DNA from: Haematobia irritans
Lineage: Eukaryota; Arthropoda; Insecta; Diptera; Muscidae
Length of the DNA stretch: 64,000 nt
Reading direction: 5' to 3'
NCBI RefSeq assembly: GCF_050003625.1
Contig: NC_134400.1
Location: 195,871,918 to 195,935,917, forward strand
Shown here: positions 1 to 64,000 of the stretch, piece by piece
Layout of the letters: the number at the start of each line of letters is the position of its first letter
Position numbering within the stretch: position 1 is the first letter of the stretch
The notes under the pieces: generated by a model
The model's input: the letters and a program-made list of their open reading frames with translations, nothing else
Databases searched by the model: none
Told to the model about the DNA's origin: nothing
Program-made: the position numbers and the translations under genes

Positions 1-1100
1 ATTCATATATATAAATAAAATTTTGTCAAAATCTTCTATAGAAAAAAAATTGTCAAAATTTTTTATAGAAATTAAAATTTGACAAAAATTTCCTAAATAA
101 ATAAAATTTTGTCTCGTAACTCTATACCTATGAATTAAAATTTACTGTAAATAAAGATAATGTTAAAAATTGAAATTGAAAAATTATGTTAGAAAAAATT
201 GTCAAAATTTCTTTAGAAAATTTTGACAAAATTTTATTTCTATTGAGAATTTTGAGACAATTTTATTTCTGTACAAAACTTTTGTCAACATTTTATTTCT
301 TTAGAAAATGTTTACACAATTTTATTTCTATAGAAAATTTTGTCAAAGTTTTATTCCTATAACAAATTTTGTCAAAATTTTATTTCTATACAAAAATTTT
401 GTCAAAATTTTATTTCTATACAAATAAAATTTTATTTCTATAGCAAATTTTGTCAAAACTTTATTTCTATAAAAAATTTATCAAAATTTTATTTCTATAG
501 AAAAGTTGTGTTATAGAAAACTTTGACAAAATTCTCTTTCTATAGAAAATTTTGTTTTATTTCTATAAAAAATTTTGACAATTTTTTTTCTTTTTTTCTT
601 CTATAGAAAAAAAATTGTCAAAAATTTTTATAGAAATAAAATTTTAACAAAATTTTCTATAGAAAGAGAATTTTGTCAAAGTTTTCTATAACACAACTTT
701 TCTATAGAAATAAAATTTTAATAAATTTTTTATAGAAATAAAGTTTTGACAAAATTTGCTATAGAAATAAAATTTTATTTGTATAGAAATAAAATTTTGA
801 CAAAATTTTTGTATAGAAATAAAATTTTGACAAAATTTGTTATAGGAATAAAACTTTGACAAAATTTTCTATAGAAATAAAATTGTGTAAACATTTTCTA
901 AAGAAATAAAATGTTGACAAAAGTTTTGTACAGAAATAAAATTGTCTCAAAATTCTCAATAGAAATAAAATTTTGTCAAAATTTTCTAAAGAAATTTTGA
1001 CAATTTTTTCTAACATAATTTTCCAATTTCAATTTTTAACATCATCTTTATTTACAGTAAATTTTAATTCATAGGTACAGAGTTACGAGACATAAACATA
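1..1100. repeat. 29-bp minisatellite array arranged as a large inverted repeat
   Basis: Diverged copies of the 29-bp unit (halves TTTTGACAAAA and TTTTCTATAGAAATAAAA) fill the segment. Units between about 190 and 590 read in the reverse orientation and those from about 605 to 1010 in the forward one. The two halves are mirror images unit for unit, and the mirror extends into non-array flanks (GTCTCGTAAC at 111-120 against GTTACGAGAC at 1082-1091). The axis is near 601. Confidence 0.85.
111..1091. repeat. Inverted repeat, arms of about 480 bp, axis near 601
   Basis: The left arm is about 111-592 and the right arm about 605-1091, with a short T-rich centre. Variant units (a CTATTGAGAA variant, a GTACAAAAC variant, the GTTGTGTTATAG interruption) occur at mirrored positions. 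This rules out two independently grown arrays in opposite orientation. Only scattered differences were seen, for example one base near 130 against 1079. Confidence 0.85.
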
Positions 1101-1204
1101 GAATAGTGTATTAAATTTATTGTTTTCTAAAGTAAAAATCTTAAATGGAAAATAGGAAAAAACTTTATTTGATAGTTAATAGATGTAACTCAAATATTTT
1201 GAAA

Positions 1205-1630
1205 ACGTTTGACTTTATAGCGATAAAATTTTGACAAAATTTTTTATAGAATAAACTTTCGATAAAATCTTCTATAGAAACAAAATTTCTATAAAATAAT
1301 CTATAAAAATAAAATTGTGACAAAATTTTTCTATAGAAATATAATTTTGAAAAAATTTTCTATAGAAGTAAAAATCTTGACAAAATTTTCTATAGAAATA
1401 AAATTTTGACAAAATTTTCTATAGAATAAAATTTCGATAAAATTTTCTATAGAAGCAAAATTTCGATAAAATTTTCTACAGAAACAAAATTTCGATAAAA
1501 TATTCTATAGAAATAAAATTTTCACAAATATTTTTATAGAAATAAAATGTTGGAAAACTTTTTTTTAAGAAATAAAATTTTGACAAAATTGTCTAATGAA
1601 ATAAAATTTTTACAAAATTTTGTAATTTCC
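1205..1630 (+). repeat. Degenerate forward-orientation 29-bp array
   Basis: About fourteen diverged units in forward orientation, many with the variant TTTCGATAAAATTTTCTATAG. The array fades into AT-rich DNA after about 1630. Bases 1101-1204 between this array and the palindrome hold nothing recognisable. Confidence 0.75.
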
Positions 1631-3054
1631 CTTTTTTTGGAAAATTCCCCATTTTTCCAGAATGAGCACCCAGATTTTCAGAAAAATTTATTTACTCAAA
1701 ATCAGAGAATTTTTTTTTACTTAAAAAAAAAAACAAAAATCGTTTAAAGGTGGTATCACCCTACCGACTCAAATACAAAGCATTGAAGTACCTTCGGTTC
1801 TAATTCCATGAGATTCCGCTGTTTTTTTTTATATCTACAACCAATTAATAAGCAATTTACTCCCATAATCGTGATGTAGATGTGATACGTGATCATTTGA
1901 CATAATTTTTGTGTGATTTTCGAAATTATATTCTTTACAGAAATTTTATTACGGATCGAATTGATGATAGCCCAATTAAGATTAAAAGAAATGAATAGAA
2001 TTAAATTTTTTGTGTGTAAGCTATCACAAAAAACTCACAATACAAAAAAAGGGGATGCCGGATTCCACATTGTCTGTGTTCGATTTTTTTTATTTTTGCT
2101 CCAAATTTATTCTTTTTGTAAGAGGGATTTGGAAAGGGGTGTCATAGATCGCTATGACACAAATAATCCAAATCTTTGAAATATTTAAATATTCTTACAT
2201 AAGACGGAACTACAAATCCCCAAAAGTTAAACAATGAATCAAACCATCAATCATCCAACAGAGTTTATGTTATGCCCCCCCGCTCCTACCCCATTCGCCA
2301 CCAAGATCATTTCGCTAGTTATTTGTTCTGGATGATTTACATTCTAATTGTGGTTAATTTTAAATGGATTATTCCATTTCTGGGGAAGTCAAATAAAAAT
2401 TCATTTCATTTAAAAATAAATAAAGGAAAAATGAAGGGGAATAAAACAAAACCAAAGCGAAAATAAATTCAATACAAATTTCTTGGTGGAAATGTCTTCT
2501 GTTCTGTCAGAGTGAGTAAAAATACAAAACAAGCGGAAATTATTCGCTTGCTTTTGTTAAACAAAAACAAAATCACCCCCAGAAACAATTTCATCCATAA
2601 CTTTAGCCATCACCAACAACTCCAGCCCTCCACCTCCACCATCAGTAGTGGCCACTAAAAATGTTTAAGAACTCAACGTACATTTACCCCAAAAATGTTT
2701 TCTTTTCTTGTTTTTTTTTTTTTTTTTTTGTTATTGTATTTTTCTTTTTTTATTTTGTGTATTTTTATTTTTTGTTTAAAAAATTCCCTGTGTATTTGTT
2801 TATTAATACAAACTGTTGCCATTTATTTAATACTTGTATGGACAAGCAATCGTAAATATTGATTAATCCATATTCCAAACAATTCCAAAGTCTAATTATA
2901 ACTTCAATTGTTTTTTCTTCAGACTTTCAAAAAATATAATAAAGATAAGATTGAAAAAAAAAAACAAAGAAACTTTTCAGTTTTTCGATATCTATTTCTA
3001 ATTCATATATAGATTTTTGCAAACGCTTGATTTCTAAAAGCAAAAAAAAAAAAA
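1631..3054. other. AT-rich interval, no gene or known element recognised
   Basis: Both strands were examined. There are only short open frames with low-complexity translations, long homopolymer T tracts near 2710-2760, and a C/A-rich patch near 2570-2660. No exon-like frame, RNA gene or transposon end could be supported. Confidence 0.5.
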
Positions 3055-4019
3055 TGTTTACAAAATTTACTATAGCAAAAAAATTGACAAATTTTTCAAT
3101 AGAAATAATATTTTCACAACATTTTCTATAGAAATAAAATTTTGACAAATTTTCTATAGAAATAAAACTTTGACAAAATTTTCTATAGAAATAAAATTTT
3201 GACAAAATTTTCTATAAAAATAAAATTTTGACAAAATTTTCTATAGAAATAAAATTTTGACAAAATTTTCTATAGAAATAAAATTTTGACAAAATTTTCT
3301 ATAGAAATAAGATTTTGACAAAATTTTCTATAGAAATAAAATTTTGACAAAATTTTCTATAGAAATAAAATTTTGACAAAATTTCCTATAGAAATAAAAT
3401 TTTGACAAAATTTTCAATAGAAATAAAATTTTAACAAAATTCTCTATAGAAATAACATTTTGACAAAATTTTCTATAGCAATAAAATTTTGACAATATTT
3501 TTTATAGAAATAAAATTTTAACAAAATTCTCTATAGAAATAACATTTTGACAAAATTTTCTATAGCAATAAAATTTTGACAAAATTGTCTATAGAAATAA
3601 AATTTTGACAAAATTGTCTATAGAAATAAAATTTTGACAAAATTTTCTATAGAAATAAAATTTTGACAAAATTTTGACAAAATTTTCTATAGAAATAAAA
3701 TTTTGTCAAAATTTCCTATAGAAATAAAATTTTGACAAAATTTTCTATAGAAATAAAATTTTGACAAAATTTTCTATAGAAATAAAATTTTGACAAAATT
3801 TTCTATAGAAATAAAATTTTGACAAAATGTTCTATAGAAATAAAATTTTGACAAAATTTTCTATAGATATAAAATTTTGACAAAAATTTCTAAAGTAACA
3901 AATTTTTGACAAAATTTTCTATAGAAATAAGAGTTTGACAAAATTTTCTATAGAAATAAAATTTTGACAAAAATTTCTATAGAAATAAAATTTGACCAAA
4001 TTTTCTAAAGTAACAATTT
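3055..4019 (+). repeat. 29-bp minisatellite array, forward
   Basis: About 33 units in one orientation, many matching the consensus exactly. It is among the most homogeneous stretches in the window. Local duplications occur: the run with ACATTTTGAC and TAGCAATAAAA variants at about 3430-3490 recurs about 90 bp later. The array ends directly against the ribozyme-bearing element at 4028. Confidence 0.9.
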
Positions 4020-4027
4020 TTTTTTTT

Positions 4028-4496
4028 CGTTTTGTTTGTTATTGTTGGCTTCTCTTCAATCGTTATTTTTGTTTTTGATCTCAGCTTAAAGCCATGCATT
4101 GACTAAACTACAAGTGCAGTTTAACCAAAAGAGGAAAAGTATGCTCGTCAAATTTATTTGGGCAAAGCCCTATAGACTGCAAGATGGTTGGATGTAAAGC
4201 TGTTTCGGAATTACCACATTCCTCATCAGCATCCTCTACTTGCTGCAGAACTATCAACCAATTATCAGAATAAATTCGGGTAATTCACTCAACCCAAAGT
4301 GAATTACACTTGAACCTTCCGAAAAAGGATTTGATAGTCGGCTACTACCTAAACAAATTTGCAAGCATATCTCTTTTCCTTTGTCAAACTCAAATCATCG
4401 ATTTGAATGTAGTTGACTGGGTTTGTTTTTGAGCGTGCCTCCTCTATCTTCATTCGTTTTGTTTGTTATTGTTGGCTTCTCTTCAATCGTTATTTT
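4028..4496 (-). mobile_element. Hammerhead-bearing retroelement (retrozyme or Penelope pseudo-LTR type), first unit of a tandem dimer
   Basis: On the minus strand this unit carries a hammerhead core, then the shared tail (TTGCAGTCTATAGGGC, a TAGTTTAGTCAATG motif and an AACAATAACAAACAAAACG end). The end sequence CGTTTTGTTTGTTATTGTTG occurs at 4028 and again at 4453, a head-to-tail period of about 425 bp. A second unit therefore begins at 4453. It is interrupted by the mini-me-like element at 4497 and resumes at 6062. Relatives lie at about 13.35-13.95, 38.9-39.5, 41.4-41.7 and 51.4-51.7 kb. No reading frame is present, so it is non-autonomous. Tandem units with a type I hammerhead recall retrozymes; pseudo-LTRs of Penelope-like elements are the alternative. 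Confidence 0.7.
4190..4234 (-). ncRNA. Hammerhead ribozyme, type I, probably weakened
   Basis: On the minus strand the order is GGATG, CTGATGA, a 16-nt stem II hairpin GGAATGTGGTAATTCC, GAA, a stem III segment ACAGCTTT, A, CATCC. GGATG pairs with CATCC to form stem I. Stem III has A-U, then a C-U mismatch, then A-U, so this copy probably cleaves poorly. The copies at 39295 and 51542 have full pairing here. Confidence 0.75.
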
Positions 4497-6061
4497 TATA
4501 CCCACCACCATAGAATGGTGACGGGGTTATAATAAGTTTGTCATTCCGTTTGTAACACATCGAAATATCGATTTCCGACTATATAAAGTATATATATTCT
4601 TGATCAGGGAGAAATTCTAAGACGATATAACGATGTCCGTCTGTCTGTCTGTTGTAATCACGCTACAGTCTTCAATAATGAAGCAATCGTGCTGAAATTT
4701 TGCACAAACTCGTCTTTTGTCTGCAGGCAGGTCAAGTTCGAAGATGGGCTATATCGGTCCAGGTTTTGATATAGTCTTCATATAAACCGACCTCCCGATT
4801 TGGGGTCTTGGGCTTATAGAAATCGTAGTTTTTATCAAATTTGCCTGAAATTGGAAATCTAGAGGTATTTTATGACCATAAAGAGGTGTGCCAAAAATGG
4901 TGAGTATCGGTCCATATTTTGGTATAGCCCCCATATAGACCGATCTCCCGATTTTACTTCTTGGGCTTATAGAAACCGCAGTTTTTATTCAATTTACCTG
5001 AAATTGGAAATCTAGAGGTATTTTATAACCATAAAGAGGTGTGCCAAAAATGGTGAGTATCGGTCCATGTTTTGGTATAGTCCCCATATAGACCGATCTC
5101 CCGATTTTACTTCTTGGGCTTATAGAAACCGCAGTTTTTATTCAATTTACCTGAAATTGGAAATCTAGAGGTATTGTAGGACCACAAATACGTGTGCCAA
5201 AAATTGTGAGTATCCGTCCATATTTTGGTATAGCCCCCATATAGAGCGATCTCCCGATTTGGGGTCTTGGGCTTATAGAAACCGTAGTTTTTATCCAATT
5301 TGTCTGAAATTGGAAATCTAGAGGTATTTTAGGACCATAAAGAGGTGTGCCGAAAATGGTGAGTATCGGTTCATATTTTGGTGTAGCCCCCATATAGACC
5401 GATTTCCCGATTTTACTTCTTGGGCTTCTAGAATCCGAAGTTTTTATCCTATTTGCATGAAATTGGAAATCTAGAGGTATTTTCGGGTCATAAAGAGGTG
5501 TGCCGAAAACGGTGAGTATCGGTCCATATTTTAGTATAGCCCCCCTAAGAACGATCTCCCGATTTAACTCCTTGGGTTTCTAGAAACCGTAGTTTTTATC
5601 TGATTTGCCTGAAATTGTAAATATTCTGGTATTTTAGGCTCACAAAAACGTGTATCGGATTAAGTTTTTATCGGCCCATTTGGTAATGCCTCCATATAGA
5701 CCGACTTCACTTCTTGAGGGTGTAGAAGGCGCACTGATCATGAAAATTGCTTGAAATTCAATGTAAAATTTCCAGATTTTACTTCTACAGATTTAAGATT
5801 TCAAATCAAGACTTTATTTTATAATTTTCTTGCACACTCACAAGAGATGTTGATGATTCCTCTAAAACTCAAACAAAAATGGTTCTTATAAATCCAGAAT
5901 CTGATATAGTCCTCATAGGTGAAATCTTTAAATTTATCTTCGGGAAGTGTCCTCAAGTCCTCAAACCCTCCTGAAATTTCAAAAGAACCCCTAATATTTG
6001 GTTCATGGTGGTGGGTATTTAAGATTCGGCCCGGCCGAACTTAGTGCTGTATATACTTGTT
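4497..6061 (-). mobile_element. Mini-me-like non-autonomous element A
   Basis: The left edge is ATACCCACCACCATAG, then a TA-rich tract, then a (GTCY)n tract at about 4640-4653. Next come several tandem units of about 153 bp (4749 to about 5640), a unique part, and a terminal hairpin around AAGATTCGGCCCGGCCGAAC ending in TATACTTGTT at about 6060. A TA tract, GTCY microsatellite and conserved core is the architecture of dipteran mini-me elements. It sits inside the second unit of the hammerhead element, so it is the younger insertion. There is no transposase; short frames such as GAIPKYGPILTIFGTPLYG are just the tandem unit translated. Confidence 0.8.
4749..5640 (-). repeat. Tandem 153-bp units inside element A
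   Basis: About six units, each beginning near GGTCTATATGGGGGCTATAC on the minus strand. The spacing is close to 153 bp (51 codons), so the reading frame carries across units. The same period occurs in elements B, C and E. Confidence 0.8.
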
Positions 6062-6128
6062 GTTTTTAATCTCAGCTTAAAGCCATTCATTGACTAAACT
6101 ACAAGTGTAGTTTAACCAAAATTTAACC
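6062..6128 (-). mobile_element. Remainder of the second hammerhead-element unit
   Basis: The sequence continues the unit interrupted at 4497: AATCTCAGCTTAAAGCC, then the TTGACTAAACTACAAGTG motif and TTTAACCAAA. It matches 4064-4125. It runs straight into the 29-bp array and lacks the ribozyme core, so this second unit is truncated. Confidence 0.7.
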
Positions 6129-6614
6129 AAATTTTTGACAAAATTTTCCATAGAAATAAGATTTTGAGAAAATTTTCTAAAGTAACAAAATTTTGAGAAA
6201 ATTTTCTATAGAAATAAAATTTTGACAAAATTTTCTATAGAATTAAAATTTTGACAAAATTTTCTATAGAAATAAAAATTTTACAAAATATTCCATAGAA
6301 ATAAGATTTTGAAAAAATTTTCTATAGAAATACAATTTTGACAAAATTTTCTATAGAAATAAGATTTTGTCAAAATTTTCAATAGAAATAAAATTTGACC
6401 AGATTTTCTAAAGTAACAAATTTTTGACAAAATTTTCCATAGAAATAAGATTTTGACAAAATTTTCTATAGAAATACATTTTTGACAAAATTTTCTATAG
6501 AAATAAGATTTTGACAAAAGTTTCAATAGAAATACAATTTTAACAAAATTTTCTATAGAAATAAGATTTTGACAAAATTTTCTATAGAAATATATATTTT
6601 GACAAAATTTTCTA
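6129..6614 (+). repeat. 29-bp minisatellite array, forward
   Basis: About 16 units with local variants (AAATAAGATTTTG, AAAGTAACAAA). The array is interrupted at the TA of a CTATA motif by the element at 6617 and resumes at 8405. Confidence 0.85.
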
Positions 6615-7830
6615 TACACTGTTAGAAAAATATGTTTTTCATATGTTCCGATATAAACAAAATGTGTTTCGGGCACGATTTTAAACCACAATATATTTAA
6701 GTGCGAACATGTAATTTTCCTAAACTAACACTAAATGTTTGGGACATCTAGGTTAATATGTTAGAATATATTATGTTTGGGGCATGAATGTTTCATAAAA
6801 ATCATATGTGTGAATACAAACATATATAAATTTACAAATTTCAACTAAACATACATATGTTGTGATATTTTATTCAAAGCGACAGAGAGAGTATAGAGAG
6901 AAATAGAGATGGAAACCGGGAGAGTTGACGAAAGATATCAATATAACACAGCAAAAGAGTCAAAAGAGAACAATTTCTGTGAAACCGCTTGTATGTTGTT
7001 TCGGAAAACTGTTTTATGATAAGTCCAAAAATTTGATATGTTTAAGTCTAAATATTATTTAATTTGAATAAAGAGAATATACATTCTGAACCAAGAGAAT
7101 AGACATTTGAAAAACAAACAGCTTATGTTTTCTCCTTGAGAGCAGCATTTGATGTATGTGTGGACATGTGTTTTGTTTATCATTTTGGCATTATTTTTTT
7201 CTTGGTTCGTTAAAAGAAATCAGGGGTCTTCATAAAAATAAGGAAAGGGCACTATACTCTTTTTAGAGTTGGGACGGTAAAATGAAATAAGGAGGAAATA
7301 GTGAAAAATTACACAGTAAAACGTAAAAAAAACAAAGTTTAGTTTCTCTTTATTAAAAAGTAGTCCACGAGGAGTTGACGGACACCATCAAATATAAAAG
7401 CGGGCATTAAGTTCGACTTTTACAGCTAAAACAATTTAAAAAGTTTATTTTCTTTAAAATGAATTATTAAAGAAAAATAAAAGGAATTTTAGAGCGATGG
7501 TGTTAAATGCTAGTAAAAAACTGTTCACTCCTAAATAAATTTATGTTTATATTATAAAATTATGTATGTATGTTTATACTCGACTCCATGTTCTTCTTTT
7601 GTTAGTTTTTGAATTCCTTCCAAATTTTAAAGTTTTGTACAAAAACAGTTTTTTATTACAAGATTGTTATTTTTGCAATAAAAAATAATATTTTATCCAA
7701 AAATCGTTCAATTTCGTTTATATCAAGCACTGTTACTGACTATAAATCTTTAATAACGCACATTTCGATGTTTCATTTAAAAAAATTAATATAGTATAAA
7801 TATACATGTGTAAATTAAAAACAAAAAAAA

Positions 7831-7906
7831 TGTTCGGTCGGAGCAGGGATTGAACCCACGACCCTTTGCATGCAAGGCAGACATGCTAACCACTGCTCCA
7901 CGTGGC
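7831..7906 (-). other. tRNA-like segment (SINE head)
   Basis: The minus strand reads as a degenerate tRNA. It has an A-box-like GAGCAGTGGTTAGC, a CCTTGCATGCAAAGG anticodon-arm remnant and a B-box GGTTCAATCCC. The same head begins the SINE at 39721-40027. The arms do not pair well enough for a functional tRNA, so a tRNA-derived SINE fragment is the better reading. Confidence 0.6.
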
Positions 7907-8020
7907 AAACAAATGTATGTTTCTGTTAAATAATGTTATGTTTGCATGGGCTCGTGGGCGCTGCAAACTATGCTATATAAATGTAACTTAAAACGATAAT
8001 TATCTACTGGTGACTATAAC

Positions 8021-8093
8021 AGCTACGTAGCCCAGTGGATAGTGTGTTGGCTTACAAACTGTATGGTCCTCGGTTCGATTCTCCGTGCAGGCG
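8021..8093 (+). other. Second tRNA-like segment
   Basis: It has an A-box-like TAGCCCAGTGGATAGT and a B-box GGTTCGATTCT at the right spacing, between which lies GTGTTGGCTTACAAACTG. The anticodon stem is imperfect. It is probably another SINE head rather than a tRNA gene, and lies on the opposite strand to the one at 7831-7906. Confidence 0.5.
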
Positions 8094-8404
8094 AAAGGTA
8101 AAATTTAAAAAATTTATAAAAGTGAATAATTTCTTCAACATTATTTGTATTACAGAGAAAGGTGCCAATAACTAAAAAATTTCGTGGAAGTGAAAATTAC
8201 GAGTATGTTAGGGAATGAGCACAATCGTGTTTGGGAAAAATTCTTCCAAGCATATAATGTTTTTGGCTCAAAATGCTTCCAAACATATAATATGTTCACA
8301 TAAAACAAACATATTAATGTTTCGGCAGTATGCAATAATATATGTGCTTCCTGCAAAATATGTTTGGAACATATGTTAAAGAAGCGATTTTTTTTGAGGG
8401 TGTA

Positions 8405-8515
8405 CAAATAAAATGTTTTACGGTAACAAAATTTTCTGTAGAAATAAAATTTCGAGAAAATTTTTTTTAGAAATAAAATTTTTTCTATAGATATAAAATT
8501 TTTACAAAATTTGGA
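8405..8515 (+). repeat. Short degenerate end of the 29-bp array
   Basis: Three to four diverged units continue the array interrupted at 6614, so the 6617-8402 element is an insertion. Confidence 0.65.
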
Positions 8516-8650
8516 AATCATATGAATTAAACCATTTTTCAAATCAAATTAAACCTTTTTCAAATCAATTGAAATCTTTTTCAAAGTCGAATAAAACCTT
8601 TTTCATTTCAACTGAAACTATTTGCAATTCTTATAAAAACTTTTTCATAC
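8516..8650 (+). repeat. Small diverged tandem repeat
   Basis: About four copies of a motif near AAACCTTTTTCAAATCAATTG with a spacing of roughly 30 bp. They are diverged and have no open frame. Confidence 0.5.
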
Positions 8651-9723
8651 GACTATCACATGTCATTTAATAGTGTAGCAAGACAGACATAAAAAATGTC
8701 TTTGAAATTCTTAAATGATTTTGTGTCATGTTATGAAGAAAACTATTAAGTTAATTACTTGCTAATTCTCTGCAATGTGATGAGTGGGGTGGGCAAATTA
8801 CACATGTTCTCACTCTCAATTCGATCAAAGATTAAAAGCATATAAGCAATTAAAGGGTGTCTAGTATACCCTTCACCACAACTACGTATACGGTATTAAA
8901 AGTTTGACCCATAGTGCTCCTGGGTCTTACAAATTAAATTCTAAGTCCATTTTCGTCTGTCTACCAGTTACAAAAAAAAAAAAATATATATATATAGTAG
9001 GAACTCAAAGTAAAAGATATTTGTTTTAATTCAAAATAATTTTAAATGAAACAAACAATAACATCAAAATCAAAGCTTAGTATATTATATGCCAAAAATC
9101 CTAAGAATTCAATATCGCAAATTGTATGCATAAATTTTATGACATGTGACAAAATCAATAATGCCTACCACCATGAAAACCCCCCCAGGCATTTGTGACA
9201 AACGATGACATTCATTTTTTTCATTTTGCTATTTCTTAATGTCATATAATTATCACGATTAAAATGTATCAATTACACCAAATAAGGGGCAATTATTTGA
9301 AAGCACATTTTTTTGTTTTACAAAAATTAAATTGAAAATAGCAAATATTGGATTAGTATTTTTTTTTGTATGTGGTTGTTATGAAACCAAATAACGAAGT
9401 CATACGTTTCATAATTGATTTCAATGTTAAAATAGGTGTTCTAGATATAAACATAAAGTCATAGGTGACAAAATTGTTGTTTTTTTTTTTTACGGCTATT
9501 TGGAGAATTTTTATTGCATCTTTATGTGTTAATTTTGCCACTGGACTATATTGAATGGTAGTAAAAACAGCTCATATAAATTACAATAAAAAAAAACAAC
9601 AACAAATTAAAATACATATAAAAATGAAAACAGCTACCCTCAGAAATGTTTTATAGCCGATTTAAATCTATTTTAGTTCTTCAAAATTAATTGATTTTAG
9701 TTAAATTTAAAAAAAAAAAAAAA
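8651..9723. other. AT-rich interval with a probable mini-me fragment
   Basis: No gene was recognised. A short patch at about 8871-8965 (TATACCCTTCACCACAAC through TTTTCGTCTGTCTACC) looks like a decayed mini-me-type end with a GTCY remnant. The rest is AT-rich with homopolymer runs and a short TA tract near 8985. Confidence 0.45.
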
Positions 9724-12437
9724 CAAGTATATACAGCAGTAAGTTCGGCCGGGCCGAATCTTAAATACCCACCACCATGAACCAAATATTAGGGTTTCCT
9801 TTGAAATTTCAGGAGGGCTTGAGGACACTTCCGGAAGATAAATTTAAAGATTTCACCTATGAGGACTATATCAGGATCTGGATTTATAAGAACCATTTTT
9901 GTTTGAGTTTTAGAGGAATTATTAACATCTCTTGTAAGTGTGCAAAAAAATTATAAAATAACGTCTTGATTTGAAATCTTAAATCTGTAGATTTTCACCC
10001 GGGAAGTAAAATTTGGAAATTTTACATTGAGTTTCAAGCAATTTTCATGATCAGTTGGCCTTCTACACCCTCAAGAAGTGAAGTCGGTCTATATGGAGGC
10101 ATTACCAAATGGACCGATAAAAACTTAATCCGATATACGTTTTTCTGAGCCTCAAATACCAGAATATTTAGAATTTCAGGCAAATCAGATAAAAACTACG
10201 GTTTCTAGAAACCCAAGGAGTTAAATCTGGAAAACGTTCTTATGGGGGCTATACCAAAATATGGACCGATATTCACCATTTTTGGCACACCTCTTTATGG
10301 TCATAAAATACCTCTAGATTTCAAATTTCAGACAAATTGGATAAAAACTGCGGTTCCTATAAGGCCAAGAAGTAAAATCGGGAGATCGGTCTATATGGGG
10401 GCTATACCAAAACATGGACCGATACTCACCAATTATGGCACACCTCTTTACGGTTCTAAAGTACCTTTTGATTTCCAAATTCAGATAAATTGGATAAAAA
10501 CTGCGGTTTCTATAAGCCCAAGAAGTAAAATCGGGAGACCGGTCTATATGGGGGCTATACCAAAATATGGACCGATACTCACCATTTTTGACACACCTCT
10601 TTATGGTCATAAAATACCTCTAGATTTCAAATTTCAGGCAAATTGGATAAAAACTACGATTTCTATAAGCCCAAGAAGTAAAATCGGGAGCTATACCAAA
10701 ACATGGACCGATACTCACCACCTCTTAATGGTCCTAAAATGCCTCTAGATTTCCAATTTCAGGCAAATTGGATAAGAACTACGGTTACTATAAGCCAAGG
10801 GATATCGGTCTACACGGGGGCTATACCAAAACATAGACCGATGCTCACCATTTTTGGCACACCTCTTTATGGTCCTAAAATACCTCTAGATTTCCAATTT
10901 CAGGCAAATTGGTAAAAAACTAGGTTTCTATAAACCAAGGAAATAAAATCGGGATATCGGTCTATATGGGGACTATTCCAAAACATGAACCGATATTGAC
11001 CATTTTTGGCACACCTCTGCATGGTTGAAAAATACCTCTATATATCCAATTTTAGGTAAATTTGATAAAAACTACGGATTCTACAAGCCCAAGAAGGAAA
11101 ATCGGGAGATCGGTCTATATGGTGGCTATAGCAAAACATGGGCCTATACTCACTATTTTTGACACACTTTTTTATGGTCCTAAAATACCTCTAGACTTCC
11201 AATTTCAGGCAAATTGGATAAAAACTACAGTTTCTATAAGGCCAATAATTAAAATCGGGTGATTGGTCTATATGGGGGCTATACCAAAACATTGACCGAT
11301 ACTCACTGTTTTCGGCACACCCCTTTACGGTCCTAGAATATCTCTAGATTTCCAATTTCAGGCAAATAGGATAAAAACTACGGTTTCTATTAGCCCTAGA
11401 CCCCAAACCGGGGGTCGTTTATATTGGGACTATATCAAAACCTGGACCGATATAGCCCATCTTCGAACTTGACCTGCCTGCAGACAAAAGACGAGTTTGA
11501 AAACAGTACCGTGATTACAACAGACATACAGACGGACAGGCGGACATGCTTATATCGTCTTTGAATTTCTCCCTGATCAAGAATACTTTATATAGTCGGA
11601 AATCGATAATTTAATGTGTTGCAAACGGAATGACAAATCATTCATCACCATTCTATGGCGGAGATCGGTCTATATGGGGGCTATACCAAAACATGGAACG
11701 ATACGGACCAATTTCGGCACACGTATTTGTGGTCCTACAAGACCTCTAGATTTCCAATTTCAGGTAAATTGAATAAAAACTGCGGTTTCTATAAGCCCAA
11801 GAAGTAAAATCGGGAGATCGGTCTAAATTGGGGCTATACCAAAACATGGACCGATACTCACCATTTTTGGCACACCTCTTTATGGTCATAAAATACCTCT
11901 AGATTTCAAATTTCAGACAAATTGGATAAAAACTGCGGTTCCTATAAGGCCAAGAAGTAAAATCGGGAGATCGGTCTATATGGGGGCTATACCAAAATAT
12001 GGATCGATACTCACAATTTTTGGCACCCGTATTTGTGGTCCTACAATACCTCTAGATTTCTAATTTCAGGCAAATTGAATAAAAAGTACGATTTCTATAA
12101 GCCCAAGACCCCAAATCGGGAGGTCGGTTTATATGGGGACTATATCAAAACCTGGACCGATATAGCCCATCTTCGAACTTGACCTGCCTGCAGACAAAAG
12201 ACGAGTTTGTGCAAAATTTCAGCACGATTGCTTCATTATTGAAGACTGTAGCGTGATTACAACAGACAGACAGACAGACAGACAGACGGACAGACGGACA
12301 TCGTTATATCGTCTTAGAATTTCTCCCTGATCAAGAATATATATACTTTATATAGTCGGAAATCGATATTTCGATGTGTTACAAACGGAATGACAAACTT
12401 ATTATACCCCCGTCACCATTCTATGGTGGTGGGTATA
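9724..12437 (+). mobile_element. Mini-me-like non-autonomous element B, with a duplicated 3' module
   Basis: This is the same family as element A but on the plus strand. It starts ACAAGTATATACAGCAG with the AAGTTCGGCCGGGCCGAATC hairpin and continues with AAATACCCACCACCATGAACC. Tandem 153-bp units follow, then the CTGCAGACAAAAGACGAG segment, the GACA/GACG tract (mainly 12262-12300), a TATATAGTCGG core and a GGTGGTGGGTATA end. The 3' module is present twice, at about 11400-11655 and 12105-12437. More 153-bp units lie between, so the element has been enlarged internally. Confidence 0.8.
10228..11400 (+). repeat. Tandem 153-bp units inside element B
   Basis: About seven to eight units starting near TATATGGGGGCTATACC. 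The interval between the first two start positions (10242 and 10395) is exactly 153 bp. The frame stays open for up to 168 codons on the plus strand (10242-10748) and 98 on the minus strand (10314-10610). That reflects repetition of a stop-free unit, not evidence of a protein. Confidence 0.8.
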
Positions 12438-12840
12438 AAAATAGAGAATGTTCCCAATTTTAATAAGATTTTGCTTATTTTAATGAAATGAACCAAAAAT
12501 TAAAAAAAATATGTTGTATGTACAAATGAAGTACATAATTTTACAAAATTATAAATTATTCGATTTGCCTGAAATTGGTAATCTAGTGGTATTTCTGGTA
12601 TGCAAATGACTGTGCCGAATATGGTGTCTATTGGTCCATACTTCGGTATAGACCCCACATAGATCGATCTACTTGGACTTGAAAAACGCCGCAATTTTTA
12701 TCCGATTCGCCTGAAATAGGAAATCAGAAAAAATATATATCATATCATAAATTATCCCAATTAAGATTATAATTAAAAAAATATATAGTAAGTATTTTTG
12801 ACCGTATGTTTCTAATTGTATTCTATTAAACTCGTAGTTG
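12438..12840 (-). repeat. Decayed single mini-me unit in AT-rich DNA
   Basis: At about 12560-12725 the minus strand holds a diverged copy of the 153-bp unit (GGTATTTCTGGTATGCAAATG and GGTCCATACTTCGGTATAG on the plus strand). The flanks are plain AT-rich DNA. Confidence 0.6.
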
Positions 12841-13110
12841 TTCAAACTGGGTTTTTTGGTCAGTTAGTTTTTGTATGCATTAAATAAAACTAATTTATTT
12901 CATATTTTACTCAACGTTTCGTTGGTTCTTTCCAACTTCATCAGGAGTGTTCTATGTTATTGAAAATCCTAAGGACCACATTGCACAGTTTTTACATTGT
13001 TCAATGACGTGTATAATAAGCCCTACATATGTTACAATTACTTTTACGCTTTCTTATTAATTAAAATAAACCTGGATATCACGACAAGTACTTATAATAA
13101 TAATTAATAA
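12841..13110 (-). mobile_element. Second type of hammerhead-bearing element (Penelope-like fragment)
   Basis: The segment differs in sequence from the 0.4-kb ribozyme family but carries a hammerhead-like core at 12909-12948 on the minus strand. After the core come AAATAAATTAGTTTTAT and AT-rich sequence, as in the trailing part of Penelope-type pseudo-LTRs. Boundaries are uncertain and no reverse transcriptase or GIY-YIG coding was found nearby. Confidence 0.5.
12909..12948 (-). ncRNA. Hammerhead-ribozyme-like motif, minimal stem III
   Basis: The minus strand reads ACTC, CTGATGA, stem II (GTTGG and CCAAC around AAAGA), GAA, ACGTT, GAGT. ACTC pairs with GAGT as stem I. Stem III would be only A-U and C-G with no loop, so this form would need two copies pairing together, as in dimeric hammerheads. 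The core bases and stem II are intact. Confidence 0.6.
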
Positions 13111-13225
13111 TAATAAGTAAAATTATTGCAGCGAAACCCCTTATACTACTATCACAGAACTGAACACATTAAAATGTTGCAACTGAATAATGTTGGGTGC
13201 TTTGTGTTGTCTTTATCTTTCTTTG

Positions 13226-13335
13226 TGTTAATAGATGTTTTTATTCTCACTTGTATACGTAGGCTCTCTAGTGTGTATCTCTTATTTTCGAGAGAGATAC
13301 ACACTAGAGAGAGAATAAAAACATCTATTAACACA
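13226..13335. repeat. Inverted repeat (foldback), arms about 45 bp
   Basis: GTGTTAATAGATGTTTTTAT at the left is mirrored by ATAAAAACATCTATTAACAC at the right. A second mirrored pair lies nearer the centre (CTCTCTAGTGTGTATCTC and GAGATACACACTAGAGAG). The loop is a few bases around TTATTTTC. Mirrored short open frames on both strands come from this symmetry. Confidence 0.8.
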
Positions 13336-13348
13336 ATACATAATTGGA

Positions 13349-13736
13349 TCTATGATAAGTTAAGTGGTTCAAAAATATCTATGCGAAAAGGTAAAATTTA
13401 AAAAAAAAAAAATCGTATAAATCAATTATCAGAATAAATTCGGGTAATTCACTCAACCCAAAGTAAACTACACTTGAACCTTCCGAAAAAAGGCTTGATA
13501 GTCGGCTACTGCCTACACAAATTTGCAAGCATATCCCTTTCCTTTTGCCTTTGCTTCCAAATTTGTTTAGGCAGTAGCCGACTATCAAACCTTTTTTTCG
13601 GAAGGTTCAAGTGTAGTTCACTTTGGGTTGAGTGAATTACCCGAATTTATTCTGATAATTGATATATACGATTTTTTTTTGGTTGAAAATTTTACCTTTT
13701 CGCATAGATATTTTTGAACCACTTAACTTATCATAG
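13349..13736. repeat. Inverted repeat inside a hammerhead element, arms about 185 bp
   Basis: TATGATAAGTTAAGTGGTTC at 13349 is mirrored by GAACCACTTAACTTATCATA ending at about 13735. Inside, GATAGTCGGCTACTGCC is mirrored by GGCAGTAGCCGACTATC, with a short spacer near 13547-13560. The right arm is the normal upstream part of the ribozyme element, while the left arm is an inverted copy of it. Confidence 0.85.
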
Positions 13737-13945
13737 AGGATGCTGATGAGGAATGTGGTAATTCCGAAACAGCTTTACATCCAACCATCTTGCAGTCTAT
13801 AGGGCTTTGCCCAAATAAATTTGACAGGCATACTTTTCCTCTGTTGGTTAAGCTACACTTGTAGTTTAGTCAATGCATAATTTTAAGCTAAGATCAAAAA
13901 CAACAATAATGATTGAAGAGAAACTAACAATAACAAACAAAAATC
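13410..13945 (+). mobile_element. Hammerhead-bearing retroelement, foldback copy
   Basis: The plus strand has the upstream arm (AAGGTTCAAGTGTAGTTCAC at about 13600 and GAATTACCCGAATTTATTC), then the ribozyme core at 13738. The tail follows (CAACCATCTTGCAGTCTATA, GCCCAAATAAATTTGAC, TTGTAGTTTAGTCAATGC, AACAATAACAAACAAAAATC). Compared with the copies at 39.3 and 51.5 kb, the segment just before the core is replaced by ACTTAACTTATCATAGAGG, where the foldback arm joins. The 29-bp array starts immediately after 13945. Confidence 0.75.
13738..13782 (+). ncRNA. Hammerhead ribozyme, type I, stem III mismatch
   Basis: GGATG (13738-13742), CTGATGA (13743-13749), stem II GGAATGTGGTAATTCC (13750-13765), GAA (13766-13768), stem III ACAGCTTT (13769-13776), A, CATCC (13778-13782). 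It has the same C-U mismatch in stem III as the 4190 copy, so these two may descend from one weakened copy. Confidence 0.75.
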
Positions 13946-16900
13946 TTTATTTCTATAGAAAGTTTTGTCAAAAAATTTAATTCTGTAGAAAATTTTGTCA
14001 GAACTTTATCTTCATAGAAAATTTTGTCAAATTTTTTTTTTTCTATAGAAAACTTTGTCAAAACGTTATTTCTATAGAAAATTTTGTCAAAATTTTATCT
14101 CCATCGAAAATTTTGTCAAAATTTTATTTCTATAGAAAATATTTTCAAAATTTTATTTCTATAGAAAATGTTGTCAAAATTTTATTTCTATAGAAAATTT
14201 TGTCAAAATTTTATTTTTATAGAAAATTTTGTCCAAATTTTATTTGTATAGAATATTTTATCAAAATTTTATTTCTATAGAAAATGTTGTCAAAATTTTA
14301 TTTCTATAGAAAATTTTGTCAAAATTTTATAGTCCATAGAAAAATTTGTCAAAATATTATCTCCATCGAAAATTTTGCCAAAATTTTATGTCCACCGAAA
14401 ATTTTGTCAACATTTTATATTACATAGAAAATTGTGTTAAAATTGTATCTTCATAGAAAATTGTGTCAAAATTTTATCTCCATAGAAAATTTTGTCAAAA
14501 TTGTATCTCCATAGAAAATTGTGTTAAAATTGTATCTTCATAGAAAAATTTGTCAAAATTGTATCTTCATAGAATATTTTTTTCAAAATTTTAACTCCAT
14601 AGAAAATTTTATCAAAATTTTATTTCCATAGAAAATTTTGTCATAATTTTATTTCTATGGAAAATTATGTTACATTTTTATTTCTATAGAAAATTTTGTC
14701 AAAGTTTTATTTCTATAGAAAATTTTGTCAAAATTTTATTTCTATAGAAAATGTTGTCAAAACGTTATTTCTATAAAAAATTTTGTCAAAATTTTATTTC
14801 TATCGAAAATTATGTTAAATTTTTATTTCTATAGAAAATTTTGTCAAAGTTTTATTTCTATAGAAAATTTTGTCAAAATTTTATCTTCATAGAAAATTGT
14901 GTCAAAATTTTATCTCCATAGAAAATGTTGTCAAAATTTTATTTCTATAGAAAATGTTGTCAAAATTTTATTTCTATAGAAAATGTTGTCAAAATTTTAT
15001 TTCTATAGAACATATTGTCAAAACGTTATTTCTATAAAAAATTTTTCAAAATTTTATTTCTGTCGAAAATTATGTTAAATTTTTATTTCTATAGAAAATT
15101 TTGTCAAAGTTTTATTTCTATAGAAAATTTTGTCAAAATTTTATCTTCATAGAAAATTGTGTCAAAATTTTATCTCCATAGAAAATGTTGTCAAAATTTT
15201 ATTTCTATAGAAAATGTTGTCAAAATTTTATTTCTATAGAAAATGTTGTCAAAATTTTATTTCTATAGAACATATTGTCAAAACGTTATTTCTATAAAAA
15301 ATTTTTCAAAATTTTATTTCTGTCGAAAATTATGTTAAATTTTTATTTCTATAGAAAATTTTGTCAAAGTTTTATTTCTATAGAAAATTTTGTCAAAATT
15401 TTATCTCCATAGAAAATTGTGTCAAAATTTTATCTCCATAGAAAATGTTGTCTAAATTGTATCTCCATAAATTTTGTCATAATTTTATTTCTATCGAAAA
15501 TTATGTTATATTTTCATTTCTAGGTCGAAAACCTTAGTTGTTAGTACCTTCATTTTTTTGTATTTATTTTCATAATTTATTATGATTTTAAATAAACTAA
15601 TAAAAAAAAAATTATTTCTATAGAAAATGTTGTCAACATTTTATTTCTATAGAAAATGTTGTCAAAATTTTATTTCTATAGAAAATTTTGTCAAAATTTT
15701 ATTTCTGTAAAAGTTTTTTTCAAAATTTTATTTTTTTAGAAAATTTTGTCAAAATTGTATCTCCATAGATAATTGTGTTAAAATTGTATCTCCATAGAAA
15801 AATTTGTTAAAATTGTATCTCCATCGAAAATTTTGTCAAAATTTTATTTCTATAGAAAATGTTGTCAAAATTTTATTTCCATAGAAAATTTGGTCATAAT
15901 TTTATTTCTATTGAAAATTATGTTAAATTTTAAAATTTTGTCAAAGTTTTATTTCTATAGAAAATTGTGTCACAAATTTATCTCCATAGAAAATTTTGTC
16001 AAAATTGTATCTCCATAGAAAATTGTGTTAAAATTGTATCTTTATAGAAAAATTTGTCAAAACTGTATCTCCATAGAATATTTTTTTTCAAAATTTTAAC
16101 TCCATAGAAAATTTTATCAAAATTGTATTTCCATAGAAAATTTTGTCATAATTTTATTTCTATGGAAAATTATGTTACATTTTTATTTCTATAGAAAATT
16201 TTGTCAAAATTTTATTTCTATCGAAAATTTTGTCAAAATTTTATTTCCATAGAAAATTTTGCCATAATTTTATTTCTATGGAAAATTATGTTACATTTTT
16301 ATTTTTATAGAAAATTTTGTCAAAATTTTATTTCTATCGAAAATTTTGTCAACATTTTATTTCTATCGAAAATTATGTTAAATGTTTATTTCTATAGACA
16401 ATTTTTTTCAAAATTTTATCTGCACCGAAAATTTTGTCAAAATTTTATATTCCATAGAAAATTGTGTTAAAATTGTATCTCCATAGAAATTTTTGCAAAA
16501 TTTTATTTCTATAGAAATTTTTGTCAAAATTTGATTTCTATAGAAAATTTTGTCCAAATTTTGTATTTCTATAGAATATTTTATCAAAATTTTATTTCTA
16601 TAGAAAATTTTGTCCAAATTTTGTATTTCTATAGAAAATTTTATCAAAATTTTATTTCTATAGAAAATTTTGTCAAAACGTTATTTCTATAAAAAATTTT
16701 GTCAAAATTTTATTTCTATAGAAAAACTTGTCTAAATTGTATCTCCATAGATTTTTTTTTTTTAATTTTAACTCCATAGCAAATGTTGTCAAAATTTTAT
16801 TTCTATAGAAAACGTTGTCAAAACTTAATTTCTACAGAAAATTTTGTCAAAATTTTATTTCTATCGAAAATTATGTTAAATTTTTATTTCTTAGAAAATT

Positions 16901-17790
16901 TTGTCAAAGTTTTATTTCTATAGAAAATTTTTTCAAAATTTTATCTTCATAGAAAATTGTGTCAAAATTTTATCTCCATAGAAAATTTTGTCAAAATTGT
17001 ATCTCCATAGATAATTGTGTTAAAATTGTATCTCCATAGAAAAATTTGTCAAAATTGTATCTCCATAGAATATTTTCTCAAAATTTTAACTCCATAGAAA
17101 ATGTTATCAAAATTTTATTTCCATAGAAAATTTTGTCATAATTTTATTTCTATTGAAAATTATGTTAAATTTTTATTTCTATAGAAAATTTTGTCAAAAT
17201 TTTATATTCCATAGAAAATTGTGTTAAAATTGTACATCCATAGAAAAATGTGTCAACATTTTATATCTATCGAAAATAATGTTAAATTTTTAATCTATAG
17301 AAAATTTTGTCAAAGTTTTATTTCTATAGAAAATTTTGTCAAAATTTTAGAATCATAGAAAATTTTGTCAAAATTTAGAAAATTTTGTCAAAATTGTATC
17401 TCCATAGAAAATTGTGTTAAAATTGTATCTTCCTAGAAAAATTTGTCAAAATTGTATCTCCATAGAATATTTTTTTTAAAAATTTTAACTCCATAGAAAA
17501 TTTTATCAAAATTTTATTTCCATAGAAAATTTTGTCATAATTTTATTTCTATGGAAAATTATGTTACATTTTTATTTCTATAGAAAAATTTATTTCTAGA
17601 GAAAAATTTGTCAATATTTTATCTGCATAGAAAAATTTGTCAAAATTTTATTTCCATCGAAAATTTTTTCAAAATTTTATCTCCATCGAAAATTTTTTCA
17701 AAATTTTATTTCTATAGAAAATGTCAAAATTTTATTTCTATAGAAAATGTTGTCAAAATGTTATTTCTATAGAAAATTTAGTCAAAATAC
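13946..17790 (-). repeat. 29-bp minisatellite array, reverse
   Basis: About 130 units, nearly all in reverse orientation. A locus-specific variant is common: CTCCATAGAAAATTGTG or CTTCATAG in place of TTCTATAG. A short non-unit interruption lies at about 15521-15612. The array ends at the GGTTGCCAC-type module at 17791. Confidence 0.9.
14805..15500 (-). repeat. Higher-order repeat, 260-bp period
   Basis: The block beginning GAAAATTATGTTAAATTTTT occurs at 14805, 15065 and 15325, exactly 260 bp apart, or about nine 29-bp units. The same variants appear in the same order (AAAGTTTTATTTC, CTTCATAG, CTCCATAG, AACATATTGTC). The last copy is partial. Confidence 0.85.
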
Positions 17791-17843
17791 ATTAAAAATT
17801 CTACCATTTTTGGTAGAATTCTACTAACTGTGGCAACCATGCT
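17791..17843 (-). mobile_element. Terminal module GGTTGCCAC..TGGTAGAATTCTACCA, right edge of array
   Basis: Read on the minus strand it is GCATGGTTGCCACAG, then AGTAGAATTCTACCAAAAATG, then the array. The same module, in the same orientation relative to the array, lies at 25198 and 31488. It looks like the end of a non-autonomous DNA transposon whose interior is the 29-bp array. Confidence 0.55.
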
Positions 17844-18228
17844 TATAATTCCTTGGTTCGTTGTTTAGAGAGTGGGTGTATATTACCTTATTAGTTTGTT
17901 CTATAAACCTATATTATTTATAAAATCGACAATATTCAATTATATTTGTAACATATATTTATTTGACACCTTAATGTGACTATCTGTCAAATGTTGATTA
18001 AATATTTTACTACATAACGTATACAAGTCAAATGAGGTATATGAATAGAAGCATTACTAATGCCATTGATCTACATTAGAGATTTAATGGAATGGCAGTA
18101 ATGTAAAAAAAAAAAACAAACAGAAAGAGTAAAGCAACACAGCATCCAATGTTGTTATCCTTGTGTGTATAAAGTTGTTCATGCAACGAATGAATGAACG
18201 AATTTATATAGGAGTATAGGTGTGTATG
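17844..18228. other. Unique AT-rich interval
   Basis: No gene or repeat was recognised. The last eight bases, TGTGTATG (18221-18228), are the probable target duplication of the hAT-like element that follows. Confidence 0.5.
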
Positions 18229-18483
18229 CAGCGTTGCCAGAATTGTTGCACCAAAAACCGCTAGATTTGCCCAAACAAATAGCTAAAAAAAGCTAAAAAA
18301 TTTAAAAAAAAAACGAGAAAAATAGCTAAATTTTGTTGTATCAAAAGTCACATTTTTGATTGAAATTTAACAAACTTAAAGGTTTTATTTCACTTAAATG
18401 TTTTGATCCTATCAATACGATTTTATTTATTGTATTGTATGTTAAAAAAATAATACCACATTTCCTTAATTATTTCTTACATA

Positions 18484-18830
18484 CACTGAAAAAAGCATGT
18501 CCGGTCCCATAGATTTTGTTCACTAATGATTTTGGCATTGATACCGAGTCAAATTTGAATTTATTCATTTTTTCAGCTTTTTCTTCATGAATGAAATGAA
18601 ATAAAGTATTTAAAAACATCTTCTATTTTTGAACGCTTTTTTGGTTTGTGGTCAAGATACAAAAAATCCTCAAACTTAAAGACTATTTCATTAATTTTAA
18701 GAATTTTTTAGAATTAACCCATGCCGTCGTTCATGTAAAGATTTCAGTTGAATCACTTAACTATAAGGACAAAACGGCTTTTGGACAAGGAATTTGTATG
18801 TAACGCCAAGAAGGAAACGTCTGAGACCCA
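18484..18830. mobile_element. TA-MITE end and flanking AT-rich DNA inside the hAT-like element
   Basis: TACACTGAAAAAAGCATGTC followed by CGGTCCCATAGATTTTG resembles the right end of the complete element at 52473-52633 read in reverse. The partner end was not found, so this copy is truncated or hidden. Confidence 0.5.
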
Positions 18831-19927
18831 CGTACGTTTAGTATACCGATCGTCTTAGAATTAAATTCTGAGTCGATTTAACGATGTCCGTCTGTCTGTC
18901 TCTTCATGTATTTTTGTGCACAAAGTACAGGTCGCAGTTTAAGTCCGATCGTCCTCAAATTTAGTATAGGGTCGTTTTTTGGAACAACGACAATCGTTAT
19001 TGATTTTGGAAAAATCGGTTCAGATTTAGATATAGCTCCCATATATATCTTTCGTCCGAATTGCACTTATATGGCCTCAAAAGCTAGAGTTTTGCCGTGA
19101 TTTAGTTCAAATTTTGCACAAGGAGTACGTTTACTAGTATCGGTAAGTGTACCAAATTTGGTTGAAATCGGTTCAAATTTAGATATAGCTCCCATATATA
19201 TCTTTCGTCCGGTTTTTACTTATATGACATCAAAAGCCAGAGTTTTGCCTGATTTGCTTCAAATTTTGCACGAGAGGTACGTTTAACGGTGTCGTTATGT
19301 ATGCCAAATTTGGTTGAAATCGGTTCAGATTTAAATATAGCTCTCATATATATCTTTCGCCCGATTTACACTCATATGACCACGGGGCCAAAGTTGAAAT
19401 TTTGCAGAATTATTATTCTAGCTATGAATGCCAAATTTAGTCACAATCGGTTCAGATTATATATAGCTCCCATATATATGTACACCAGAATTGGGGAAAT
19501 ATCGTAGACTGTTTGATATTTTAGACCCATTTTCAATGGGAATTTCCTCCAATTGACTGGATAGTTTCCACAGAGAATATATTTAATATGATATTTAAGT
19601 GTGTCAAGTTTGATCTAATTTGGTTCAGATTTAGATAAAGCCTCCATATATTCGTTTTTCCGGTTTATACAAATATGGCCAAAATTTACACACTTTACAT
19701 AAAATTCTGTGATGATTTCCCCATATCTTAGTCATATCCTACACACCGCAATGCCGGAATTTCCACAGAACAGTTGAGTTTTAAATAAGGCTCCAAGTCG
19801 CCCGACTTGACCAAATAATAAAGGGTGATTTGTTAAGAGCTTGATAACTTTTTTTTAAAAAAAAACGCATAAAATTTGCAAAATCTCATCGGTTCTTTAT
19901 TTGAAACGTTAGATTGGTCCATGACAT

Positions 19928-20107
19928 TTACTTTTTGAAGATAATTTCATTTAAATGTTGACCGCGGCTGCGTCTTAGGTGGTCCATTCGGAAAGTCCAA
20001 TTTTGGGCAACTTTTTCGAGCATTTCGGCCGGAATAGCCCGAATTTCTTCGGAAATGTTGTCTTCCAAAGCTGGAATAGTTGCTGGCTTATTTCTGTAGA
20101 CTTTAGA
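19928..20107 (-). pseudogene. Tc1/mariner-like transposase, C-terminal fragment, copy 1
   Basis: The minus strand reads about 60 codons to a TAA. The frame starts SKVYRNKPATIPALEDNI and ends RRSRGQHLNEIIFKK, with WTFRMDHL before that. I recognise this as the C-terminal end typical of insect IS630/Tc1/mariner-superfamily transposases; the subfamily is not assigned. Everything upstream, including the catalytic DDE/D region, is absent. After the stop comes an apparent transposon end with AAGCTCTTAACAAATCACCC at about 19832-19851. The fragment is cut at mini-me sequence, so it was captured before the 771-bp unit was amplified. Confidence 0.7.
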
Positions 20108-20698
20108 CTAGCTCTCATATATATCTTTCGCCCGATTTACACTCATATGACCACGGGGCCAAAGTTGAAATTTTGCAGAATTATTATTCTAACTATGAAT
20201 GCCAAATTTAGTCACAATCGGTTCAGATTATATATAGCTCCCATATATATGTACACCAGAATTGGGGAAATATCGTAGACTGTTTGATATTTTAGACCCA
20301 TTTTCAATGGGAATTTCCTCCAATTGACTGGATAGTTTCCACAGAGAATATATTTAATATGATATTTAAGTGTGTCAAGTTTGATCTAATTTGGTTCAGA
20401 TTTAGATAAAGCCTCCATATATTCGTTTTTCCGGTTTATACAAATATGGCCAAAATTTACACACTTTACATAAAATTCTGTGATGATTTCCCCATATCTT
20501 AGTCATATCCTACACACCGCAATGCCGGAATTTCCACAGAACAGTTGAGTTTTAAATAAGGCTCCAAGTCGCCCGACTTGACCAAATAATAAAGGGTGAT
20601 TTGTTAAGAGCTTGATAACTTTTTTTTAAAAAAAAACGCATAAAATTTGCAAAATCTCATCGGTTCTTTATTTGAAACGTTAGATTGGTCCATGACAT

Positions 20699-20878
20699 TT
20701 ACTTTTTGAAGATAATTTCATTTAAATGTTGACCGCGGCTGCGTCTTAGGTGGTCCATTCGGAAAGTCCAATTTTGGGCAACTTTTTCGAGCATTTCGGC
20801 CGGAATAGCCTGAATTTCTTCGGAAATGTTGTCTTCCAAAGCTGGAATAGTTGCTGGCTTATTTCTGTAGACTTTAGA
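20699..20878 (-). pseudogene. Tc1/mariner-like transposase, C-terminal fragment, copy 2
   Basis: This is the second copy of the same fragment, 771 bp downstream of the first. One difference was seen in the aligned region, which changes a codon in the EEIRAIP stretch. It has the same truncation and stop. The third 771-bp copy ends before reaching this part. Confidence 0.7.
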
Positions 20879-21655
20879 CTAGCTCTCATATATATCTTTC
20901 GCCCGATTTACACTCATATGACCACGGGGCCAAAGTTGAAATTTTGCAGAATTATTATTCTAACTATGAATGCCAAATTTAGTCACAATCGGTTCAGATT
21001 ATATATAGCTCCCATATATATGTACACCAGAATTGGGGAAATATCGTAGACTGTTTGATATTTTAGACCCATTTTCAATGGGAATTTCCTCCAATTGACT
21101 GGATAGTTTCCACAGAGAATATATTTAATATGATATTTAAGTGTGTCAAGTTTGATCTAATTTGGATCATATTTAGATAAAGCCTCCATATATTCGTTTT
21201 TCCGGTTTATACAAATATGGCCAAAATTTACACACTTTACATAAAATTCTGTGATGATTTCCCCATATCTTAGTCATATCCTACACACCGTAATGCCGGA
21301 ATTTCCACAGAACAGTTGAGTTTTAAATAAGGCTCCAAGTCGCCCGACTTGACCAAATAATATATCACAACCCACACTTGACCACATATCTTAGCGAGAA
21401 TCAGTATTATTGTTTCAATTGAGCTTTGAAATATGTGGAAAACCTTATTCTGACAGCAAGGCTTAGATAAAGACGCCGTTTTATCCATATTTCAATAGAT
21501 ATATGTCGTAAATAAGCCAAAAATAGCTAAAAGGGTCATGAAAAAAAAGCCAAAAAAAAGCTAAAAGCTAAATGCATTTTTTCCCCGCTAAACGACTTCA
21601 AAACAAAGCCAAATCTAGCGGGAAAATAGCTAAATTGGCAACGCTGTGTGTGTGT

Positions 21656-22601
21656 GTGAATAAATGTAAGTGATGTTATTAAAACGCATGCCACACATCG
21701 GACAGGTGTGCCCCAACTCATCTATACATAGAGTAGCCGATGGTCTGTAATCTGACATTAATCGCTCTCGTTCTCTATCTGCCTGCTAAAAGATCGTTTA
21801 CAGACCATAACAACGATTATAATCAAACAACAAACATTCAAGTGTTATTGTAACGACATTGATTAGTGTGTGGCAATAGGTGTTGAGATGTTAAGGTGTT
21901 CATAAATTCTTACTCAAAACAAAAACAAAAATCTCAGAGGGAATGATATAAAGAGATGTCCTCCTACTGGTCTACAATCACCTCCCTCTCCCCACTATTA
22001 AGTAATTTAATCATACCAGTTTTCATTCATTTATGGCATATTTTCTAATTTGGAACACACACAGACACAGCCACAGGCAACTTAAATACTTGAGATTTTA
22101 TTTTTTTTTATTGCAATCTGTACAAAAAAAAGTGGTCTTTAATTGTTCTAATGTGAATAGATTTAATGAACAATTAATTACATTTGATCAAATGGACGGA
22201 CATAAAGAACAAATAAAATAGGACATATGGACTATTGAACCGGTTGAGAAATGTTCGAATAGCATTTGTCATTGTTTGATTTGAAAGACCAAATTTTAAC
22301 TTTTCACTCTGTGATGAGTGTTGGAAATTTGTCCATATACCATTTTAGGAAAATTATTTAATTATGTGTCAAAATAAAATAACTAACTTAATTACAGGAA
22401 AAAGTGTTAAATGTAATTAATTTTAGCCTTTTTTTGGAAAACAAAATTAGAAACAAAACTGGTAAATATATAACATTTATAGATTTTGACCTAAAAATAA
22501 ATATATATTTATTTATTTATATTTGCCGATTTTTCAAAAAAAAGCTATTTACATACAAAAAAAAATCCAAATTATAACAGACAATTCAAAGTAAAATTCT
22601 A
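21656..22601. other. Unique AT-rich interval, no gene recognised
   Basis: Low-complexity short open frames only. An ACACACAGACACAGCC patch lies near 22056. No exon, RNA gene or transposon end could be supported before the TA-element at 22602. Confidence 0.5.
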
Positions 22602-23000
22602 CACTTAAAAAATATTTACGTGATATTAAAGATTACGCAACCTACATTTTAGGATGCAAAATTTACAAAATATTAAGGACAAATTTCTTTAAAATAATGA
22701 CATTTTAATTAAAATAAAGTTTATAATCTTTGCTTCAACATTTTTTTCATTAAATTTAGGACACAAATTTTTTAAATTTGCGTCCCCCGTTAAAGACGTA
22801 TTTCTTTGAACTAAGGCTAATTTTTCTTAAAGTAAAGAAACACATTTTTGATTTAAAGAAATTGTCCTTAAATTAACTGGAATACTAAAACTTTAGATTT
22901 AAGATAAAAACGCTTCAAATATAGGCTAAGACTTATTCTGAGGATTTCGCGTGTTTGGTTTAAAGTTTTTTTTTTTTTTTTTTTAAATTATGAAATCATT

Positions 23001-24622
23001 TTTATACCCTCCACCATAGGATGGGGGTATATTAACTTTGTCATTCCGTTTGTAACACATCGAAATATTGCTCAAAGACCCCATAAAGTATATATTCTGG
23101 GTCGTGGTGAAATTCTGAGTCGATCTAAGCATGTCCGTCCGTCCGTCCGTCTGTCCGGCTGTCCGTCCGTCTGTGGAAATCACGCTAACTTCCGAACGAA
23201 ACTAGCTATCGACTTGAAACTTGGCACAAGTAGTTGTTATTGATGTAGGTCGGATGGTATTGAAAATGGGCCATATCGGCCCACGTTTACGTATAGCCCC
23301 CATATAAACCGATCCCCAAATTTGGCTTGCGGAGCCTTCCGGAGCAGCAAAATTCATCCGATCCGGTTGAAATTTGGTACCTGATGTTAGTATACGGTCT
23401 CTAACAACCATGCAAAAATTGGTCCATATCGGTCCATAAATATATATAGCTCCCATATAAACCGATCCCCAGATTTGACCTCCGGAGCCTCTTGGAGGAG
23501 CAAACTTCATCCTACCCGATTGAAATTTGGTACGTGGTGTTAGTATATGGTCTCTAACAACCATGCAAAAACTGGTCCATATCGGTCCATAATTATATAT
23601 AGCTCCCATATAAACCGATCCACAGATTTGACCTTCGGAGCCTCTTGGAGGGGCAAAATTCATCCGATCCGTTTGAAATTGGGTACCTGATGTTAGTATA
23701 CGGTCTCTAACAAGCATGCAAAAATTGGTCCATATCGGTCCATAATTATATATAGCTCCCATATAAACCGATCCCCAGATTTGAACTCTGGAGCCTCTTG
23801 GATGAGCAAAATTCATCCGATCCAATTGAAATTTAGTACGTGGTGTTAGTATATGGTCTCTAACAACCATGCAAAAATTGGTCCATATCGGTCCATAATT
23901 ATATATAGCTCCCATATAAACCGATCCCCAGATTTGACCTCCGGAGCCTCTTGGAGGGGCAAAAGTCATCCGATGCGGTTGAAATTTGGTACATTTCGTT
24001 AGTATATGGCCTCTAACAGCCATGTAAAAATTGTCAAATTTTATTACTATAGAAAGTCTTGTCAAAATTTCATTTCTATAGAAAGTTTTGTAAAAAGTTT
24101 ATTTCTATAGCAATGTTTGTCAACATTTTATTTCCATAGAAAATTTTGTCAAAATTTTATTTCTATAGAAAATTTTGTAAAAAATTTATTTCTGTAGAAA
24201 ATTTTGTCAACATTTTATTTCTATAAACAATTTTGTCAACATTTTATTTCTATAGAACATTTTGTCAACATTTTATTTCTATAGAAAATTTTGTCAACAT
24301 TTTATTTCTGTAGAAAATTTTGTCAACATTTTACTTCCATAGAAAAGTTTGTCAACATTTTATTTCTATAGAAAATTTTGTCAAACTGAATTATATACGT
24401 ATTTAATCGGCCTTTTTTGTTTAATATATACCCCTTATGGACTAACTTACAATTTAGAAGACAGTGTTAAAAAGTTTTACGATACCTTGCCATCGGCAAG
24501 TGTTATCGCAACCCAAGTAATTTGATTGTGGATGACAGCCTTTAGTAGAAGTTCCTACGCAATCCATGGTGGAGGGTACATAAGATTCGGCCTGGCCGAA
24601 CTTACGGCCGTATATACTTGTT
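23001..24622 (-). mobile_element. Mini-me-like element C carrying a 29-bp array
   Basis: The left edge is ATACCCTCCACCATAGG, followed by a GTCC/GTCT tract (23129-23171), a CTTGAAACTTGGCACAAG segment and five tandem 153-bp units up to about 24030. A 29-bp array follows (24033-24388), then a unique part and the hairpin AAGATTCGGCCTGGCCGAAC with TATATACTTGTTT. It has the same architecture as A and B but a diverged sequence. A continuous minus-strand frame of 287 codons (23202-24065) spans all the units. It has no recognisable domain and is best explained as a stop-free 51-codon repeat. Confidence 0.75.
24033..24388 (-). repeat. 29-bp minisatellite array inside mini-me element C
   Basis: About twelve reverse-orientation units, many with CAACATTTTATTTC in place of CAAAATTTTATTTC. 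It is bounded on both sides by mini-me sequence. The array therefore entered a mobile element or was carried by it, a possible route for spreading. Confidence 0.85.
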
Positions 24623-24892
24623 TACTTTGAAGTATCCGTTAAAGTTTGGATTTTTAAACTGGCATTTGTTTGTACGTGAGTACCTTTATTAATAAACGAC
24701 GAAAAGGAAATTAAAATTTGATAAATGAGATATGTATCCTAAGTTTAATGTTACTGGTCCTAGATTTAAAGAGACATAGGTCGCTAAAAAATTTCTTTTT
24801 TTTAAAGAAGTCGCATCTTTAGCTCGAAATCAATACCAAAATCCTTAAGGGAAAGTCAAAACCTTTGGATTCAAGTAAACTTTTTTTGAGTG

Positions 24893-25197
24893 TATATTTA
24901 GTCTATATTTGGAGCTTTTTCTATCTATAATCGCAAAATTTAGTTAATTTAAAGATTATTTCTTTAAAACAAAATACTTTACTTTAAGAAAAATGTGCCT
25001 GAATTCAACGATATACAAGTTTATCGAAGTGAGGAAATTGTCAAAGGTTATTGGCCAACATTTAATGAAAATTTTCTTCAAATAAAAAAATTATAAGCTT
25101 TCTTTTAATTAAAAGTGGTTATTTCTTAAAATTATTTCTGGCATGGTTGAGTTACCAGATAGAAGTGTCTGTTCTACATTGATCTAGCGGTTGCGAC
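24893..25197. other. Short unique interval
   Basis: AT-rich, nothing recognised. It separates the MITE from the array-edge module at 25198. Confidence 0.5.
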
Positions 25198-25300
25198 CAC
25201 GGTTGCCACAATTGGTAGAATCCTACCAAAAATGGTAGATTTTTTACTGCTTGTAGAATTCTTGATTTTTGTAGATTTTGCAAAATATTCCTCTCCAAAA
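25198..25300 (+). mobile_element. Terminal module CACGGTTGCCACA, left edge of array
   Basis: CACGGTTGCCACAATTGG, then AATCCTACCAAAAATGGTAG, then a TTTTGTAGATTTTGC segment and AAATATTCCTCTCC, after which the 29-bp array starts. It matches 31488-31610, and its minus-strand counterpart is at 17791-17843. AATATTCCTCTCCAA also occurs at about 40793 inside another array. Confidence 0.55.
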
Positions 25301-25309
25301 AAAAAAATA

Positions 25310-27925
25310 CAAATTTTTCTATAGAAATAAAATTTTGACAAACTTTTCTATTGAAATAAAATTTTGACAAAATTTTCTATAGAAATAAAATTTATGCAAA
25401 ATTTTATTTGTATAGAAAATTTGGTCAAAATTTTGTCCAAATTTTGTATTTCTATAGAAAATTTTTTCAAAATTATATTTCAATAGAAAATTTTCTCAAA
25501 ATTTTATTTCTATAGAACATTTTGCGTTAACTTAGTCAAAATTTTAATTATATAGAAAATTTTGTCAAAATTGTATTTCTATAGAACATTTTGCGTTAAC
25601 ATAGTCAGGAACATTTTGCGTTAACTTAGTCAAAATTTTAATTCTACAGAAAATTTGTCAAAATATTATTTCTATAGAAAATTTTCTCAAAATTTTATTT
25701 CTATAGAAAATTTTGTATTTCTATATAAAATTTTGCCAAAATTTTATTTCTATAGAAAATATTGTGCAAAATTTTATTTGTATAGAAAATTTTGTCAAAA
25801 TTTTATTTGTATAGAAAATTTTGTCAAAATTTTATTTGTTTAAAAAATTTTGTATTTCTATAGAAAATTTTGTCAAAATTAGTCAGGAAAATTTTGTGTT
25901 AACTTAGTCAAAATTTTGTCAAAATTTTATTTCTACAGAAAATTTGTCAACATTTTATTTCTATAGAAAATTTTGTCAATCTTTTATTTCTATAGAAAAT
26001 TTTGTCAAAATTTTATTTGTATAGAAAATTTTGTCAAAGTTTTATTTGTATAGAAAATTTTGTTAAAATTTTATTTCTATAGAAAATATTGTGCAAAATT
26101 TTATTTGTATAGAAAATTTTGTCAAAATTTTATTTCTATAGAAAATATGGTTCAAAATTTTATTTGTATAGACAAAATTTTCTATATAAATAAAATTTTG
26201 ACAAAATTTTATTTGTATAGAAAATTTGGTCAAAATTTTGTCCAAATTTTGTATTTCTATAGAAAATGTTTTCAAAATTTTATTTCTATAGAAAATTTTC
26301 TCAAAATTTTATTTCTATAGAACATTTTGAGTTAACTTAGTCAAAATTTTAATTCTATAGAAAATTTTGTCAAAATTTTATTTCTACAGAAAATTTGTCA
26401 ACATTTTATTTCTATAGAAAATTTTGTCAAACTTTTATTTCTACAGAAAATTTGTCAACATTCTATTTCTATAGAAAATTTTGTCAAACTTTTATTTCTA
26501 CAGAAAATTTGTCAAAATTTTATTTCTATAGAAAATTTTGTCAATCTTTTATTTCTATAGAAAATTTTGTCAAAATTTTATTTGCATAGAAAATTTTGTC
26601 AAAATTTTATTTGTATAGAAAATTTTGTTAAAATTTTATTTCTATAGAAAATATTGTGCAAAATTTTATTTGTATAGTAAATTTTGTCAAAATTTTATTT
26701 CTATAGAAAATATGGTTCAAAATTTTATTTATATAGACAAAATTTTCTATATAAATAAAATTTTTGACAAAATTTTATTTGTATAGAAAATTTGGTCAAA
26801 ATTTTGTCCAAATTTTGTATTTCTATAGAAAATTTTTTCAAAATTTTATTTCTATAGAAAATTTTCTCAAAATTTTATTTCTATAGAACATTTTGCGTTA
26901 ACTTAGTCAAAATTTTAATTCTATAGAAAATTTTGTCAAAATTTTATTTCTACAGAAAATTTGTCAACATTTTATTTCTATAGAAAATTTTGTCAAACTT
27001 TTATTTCTACAGAAAATTTGTCAACATTTTATTTCTATAGAAAATTTTGTTAAACTTTTATTTCTAAAGAAAATTTGTCAAAATTTTATTTCTATAGAAA
27101 ATTTTGTCAAAATTTTATGTGTATAGAAAATTTTGTTAAAATTTTATTTCTACAGCAAATTTTGTTAAAATTTTATTTCAATAGAAAATATTGTGCAAAA
27201 TTTTATTTGTATCGAAAATTTTGTAAAATTTTTCTTTCTGTAGAAAATTTTGTCAAAATTTTATTTCTATAGAACACTTTGCGTTAACATAGTCAGGAAC
27301 ATTTTGCTTTAACTTAGCCAAAATTTTATTTCTACAGAAAATTTGTCAAAATATTATTTCTATAGGAAATTTTCTCAAAATTTTATTTCTATAGAAAATT
27401 TTGTCAAAATTTTGTATTTCTATAGAAAATTTTGTCAAAATTTTATTTGTATAGAAAATTTTGTATTTCTATAGAAAATTTTGTCAAAATTTTCTATATA
27501 AATAAAATTTTGACAAAATTTCTATAGAAATAAAATTTTGACAAAATTTTCTATAGAAATAAAATTTTGACAAAATTTTCTATAGAAATAAAATTTTGCC
27601 AAAATTTTCTATAGAAATAAAATTTTGACAAAATTTTTTATAGAAATAAAATTTTGATAAAATTTTCTATAGAAATAAAATTTTGACAAAATTTTCTATA
27701 GAAATAAAATTTTGACAAAATTTTCTATAGAAATAAAATTTTGACAAAATTTTCTATATAAATAAAATTTTGACAAAATTTTCTATAGAATTAAAATTTT
27801 AACTAAATTTTCTATAGAAATAAAATTTTAACAAAATTTTCTATAGAAATAAAATTTTGACAAAATTTTCTAAAGAAATAAATTTTTGACAATATTTTTT
27901 AGAGAAATAAAATTTAGCCCTAATC
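25310..27925. repeat. 29-bp minisatellite array, mostly reverse then forward
   Basis: Two or three forward units, then reverse orientation from about 25395 to 27490, then forward to 27925. Locus-specific variants include TTTGTATAGAAAA, ATATTGTGCAAAA and an inserted TTTTGCGTTAACTTAGTC motif. Small inverted pieces (for example 26170-26200 and 26740-26780) sit at repeated positions. Confidence 0.9.
26040..27200. repeat. Higher-order repeat, 565-bp period
   Basis: GTGCAAAATTTTATTTGTAT occurs at 26091 and 26656, 565 bp apart, with a further related copy at about 27193. The intervening variants follow the same order (TATGGTTCAAAATTT, small inverted piece, TTTGGTCAAAATTTTGTCC, GTTAACTTAGTC). Confidence 0.8.
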
Positions 27926-29090
27926 CTATGTCTTATAATTGCCTGAACGGAATTAAATCATAAGTCTAATTCAAATCACTCTATTATTACGTGAATAATA
28001 ATAATTGATTTTTTTATTACAATCAAATAATTATACTTGCGTATTATTATTATTTGTACCATTTAAAAAAAAAAAAAACATATAAACATATTAAAATCGT
28101 GATCAAGATAAACTCTCCCTCACTCTACTGACACATATATGGCCTTTAAATTAAGTGTTTCAATAAAAATTTATTTCAGAAACAATTAGCAATTATTTTA
28201 GTAATTTACATTCCACCCGGAATTCCTCACCCACAGCCCCAAGGAAAATCAAAACAAAAAAAGGTATTAAGAAATGCGACTGGAGAAGGCCTTGGCAATT
28301 GTCGAAGATCGTAGATTGTTACCTTACATTGCCATGATATTGTCAAATAAGATTGACATACGCAAAATTTAACACAATTTCGGCACGAATTTCAAATTTA
28401 TATTACAAAAACAGTTGTTGTTGTTTTTGTTTTCATTAAACTAAACTATAGACAGCATATCTGCTTTTGTTCTTTTTTTTTGTTGTTGGGGAATGAATAC
28501 AGAACAAAGGCTACACACTTTTATTTTATAGACCATTCAAATTTATTTTCGGTTAAATAGAGATCGTTTCGGTTCTTAGTGGGTTTGGAGTGGTTGACCG
28601 GTAGACTAAGGCAAAAAAAAAACAAAACAAACAAAAAAATGTTAACCACCAGAAAGCCTCTAAAAATCATTTATTTTATTGCATTCTATAATGAGTGTGG
28701 CTAACAGCAATTATCGCAAGGTTTCATTACGCTTTACTACTACATTTATTGTTGGTTTTGTTGTCTTATTTTTTGTTTAATTGAAATTGTTCATACCTTT
28801 TCATAATTTCCATGAATTTATTTATGGTTGCTGCAGTGACTCAACAACAACAGCAGCAGCAGAAGCATATTTCAATTTAAATTCACTTAATAATTCTCCT
28901 TCAATTTACTTCCTGCAAATTGGCGGTTTTATTTTTATGCTCTTACAAAGTTCCCTAAACGACAGGTTTTTGGTTTTGTTGATTTATTTTATCTCAACCT
29001 TACAATAATGCACGGAAAATACTTAGAATTGCCAAAACATGTTCATAAGTTTATTGAACTACAATAAAATTGAATGTCACAGACGGATCA
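27926..29090. other. AT-rich interval, no gene recognised
   Basis: It contains a short CAACAACAACAGCAGCAGCAG tract near 28843, within a 75-codon low-complexity frame (28781-29008) with no recognisable domain. No splice-bounded exon could be argued. Nothing else is supported. Confidence 0.5.
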
Positions 29091-29841
29091 TGCGTCAAAT
29101 TTTCACAAACAATTTAAATTTTTCACTAACATTTTTAACTCGCGGCAAATAAAAGCACTAAAAGTTTCACATGAGGGCATGAGGCAAAATTTTTAATTAA
29201 AGTTTGAGAAATAAGATTTTTTTTTTTGAAAATTTGTCGCATGAAATAAAATGATTGGTGAACTTTTGAGGCATGATAAAATTTTTTTGTAATTATTCGT
29301 CTAACAAGACAATTTTTTTATCGATGAGACATATGGTTTTCTTTTTCGCCTAATACGTATTTGTTGCTGAAAGTTTGTAACATGACACAAAATGAAAATT
29401 TGTAGCATGAGATAAAATTTTGCTGAAAATTAAATTTAAAAAATTTGTTTTTTACTACCACAAAAAAAAATGTCGCATGAAATAAAACGTTTGGTGAAAT
29501 TTTGAGGCATGAGACAATTTGTTTGTAAATATTTACCTCATGTGAGTTTTCTTTATCGATGAGACATATGGTTTTCTTTTTCGCCTAGGACGAATTTGTT
29601 GCTGAAAGTTTGTAACATGACACACAAGGGAAATTTGTCGCATGTGACACAATTTTGCTGATTATTAAATTATTTTTTTTTTGTTTTTTTACTACTACAA
29701 AAAAAAAGTTGCATAATAAAATTAGATCATTATTTTTCTGCTGTCTCATATTACAAATTTAAATTCTATTTTTTTTTTTTGAAATTTGTTATGGCATGAT
29801 ATTTTTGTAAAAATCATAAGACTAGAGTTTGTGAAAATTTG

Positions 29842-30514
29842 TCTCATGAAAGAAAGAAATTATACAAAAGTTGTTTATGTTAAGCAGTGTCGCATGAAAT
29901 CTTTTTATGAAATTTTTTAAAAACAAAATTTAATTTCATACCCGCCTGGTAACCAAGGATCATTGGTTCAATCCTAGAATGGAGCAACCACAAACTAGAT
30001 TGCCTTGTCAGACCAAGTTTCATCAAATATTAGAAAATAAATTTTATCACAAAAATATCACCTACAACTTTTTACCAAAAATTATATCATGCGACAAAAA
30101 ATGGAATTAAATGTGATAAATTTTCATGCGACAAATAAAATTTGTTTTGTTTACTTTATGCGAGATATACAAACACAAAAAATTGCAGCATCGGTTTATT
30201 TACGTCAGGTGATTTTTTTTTAATTATTGTCTCATCTGTCCACATTTAATTCAATTTTTTGTCGCATGATATAATTTTTGGTAAAAAGTTGTAGGTGATA
30301 TTTTTGTGATAAAATTTATTTTCTAATATTTGATGAAACTTGGTCTGACAAGGCAATCTAGTTTGTGGTTGCTCCATTCTAGGATTGAACCAATGATCCT
30401 TGGTATACCAGGCGGGTATTAAATTAAATTTTGTTTTTAAAAAATTCTATAAAAAGATTTCATGCGACACTGCTTAACATAAACAACTTTTGTATAATTT
30501 CTTTCTTTCATGAG
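29842..30514. repeat. Inverted duplication, arms about 275 bp, axis near 30178
   Basis: The left arm is 29842-30118 and the right arm about 30240-30514. The left arm holds CCCGCCTGGTAACCAAGG and CATTGGTTCAATCCTAG; the right holds their mirror images CCTTGGTATACCAGGCGGG and CTAGGATTGAACCAATG. Only a few differences were seen. The GGTTCAATCC piece resembles a tRNA B-box, but no A-box at proper distance was found. Confidence 0.85.
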
Positions 30515-30650
30515 ATAAATTATCACAAAATCTTGTCTTATGATTTTTATGCAAAATTAAATTAATTTTCACAAAACAAATGATCAAAAATTAAATTTCG
30601 TGTCCATAAGATAAAATTGTTGATGGTGTCATATTTGGTGTTTTATTTTC

Positions 30651-31257
30651 GCATGCGATAAATTTTGAAATAGTTATAATCACGAGACAATTTTGCACTA
30701 AAAATTATCTCAGCGATCAAAAATTGTAATTTAATTTCCTCTGACGAAACAAATATTCATCAAACTTTATACCTCATGCCACAAATTTTCACACCAAAAA
30801 TATCTCATGCGACAAAAAAATAAAAATTAAATTTTGTCTCGTAAGACAAATAATCATAAAACAAGTTTGTCTCATGAGAAAATTTATCGCACGAGATAAA
30901 ATGTTTGTTGAATATATTGTCCAATGGGTCAATTTTTTGTGTTTTTATTTCTCGCATTAAAAAAATTTGATTAAATTCTATCATGAGACAATTTTGTCCC
31001 AAAAATTGCCTTATGTCGCATGCGATAAATTTTGAAATAGTTATAATCATGAGACAATTTTGCACTAAAAATTATCTCAGCGATAAAAAATTGTAATTTA
31101 ATTTCCTATGACGAAACAAATATTCATCAAACTTTATACCCCATGCCACAAATTTTCACCCAAAAAACTATCTCATGCGACAAAAAAATAAAAATTCAAT
31201 TTTGTCTCATAAGACAAAAAGTCATAAAACAAGCTTGTCTCATGAGAAAATTGATCC
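30651..31257. repeat. Direct duplication, 367-bp offset
   Basis: GCATGCGATAAATTTTGAAA starts at 30651 and at 31018. About 240 bp match closely, including GACGAAACAAATATTCATC and CATGCCACAAATTTTCAC. The two copies differ at scattered sites, so the duplication is older than the 771-bp triplication. Confidence 0.8.
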
Positions 31258-31487
31258 TATGAGATAAAATGTTTGATGAATATATTGTCCGATGGGGCAT
31301 TTTTTTGTGTTTTTATCTTTCGCATGCAACAAACTCCGATCAAAAATAAAATGAGATACATGTTCACTAAAAATTATCTCATGTGGAAAAAAATTTACAA
31401 ATATTAACTTTTTATCTCATGCCACAAATTTTCACAAACAAACTATCTTATGTGATAGAAAAATTAAAACTCAAGTTTGTCTCATGA

Positions 31488-31930
31488 GCACGGTTGTCAC
31501 AATTGGTAAACTTCTACCAAAAATGGTAGATTTTTTATTGTTTAGAAGATTTGTAGAATTCTTGATGTTTTGGTAGATTTTGCAAAATATTTCCAAGAGG
31601 TACTTAAAAAATTTTTTTATAGAAATTCAAGTTTGAGAAAATTTTATATAGAAATAAAATTTTGAGAAAATCTTGAAAAAATTTTCTATAGAAAAAAATT
31701 TTGTAAAATTTTCTATAGAAATGAAATTTTAAAAACATTTTCTATAGAAATAAAATTTTAAGAACATTTTCTATAAAGATAAAATTTTGGGATACTTCTA
31801 TAGAAATAAAATCTTTAGGAAATTTTCTATAGAAATAAAATTTTGAGAAAATTTTCTATAAAAATAAAATTTTGAGAAAATATTCTATAGAAATAAAATT
31901 TTATTGTTTGGTAGATTTTTAGTAAAATTT
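31488..31930 (+). mobile_element. Terminal module plus short 29-bp array
   Basis: GCACGGTTGTCACAATTGG, CTTCTACCAAAAATGGTAG and a TTTGGTAGATTTTGC segment lead into about ten diverged forward array units (31610-31905, mostly TTTTGAGAAAATTTTC). TTTGGTAGATTTTTAG then follows. It interrupts the TCTCATG family, which resumes near 31950. This supports the view that module plus array moves as one piece. Confidence 0.55.
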
Positions 31931-32475
31931 TCTCCAAATTTGCCAGATTATTCTTGGCTCGAGACAATTATTCAAAAAAGATTTGTCAAATAAGATAAAA
32001 TGCTTGATGAAAAATTGTCCGATCAGGCAATTTTTTGTGTTTTTATTTCTCGCATAAAATAAAATTTGATTAAAGTCTAACATGAGACAATTTTATCTCA
32101 TGTGGGAAACAATTGACAAATATTTATCAAACTTTTATATCATGCCACAAATTTTCACAAAAAACTATCTTATGCGACAAAAAAATAAAACTAAATTTTG
32201 TCTCATGGGGCAATTATTCAAAAATACACTTTTGTCTCATGAGAAAATTCGTCAACTGAGATAAAATGTTTGATGAAAATTTTTCGGATGAGGCATATTT
32301 TTGTGTTTTCACAAAAAATTGCCTCATCGGAAATTTTGTTCCTAATTAAATTCTATCATGAGACAAATTTACATAAATTTTTTCTCATAAAATTTATCGA
32401 CAAATATTCACAGAAAAAATATTTAAGTTCAATTTCGAAAAATTATTTCATGCGTTAACACTTTAAATTAAATTT

Positions 32476-33407
32476 TGTCTCATGATGCATATATTCCTTA
32501 GAGGGTATGCCCCCTACGAGAGAAATTCAGAAACTAGAAAACAAGAACAGCTACCACAAACATATGATGAAATTTCACTGTTTTCTAAGAAATCTTAATT
32601 AGTAAACCACAAAACTATCAATCATTCCAAAAACTGGTTAATTGCAAGACGCATCCCCTACAACTTTACATTTTATGACAAAATGATAACCAAGACGAAT
32701 TGCGTCAATAGCTCGTCTGCTAGGCCACTCTAGTTTTTTTTTATTATTTCAAAATCAAAAGACACGTGTAGCCAAATTTAATGTTTGTTATCATCTACAA
32801 CTATCCAATATCCATCCATAACGAATATAAATTGGAAATTCCCTTAACCACAAGAATATCAATTTTTTTCATTTCTTTTCTATATCTTGTTTTTAATTTG
32901 GCAAGGGGGAATTATAAAATTCACAAGAATCTGACGCAAACTCCGTCGATTCTTAGTCCAGGTTAATTATCCTCTCTGGTTCTTCGCACTTTTTCTGGGT
33001 TTTTTTTATTAATTACCTCCACCATCAATCCTACCTATGATAGTTCTGTGTATGGGGATTTTTTAACGTAACTCCATCAACTGGTTTATGGCCGAAACCA
33101 AAAAATAAAAAGAAATGACCAATGTTCGTTAAAGTCGTTGTTCATGGTCTAGATAGCCAAACGTGATTGCATCTAAGTGGGGATTCCCCAACAATTACAT
33201 GTCATGTGCTGCGTCAGAGCATATAGCTACATTTTTTATTTATTTATTTTTTTTTGTTCGCAGAAAAAAAGAACTTTTTGTTTCTAGAACAAAAATGCAT
33301 AGTGTATTGAAATCATGTAAAGAGCATACAAATTTGTAGATGAATAGAAATCAAGAATACTGGAATCACAATGCACTAAACTTATTATACCACATTCACC
33401 AAAATTA
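32476..33407. other. AT-rich interval, no gene recognised
   Basis: Only short frames without recognisable domains. Poly-T stretches lie near 32730 and 33235. No transposon ends could be paired. Confidence 0.5.
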
Positions 33408-36400
33408 AACTTTAACAAAAATTTTTATAGAAATAAAATTTTGGCAAAATTTTCTATAGAAATAAAATCTTGACAACAAATTTCTATAGAAATAAAATTT
33501 TGACAAAATTTTCTATAGAACTAAAATTTTGACAAACTTTTCTATAGAAATAAAATGTTGACAAAATTTTCTATAGAAATAAAATTTTGACAAATTTTTC
33601 TATAGAAATAAAATTTTGACAAAATTTTCTACAGAAATAAAATTTTGACAAAATTTTCTATAGAAATAAAATTTTGACAAAATTTGCTATAGAAATAAAA
33701 TTTTGACAAAATTTTCTATAGAAATAAAATTTTGACAAAATTTTCTATAGAAATACAATTTTGACAAAATTTTCTATAGAAATAAAATTTTGACAAAATT
33801 TTCTATAGAAATACAATTTTGACAAAATTTCTGTAGGAATAACATGTTGACACAATTTTCTATAGAAATAAAATTTTGACAAAATTCTCTATAGAAATAA
33901 CATTTTGCCAAATTTTCTATAGAAATAAAATTTTGGCAAAATTTCGTCAAAATTTTATTTCTATAGAAAATTTTGTCAAAATTTTATTTATATAGAAAAT
34001 TTTGTTAAAATTTTATTTCTATAGCAAATTTTGTCAAAATTTTATTTCTATAGAAAATTTTGTCAAAACTTTATTTCTATAGAAAATTTTGTCAAAATTT
34101 TATGTCTATAGAAAATTTTGTCAAATTTTTATTTCTATAGAAATTTTTGTCAAGATTTTATTTCTATAGAAAATTTTGCCAAAATTTTTTTTCTATTGAA
34201 AATTTTGACAAAATTTTATTTCTATAGAAAAATTTTTCAAAATTTTATTTCTATAAAAAATTTTGTCAAAATTTTATTTATATAGAAAATTTTGTCAAAA
34301 TTTTATTTCTATAGAATTTTTTTGTCAAGATTTTATTTCTATAGAAAATTTTTCCAAAATTTTATTTCTATAGAAAATTTTGTCAAAATTTTATTTCTAT
34401 AGAGAATTTTGTCAAAATTTTATTTCTATAGAAAATTGTGTCAACATGTTATTCCTATAGAAAATTTTGTCAAAATTGTATTTCTATAGAAAATTTTGTC
34501 AAAATCTTATTTCTATAGAAAATGTTGTCAAAATTTTATTTCTATAGCAAATTTTGTCAAAATTTTATTTCTATAGAAAATTTTGTCAAAATTTTATTTC
34601 TACAGAAAATTTCGTCAAAATTTTATTTCTATAGAAAATTTTGTCAAAATTTTATTTATATAGAAAATTTTGTTAAAATTTTATTTCTATAGCAAATTTT
34701 GTCAAAATTTTATTTCTATAGAAAATTTTGTCAAAACTTTTTTTCTATAGAAAATTTTGTCAAAATTTTATGTCTATAGAAAATTTTGTCAAATTTTTAT
34801 TTCTATAGAAATTTTTGTCAAGATTTTATTTCTATAGAAAATTTTGCCAAAATTTTTTTTCTATTGAAAATTTTGACAAAATTTTATTTCTATAGAAAAA
34901 TTTTTCAAAATTTTATTTCTATAAAAAATTTTGTCAAAATTTTATTTATATAGAAAATTTTGTCAAAATTTTATTTCTATAGAATTTTTTTGTCAAGATT
35001 TTATTTCTATAGAAAATTTTTCCAAAATTTTATTTCTATAGAAAATTTTGTCAAAATTTTATTTCTATAGAGAATTTTGTCAAAATTTTATTTCTATAGA
35101 AAATTGTGTCAACATGTTGTTCCTACAGAAATTTTGTCAAAATTTTATTTCTATAGAAAATTTTTTCAAAATTTTATTTCTATAGAAAATTTTGTCAAAA
35201 TTTTATTTCTATAGAATTTTTTTTTTGTCAAGATTTTATTTCTATAGAAAATTTTGCCAAAATTTTATTTCTATAGAAAATTTGGCAAAATGTTATTTCT
35301 ATAGAGAATTTTGTCAAAATTTTATTTCTATAGAAAATTGTGTCAACATGTTATTCCTACAGAAATTTTGTCAAAATTGTATTTCTATAGAAAATTTTGT
35401 CAAAATTTTATTTCTATAGAAAATTTTGTCAAAATTGTATTTCTATAGAAAATTTTGTCAAAATTTTATTTCTATAGAAAATTTTGTCAAAATTTTATTT
35501 CTATAGCAAATTTTGTCAAAATTTTATTTCTATAGAAAATTTTGTCAAAATTTTATTTCTGTAGAAAATTTTGTCAAAATTTTATTTCTATAGAAAAATT
35601 TGTCAAAATTTTATTTCTATAGAAAATTTTGTCAACATTTTATTTCTATAGAAAAGTTTGTCAAAATTTTAGTTCTATAGAAAATTTTGACAAAATTTTC
35701 TATAGAACTAAAATTTTGACAAACTTTTCTATAGAAATAAAATGTTGACAAAATTTTCTATAGAAATAAAATTTTGACAAATTTTTCTATAGAAATAAAA
35801 TTTTGACAAAATTTTCTACAGAAATAAAATTTTGACAAAATTTTCTATAGAAATAAAATTTTGACAAAATTTGCTATAGAAATAAAATTTTGACAAAATT
35901 TTCTATAGAAATAAAATTTTGACAAAATTTTCTATAGAAATACAATTTTGACAAAATTTTCTATAGAAATAAAATTTTGACAAAATTTTCTATAGAAATA
36001 CAATTTTGACAAAATTTCTGTAGGAATAACATGTTGACACAATTTTCTATAGAAATAAAATTTTGACAAAATTCTCTATAGAAATAACATTTTGCCAAAT
36101 TTACTATAGAAATAAAATTTTGGCAAAATTTTCTATAGAAATAAAATCTTGACAAAAAAAAATTCTATAGAAATAAAATTTTGACAAAATTTTCTATAGA
36201 AATAAAATTTTGACAAAATTTTCTATAGAAATAAAATTTTGACAAAATTTCTGTAGGAACAACATGTTGACACAATTTTCTATAGAAATAAAATTTTGAC
36301 AAAATTCTCTATAGAAATAAAATTTTGACAAAATTTTCTATAGAAATAAAATTTTGGAAAAATTTTCTATAGAAATAAAATTTTGGAAAAATTTTCTATA

Positions 36401-38913
36401 GAAATAAAATCTTGACAAAAAAATTCTATAGAAATAAAATTTTGACAAAATTTTCTATATAAATAAAATTTTGACAAAATTTTTTATAGAAATAAAATTT
36501 TGAAAAATTTTTCTATAGAAATAAAATTTTGTCAAAATTTTCAATAGAAAAAAAATTTTGGCAAAATTTTCTATAGAAATAAAATCTTGACAAAAATTTC
36601 TATAGAAATAAAAATTTGACAAAATTTTCTATAGACATAAAATTTTGACAAAATTTTCTATAGAAAAAAAGTTTTGACAAAATTTTCTATAGAAATAAAA
36701 TTTTGACAAAATTTGCTATAGAAATAAAATTTTAACAAAATTTTCTATATAAATAAAATTTTGACAAAATTTTCTATAGAAATAAAATTTTGACGAAATT
36801 TTCTGTAGAAATAAAATTTTGACAAAATTTTCTATAGAAATAAAATTTTGACAAAATTTGCTATAGAAATAAAATTTTGACAACATTTTCTATAGAAATA
36901 AGATTTTGACAAAATTTTCTATAGAAATACAATTTTGACAAAATTTTCTATAGGAATAACATGTTGACACAATTTTCTATAGAAATAAAATTTTGACAAA
37001 ATTCTCTATAGAAATAAAATTTTGACAAAATTTTCTATAGAAATAAAATTTTGGAAAAATTTTCTATAGAAATAAAATCTTGACAAAAAAATTCTATAGA
37101 AATAAAATTTTGACAAAATTTTCTATATAAATAAAATTTTGACAAAATTTTTTATAGAAATAAAATTTTGAAAAATTTTTCTATAGAAATAAAATTTTGT
37201 CAAAATTTTCAATAGAAAAAAAATTTTGGCAAAATTTTCTATAGAAATAAAATCTTGACAAAAATTTCTATAGAAATAAAAATTTGACAAAATTTTCTAT
37301 AGACATAAAATTTTGACAAAATTTTCTATAGAAATAAAGTTTTGACAAAATTTTCTATAGAAATAAAATTTTGACAAAATTTGCTATAGAAATAAAATTT
37401 TAACAAAATTTTCTATATAAATAAAATTTTGACAAAATTTTCTATAGAAATAAAATTTTGACGAAATTTTCTGTAGAAATAAAATTTTGACAAAATTTTT
37501 TATAGAAATAAAATTTTGAAAAATTTTTCTATAGAAATAAAATTTTGTCAAAATTTTCTATAGAAAAAAAATTTTGGCAAAATTTTCTATAGAAATAAAA
37601 TCTTGACAAAAAATTTCTATAGAAATAAAAATTTGACAAAATTTTCTATAGAAATAAAATTTTGACAAAATTTTCTATAGAAATAAAATTTTGACAAAAT
37701 TTTCTATAGAAATAAAATTTTGACAAAATTTGCTATAGAAATAAAATTTTGACAGAATTTTCTATAGAAATAAAATTTTGACAAAATTTTCTATAGGAAA
37801 AAAATTTTGACTAAATTTGCTATAGAAATAAAATTTTGACAAAAATTTCTATAGAAGAAAAATTTTTGGCAAAATTTTCTATAGAAATAAAATTTTGACA
37901 AAATTATCTATAGAAATAAAATCTTGACAAAAAATCTCTATATAAATAAAATTTTGACTAAATTTTCTATAGAAATAAAATTTTGACTAAATTTTCTATA
38001 GAAATAAAATTTTGACAAAATTTCTGTAGGAATAACATGTTGACACAATTTTCTACAGAAGAAAAATTTTTGACAAAATTTTCTATAGAAATAAAATTTT
38101 AACAGATTTTTTTGTAGAAATAAAATTTTGACAAAATTTTTTATAGAAATAAAATTTTGAAAAATTTTTCTATAGAAATTAAATTTTTGATAAAAAATTC
38201 TATTGAAATAAAATTTTGACAAAATTTTCTATAGAAATACAACTTAAACAAAATTTCTGTAGGAATAACATGTTGACACAATTTTCTATAGAAATAAAAT
38301 TTTTAACAAAATTCTCTATAGAACTAAAATTAAGACAAAATTTTCTATAGAAATAAAATCTTGACAAAAAATTTCTATAGAAATAAAATCTTGACAAAAA
38401 ATTTCTATAGAAATAAAATTTTGACTAAATTTTCTATAGAAATAAAATTTTGACAAAATTTCTGTAGGAATAACATGTTGACACAATTTTCTACAGAAGA
38501 AAAATTTTTGACAAAATTTTCTATAGAAATAAAATTTTAACAGAATTTTTTGTAGAAATAAAATTTTGACAAAATTTTTTATAGAAATAAAATTTTGAAA
38601 ATTTTTTCTATAGAAATAAAAATTTGACAAAATTTTCGTTAGAAATAAAATTTTGACAAAATTTTCTATAGAAATAAAATTTTTAAAAAAAAATATCTAT
38701 AGAAATAAAATTTGGACAAAATTTTCTATAGCAATAAAATTTTGACAAATTTTTTTATAGAAATAAAATTTTGACAAAATTTTCTATAGCAATAAAATTT
38801 TGACAAAATTTTCTACAGAAATACAATTTTGACAAAATTTTCTATAGAAATACAATTTTGACGAAATTTCTGTAGGAATAACATGTTGACACAATTTTCT
38901 ATAGAAATCAAAT
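33408..38913. repeat. Largest 29-bp minisatellite array, with orientation switches
   Basis: About 190 units. Orientation is forward at 33408-33945, reverse at 33946-35690 and forward at 35691-38913. The reverse block and following forward block are mirror images (see 33941-37466). The first forward block (from 33515) repeats the beginning of the last one, with an offset of 2187 bp. Further direct repeats lie at 37976-38160 and 38420-38610. The array ends at the ribozyme element at 38922. Confidence 0.9.
33941..37466. repeat. Giant palindrome, arms about 1.75 kb, axis at 35690
   Basis: GTCAAAATTTTAGTTCTATAG (35660-35680) faces CTATAGAACTAAAATTTTGAC (35700-35720); the 19 bases between are palindromic except for the central base. 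Outward, rare variants match in mirrored order: GTAGAA against TTCTAC, TAGCAAATTTT, TTCCTACAG against CTGTAGGAA (twice, once with GTTGTTCC against GGAACAAC), TTTTTCC against GGAAAAA, ATGTCTATAG against CTATAGACAT, and TTTCGTC against GACGAAA at the outer end. The right arm has about one extra unit. Confidence 0.9.
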
Positions 38914-39510
38914 TTCGTTGTTGTTTTTTTATTGCAGCTTAAAACCCTACATTGACTAAACTACAAGTGTAGCTTAACCAACAGAGGAAAAGAATGTTTG
39001 TCAAATTTATTTGGGCAAAGCCCAATGCTTAAAGAACAAAACCAGCAATAACAAAACAGAACGAATGGAAAAAGAAGAGGAAGCACGCTCAAAAAAAAAA
39101 CAGCCAACTGAACTCAAATCGATGATTTGACAGTGGCATAGGAAAAGAGATATGTTTGTTTCGAATTTATTTCGGCATATGCCGGTTATCATACAAAACC
39201 TTTTTTCGGAAGGTTCAAGTGTGGTTCATTGTTGGGTTTAATGAACTGCCTGAATTTATTCTGATAATTGGTTGATAGTTTTGCTGCAAGTAGAGGATGC
39301 TGATGAGGAATGTGGTAATTCCGAAACGTGCGTCCATCCAACCATCTTGCAGTCTATAGGGCTTTGTCCAAATAAATTTGACAAACATTCTATTCTTTTC
39401 CTCTGTTGGTTAAGCTACAGTTGTAGTTTAGTCAATGTATGGTTTTAAGCTGCAATAAAAAACAACAACAATGCTTAAAGAACAAACCCAACAATAACAA
39501 AACAACACGA
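38914..39510 (+). mobile_element. Hammerhead-bearing retroelement, most intact copy
   Basis: An inverted tail piece at about 38926-39029 (minus orientation, TTGACTAAACTACAAGTG) is followed by a full plus-strand unit. CAATGCTTAAAGAACAAA starts the unit at about 39029 and recurs after it at about 39469, so the unit is about 440 bp. Order: AACAATAAC-type end, AAATCGATGATTTGAC, TTTTTCGGAAGGTTCAAG, the ribozyme, TTGCAGTCTATAGGG, TTGTAGTTTAGTCAATG and the end again. A complete unit plus an inverted end resembles Penelope-type organisation. There is no coding sequence. It is flanked on both sides by 29-bp array. Confidence 0.75.
39295..39339 (+). ncRNA. Hammerhead ribozyme, type I, intact core and all stems
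   Basis: Stem I is GGATG (39295-39299) with CATCC (39335-39339). CTGATGA lies at 39300-39306. Stem II is GGAATGTGGTAATTCC (39307-39322), five pairs with a 6-nt loop. GAA is at 39323-39325, and stem III is ACG/CGT around TG (39326-39333). The cleavage nucleotide is C39334, giving a GUC triplet. Every core position matches the hammerhead consensus. Predicted self-cleavage is after 39334. Confidence 0.85.
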
Positions 39511-39720
39511 AATCAAATTTCGACAAAATTTTCCATAGAAATAAAATTTTGACAAAATTTTCTATAAAAATGCAATTTTGACAAAATTTCTGTAGGAATA
39601 ACATGTTGACAAAATTTTCTATAGAAATAAAATTTCGACAAAATTTTCTATAGAAATAAAATTTTGACAAAATGTTCTATAGAAATAAAATTTCGACAAA
39701 ATTTTCTATAGAATTTCTGT
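39511..39720 (+). repeat. 29-bp array, left of the SINE
   Basis: Seven or so forward units, some with TTTCGACAAAA. It is interrupted at ATTTCTGTAGG by the SINE. Confidence 0.8.
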
Positions 39721-40027
39721 AGGTTAGGTTAGGTTAGGTGGCAGCCCGATGTATCAGGCTCACTTAGACTATTCAGTCCATTGTGATACCACATTGGTGA
39801 ACTTCTCTCTTATCACTGAGAGCTGCCCGATTCCATGTTAAGCTCAATGACAAAGGGACCTCATCTTTATAGCCGAGTACGAACGGCGTTCCACGTTGCA
39901 GTGAAACCACTTAGGGAAGTTTTGAAACCCTCAAAAAAACTTTTTGGTGTTCGGTCGAAGCAGGAATCGAACCCACGGCCTTGTGTATGCAAGGCGCGCA
40001 TGCTAACCATTGCACCACGGCGGCCCC
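39721..40027 (-). mobile_element. tRNA-derived SINE inserted in the array
   Basis: Read on the minus strand, it starts with a tRNA-like head: A-box-like TGGTGCAATGGTTAGC (plus 40003-40018) and B-box GGTTCGATTCC (plus 39963-39973). A body follows that contains GATAAGAGAGAAGTTCACC and TGAGCCTGATACATCGGGC. It ends in repeats of AACCT (plus-strand GGTTAGGTTAGGTTAGG). Outside, GTAGG and AATAACATG together restore a known array variant, so the insertion is clean. About 305 bp, with Pol III promoter boxes present. Confidence 0.8.
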
Positions 40028-41400
40028 AAATAACATGTTGACACAATTTTCTATAGAAATAACATTTTGACAAAATTTTCTATAGAAATAAACTTTTGAC
40101 AATTTTTTTTATAGAAACACAATTTTGGCAAAATTTCTGTAGGAATAACATGTTGACACAATTTTCTATAGAAATAAAATTTTGAAAAAATTTCTATAGA
40201 AATAAAATTTTGACAAAATTTTCTAAAGAAATAAAATTTCGATAAAACTTTCTATAGAAATAAAATTTTGACAAAATTTTCTATAGAAATAAAATTTTGA
40301 CAAAATTTTCTATAGCAATACAAATTTGACAAAATTTTCAATAGAAATACAAATTTGACAAAATTTTCTGTAGAAATAAAATTTTGACCAAATTTGCGAT
40401 AGAATTTAGCTTTTGACAAAATTTTCTATCGAAATAAAATTTTGACAAAATTGTTTAGAGAAATAAAATTTTGACAAAATTTTCTATAGAAATACAATTT
40501 TGACGAAATTTCTGGAGGAATAACATGTTGACACAATTTTCTATAGAAATAAAATTTTGATAAAATTTCTATAGAAATACAATTTTGACAAAAATTTCCA
40601 TAGAAATATAATTTTGACAAAATTTTCTATAGAATTAAAATTTTGACAAAATTTCCTATAGAAATAAAACTTTGATAACATTTTCATATAGAAATAAAAT
40701 TTTGACAAAATGACAGAAATATACAATTTTACAACATTTTCAATAGGAATAAAATTTTGACATCATTTTCAATAAAAATAAAATTTTTTATAATATTCCT
40801 CTCCAACTATGAGGTATTTCCCAAAATTTTTATAGAAATATAAAATTTTGACAAAATTTGTAAAGCAAATAAAATTTTGACAAAATTTTCTATAGAAATA
40901 AAATTTTGACAAAAAATTTCTATAGAAATAAAATGTTGACAAAATTTTCTATAGAAATAAAATTTTGACAAAATTTTTTATAGACATAAAATTTAAAAAA
41001 AAAAGTCTGTAGAATAAAATTTTGATAAAAATTTTCTACAGAAATAAAATTTTTTACAAAATTTTCTATAGAAATAAAATTTTGACAAAATTTTCTAAAG
41101 AAATAAAATTTGACAAAATTGTCTATAGAAATAAAATTTGGACAAAATTTTCGATAGAATTTAGATTTTGACAACATTTTCTGTATATAAATAAAATTTT
41201 GATAAAATTTTCTATAGGAATAAATTTTTTGACAAAATTTTCTGTAGAAATACAAATTTGACAAAATTTTCTGTAGAAATAAAATTTCGACCAAATTTTC
41301 TATAGAAATAAAATTTGGACAAAATTTTCGATAGAATTTAGCTTTTGACAAAATTTTCTATCGAAATAAAATTTGGAAAAAATTTTCTATAGAAATAAAA
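40028..41400 (+). repeat. 29-bp array, forward, right of the SINE
   Basis: About 47 units with several degenerate stretches. At about 40793-40825 the AATATTCCTCTCCAAC segment of the terminal module interrupts it. Confidence 0.85.
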
Positions 41401-41665
41401 TTTTCTTCGTCTTTTGTTTTTTATTGTTAGTTTGTACTTCAATCATATTTGTTGCTTTGGTCTCAGCTTTAAAACCATTGTGTTGACTAAACTACAAGAG
41501 TAGCATAACCAACAGAGAAAAAGAATGTTTGTCAAATATATTTGGGCAAAGCCGATAGACTGCAAGATGGTTGGATGGACGCACGTTTCTTTTCCGCTGT
41601 TGGTTAAGCTACTCTTGTAGTTTAGTCAACACAATGGTTTTAAAGCTGAGATCAAAACAACAACA
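41401..41665 (-). mobile_element. Hammerhead-bearing retroelement, truncated foldback copy
   Basis: The minus-strand part (41401-41590) runs from the element tail into the 3' half of the ribozyme and stops there. At 41590 the sequence turns round and gives the tail again on the plus strand (GTTGGTTAAGCTACTCTTG, TTTAGTCAACACAATGG, GCTGAGATCAAAACAACAAC). The two tails form an inverted repeat, both carrying the same ACTCTTG variant. Confidence 0.75.
41569..41589 (-). ncRNA. Hammerhead ribozyme remnant (3' half)
   Basis: The minus strand reads GAAACGTGCGTC and CATCCAACC, identical to the 3' half of the intact copy at 39295. CTGATGA and stem II are missing, so it cannot cleave alone. Confidence 0.7.
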
Positions 41666-42031
41666 AATAAAATTTTGACAAAATTTTCTATAGAAATAAA
41701 ATTTTGACAACATTTATTATATATGAAATTCTGACAAAATTTTTTAAAGAAAAAATTACAAAATTTTCTATAGAAATGAAGTTTTGACAAAATATAGAAA
41801 TATATGAAATTTTGACAAAAATTTTCTATAGAAATAAAATTTTGACAAAATTTTCTATAGAAATAAAATTTTGACAAAATTTTCTATAGAAATAAAATTT
41901 TGACAAAATTTTCTATAGAAATAAAATTTTGACAAAATTTTCTATAGAAATAAAATTTTGACAAAATTTTCTATAGAAATAAAATTTTGACAAAATTTTC
42001 TATAGAAATAAAATTTTGACAAAATTTTCTA
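41666..42031 (+). repeat. 29-bp array, forward
   Basis: About twelve units. The last seven are exact consensus copies in a row, the most uniform stretch seen. Confidence 0.9.
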
Positions 42032-43654
42032 TTTAATTAGAATTTAGTTAACGTTTTTCTTCATTTGTGTATTAGTCATTGCCATTTTACAAAATAACTT
42101 AATTTAAACTTTAAACGCAAAATAATTCATAATTTTCAATTTCGATATAAACACTTCAGATATATCACAATTAAGTACTTAATAGGCAAATCATAACCCC
42201 CAAGCCATAAAGAAAGCTATTGACACTAATAAATGTCGAGTTCACACCATTTTAAAAAGCGTTTGGATCAAATAATAAAGTAGTTTACATTTAACATTTC
42301 GTATACAAAAGGCATGTCGATATTTCTTTTAACTAAAGCAATGAATAGAATTACGGGGAAAATTTATGCATTTGACTAGCTGGGAGCCCTTAATCACTTT
42401 CAAGTGGATTAGGAAAAACCTCCCAGTAGACAAATTAAAAATTTGTTTTCGTCACTTCATGGTCATGTGTGATAATTGCGTTTTAGCTTTAATTTATTTT
42501 ATTTACGTAAAGGAAAATATTCGTTTTGCATTAAATGAAACAGAAAATTTTCCAAGCCTTAAATAAACCGAAGAAGAAAAAAAGAGATTCCTATTAAAGG
42601 TCATAAAATGCTTTTGTTATCACATCTCTCTCGCACTCACTTATGCACACACACACACACACACACGCATATATAGAGCCAAAAAATTTACACATGCATG
42701 CAAATGACCATGGGGACCGTTATTGGTTGAAATGCTACAGGTAGAGTTATGTGAATACAATGGCCTTCTCTCCCCACTCATCCTCTCACTCTCACTCTCT
42801 ATCTTTATGGTATGGTGAAATGAGAGAACAAATAACCCGAGTGTTGACTCCTGTTTTTGACATCTGTTTGACATACATTTTTACTCCCCACACAAAACCC
42901 AAAGCCATCATCCTCACTCGGTCACCATAAAGAGGCTGTTTCAACTGGACTTTAAATCGATATGGAATCATCATTGAATGCTAAAATTCAAATTAAAAAT
43001 AAAAACAGACAACAGACCATCACTTGTATTATAATAAGTGGTGAAACTTATCATCGTTGAATTTTTATGGAAATAATTGTTAATGCAGATTATTATTAAC
43101 CAATTATTTCCATAAATATTCCTTTTGAGGTTAATGATAGTCGTCCGCCGTAATAAACGAAAAACCAACTGCCACAAGCAAACAAAGGAACTCCACCTTG
43201 TTTTTGTTTTTTTTTTGTTGATGTCTTTCTAACATGAGCAGTTTGAAGCGATAATGTTTAAATCAATATATCTTTCAGGAACTTTATCGTGCCCCAGGTG
43301 GAGGGAGGATTATTATAACACACTTAATTTAAACAAAAAGCCAAAACACATATAATAATATTTATTAGTGAAAGAATAATCAGAGTTCATTACCTTCTAC
43401 TGGGGGATTGTTGGAGATATTTTTACACTCCAATAGGATTTTTTTTAAGATCTGCAAAACGAATTCACTAACCAGATCAAAATACGGAGAAAAGGCAAAG
43501 ATTCGCTAAAGCGAACATTTTTTCGAAATAATATAACGTGTACATTATTCGAGAAAAATTCGAGAAACAATTTAGAATGTTCGTTGTAGCGAAATTATTC
43601 TTTGTTCATGAAAGATATTAAGAAATCATTTCATTTCAAGAAATTGTTAAGTAC
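42032..43654. other. Unique interval with CA microsatellite, no gene recognised
   Basis: A CA repeat lies at about 42644-42667, and a CTCT-rich patch at about 42768-42800. A short inverted repeat near 43505-43605 (CGCTAAAGCGAACATT against AATGTTCGTTGTAGCG) may be a tiny foldback. The short frames have no recognisable domain. Confidence 0.5.
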
Positions 43655-43820
43655 GAGGGTTGCCTTCATATTTTTGGGGATTAGAGAACAAAAACAAACA
43701 TTAATCATCGAAAATAGATTTATTGTTTTTGTAAATGTTCCCCATTAAGTGTATAGATCACTTTTGCATTCGTTTAAACCATTTGTCGAAGCATTTTTAC
43801 CCCTCTGATTGAGTTATTAG
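43655..43820 (-). pseudogene. Transposase C-terminal relic
   Basis: The minus strand reads CFDKWFKRMQK, a stop, then SIHLMGNIYKNN and a second stop. WFKRMQKC near the end followed by NGEYF-like residues is familiar from C-termini of insect mariner-related transposases. The in-frame stop shows decay. The plus-strand end GAGGGTTGCCTTCATATTT would be the element's terminal part. No catalytic region is present. Confidence 0.5.
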
Positions 43821-43879
43821 AAAATGTTGTTAAAATGTTATTTCTATAATATTTTGTAAAAATTTTATTTCTATAGACA

Positions 43880-43997
43880 AATACATACATTTAAATATCA
43901 CTCGATCTGGACAGATTTTTATACACTTCTACAAAATCTATAGACTCAAAATTAAAGTCGTCTAATGCACTAGGATGGAAAACTATGTTAGTAAAAA
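43880..43997 (+). repeat. Duplicated piece of mini-me element E
   Basis: ACATACATTTAAATATCACTC through AATGCACTAGGATGGAAAAC matches 44132-44240 with several differences. It lies just outside the element's left end, so it derives from a neighbouring truncated copy. Confidence 0.7.
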
Positions 43998-43998
43998 A

Positions 43999-46034
43999 AC
44001 AAGTAAGGAAAGTCTGAAGTCGGGCGGGGCCGACTATATTATACCCTGCACCACATTGTAGATCTAAATTTTCGATACCATATCACATCCGTCAAATGTG
44101 TTGGGGGCTATATATAAAGGTTTGCCCCAAATACATACATTTAAATACCACTCGATCTGGACAGAATTTGATAGACTTCTACAAAATCTATAGACTCAAA
44201 TTTTAAGTCGGCTAATGCACTAGGGTGGAACACAATGTTAGTAAAAATCATTTAAATCTGAAGCAATTTTAAAGAAACTTCGCAAAAGTTTATTTATGAT
44301 TTATCGCTCGATATATATGTATTAGAAGTTTAGGAAAATTAGAGTAATTTTTACTCTAAGAACACACAAAAAAAAATGTTTCTGATTCAATCACCAAATT
44401 AATTGATCCAATTAATTTTTTAATTGAAATGTCTTCAATCACGAAAATGATAGTATCAATCACAGTTTTAATTGGGCATAGAAAAAATTCTTGATTAAAG
44501 AATTAATTGATTTTTTCAGCAAATTTCAATTAATTTTTTAATTGATTCAATTAAAAATTTAATTGATGTTGATTGCAAAACTCAATTAATTTATTAATTA
44601 AAAAAGGTAACTATTTTTAATTACTTTCTGAATTGACTTAGAGTTTTTATTTGGATTAACAAATCATTGTTTGAAATACATTTTTAATTAAAAATTAAAA
44701 AAAATCAGCACTTTTTTTAACTGAATAAGTCTTCCGAATTTGATTAAAAAGTTAATTGTATCAATTAATTTTTTAATTAAAAATTTTAAAATTTTCAATC
44801 ACTGGCTTAATTAACTTAATGTTTCTATCATGATTAAAAAGTTAATTGTATCAATTAATTTATTAATTGAAAACATTTTCAACTTCAATTAACTTTTTAA
44901 TTGGAAATATTTTGGTGATATTTTTTTCTGTGAAAATGTTGGTATTTTGACCATTTTTGTCGAAATCAGAAAAACATATATATGGGAGCTATATCTAAAT
45001 CTGAACCGATTTCAATCAAATTTGGCACACATGACTATATTACTAATTGCACTCCTAGTGCAAAATGTCAACCAAATTGGACCAAAACTCTGGCTTCTGG
45101 GGCCATATAAGCCCATATCGGGCGAAAAATATATATGGAAGCTATATCTAAATCTGAACCGATTTCAATCAAATTTGGCACACATGACTATACTACCAAT
45201 TGTACTCCTTGTGCAAAATTTAAAGCTAATCGGGATAAAACTCTAGCTTCTGGGTCCATATAAGTGCATATCGGACAAAAGATATATATGGGAGCTATAT
45301 CTAAATTTGAATTGATTTCAACCAAATTTGGTACGCATAGCTACAATGCTAAATCTACTCCCTGTGCAAAATTTCAACAAAATTGGACCAAAACTCTGGC
45401 TTTTAGGACCATATTAGTCTATATCGGGCGAAAGATATATATGGGAGCTATATCTAAATCTGAGCCGATTTCAATCAAATTTTGCACACTTGACTATACT
45501 ACTTATTGTACTCCTAGTGCAAAATTTCAACCAAATTCGGCCAAAAATCTGGCTTCTGGGGCCATATAAGTCCATATCGGGCGAAAGATATATATGGGAG
45601 CTATATCTAAATCTGAACCGATTTCAATAAAATATTGCACACTTGACTATACGACTAAGTGTTATGTTTGTACACAATTTCAAGCAAATCGGTATAAAAC
45701 TCTGGCTGCTGGGTCCATATTAGTGCATATCGGGCGAAAGATATATATGGGAGCTATATTTAAATCTGAACCTATTTCTTCCAAATTCAATAGGGTTATG
45801 TTCTGACCCAAAACAGGAACTTGTGGCAAATTTGAAGTCGATTGGACTAAAACTGCGACCTAGACTTTGATCACAAAAATGTGTTCACAAACAGACGGAT
45901 GGACGGACAGACGGACATGGCTATATCGACTCAGGAGCCCATCCTGAGCATTTTTGCCAACGACACCATGTGTCTATCTCGTCTCATTCTGGGTGTTGCA
46001 AACATATGCACTAACTTATAATACCCTGTTCTAA
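43999..46034 (+). mobile_element. Mini-me-like element E
   Basis: It starts ACAAGTAAGGAAAGTCTG with the hairpin AGTCGGGCGGGGCCGACT and TATTATACCCTGCACCAC. It carries a nested AT-rich MITE (44365-44937), then about six tandem 153-bp units (GAISKSEPI in translation). The ACGGACAGACGG tract (45893-45920) and a TATAATACCCTGTTC end follow. It is the same type as D but on the plus strand. Frames of about 100 codons arise from the units. Confidence 0.75.
44365..44937. mobile_element. AT-rich MITE nested in element E
   Basis: The ends are CACAAAAAAAAATG with GATTCAATCACCAAA at the left and the partial mirror TTTGGTGATATTTTTTTCTGTG at the right. The interior is built from many AATTAATTTTTTAATTG motifs in both orientations. 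There is no coding potential. Confidence 0.55.
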
Positions 46035-46448
46035 TATCGAAAAGTGATAAAGCGTATATTGTGTAGACGTCGCAGAAAATCTCAAGCAAATTGTAAGTCC
46101 AATTTTTAAACTTCAGGGCTAGGGAAGGCCCCTCTTCCCTTCCGAATACCACAAAATCAGATATCCATTATAATAATATAGCCTACTCCACATCCTCGGT
46201 AAATAAATTGGAAAAGTTTAATTGCTTCACGGTATGTTCTTTATAAACAAAAGTCGTATAAAGGGGTGGTCCACCTCCGCGACCAAATATTGAAAATTGT
46301 CTAGACATCACCCCTAACCGTCCTTGGAAATTTCCACCAAATCGGAGAACTTTGGTCCAATTTTGAAAAAGTCGGGCAATGGGTTTTAGAACTTACGTCT
46401 CCAGTCTAACTCTTTAGAGTATTTAGTTTGTTTAGGCTTTCTTCAATA

Positions 46449-46679
46449 CACTGAGAGAAGATTTTTCTTTTCTCTTGAGGAACGAAATTTCAGACAAGCA
46501 AGACGCTAAAAAGATTCCTTAAAATCAACAAATAAAAATAGATTACAGACAATTGTTGGATCATTTGTGATAAACTCGAGTTTATCTGCTCTACAAAAAA
46601 AAAAAAATACTTTGTAAAAAAGGGGGATTTTTTTTTGTTTAAACTTTCGTTCCTGAGGAAAGTATTATTTCTTTCGGTG
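46449..46679. mobile_element. TA-MITE, 231 bp
   Basis: The ends CACTGAGAGAAGA and the mirrored CTTTCGGTG are flanked by TA (46447-46448 and 46680-46681). The inverted repeats extend about 45 bp and share GAGGAACGAAATTT against AAACTTTCGTTCCTGAGG. It is too short to encode anything. Confidence 0.7.
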
Positions 46680-46681
46680 TA

Positions 46682-47254
46682 CTACTTACTGACTTTCTTA
46701 CATAAATAATGATCCATGTTGCTTATTAGTGGCATTTATATTTTAATGAAATAGCATTATTATTTTGGAATCAATGTTAAAACCTTAAAATTAAACTTTA
46801 ATATATTTATTTCAGTTTATTCATTATTTTTCAGTGTGTGGGGTACTCTCTAGCTGTCTATGATCTAAAATATCAAACATGAATATATGGTAGACATCAA
46901 AAACCACATTCGAACACGAGTATTTTTGTTTTTTTTTTGCTAAATTTGCATTTTGTTTTTTATTTGGGCAAAATGTTAATCTATTTAAAGAATATTTTTC
47001 AAATACCAAAATAACTCGATAGTATTTATGTTTTAGTAGGCCAATGTACCCAAGGGGATTTTTCCAGTGACTTACCTTCAAATGTTTCATATTAATTGAG
47101 AAGCTCAATAAAGGGGGAAGGGGCAAGATTTCTAGATTCAGAGACCTGGAGGTGGAATTGCTTTGTTAGAAAATAAAAATTATCATAAGATGAAACATGT
47201 GACGTCAAGACAGGCATATTTAACACTCTTTGATAATGATATGAATAAAAAAGA
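46682..47254. other. Unique AT-rich interval
   Basis: A 100-codon minus-strand frame (46824-47126) has no recognisable domain and is low in complexity. Nothing else is supported. Confidence 0.5.
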
Positions 47255-49480
47255 TACTATAGAAAGTAAACTTGGACAAAATTTTCTATAGAAATACAAT
47301 TTTGACAAAATTTTCTATAGAAATAAAATTTTGACAAAATTTTCTATAGAAATAAAATTTTGACAAAATTTTCTATAGAAATAACATTTTAACAAAATTT
47401 TCTATAGAAATAAAATTTTGACAAAATTTTTTATAGAAATAACAATTGAACAAAATTTTCTATAGAAATAAAATGTTGACAAATTGTTCTATAGTAATAA
47501 AATTTTGTCAAAATTTTCTATAGAAATAAAATTTTGTCAAAATTTTCTATAGAAATAAAATTTTGACAAAATATTCTATAGAAATAAAATTTTGACAAAA
47601 TTTTTTATAGAAATAAAATTTTGACAAAATTTTCTATAGAAATAAAATTTTAACAAAATTTTCTAACGAAATAAAGTTTTGACAAAATTTTCTACAGAAA
47701 TAAAATTTTGACAAAATATTCTATAGAAATAAAATTTTGACAAAATTTTCTATAGAAATAAAATTTTGACAATGTTTTCTATAGTAATAAAATATTGACA
47801 ATATTTTCTATAGTAATAAAATGTTGACAATAATTTTTATAGTAATAAAATTTTGTCAAAATTTTTTATAGAAATAAAATTTTGACAAAATTTTCTATAG
47901 AAATAAAATGTTGACAATATTTTCTATAGTAATAAAATGTTGACAATATTTTCTATAGAATAAAATTTTGACAATATTTTCTATAGTAATAAAATGTTTA
48001 CAATATTTTCTATAGTAAAAAAATTTTGACAATATTTTATATAGCAATAAAATTTTGACAAAATTTTCTATAGTAATAAAATTTTGTCAAAATTTTTTAT
48101 AGTAATAAAATTTTGACAATATTTTCTATAGAACTAAAATTTTGACAAAATATTCTATAGAAATTAAATTTTGGTAAAATTTTCTATAGTAATAAAACGT
48201 TGACAAAATTTTCTATAGAAATAAAATTTTGACAATATTTTCTATAGTAATCAAATTTTGACAATATTTTCTATAGTAACAAAATGTTGACAAAATTTAC
48301 TATAGAAATAAAATTTTGACAATATTTTCTATAGAACTAAAATTTTGACAAAATATTCTATAGAAATTAAATTTTGGTAAAATTTTCTATAGAAATAAAA
48401 CGTTGACAAAATTTTCTATAGTAACAAAATGTTGACAAAATTTTCTATAGAAATAAAATTTTGACAATATTTTCTATAGTAATAAAATTTTGACAATATT
48501 TTCTATAGTAATAAAATGTTGACAATAGTTTCTATAGCAATAAACTTTTGACATAATTTCCTGTAGTAAAAAAATGTTGACAAATTTTTCTAGAGAAATA
48601 AAATTTTAACAACATTTTCTATAGAAATAAAATTCTACAAAATTTTCTATTGTAATAAAATTTTGACAATATTTTCTATAGTAATAAAATTTTGACAATG
48701 TTTTCTATAGTAATAAAATTTTGACAATGTTTTCTATAGTAATAAAATTTTGACAAAATTTTCTATAGAAATAAAATTTTGACAATATTTTCTATAGTAA
48801 TAAAATTTTGACAATATTTTCTATAGTAATAAAATGTTGACAAAATTTTCTATAGAAATAAAATTTTGACAATATTTTCCATAGTAATAAAATGTTGACA
48901 ATATTTTCCATAGTAATAAAATTTTGACAATATTTTCTATGGAAATAAAATGTTGGCAAAATTTTCTATAGAAATAAAATTTTGACAATATTTTCTATAG
49001 TAATAAAATGTTGACAATATTTTCTATAGTAATAAAATGTTGACAAAATTTTCTATAGAAATAAAATGTTGACAATATTTTCTATAGTAATAAAATTTTG
49101 ACAATGTTTTCTATAGTAATAAATTTTTGACAATATTAGCTATAGTAATAAAGTTTTGACAATATTTTCTATAGAAATAACATTTTGACAATATTTTCTA
49201 TAGAAATTTTTAATTTTGATAAAAATTTGACAAAAAAAATAAAATTTTGACAAAATTTTCTATAGAAATAGAATTTTAACAAAATTTTCTAACGAAATAA
49301 AATTTTGACAAAATTTTCTATAGTAATAAAATATTGTCAAAATTTTCTATAGAAACAAACTATTCTATAGAAATAAAATTTTGACAATATTTTCTATAGA
49401 AATAAAATTTTGACAAAATTTTCTAAAGATATAAAATTTTGATAAAATTTTCTTTAGAAATAATATTTTGATCAAATGAC
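47255..49480 (+). repeat. 29-bp minisatellite array, forward, with a local subfamily
   Basis: About 76 units. From about 47760 many carry the variants TTGACAATATTTTC and TAGTAATAAAATG, rare elsewhere. A 203-bp higher-order repeat is visible (GAACTAAAATTTTGAC at 48131 and 48334, about seven units apart). Confidence 0.9.
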
Positions 49481-50107
49481 CAAGAATGACGTTTTTATAC
49501 CCATCTTATATTGAATCAAATTTACAGTTGATAGTATTTACATAACTATTGTCAATTTAATTTAATTTGTTTTTTTTTTAGAATTATATGTGTCACAAAT
49601 GATTTTGTTTAATTTCCTTTAAATGTATTTGCCCGTCTGCTAGAAATTGGATGTATTTAATTTATAATTGCAGACATTTACTTCCACATAGTAAATTAAT
49701 CATAAATAAACTCATACAATTCGTCTTTACGTCAACTAATTATAATTGACAATTAACACTTAAAATGAACAATTTTTAACACGTGGTATTTGTTCGGGTA
49801 ACCACAAACAAACTAGTTCAGATTTAGGGGAATCTTAGTGAATGTGATGTGGAGTTTCTTGGAAAAATTGAATGACACATGTGACGATGAATTAATAAAC
49901 GCGTAATGTATGTGAAGTAAGCAGAACACATGTTCAGTAGCAAGATATAATGAGGGGCAATTACTTCTTATAGTCATGGTGTTGCTTTGCTTCCACAAAG
50001 TGGCCAGTTATCGAATTTAGTTTTCTACGACAAGAAACCGTAATTCGTACCAAAGGTAGCCAATTTGAACAAATTTAATATTATTCCAAAATAGGACATT
50101 ATTTCTG
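49481..50107. other. Unique AT-rich interval
   Basis: No gene, RNA or repeat recognised. A 61-codon minus-strand frame at 49813-49998 is not convincing. Confidence 0.5.
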
Positions 50108-51405
50108 ACATTTCCATAGAAAATGTTGTCAAAATTTTAATTCTATAGTATATTTTGTAAGAATTTTATTCCTATAGAAAATTTTGTCAAAATTTTATTT
50201 CTATAGAAAATTTTGTCCAATTTTTATTTCTATAGAACATTTTGTCAAAATTGAATTTCTATAGAAAGTTTTGTCAAAATTTTATATATTTAGAAAATTT
50301 TGTCACAATTTTATTTCTATAGCAAATTTTGTCCAAATTTTATTTCTATAGAAAATTTTGTCCAAATTTTATTTCTATAGAAAATTTTGTCACAATTTTA
50401 TTTCTATAGCAAATTTTGTCAAAATTTTATTTCTATAGAAAATTTTGTCAAGATTTTATTTCTATAGAAAATTTTGTCAAAATTTTATTTCTATAGAAAA
50501 TTTTGCCAAAAATGTATTTCTATAGAAAATTTTGTCAAAAATTTATTTCTATAGAAAATTTTGTCAAAATTTTATTTCTATAGCAAATTTTGTTAAAATT
50601 TTGTTTCTATTGAAAATTTTGTCAAAATTTTATTACTATAGAAATTTTGTCAAAAATTTATTTCTATAGAAAATTTTGTCAAAATTTTATTTCTTTAGAA
50701 AATTTTGTCAAAATTTTATTTCTTTAGAAAATTTTGTCAAAATTTTATTTCTTTAGAAAATTTTGTCAAAATTTTATTTTTTTAGAAAATTTTGTCAAAA
50801 TTTTATTTCTTTAGAAATTTTGTCAAAATTTTATTTCTTTAGAAAATTTTGTCAAAATATTATTTCTTTAGAAAATTTTGTCAAAATTTTATTTCTATAG
50901 AAAATTTTGTCAAAATTTTATTTCTATAGAAAATTTTGTCAAAATTTTATTTCTATAGAAAATTTTGTCAAAATGTTATTTCTATAGAAAATTTTGTCAA
51001 AATTTTATTTCTATAGAAAATTTTGTCAAAATTTTATTTCTATAGAAAAATTTGTCAAAATTTTTTTCTATAGAAAAATTTGTCAAAATTTTTTTTCTAT
51101 AGAAAATTTTGTCACAATTTTATTTCTATAGCAAATTTTGTCAAAATTTTATTTCTAAAGGAAAATTTGGTCAAAATTTTATTACTATAGAAAATTTTGT
51201 CAAAAACTTATTTCTATAGAAAATTTTGTCAAAATTTTATTTCTTTAGAAAATTTTGTCAAAATTATATTACTATAGAAATTTTTGTCAAAAATTTATTT
51301 CTATAGAAAATTTTGTCAAAATTGTATTTCTTTAGAAAATTTTGTCAAAATTTTATTTCTGTAGAAAATTTTGTCAAAGTTTACTTTCTATAGTATCTCT
51401 CTTAT
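50108..51405 (-). repeat. 29-bp minisatellite array, reverse
   Basis: About 45 units. A run of eight near 50680-50880 shares the variant TTCTTTAGAAAA, a local expansion. The ribozyme element follows directly. Confidence 0.9.
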
Positions 51406-51407
51406 TG

Positions 51408-51742
51408 AAATTTGTAAATTTGTTTATGCAGTAGCCGACTATCAATCCTTGTTTCGGAAGGTTCAAGCGTTGTTCACTTTGGGTTGAGCGAATTACCCGA
51501 ATTTATTCTGATAATTGGTTGATAGTTCTGCTGCATGTAGAGGATGCTGATGAGGAATGTGGTAATTCCGAAACAACTGTACATCCAACCATCTTGCAGT
51601 CTATAGGGTTTTGCCCAAATAAATTTGACAATCATACTTTTCCTTTGCTGGTTAAGCTACACTTGTAGTTTAGTCAGTGCATGGTTTTAAACTGACAACA
51701 ATAATGATTGAAGAGAAACCAACAATAACAAATAAAACGAAA
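51408..51742 (+). mobile_element. Hammerhead-bearing retroelement, single unit
   Basis: AGTAGCCGACTATCAATCC, TTTCGGAAGGTTCAAGCG, GAATTACCCGAATTTATTC, the ribozyme core, CAACCATCTTGCAGTCTATA, TTGTAGTTTAGTCAGTGC and AACAATAACAAATAAAACG. There is no inverted tail. It sits between two reverse-orientation arrays, as if inserted into one array. Confidence 0.75.
51542..51586 (+). ncRNA. Hammerhead ribozyme, type I, compensated stem III
   Basis: GGATG (51542-51546), CTGATGA (51547-51553), stem II GGAATGTGGTAATTCC (51554-51569), GAA (51570-51572), stem III ACA/TGT around AC (51573-51580), A51581 as cleavage nucleotide (GUA triplet), CATCC (51582-51586). The third stem III pair is A-U here and G-C at 39295, so pairing is kept while the bases change. 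Confidence 0.85.
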
Positions 51743-52385
51743 AAAAAATTATTTCTATGGTCAACATTTTATTTATTTAAATATCTAATTGTATTGAAAA
51801 TTTTGTCAAAATTTTTGTTTCTGACAAAATTGTCAAAACTTTTATTTCTATAGAAAATTTTGTCAACATTTTATTTCCATAGAAAATTTTGTGAAAATTT
51901 TTTTTCTATAGAAAATTTTGTAAAAATTTTATTTCTATAGAAAATTTTGTCAACATTTTATTTCCATAGAAAATTTTGTCAAAATTGTGTTTTTTTTTAA
52001 TTTTAGTTCTTTTAAAACATAACAAATTTTGACAAATTTTATTTATTAAAAATTTTTTTCAAAATTTTATTTCCATAGAAAATTTTATCAACATTTTATT
52101 TCTGTCGAAAATATTGTCAAAATTTTATTTATTTAAATATCTAATTGTATTGAAAATTTTGTCAAAATTTTTGTTTCTGACAAAATTTTCAAAAATTTTA
52201 TTTCTATAGAAAATTTTGTTAAAATATTATTTCCATAGAAAATTTTGTCAAAATTTTATTTTTATAGAAAATTTTGCAGAATTTTTTTTCTATAGAAATT
52301 TTGTAAAAATTTTATTTTATTAAACATTTTGTCAAAATTTTGATTCTATAGCAAATTTTGTGAAAATTTAATTTCTATAAAGTTT
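51743..52385 (-). repeat. 29-bp array, reverse, degenerate
   Basis: About 20 diverged units. A block containing ATTTATTTAAATATCTAATTG and TTTTTGTTTCTGACAAAATT appears twice, at about 51770 and 52128. Confidence 0.75.
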
Positions 52386-52472
52386 TTCGTTATGTCGTTA
52401 TATATAAGTAAAAAAGAGATTTAAATGTCTCCAAAATTGCTTGGTATTAAGTTAGAAATACAACATCGTGTA

Positions 52473-52633
52473 CACTGAAAAAAAAAAAATATTGTGGTTC
52501 TTTGTATCAATTACACTAAACTCAAAATTAAAAGAGAATTGTATCCTAAAAATATCCTTAAATCACTTCACAGCTTCTTTGGCTAGGAATGCATACCAAA
52601 ATCAATTGGAACCGGACAAGCTTTTTTTCAGTG
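52473..52633. mobile_element. TA-MITE, 161 bp
   Basis: The ends CACTGAAAAAAA and TTTTTTTCAGTG mirror each other and are flanked by TA (52471-52472 and 52634-52635). It shares its right end (CCGGACAAGC) with the fragment at 18484. Confidence 0.75.
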
Positions 52634-52635
52634 TA

Positions 52636-53277
52636 TGTGTCTGAAGTCTTAAATCACAATAACAAACCATTTTTTATATTTTCTAAATCACCGAGAGTAA
52701 AAAAGCTCAATACTGCTGTTAATATTAACACAAAAGACTTAAGACACATGCACCACACAAAAGACTTAAGACGCAAACATGGCCTTAAGTCTTTTGTTTT
52801 AGCCAACTAGCCAATGATGCAACACAAAAGAAAATTTCTTTATTTCTAAACATCATTTAATGCGACATTTAGAAAGAAATATTTGAACAACTATACACAT
52901 ACGTACTTATTCGTTTATTTGCAAGTATATAGTGGAGATTATGCAATATCAATTAGTGTCAATATAGTCATGATTTTCATCGATTTTCTGATCTCAACTC
53001 TATGCCATTGTCAGTCACTTGTCAAGTGCACACGAATTGGTAATTACGATTTTATATATTAAGACAATAATATATTATTCTATATGACGAAATAGCTTAA
53101 AAGTTTAAAATAGATTATTTTATTTATGAATCTAATGAAAAAGTAACTACACAAAGAAAAACAGCGCTTCGTTAAAGTAGCATCACTTATTATCGGTTTT
53201 TGTATTTTTTTTATTAGTTTTAGTTTATTTTTATGTGTTCCTAAGAAAATTTCCCCAACCCAGTAACATTTTGCTTT
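52636..53277. other. Unique AT-rich interval
   Basis: It holds a short inverted pair AAAGACTTAAGACGC and GGCCTTAAGTCTTTTG near 52760-52797. No gene recognised. Confidence 0.5.
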
Positions 53278-53689
53278 GTTTCAACCAGGGCTGTGGAGCC
53301 GGAGTCGGAGTCTTGGAGTCGGAGTCTGAAGATTTTGCTGGAGTCGGAGTCGGAGTCGTAAAAATTTTGCTCGACTCCGACTCCGGCTAAACCAAATTTT
53401 TTAAAACACTTCACATTTTTGTAACTAAGCAAGTTTTTACGCAAATTAGTTTCCATTGCGTTATTCATTCGATCAATGTACAGCATGATTGTAAATGAAA
53501 ATCAACTTCCAATTACGGCTATCTTTTCATATTTCCTAGAATGTTAAACTAGCAGATGGCCTGGATCGATCCATTTTAATGCCCATATCAATTTATTTGA
53601 AATATTTCGAACAATCGATATTATTTTTATTTTAATTTTATTTTAAGGCCATATACATATGTGGAATATTGACAGAACATTTTTTCAAA

Positions 53690-54640
53690 GTTGTTTTTTA
53701 TAGAAAATTTTGTCCAAATGTTATTTCTATAAAAAGTTTTGTCAACATTTTATTTCTGTAGCAAATTTTATCAAAACTTTATTGCTATAAAAAAATTATT
53801 CGAAATTTTATTACTATAGAAATATTTTTTCTATAGAAAATTTAGTCAAAATTTTATTTCTATAGAAAATTGAGTTAAAATTTTGTTTCTATAGAATATT
53901 TTGCGAAATTTTATTTCTATAGAAAATTTTGCAAAATTTTGTTTGTTACACAACATTTTTTTCAAAATGTTATTTCTATTGATAATTTTATTTCTATAAA
54001 AATTTAAGTTAAAATTTTGTTTCTATAGAAAATTTAGTCAAAATTTTGTTTCTGTAGAATATTTTGCACAATTTTATTTACTACACAAAAATTTTTCTAA
54101 AATTGTATTTTTATTGAAAATTTTTTCAAAATTTTATTTCTATAAGAAAAAATTGTCAAATTTTATTTCTATACAAATTTTCTCAAATTTCACTGCTCAC
54201 TGCTATAAAAAATGTATTCATAATTTTATTACTATAGAAATATTTTTTTCTATATAAAATTTTATCAAAATTTTATTTATATAGAAAATTTAGTCAAAGT
54301 TTTGTTTCTATAGAATGTTTTGCAAAATTTCATTTCTATAGAAAATTTTGCAAAATTTTGTTTGCTACACAATTTTTTTTAAATTGTATTTCTATTGATA
54401 ATTTTTTCAAACTTTTATTTCTATCAAAAAATTTTGCCAAATTTTATTTCTATAAAAATTTTATTCAAAATTTTATTTCTATATATTTGGTCAAAATTTG
54501 ATGTCTATAGAAAATTTTGCCAAAATTGTATTTCTTTAGAAAATTTTGCCAAAATTGTATTTCTTTAGAAAATTTAGTCAAAATTTTATTTACTAGACAA
54601 AATTTTTTCCAAAATTGTATTCAGGGAGCATACAATTTTG
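53690..54640 (-). repeat. Degenerate 29-bp array inside the hAT-like element
   Basis: About 30 reverse-orientation units, strongly diverged, many with TTTTGTTTCTATAG or AAATTTAGTC. This is the oldest-looking array in the window. Confidence 0.75.
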
Positions 54641-54799
54641 GAAAATTTGCTGCTAAGTCGAAAACTTGTAGAAATGACTCAAATTTTCAATTTTTTCAAT
54701 GAATGAATCATAAATGCATTTTTGCGAAATTGTCTAAACAATTATAAATATTTCCCAAATATTGCCCGAGTTTTGTAGAAGTCTTATTTGAGATTTTAT

Positions 54800-54885
54800 C
54801 AAAATGTAGATCTAAATACAAAGTTGTGCAGAGTATATTATAATCGGCCCGCCCGACTTTAGACTTTCCTTGCATTTTTATTTTT
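54800..54885 (-). mobile_element. Mini-me fragment, 5' end
   Basis: TATATTATAATCGGCCCGCC and GACTTTAGACTTTCCTTGC are the mirror of the first 60 bases of element E. The rest of the element is missing. Confidence 0.65.
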
Positions 54886-56035
54886 CGTTAAAATTATGTT
54901 AAGTCCCATAAAGTTAGATTTAAATTTTAAGTACATAGATTTTGTAGAAGTATATACAATTTTGTCTTAATCGATTCAGATTCAAATTCATGCATATGGA
55001 AATATAAACCTTTATATAGCTCGCAACAAATTTAAAGGATTTGAGATAGTATCAATAATTTTGGTCCACAAATACATATACTGTTGGTATCTTCTCATAT
55101 TATGATGGGTATTTATATCATTATTTTCTTTATTGAACATTGCCCTAAATTTGAAATATAGAGTTCAATTGACATCTAATGCGAAATTAAGACCTTTTTT
55201 TCACACATAAATAAATACCACTTACGGTACCCCCACAATAGAACTACAAATTAGTGGTATTAAAATGAGATTTAGTTATATTACCCGGAGTCGACTCCGG
55301 AGTCGGAGTCGAGCTGATGAAAAATGCTGGAGTCGGAGTCGAGCAAAATTGGCTCGACCCCACAGCCCTGGTTTCAACTATGTCTATTTTTTTTTTTTAA
55401 CCAAATGACCTTACAAATATGTTAAAATCAGAAGAAAATTTTAATACAATTCCCAAAAAAAAACAATGACATACGTCGTTTTCAATACACCAAAAAAGAG
55501 AACCCTCTAGGGCACTACAGATTATTTAAGTCTATTTTTGATAAATTTTCACAATAAGTGATCGATTTTCCCCATAAAACTGTTTACCTTTTTCCTATGT
55601 TTAGGCAATGGAATCAATTATCATACTGATATGTTAAACTAAGGGAAACATTGAACTTTTAACGATGTAATAACTAACTAAAATATTTCTTAATGTCATT
55701 TGTTTCCATTTGTGATGAGAGGAGAAACAGGTGGACGACCCTTATGGCAGCGTAAATATTACAAAATTCAATTTACAATCGATGTAATCAGTAAGTATTG
55801 TTAAACCTTTCACTTCAGCTCACACAGACAAAAAAAAAACAATGTTATCATCAAACTGATGCTAAATTTAACTTATTTTATTTATTGCAAAAATATATGA
55901 ATTTGTTTAATTGAATAAATATCCCTAAGTTCCATGAAAAATTTCCGTCACCTTCAAAAATGACCCAAAAAATTGTCATACTAGTGATGTAGGTACCATT
56001 ACTACCAAATTTTAAAAATATTTCGCATACTGGTT

Positions 56036-56560
56036 GAGTGGACAGCGACCGGTGAACCGTCTCCGAAGCGTGGAAAGACTCAAAAGTCCGCTGGCAAAGT
56101 AATGGCCTCTGTTTTTTGGGATGCGCATGGAATAGGTTTTATCGATTACCTTGAGAAGGGAAAAACCATCAACAGTGACTATTATATGGCGTTATTGGAG
56201 CGTTTGAAGGTCGAAATCGAAGCAAAACGGCGCCATATGAAGAAGAAAAAAGTGTTGTTCCACCAAGACAACGCACCGAGCCAGAAGTCATTGAGAACGA
56301 TGGCAAAAATTCATGAATTGCACTTCGAATTGCTTCCCCATCCACCGTATTCTCCAGATCTGGCTCCCAGCGACTTTTTCTTGTTCTCAGACCTCAAAAG
56401 GATGCTCGCAGGGAAAAAATTTGGCTGCAATGAAGAGGTGATCGCCGAAACTGAGGCCTATTTTGAGGCAAAACCGAAGGAGTGCTACCAAAATGGTATC
56501 AAAAAATTGGAAGGTCGTTATAATCGTTGTATCGCTCTTGAAGGGAACTATGTTGAATAA
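56036..56560 (+). pseudogene. Mariner transposase, irritans type, 5'-truncated, copy 1
   Basis: The coding match starts near EWTATGEPSPK at 56036 and continues in frame through VMASVFWDAHG to NRCIALEGNYVE and a stop at 56558-56560. Counting from the ATG at 56102, the second catalytic Asp is D56 (FHQDNA) and the third D91 (APSDFF), 34 residues apart, the DD34D spacing. YSPDLAPSDF is intact. The first catalytic Asp (in the TGDE-type motif) and the whole DNA-binding domain are missing, so the fragment cannot be an active transposase. The remaining frame has no stop. The full family length is about 350 residues; about 175 remain. Confidence 0.9.
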
Positions 56561-56600
56561 TAAAAACGAATTTTGACAAAAAAATGTGTTTTTCTTTGCT

Positions 56601-56627
56601 AGACCGGGGACTTATCAGTCAACCTGT
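56601..56627 (+). repeat. Mariner right terminal inverted repeat
   Basis: AGACCGGGGACTTATCAGTC followed by AACCTGT and TA (56628-56629). It closely resembles the Himar1-type terminal repeat. The left terminal repeat was lost with the 5' part. Confidence 0.85.
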
Positions 56628-57293
56628 TACAAAAAAAAAAATAATAAACCAATTTTTCACAAAAGGTTAGCGTCACTGTACGAATGTTACCTGATAATGA
56701 TAGATTCCAAAATGAAGACATATGAAGGGATTGTTATTCTGCTGCTGTTTTCTTTCTTTATACACCATCACGAACATTGATAGACTTATTGTTTGTTATT
56801 TATGCCCAATAATTTTGAAAAAAAAAAAAGAAAAATTTTCTCACTAATTTAAAATAATAAATATTTTATTTGTTATTTATTATATTCTTTTACTATATTA
56901 TTTTGTAACAATCTATCCGTATACCATAACAACGCGATTCCATCTAAAAAAAACAACCCACGCGCAAATATATCGATTACATCGATGACAGGTATCGATT
57001 ACAAGTAGATAAAAGAAATATAGGAAAATTTCTTATATTCTAACAAGCGTGTCTACTTAAGTTTTAAAAGGATTGAATACTTCTTAGTACGAATGAACTG
57101 AAATATTTTTCTATGCCAAGTGTTATTCGCATGTATGGTAAGCTTTCTATAATAAAGGAAGTCAGAGTTATCATTTTATAAGAAATTTTACTAAATTTGA
57201 GGAAACTTGGTTTTCGTTCGGTTTTTGTTTATTTTTTCGAATGCTTTTTTTTATCAGTGAATAAAATGTTCTTGTTCAGTAGTAAATTCTTAT

Positions 57294-57544
57294 ATCCAGC
57301 GAAGAAAACAGTATTAGTAAAATTCCATGCCTTATTCTAGTTAATGAACTATTCCTAACTGCTTTCAGTTTAGGATTTTTTTTTTTACTCAAACAAGTAA
57401 ATTTTATTATTTCACACAAAAATTTAATTTAATGGAAATAAAATGGCTTAGCTAAATTGATAAACGTTTTTTCCTTCCGTTTCGAAGGCACTTTTTTCTG
57501 GGTGTACAATACACAACTAATTGCATCAATAAAAATAGAACCAA
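57294..57544. other. Unique interval between duplication and array
   Basis: TTTTTTCTGGGTGTACAATAC near 57491 resembles a TA-MITE right end, but no partner was found. Otherwise AT-rich. Confidence 0.4.
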
Positions 57545-58265
57545 AATTTTAATTTTGACAAAATTTTCTATAGAAATAAACTTTTGACAAAACCTTCTAT
57601 AGCAAATAAAATTTTGACAACATTCTCCATAGAACTAAACTCTTGACAAAATTTTCTATAGCAAATAAAAGTTTGAAATAAGAAATGTTAAGAAATAAAA
57701 TGTTAGTAAATTTTTCTATAGAAATAAAATGTTGACAAAAAATTTTATAGAAATGAAATTTTGACAAAACTTTTTTTTCTATGAAATAAAATATTAACAA
57801 ATTTTCTACATCAAATAAAATCTTACCAGAATTTTCATTAAAAACAAAATTTTGAAAAAATTGTCCATGTCAAATAAACTTTTGGCAAAATTTTTTATAG
57901 AAATAAATTTCTGACAAAATTTTTCTGTAGCAAATAACATTTTTACAATTTCTATAGCTAAAATTTTGATAAAATTTTCTATAGAAATACAATTTTGACA
58001 AAATTGTCTATAGAAAAAAAGTTGACAAAATTTTCTGTAGAAATAAAATTTTGACAACAGTTTCTATAGCAAATAAAATGTTGACACAATTTTCAATAGA
58101 AATAAAATTTTGAAAAAATTTGATATAGCAAATAAGATTTTGACAAAATTTTCTATAGAAATAAAATTTTTACAAAATTGTCTATAGAAATAAAATTCTA
58201 ACACAATTTTCTATAGAAATAAAATTTTGAAAAAATTTTTTATAGAAATAAAATTTTTACACAAT
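57545..58265 (+). repeat. 29-bp array, forward, diverged
   Basis: About 24 units. The variant CTATAGCAAATAAAATTTTG (a 30-bp unit) is frequent here and through 61500, and rare elsewhere. Confidence 0.85.
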
Positions 58266-58447
58266 TGTCATGTCTAACATTGTAAGGAGAAAGTCTATTA
58301 CTTTATAAAATATAATATCTCGCTGAAGATGATCACCGATGGTGTATCGAAATATCCGAGAACAGCAATATTTCAATAAAAAAGTAATGAAAACATTAAC
58401 ACCAGCATTTTTCATTAGTCCATGACCTCAAGCCAAACAAATAATCC
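58266..58447. other. Non-array interruption with a possible decayed hammerhead motif
   Basis: At 58321-58360 the plus strand reads CTGAAGATGAT, a CACC/GGTG hairpin around GAT, then TATCGAAATATC. The order is reminiscent of a hammerhead, but CTGATGA is broken and stem I is not evident. Confidence 0.35.
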
Positions 58448-61400
58448 CAAAATTTTGAAATAAAATTTTGACAAAATTTTCTATAGCAAATAAAATTTTG
58501 ACAAAATTTTCTATACAAATAAAATGTTGACAAAATTTTCTATAGCAAATAACATTTTGACAAAATTTTCTATAGAAATAAAATTTTTACACAATTTTCT
58601 ATAGCAATAAAATTTTGACAAAAATTTCTATAGCAAAAAAAAATTGACAAAATTTTCTGTAGAAATAAAATTTTGACAAAAGTTTCTATAGCAAACAAAA
58701 TTTTGACACAATTTTCTATAGAAATAAAATTTTGAAAAAATTTTGTATAGCAAATAACAATTTGACAAAATTTTCTATAGCAAATAAAATTTTGACAAAA
58801 TTTTCTATAGACATAAAATTTTGACAAAAATTTTGTATAGCAAATAACATTTTGACAAAATTTTCTATAGAAATAAAATTTTAACAAAATTTTCTATAGA
58901 AATACAATTTTGACAAAATTTTCTATAGCAAAAAAAATTTTGACAAAATTTTCTGTAGAAATAACATTTTGACAAAAGTGTCTATAGCAAATAAAATTTT
59001 GACACAATTTTCTATAGAAATAAAATTTTGAAAAAAATTTCTATAGAAATAAAATTTTGAAAAAATTTCTTATAGAAACAAAATAATGACAAAATTTTCT
59101 ATAAAAATAAAATTTGACAACTTTTTCTATAGAAATAAAATTTTGACAAAATTTTCTATAGAAATAAAATAATGACCACATTTTCTATAAAAATAAAATT
59201 TGACATTTTCTATAGAAATAAAATTTTGAAAAAATTTCTTATAGAAATAAAATAATGACAACATTTTCTATAGAAATAAAATTTTGACAAAATTTTCTAT
59301 AGGAATAAAATTTTGGCAAAATTTTCTATAGCTAATAAAATTTTGACAAAATTTTCTATAGCAAATAAAATTTTGACAACATTTTCTGTAGAAATAAAAT
59401 TTTGAGAAAAGTTTCTGTAGCAAATAAAATTTTGACACAATTTTCTATAGAAATAAAATTTTGAAGAAATTTTCTATAGCTAATAAAATTTTGACTCAAT
59501 TTTCTATAGAAATAAAATTTTTACAAAATTGTCAATAGAAATAAAATTTTGACACAATTTTCTATAGAAATAAAATTTTGAAAAATAACAACGAAATTTT
59601 CTATAGCTAATAAAATTTTTACACAATTGTCTATAGAAATAAAATTTTGACAAAATTTTCTACAGCAAATAAAATTTTGACAACATTTTCTATACAAATA
59701 AAATTTTGACAACATTTTTATAGCAAATAATATATTGAAAAAATTTTGTATAGAAAAAAAAATTGACAAAATTTTCTATAGAAATAAAATTTTTACACAA
59801 TTTTCTATAGAAATAAAATTTTGACAAAATTTTCTATAGCAAATTAAAATTTGACAAAATTTTCTGTAGAAATAAAATGTTGACAAAAGTTTCTATAGCA
59901 AATAAAATTATGACAAAATTTTCTATAGAAATAAAATTTTGAAAAAATTTTGTATAGCAAATAACATTTTGACAAAATTTTCTATAGAAATAAAATTTTT
60001 ACACAATTTTCTATAGAAATAAAATTTTGACAAAATTTTCTATAGCAAATTAAAATTTGACAAAATTTTCTATAGCAAATAAAATTTTGACAATATTTTC
60101 TTTAGAAATAAAATTTTGAGAAAATTTTCTATAGAAATAAAATTTTGACAAAATTTTCTGTAGAAATAACATTTTGACAAAAGTGTCTATAGCAAATAAA
60201 ATTTTGACACAATTTTCTATAGAAATAAAATTTTGAAAAAAATTTCTATAGAAATAAAATTTTGAAAAAAATTCTTATAGAAACAAAATAATGACAAAAT
60301 TTTCTATAAAAATAAAATTTGACAACATTTTCTATAGAAATAAAATTTTGACAGAATTTTCTATAGAAATAAAATAATGACAACATTTTCTATAAAAATA
60401 AAATTTGACATTTTCTATAGAAATAAAATTTTGAAAAAATTTCTTATAGAAATAAAATAATGACAACATTTTCTATAGAAATAAAATTTTGACAAAATTT
60501 TCTATAGGAATAAAATTTTGGCAAAATTTTCTATAGCTAATAAAATTTTGACAAAATTTTCTATAGCAAATAAAATTTTGACAACATTTTCTGTAGAAAT
60601 AAAATTTTGAGAAAAGTTTCTGTAGCAAATAAAATTTTGACACAATTTTCTATAGAAATAAAATTTTGAAAAAAATTTCTATAGAAATAAAATTTTGACT
60701 CAATTTTCTATAGAAATAAAATTTTTACAAAATTGTCTATAGAAATAAAATTTTGACACAATTTTCTATAGAAATAAAATTTTGAAAAAATTTTCTATAG
60801 AAATAAAATTTTTACACAATTGTCTATAGAAATAAAATTTTGACAAAATATTCTACAGCAAATAAAATTTTGACAAAATTTTCTATACAAATAAAATTTT
60901 GACAACATTTTTTATAGCAAATAATATATTGAAAAAAATTTGTATAGCAAAAAAAATTGACAAAATTTTCTATAGAAATAAAATTTTTACACAATTTTCT
61001 ATAGAAATAAAATTTTGACAAAATTTTCTATAGCAAATTAAAATTTGACAAAATTTTCTGTAGAAATAAAATGTTGACAAAAGTTTCTATAGCAAATAAA
61101 ATTATGACAAAATTTTCTATAGAAATAAAATTTTGAAAAAATTTTGTATAGCAAATAACATTTTGACAAAATTTTCTATAGAAATAAAATTTTTACACAA
61201 TTTTCTATAGAAATAAAATTTTGACAAAATTTTCTATAGCAAATTAAAAATTGACAAAATTTGCTATAGAAATAAAATGTTGACAAAAGTTTCTATAGCA
61301 AATAAAATGTTGACAAAATTTTCTATAGAAATAAAATTTTTACAAAATTTTCTATAGAAATAAAATTTCGACAAAATTTTCTATAGCAAATAAAATTTTG

Positions 61401-61500
61401 TTACAATTTTCTATAGAAATAAAATTTTGTTACAATTTTCTATAGAAATAAAATTTTGAAAAATTTCCTATAGAAATAAAATAATCACAAAATTTTCTAT
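58448..61500 (+). repeat. 29/30-bp array, forward, with 1.2-kb higher-order repeat
   Basis: About 104 units. A block of about 1.1 kb recurs at an offset of about 1200 bp: AACATTTTGACAAAAGTGTC at about 58963 and 60168, AATAATGACCACATTTTC-type units, and AATATATTGAAAAAA at about 59729 and 60923. Variants follow the same order in both copies. Confidence 0.9.
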
Positions 61501-61653
61501 AAATTATAGTCAAAAGAGTCAAAAAAATGTCGACAACAGAAATAAAATTCTAGTGTTCCCCATTCACATTACGTTGAATGTTTATTCCTAAGAAGCATTC
61601 ACTCCCTTTACCGTAGGAACATTCTGTTAACAGGTGATTTTTTTTTTTTGTGA
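61501..61653. other. Unique sequence between array and duplicated segment
   Basis: It contains ATTCACTCCCTTTACCGTAG and a poly-T run near 61640. Nothing recognised; it marks the left boundary of the second duplication copy. Confidence 0.4.
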
Positions 61654-62743
61654 AGAAGTATATACAATTTTGTCTTAATCGATTCAGATTCAAATTCATG
61701 CATATGGAAATATAAACCTTTATATAGCTCGCAACAAATTTAAAGGATTTGAGATAGTATCAATAATTTTGGTCCACAAATACATATACTGTTGGTATCT
61801 TCTCATATTATGATGGGTATTTATATCATTATTTTCTTTATTGAACATTGCCCTAAATTTGAAATATAGAGTTCAATTGACATCTAATGCGAAATTAAGA
61901 CCTTTTTTTCACACATAAATAAATACCACTTACGGTACCCCCACAATAGAACTACAAATTAGTGGTATTAAAATGAGATTTAGTTATATTACCCGGAGTC
62001 GACTCCGGAGTCGGAGTCGAGCTGATGAAAAATGCTGGAGTCGGAGTCGAGCAAAATTGGCTCGACCCCACAGCCCTGGTTTCAACTATGTCTATTTTTT
62101 TTTTTTTAACCAAATGACCTTACAAATATGTTAAAATCAGAAGAAAATTTTAATACAATTCCCAAAAAAAAACAATGACATACGTCGTTTTCAATACACC
62201 AAAAAAGAGAACCCTCTAGGGCACTACAGATTATTTAAGTCTATTTTTGATAAATTTTCACAATAAGTGATCGATTTTCCCCATAAAACTGTTTACCTTT
62301 TTCCTATGTTTAGGCAATGGAATCAATTATCATACTGATATGTTAAACTAAGGGAAACATTGAACTTTTAACGATGTAATAACTAACTAAAATATTTCTT
62401 AATGTCATTTGTTTCCATTTGTGATGAGAGGAGAAACAGGTGGACGACCCTTATGGCAGCGTAAATATTACAAAATTCAATTTACAATCGATGTAATCAG
62501 TAAGTATTGTTAAACCTTTCACTTCAGCTCACACAGACAAAAAAAAACAATGTTATCATCAAACTGATGCTAAATTTAACTTATTTTATTTATTGCAAAA
62601 ATATATGAATTTGTTTAATTGAATAAATATCCCTAAGTTCCATGAAAAATTTCCGTCACCTTCAAAAATGACCCAAAAAATTGTCATACTAGTGATGTAG
62701 GTACCATTACTACCAAATTTTAAAAATATTTCGCATACTGGTT

Positions 62744-63268
62744 GAGTGGACAGCGACCGGTGAACCGTCTCCGAAGCGTGGAAAGACTCAAAAGTCCGCT
62801 GGCAAAGTAATGGCCTCTGTTTTTTGGGATGCGCATGGAATAGGTTTTATCGATTACCTTGAGAAGGGAAAAACCATCAACAGTGACTATTATATGGCGT
62901 TATTGGAGCGTTTGAAGGTCGAAATCGAAGCAAAACGGCGCCATATGAAGAAGAAAAAAGTGTTGTTCCACCAAGACAACGCACCGAGCCAGAAGTCATT
63001 GAGAACGATGGCAAAAATTCATGAATTGCGCTTCGAATTGCTTCCCCATCCACCGTATTCTCCAGATCTGGCTCCCAGCGACTTTTTCTTGTTCTCAGAC
63101 CTCAAAAGGATGCTCGCAGGGAAAAAATTTGGCTGCAATGAAGAGGTGATCGCCGAAACTGAGGCCTATTTTGAGGCAAAACCGAAGGAGTGCTACCAAA
63201 ATGGTATCAAAAAATTGGAAGGTCGTTATAATCGTTGTATCGCTCTTGAAGGGAACTATGTTGAATAA
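62744..63268 (+). pseudogene. Mariner transposase, irritans type, 5'-truncated, copy 2
   Basis: The same truncated frame as at 56036-56560, with ATG at 62810 and stop at 63266-63268. The only coding difference seen is residue 74 counted from that ATG: His in copy 1, Arg here (HELRFELL). The truncation point is identical, so the loss of the 5' half preceded the duplication. D56 and D91 are present; the first catalytic Asp is missing. Confidence 0.9.
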
Positions 63269-63308
63269 TAAAAACGAATTTTGACAAAAAAATGTGTTTT
63301 TCTTTGCT

Positions 63309-63335
63309 AGACCGGGGACTTATCAGTCAACCTGT
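63309..63335 (+). repeat. Mariner right terminal inverted repeat, copy 2
   Basis: Identical to 56601-56627 and followed by TA at 63336-63337. Confidence 0.85.
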
Positions 63336-64000
63336 TACAAAAAAAAAAATAATAAACCAATTTTTCACAAAAGGTTAGCGTCACTGTACGAATGTTACCT
63401 GATAATGATAGATTCCAAAATGAAGACATATGAAGGGATTGTTATTCTGCTGCTGTTTTCTTTCTTTATACACCATCACGAACATTGATAGACTTATTGT
63501 TTGTTATTTATGCCCAATAATTTTGAAAAAAAAAAAGAAAAATTTTCTCACTAATTTAAAATAATAAATATTTTATTTGTTATTTATTATATTCTTTTAC
63601 TATATTATTTTGTAACAATCTATCCGTATACCATAACAACGCGATTCCATCTAAAAAAAACAACCCACGCGCAAATATATCGATTACATCGATGACAGGT
63701 ATCGATTACAAGTAGATAAAAGAAATATAGGAAAATTTCTTATATTCTAACAAGCGTGTCTACTTAAGTTTTAAAAGGATTGAATACTTCTTAGTACGAA
63801 TGAACTGAAATATTTTTCTATGCCAAGTGTTATTCGCATGTATGGTAAGCTTTCTATAATAAAGGAAGTCAGAGTTATCATTTTATAAGAAATTTTACTA
63901 AATTTGAGGAAACTTGGTTTTCGTTCGGTTTTTGTTTATTTTTTCGAATGCTTTTTTTTATCAGTGAATAAAATGTTCTTGTTCAGTAGTAAATTCTTAT

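Follow-up and report, generated by a model that had tools for sequence, protein, structure and literature searches.

Four hammerhead motifs in a 64-kb window of the Haematobia irritans genome (contig NC_134400.1; the window is the whole stretch of DNA analysed) are probably, with a confidence of roughly 0.7, the ribozymes of a non-autonomous, non-LTR retrozyme of the metazoan type, with a unit of 432-442 nt, that is copied in trans by Penelope-type machinery. The motifs sit in a repeat of this length, which is present as single copies, tandem arrays and inverted pairs; its insertion scars point to the borrowing of Penelope-type copying machinery. The first-pass annotation, which had read the motifs as a family of type I hammerheads, is supported on the ribozyme type but missed the larger mobile unit around it.

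All four elements lie where that annotation had placed them, with the identical 45-nt spacing that it described. They are listed below, together with the outer stem I elements of the copy at 39295 as read from its sequence.

39284..39294, plus strand: 5' strand of outer stem I (CTGCAAG) and internal loop TAGA; pairs with 39340-39352
39295..39339, plus strand: type I hammerhead of subfamily A; stem III is ACGTGCGT, H17 is the C at 39334, and the predicted cut falls between 39334 and 39335
39340..39352, plus strand: internal loop AACCAT and 3' strand of outer stem I (CTTGCAG)
51542..51586, plus strand: type I hammerhead of subfamily B, changed once in stem III (ACAACTGT); H17 is the A at 51581
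4190..4234, minus strand: hammerhead, subfamily B, 16.2 G to T (ACAGCTTT)
13738..13782, plus strand: hammerhead with ACAGCTTT, outer stem I lost

The pattern CTGATGA-N(6-30)-GAAA-N(3-25)-CATCC matched four times in the window, and none of 100 dinucleotide shuffles reached at least four matches. A strict type I descriptor (5-bp stem I, CUGANGA, 4-bp stem II, GAA, 2-bp stem III and H17) matched only the elements at 39295 and 51542 when the window was searched, and of 400 Markov sequences equal to it in size, 3 had any match at all. The elements at 4190 and 13738 fail this descriptor because of the C-U mismatch that they had been said to share, which lies at position 15.2-16.2. In 39295 and 51542 the type I core (CUGANGA ... 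GAA) is complete, H17 is present and the three stems are arranged as in type I, and cleavage is predicted from motif anatomy after 39334 and after 51581. The internal loop TAGA/AACCAT and the hexaloop GTGGTA are placed correctly for a putative contact between loop 1 and loop 2. The assignment to the type I family is supported by the full core and three stems, by a stem I that is extended and holds an internal loop, and by a genomic copy number above 11,000.

Rfam at its curated (gathering) threshold gave no hammerhead match (RF00163) on the window; the best hammerhead score in a 91-nt stretch was 16.1 bits against a cutoff of 34, and two 251-nt stretches evaluated by E-value gave no hammerhead. 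The first-pass annotation had itself named the lack of a covariance-model hit above threshold as grounds for refutation, and formally Rfam supplies those grounds. We judge the miss to be non-decisive, because three loci with intact tandem copies (L009, L010 and L013) also give no Rfam hammerhead up to an E-value of 10. In the lowest-energy fold of a 69-nt stretch the core is paired otherwise in both A (-22.8 kcal/mol) and B (-22.1 kcal/mol), compared with -16.1 and -16.8 kcal/mol for the hammerhead fold. The competing fold is lower in energy, and therefore the ribozyme would need tertiary contacts, protein or a dimer to hold.

The copies form two subfamilies with stem III ACGUGCGU or ACAGCUGU, each self-complementary, and ACGGCCGT, found in two further loci, is self-complementary as well. 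Stem III had been described as fully paired in 39295 and 51542; two base pairs and a tetraloop do fit a monomer, but the third pair (G-C in 39295, A-U in 51542) would close a loop of 2 nt. The third and fourth pairs would fit a dimer of two ribozymes. When it is compared with genomic copies, the element at 51542 looks like decayed subfamily B (ACAGCUGU to ACAACUGU) and not like an independent pairing solution. A comparison of one A copy with one B copy shows 1 difference in the 56 ribozyme positions outside stem III, compared with 50 in 361 elsewhere (P 0.007), and stem III plus H17 has changed at 5 of 7 positions with stem III self-complementary in both. Selection on RNA folding is partly supported, by the conserved ribozyme and by a stem III that changed yet stayed self-complementary, but not by the covariation cited for it, which comes down to one pair that is probably impossible in a monomer. 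In the same two copies the conserved block reaches past the ribozyme by ∼40 nt on the upstream side and ∼30 nt on the downstream side, and because it is wider than the ribozyme, the conservation is not specific to it. The main variants keep a 2-bp stem III, unlike the minimal hammerhead of Penelope type, in which helix III is absent. Stem III variants include ACGUGCGU, ACAGCUGU, ACAACUGU and ACAGCUUU.

The 28-nt core occurs in 11,499 exact copies in the 1.17-Gb host genome and the flank sequence in 11,372, with 0 for the reversed control in each case; the core had 0 matches in viral contigs. The full ungapped ribozyme is kept in 78 of 94 distinct contexts selected by the flank, and among the 16 truncated or gapped ones no copies stood out as ending exactly at the cleavage site. 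Units are spaced 432-442 nt apart in four tandem dimers and a trimer, all from loci picked for close spacing; this length falls within the 150-450 bp of the short tandem repeats of metazoan non-LTR retrozymes. GC content is low (0.36-0.38), no LTR pattern was seen in mapped inserts, and the predicted circle is self-paired (z -4.2 and -5.7). Inserts longer than the unit have heads and tails at least 97% identical over aligned positions in 14 of 20 cases. Median identity between loci is 89%, but some pairs from different loci show no difference at all across the compared 200 nt (maximum 1.0). The longest frame of the A unit (136 aa, antisense) is interrupted in B; the unit frames had no Pfam match at E 1, and no reverse transcriptase or endonuclease was recognised among them.

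Insertion 3' ends cluster at two AC-rich sites ∼42 nt apart, P1 (about unit 127-137) and P2 (about unit 170-182). The insertions mapped in the window are as follows.

38907..38916, no strand: left copy of target-site duplication ATCAAATTTC, exact 10-mer
38917..39026, minus strand: inverted arm on the left of the 39295 insertion, ending outward at unit 131 (P1)
39023..39511, plus strand: right arm of the 39295 insertion in direct orientation, subfamily A, from unit 131 round to 173, where it ends outward at P2
39512..39521, no strand: right copy of target-site duplication ATCAAATTTC
51416..51741, plus strand: 5'-truncated insertion, subfamily B, unit 267 to 174 (P2)
4026..4497, minus strand: subfamily B insertion, longer than one unit by ∼42 nt, from unit 130 round to 174 (P2), with a 45-nt direct repeat at its ends
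13416..13549, minus strand: inverted arm 5' of the 13738 copy
13552..13942, plus strand: direct copy, subfamily B, unit 260 to 170 (P2), with ∼70 nt of unrelated sequence immediately 5' of the ribozyme
41412..41589, minus strand: inverted arm ending outward at unit 169 (P2); it contains a 3' half-hammerhead (GAAACGTGCGTC/CATCC)
41589..41666, plus strand: direct arm of the insertion whose inverted arm is 41412..41589, outer end at unit 131 (P1)
6060..6119, minus strand: unit fragment ending at unit 126 (P1)

Across the sampled copies, 81 of 88 3' ends fall within unit 121-195, whereas 5' ends are dispersed; 20 of the 88 inserts exceed one unit. In both subfamilies, the peaks of these ends overlap the 60-nt stretch of the unit with the highest A+C content, and two AC-rich start sites can be deduced from these ends. 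Inverted pairs are present in 35 of 79 loci, abutting inverted neighbours point their tails outward in 38 of 39 cases, and both target strands appear to have been primed. When ends were scored in windows of 118-150 for P1 and 163-190 for P2, defined after the ends had been seen, 20 of the 23 scorable pairs had one arm at each site (permutation P 0.0008), and both scorable pairs in the window do so too. Among 16 loci fetched later, different sites were used in 1 of 2 scorable pairs, a sample too small to confirm the one-each rule, and in 14 of 37 inverted pairs one or both outer ends fall outside P1 and P2 alike. Direct repeats at the ends of 25 inverted-pair insertions average 6.3, compared with 4.1 with shuffled partners (0 of 300 shuffles), with the reservations that 6 of the 25 lack a repeat of at least 4 nt and that array DNA inflates others. 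As in metazoan non-LTR retrozymes, whose target duplications, when present, exceed 4 bp, the duplication measures 10 bp at 39295 and 8-11 bp in several other loci; the ATCAAATTTC 10-mer occurs only twice on the plus strand of the window, once at each junction of the 39295 insertion. Insertion targets are AT-rich. The two arms of an insertion have 33% of their derived changes in common, and different loci 15%, which is too small a share to show a single template for both arms.

Penelope uses two adjacent AC-rich internal start sites, carries a 30-40-bp tail, cuts at ATT in AT-rich DNA and extends both strands (PMC11167929). In PMC3846280 the tail is optional at one inverted repeat, and duplications measure 8-10 bp in the cases described. 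In these two papers, Penelope-like elements share with the unit tandem and inverted head-to-head copies, an optional one-arm tail of 30-40 bp, AC-rich internal start sites, an AT-rich target, a ∼10-bp duplication and an upstream type I hammerhead. The unit differs from them in having no recognised reverse transcriptase or endonuclease, in start sites that lie ∼130 and ∼175 nt after the predicted cleavage site, and in its fuller hammerhead, those of Penelope being minimal, without helix III or loop contacts, in the relevant passages of PMC6155905 and PMC7761336. With metazoan non-LTR retrozymes, as presented in sections of Cervera and de la Pena (2020; PMC7229834), the unit shares a type I hammerhead, a short tandem repeat, low GC, no LTR, the invertebrate-type 2-bp stem III with tetraloop and a self-paired predicted circle, although at 432-442 nt it is slightly above their circles of 170-400 nt. 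It further departs from them in its two AC-rich end sites and its inverted pairs with outward tails; the main text of that paper uses neither the word "inverted" nor "AC-rich". The repeat hammerheads of Aedes aegypti are, from their description in part of PMC3088659, likewise dipteran and interspersed, with a palindromic stem III and a loop III that can pair fully in a dimer (a 10-bp helix, compared with 8 bp here), and one such motif was inactive as a monomer when tested. Newt and axolotl satellite hammerheads, in excerpts of PMC7229834 and PMC6155905, resemble ours in weak stem III, self-complementary tetraloop and dimeric action (here predicted), but in our main variants stem III has a second pair. 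Within a limited literature collection, nothing was found on hammerhead ribozymes in Haematobia, and on retrozymes in Diptera only one paper, about HDV-like circles; hammerhead ribozymes were also absent among the matches listed for Musca, Stomoxys, Glossina and Aedes, which says little.

The missing Rfam match at threshold, the more stable competing fold and the width of the conserved block are what would be expected if the hammerhead look were a by-product of a repeat conserved otherwise, and the motif did not cut. We regard this as improbable, given that simulated windows matched the strict descriptor in only 3 of 400 cases, that self-complementarity was kept in both subfamilies through changes at 5 of 7 positions of stem III and H17, and that the further ACGGCCGT stem is self-complementary too. 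A retrozyme mobilised by LINE (APE-type) machinery, with A-rich ends from poly-A-like priming and inverted pairs from twin priming, is a less remote alternative, yet still an unlikely one. Inverted pairs are known as a by-product of LINE twin priming, and A-rich 3' ends, 5' truncation and AT-rich targets agree with such an origin, but the ends form two discrete sites ∼42 nt apart instead of a single tail, they are AC-rich and not pure A, and the tail is at one arm only in 20 of the 23 scorable pairs. Twin priming by LINEs is also rarer than the 35 of 79 loci with inverted pairs seen here.

It is rather doubtful, and slightly more so than LINE mobilisation, that the copies represent pseudo-LTR pieces of some autonomous Penelope-like element with coding copies elsewhere, and not an independent retrozyme. 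The Penelope-type scars speak for this, and type I hammerheads do occur in Penelope pseudo-LTRs in the account excerpted from PMC7761336. However, the tandem units of 432-442 nt close on themselves, the longest frame is the antisense one that B interrupts and Pfam does not match, and the 2-bp helix III and extended stem I with internal loop depart from the minimal Penelope type.

In the preferred reading, a retrozyme copied by Penelope-type machinery, genomic copies would be transcribed and the hammerhead would cut at H17/CATCC, either alone with its 2-bp stem III or as paired units, in which the palindromic stem III of two units would form an 8-bp helix. The RNA ends would then probably be ligated into a circle. 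A Penelope-type reverse transcriptase with a GIY-YIG endonuclease, acting in trans, would cut both strands of AT-rich DNA, and copying would start inside the RNA at P1 or P2, as a rule with one of the two strands at each. It would continue across the ribozyme junction and in some cases cover more than a single unit. An uncut multimeric transcript, if copied, would leave mostly the structures that a circle leaves. More tentatively, at somewhat less than even odds, animal retrozymes may be integrated by Penelope-type enzymes in a two-sided manner, with each DNA strand extended from a different AC-rich site of one or paired RNAs, the tail left on one arm, and the palindromic stem III reflecting cutting by paired units too. 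If so, the optional Penelope tail would be the footprint of a division of labour between the two DNA strands.

Penelope is named as a strong candidate for the mover of retrozymes on the grounds, given in PMC7229834 and PMC7761336, that both carry hammerheads, occur in tandem and coexist. The Penelope-type scars on these insertions are new here; the two AC-rich end sites, inverted pairs and one-arm tail offer a direct, testable link, and more than 11,000 copies in one genome give enough numbers to test it. The use of different start sites by the two arms, if this rule holds, would constrain any model of Penelope integration.

Insertions that start at P1 and run round to P2 are seen twice in the window, yet among the 88 starts only 2 lie within unit 126-150, and we make no claim for them. 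A 29-bp minisatellite was considered as part of the unit and rejected; because 26 of 88 units end in other DNA, we read its proximity as target choice. Its arrays adjoin 62 of 88 3' ends, compared with 57 of 124 stretches 400-520 nt away (P 0.0004), and 24 of 88 5' ends, a good number of these lying against an inverted arm.

The four 45-nt motifs that the first-pass annotation placed at 4190-4234 (minus strand), 13738-13782, 39295-39339 and 51542-51586 (plus strand) were confirmed in the window sequence, and the hammerhead core claimed for them is complete in 4/4. The GGATG/CATCC part of stem I was also upheld, but the stem is longer than had been seen, continuing through an internal loop (TAGA / AACCAT) into a second helix, CTGCAAG/CTTGCAG, which is complete in the 39295 copy, carries one mismatch each in the 51542 and 4190 copies, and is lost in the 13738 copy, whose 5' flank is unrelated sequence. 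Directly 5' of the 13738 ribozyme lies a 389-nt palindrome (13349-13737) with arms ~91% alike and outer ends of sequence foreign to the retrozyme-like unit. A general type I descriptor matched only the 39295 and 51542 copies in the window, and gave any match in 3/400 simulated windows; the MFE fold of the 69-nt ribozyme stretch is a competing structure. Rfam release 15 gave 0 matches in the whole window at the curated threshold, searches by E-value found no hammerhead in two 251-nt stretches, and a 91-nt stretch matched RF00163 at 16.1 bits against a cutoff of 34 (E 0.13). The lack of an above-threshold match in the window is formally what had been named as refuting the ribozyme claim. Since three loci with intact tandem units likewise yielded no hammerhead up to E 10, the Rfam search is a low-power test for this family.

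Exact copies in the 1.17-Gb assembly number 11,499 for the 28-nt core and 11,372 for a flank segment, with 0 for the reversed controls of either. The sampled loci, taken among the matches listed, all come from a 17.2-Mb stretch at the start of contig C1, and their DNA covered 98 of the 100 flank matches listed. Once identical contexts were merged and one match at a locus end was dropped, 94 distinct flank contexts were obtained, of which 78 hold a full ungapped ribozyme and 16 a truncated or gapped one, among the matches listed. Stem III in the 78 full ribozymes is ACGTGCGT-C (n=40), ACAGCTGT-A (n=22), or one of several others found 1-2 times each, and the main types define subfamilies A (unit length 441-442 nt) and B (432-433 nt). 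The longest frame of the A unit, 136 aa, is antisense and is interrupted in the B unit; neither this frame nor a 55-aa sense frame had a Pfam match at E 1.

When one copy of each subfamily was compared (A, L010; B, L009), the ribozyme, counted with both parts of stem I (inner and outer) and with stem III excluded, differed at 1/56 positions, stem III plus H17, the nucleotide 5' of the predicted cleavage point, at 5/7, and the remainder of the unit at 50/361 (P 0.007). The invariant block extends beyond the ribozyme by ~40 nt on the 5' side and ~30 nt on the 3' side, and therefore the conservation is not ribozyme-specific. Among the four window copies, 0/38 core positions vary (stem III left out) versus 64/254 outside (P 7e-5).

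Full 3-bp pairing of stem III had been proposed for the 39295 and 51542 copies; two of these pairs hold, whereas the third would close a 2-nt loop in the monomer. A single molecule thus has 2 bp and a 4-nt loop, the form reported for invertebrate retrozymes (PMC7229834). Each of the two main stem III sequences is self-complementary along its full length of 8 nt, with self-duplex energies of -8.8 (two G-U pairs) and -11.1 kcal/mol, as is the ACGGCCGT stem III of two loci; the window variants are not (51542, -1.0; 4190 and 13738, -3.7 kcal/mol). Pairing between two ribozymes is reported for newt repeats (PMC6155905) and proposed for Aedes (PMC3088659). Because the main sequences and ACGGCCGT are self-complementary, two-ribozyme pairing is the likely context of stem III. 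The evidence for this is suggestive, not proven, since independent changes are few; most other stem III variants among the flank contexts are single changes that destroy self-complementarity, as decay would give.

Insertion ends were analyzed in 88 inserts with both ends known, counting unit positions from the predicted cleavage site. The 3' ends lie at 121-195 in 81/88 inserts and elsewhere in 7/88, and the 5' ends are dispersed. In both subfamilies the 3' ends form two peaks, ~127-137 and ~170-182 (sites P1 and P2), overlapping the part of the unit that is richest in A+C. At more than one locus (L010:1159-1230 and 6040-6060), retrozyme 3' ends are bordered by a second dispersed sequence (ACAAGTATATAC...). 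Among the 20 inserts longer than one unit, head and tail are at least 97% identical over aligned positions in 14, the L009 alignment including 110 gap columns; the other 6 include old inserts and L114, whose value of 0.49 is not trusted. Identity between loci has a median of 89% and a maximum of 100%. The head/tail identity fits copying round a circle, and also copying of a multimeric transcript.

The 12 nt downstream of the 3' end are 83% A+T, compared with 71% in the loci overall, and contain AAT or ATT in 70/88 inserts versus 61% at random (P 0.00016). Direct repeats at the ends of 25 inverted-pair insertions have a mean length of 6.3, some lengths being inflated by array DNA, versus 4.1 with shuffled partners (0/300 shuffles as long), and are absent in 6/25. 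The 39295 insertion is flanked by an exact repeat with 0 other plus-strand occurrences in the 64-kb window:

38907-38916, plus strand, direct repeat ATCAAATTTC, exact match
39512-39521, plus strand, direct repeat ATCAAATTTC, exact match

Head-to-head abutting copies were present at 35/79 flank-selected loci, and 38/39 distinct junctions (L001-L123) are tail-outward, with the 3' ends of both arms at the outer edges; in 37/38 pairs both arms are of one subfamily. We scored 37 tail-outward pairs with both outer ends known, using windows chosen after seeing the ends (P1, 118-150; P2, 163-190). Both outer ends fell at P1 or P2 in 23 pairs, the other 14 having at least one end elsewhere, and 20 of these 23 combined one P1 with one P2 end, 10 in each order, versus a shuffled mean of 11.7 (permutation, P 0.0008). 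The window pairs 38917-39511 and 41412-41666 are both scorable and have one end of each kind, and a third, 13416-13942, has one outer end at neither site. In 16 later loci, 4/4 inverted pairs were tail-outward, and 1/2 scorable pairs followed the one-each rule. Derived changes are shared at 33% between arms of one insertion versus 15% between loci, which would favor a single template for both arms, though not decisively.

These insertion scars match features reported for Penelope-like elements, the two having in common paired AC-rich end sites, inverted arms and AT-rich targets. Penelope-like elements use two adjacent AC-rich internal start sites, have an optional 30-40-bp tail, extend both strands and cut at ATT in AT-rich DNA (PMC11167929); an inverted pseudo-LTR, a tail optional on one arm and 8-10-bp duplications are also described (PMC3846280). 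The main rival explanation is that LINE-type machinery mobilises the retrozyme unit. As to mobilisation by Penelope-like elements, insertion by Penelope in vitro does not need a hammerhead, and a strand difference was not seen at its start site (PMC11167929), a result that neither supports nor tests the one-each rule within single insertions. Penelope elements have been named as the likely mobiliser of retrozymes, in passages of PMC7229834 and PMC7761336 that contain no insertion-scar evidence of this kind.

The window also holds other repeats. A 2.35-kb segment present twice at 99.7% identity (54940-57293 and 61646-64000) carries a transposase frame of the mariner type (Pfam Transposase_1, DDE_3). 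Such frames make the fly origin assumed in the first-pass annotation plausible. Many arrays of a 29-bp minisatellite (AAAATTTTATTTCTATAGAAAATTTTGTC), whose core TTTCTATAGAAA is a palindrome, lie between 207 and 61501 and mark ~40% of the window (322/799 tiles), and a ~990-nt palindrome at 107-1096, 96.5% self-complementary, is partly 29-bp array. Separate arrays have a ~153-bp unit:

4752-5638, array of ~153-bp units
10172-12162, array of ~153-bp units
19012-19380, array of ~153-bp units
23263-24033, array of ~153-bp units
44972-45778, array of ~153-bp units
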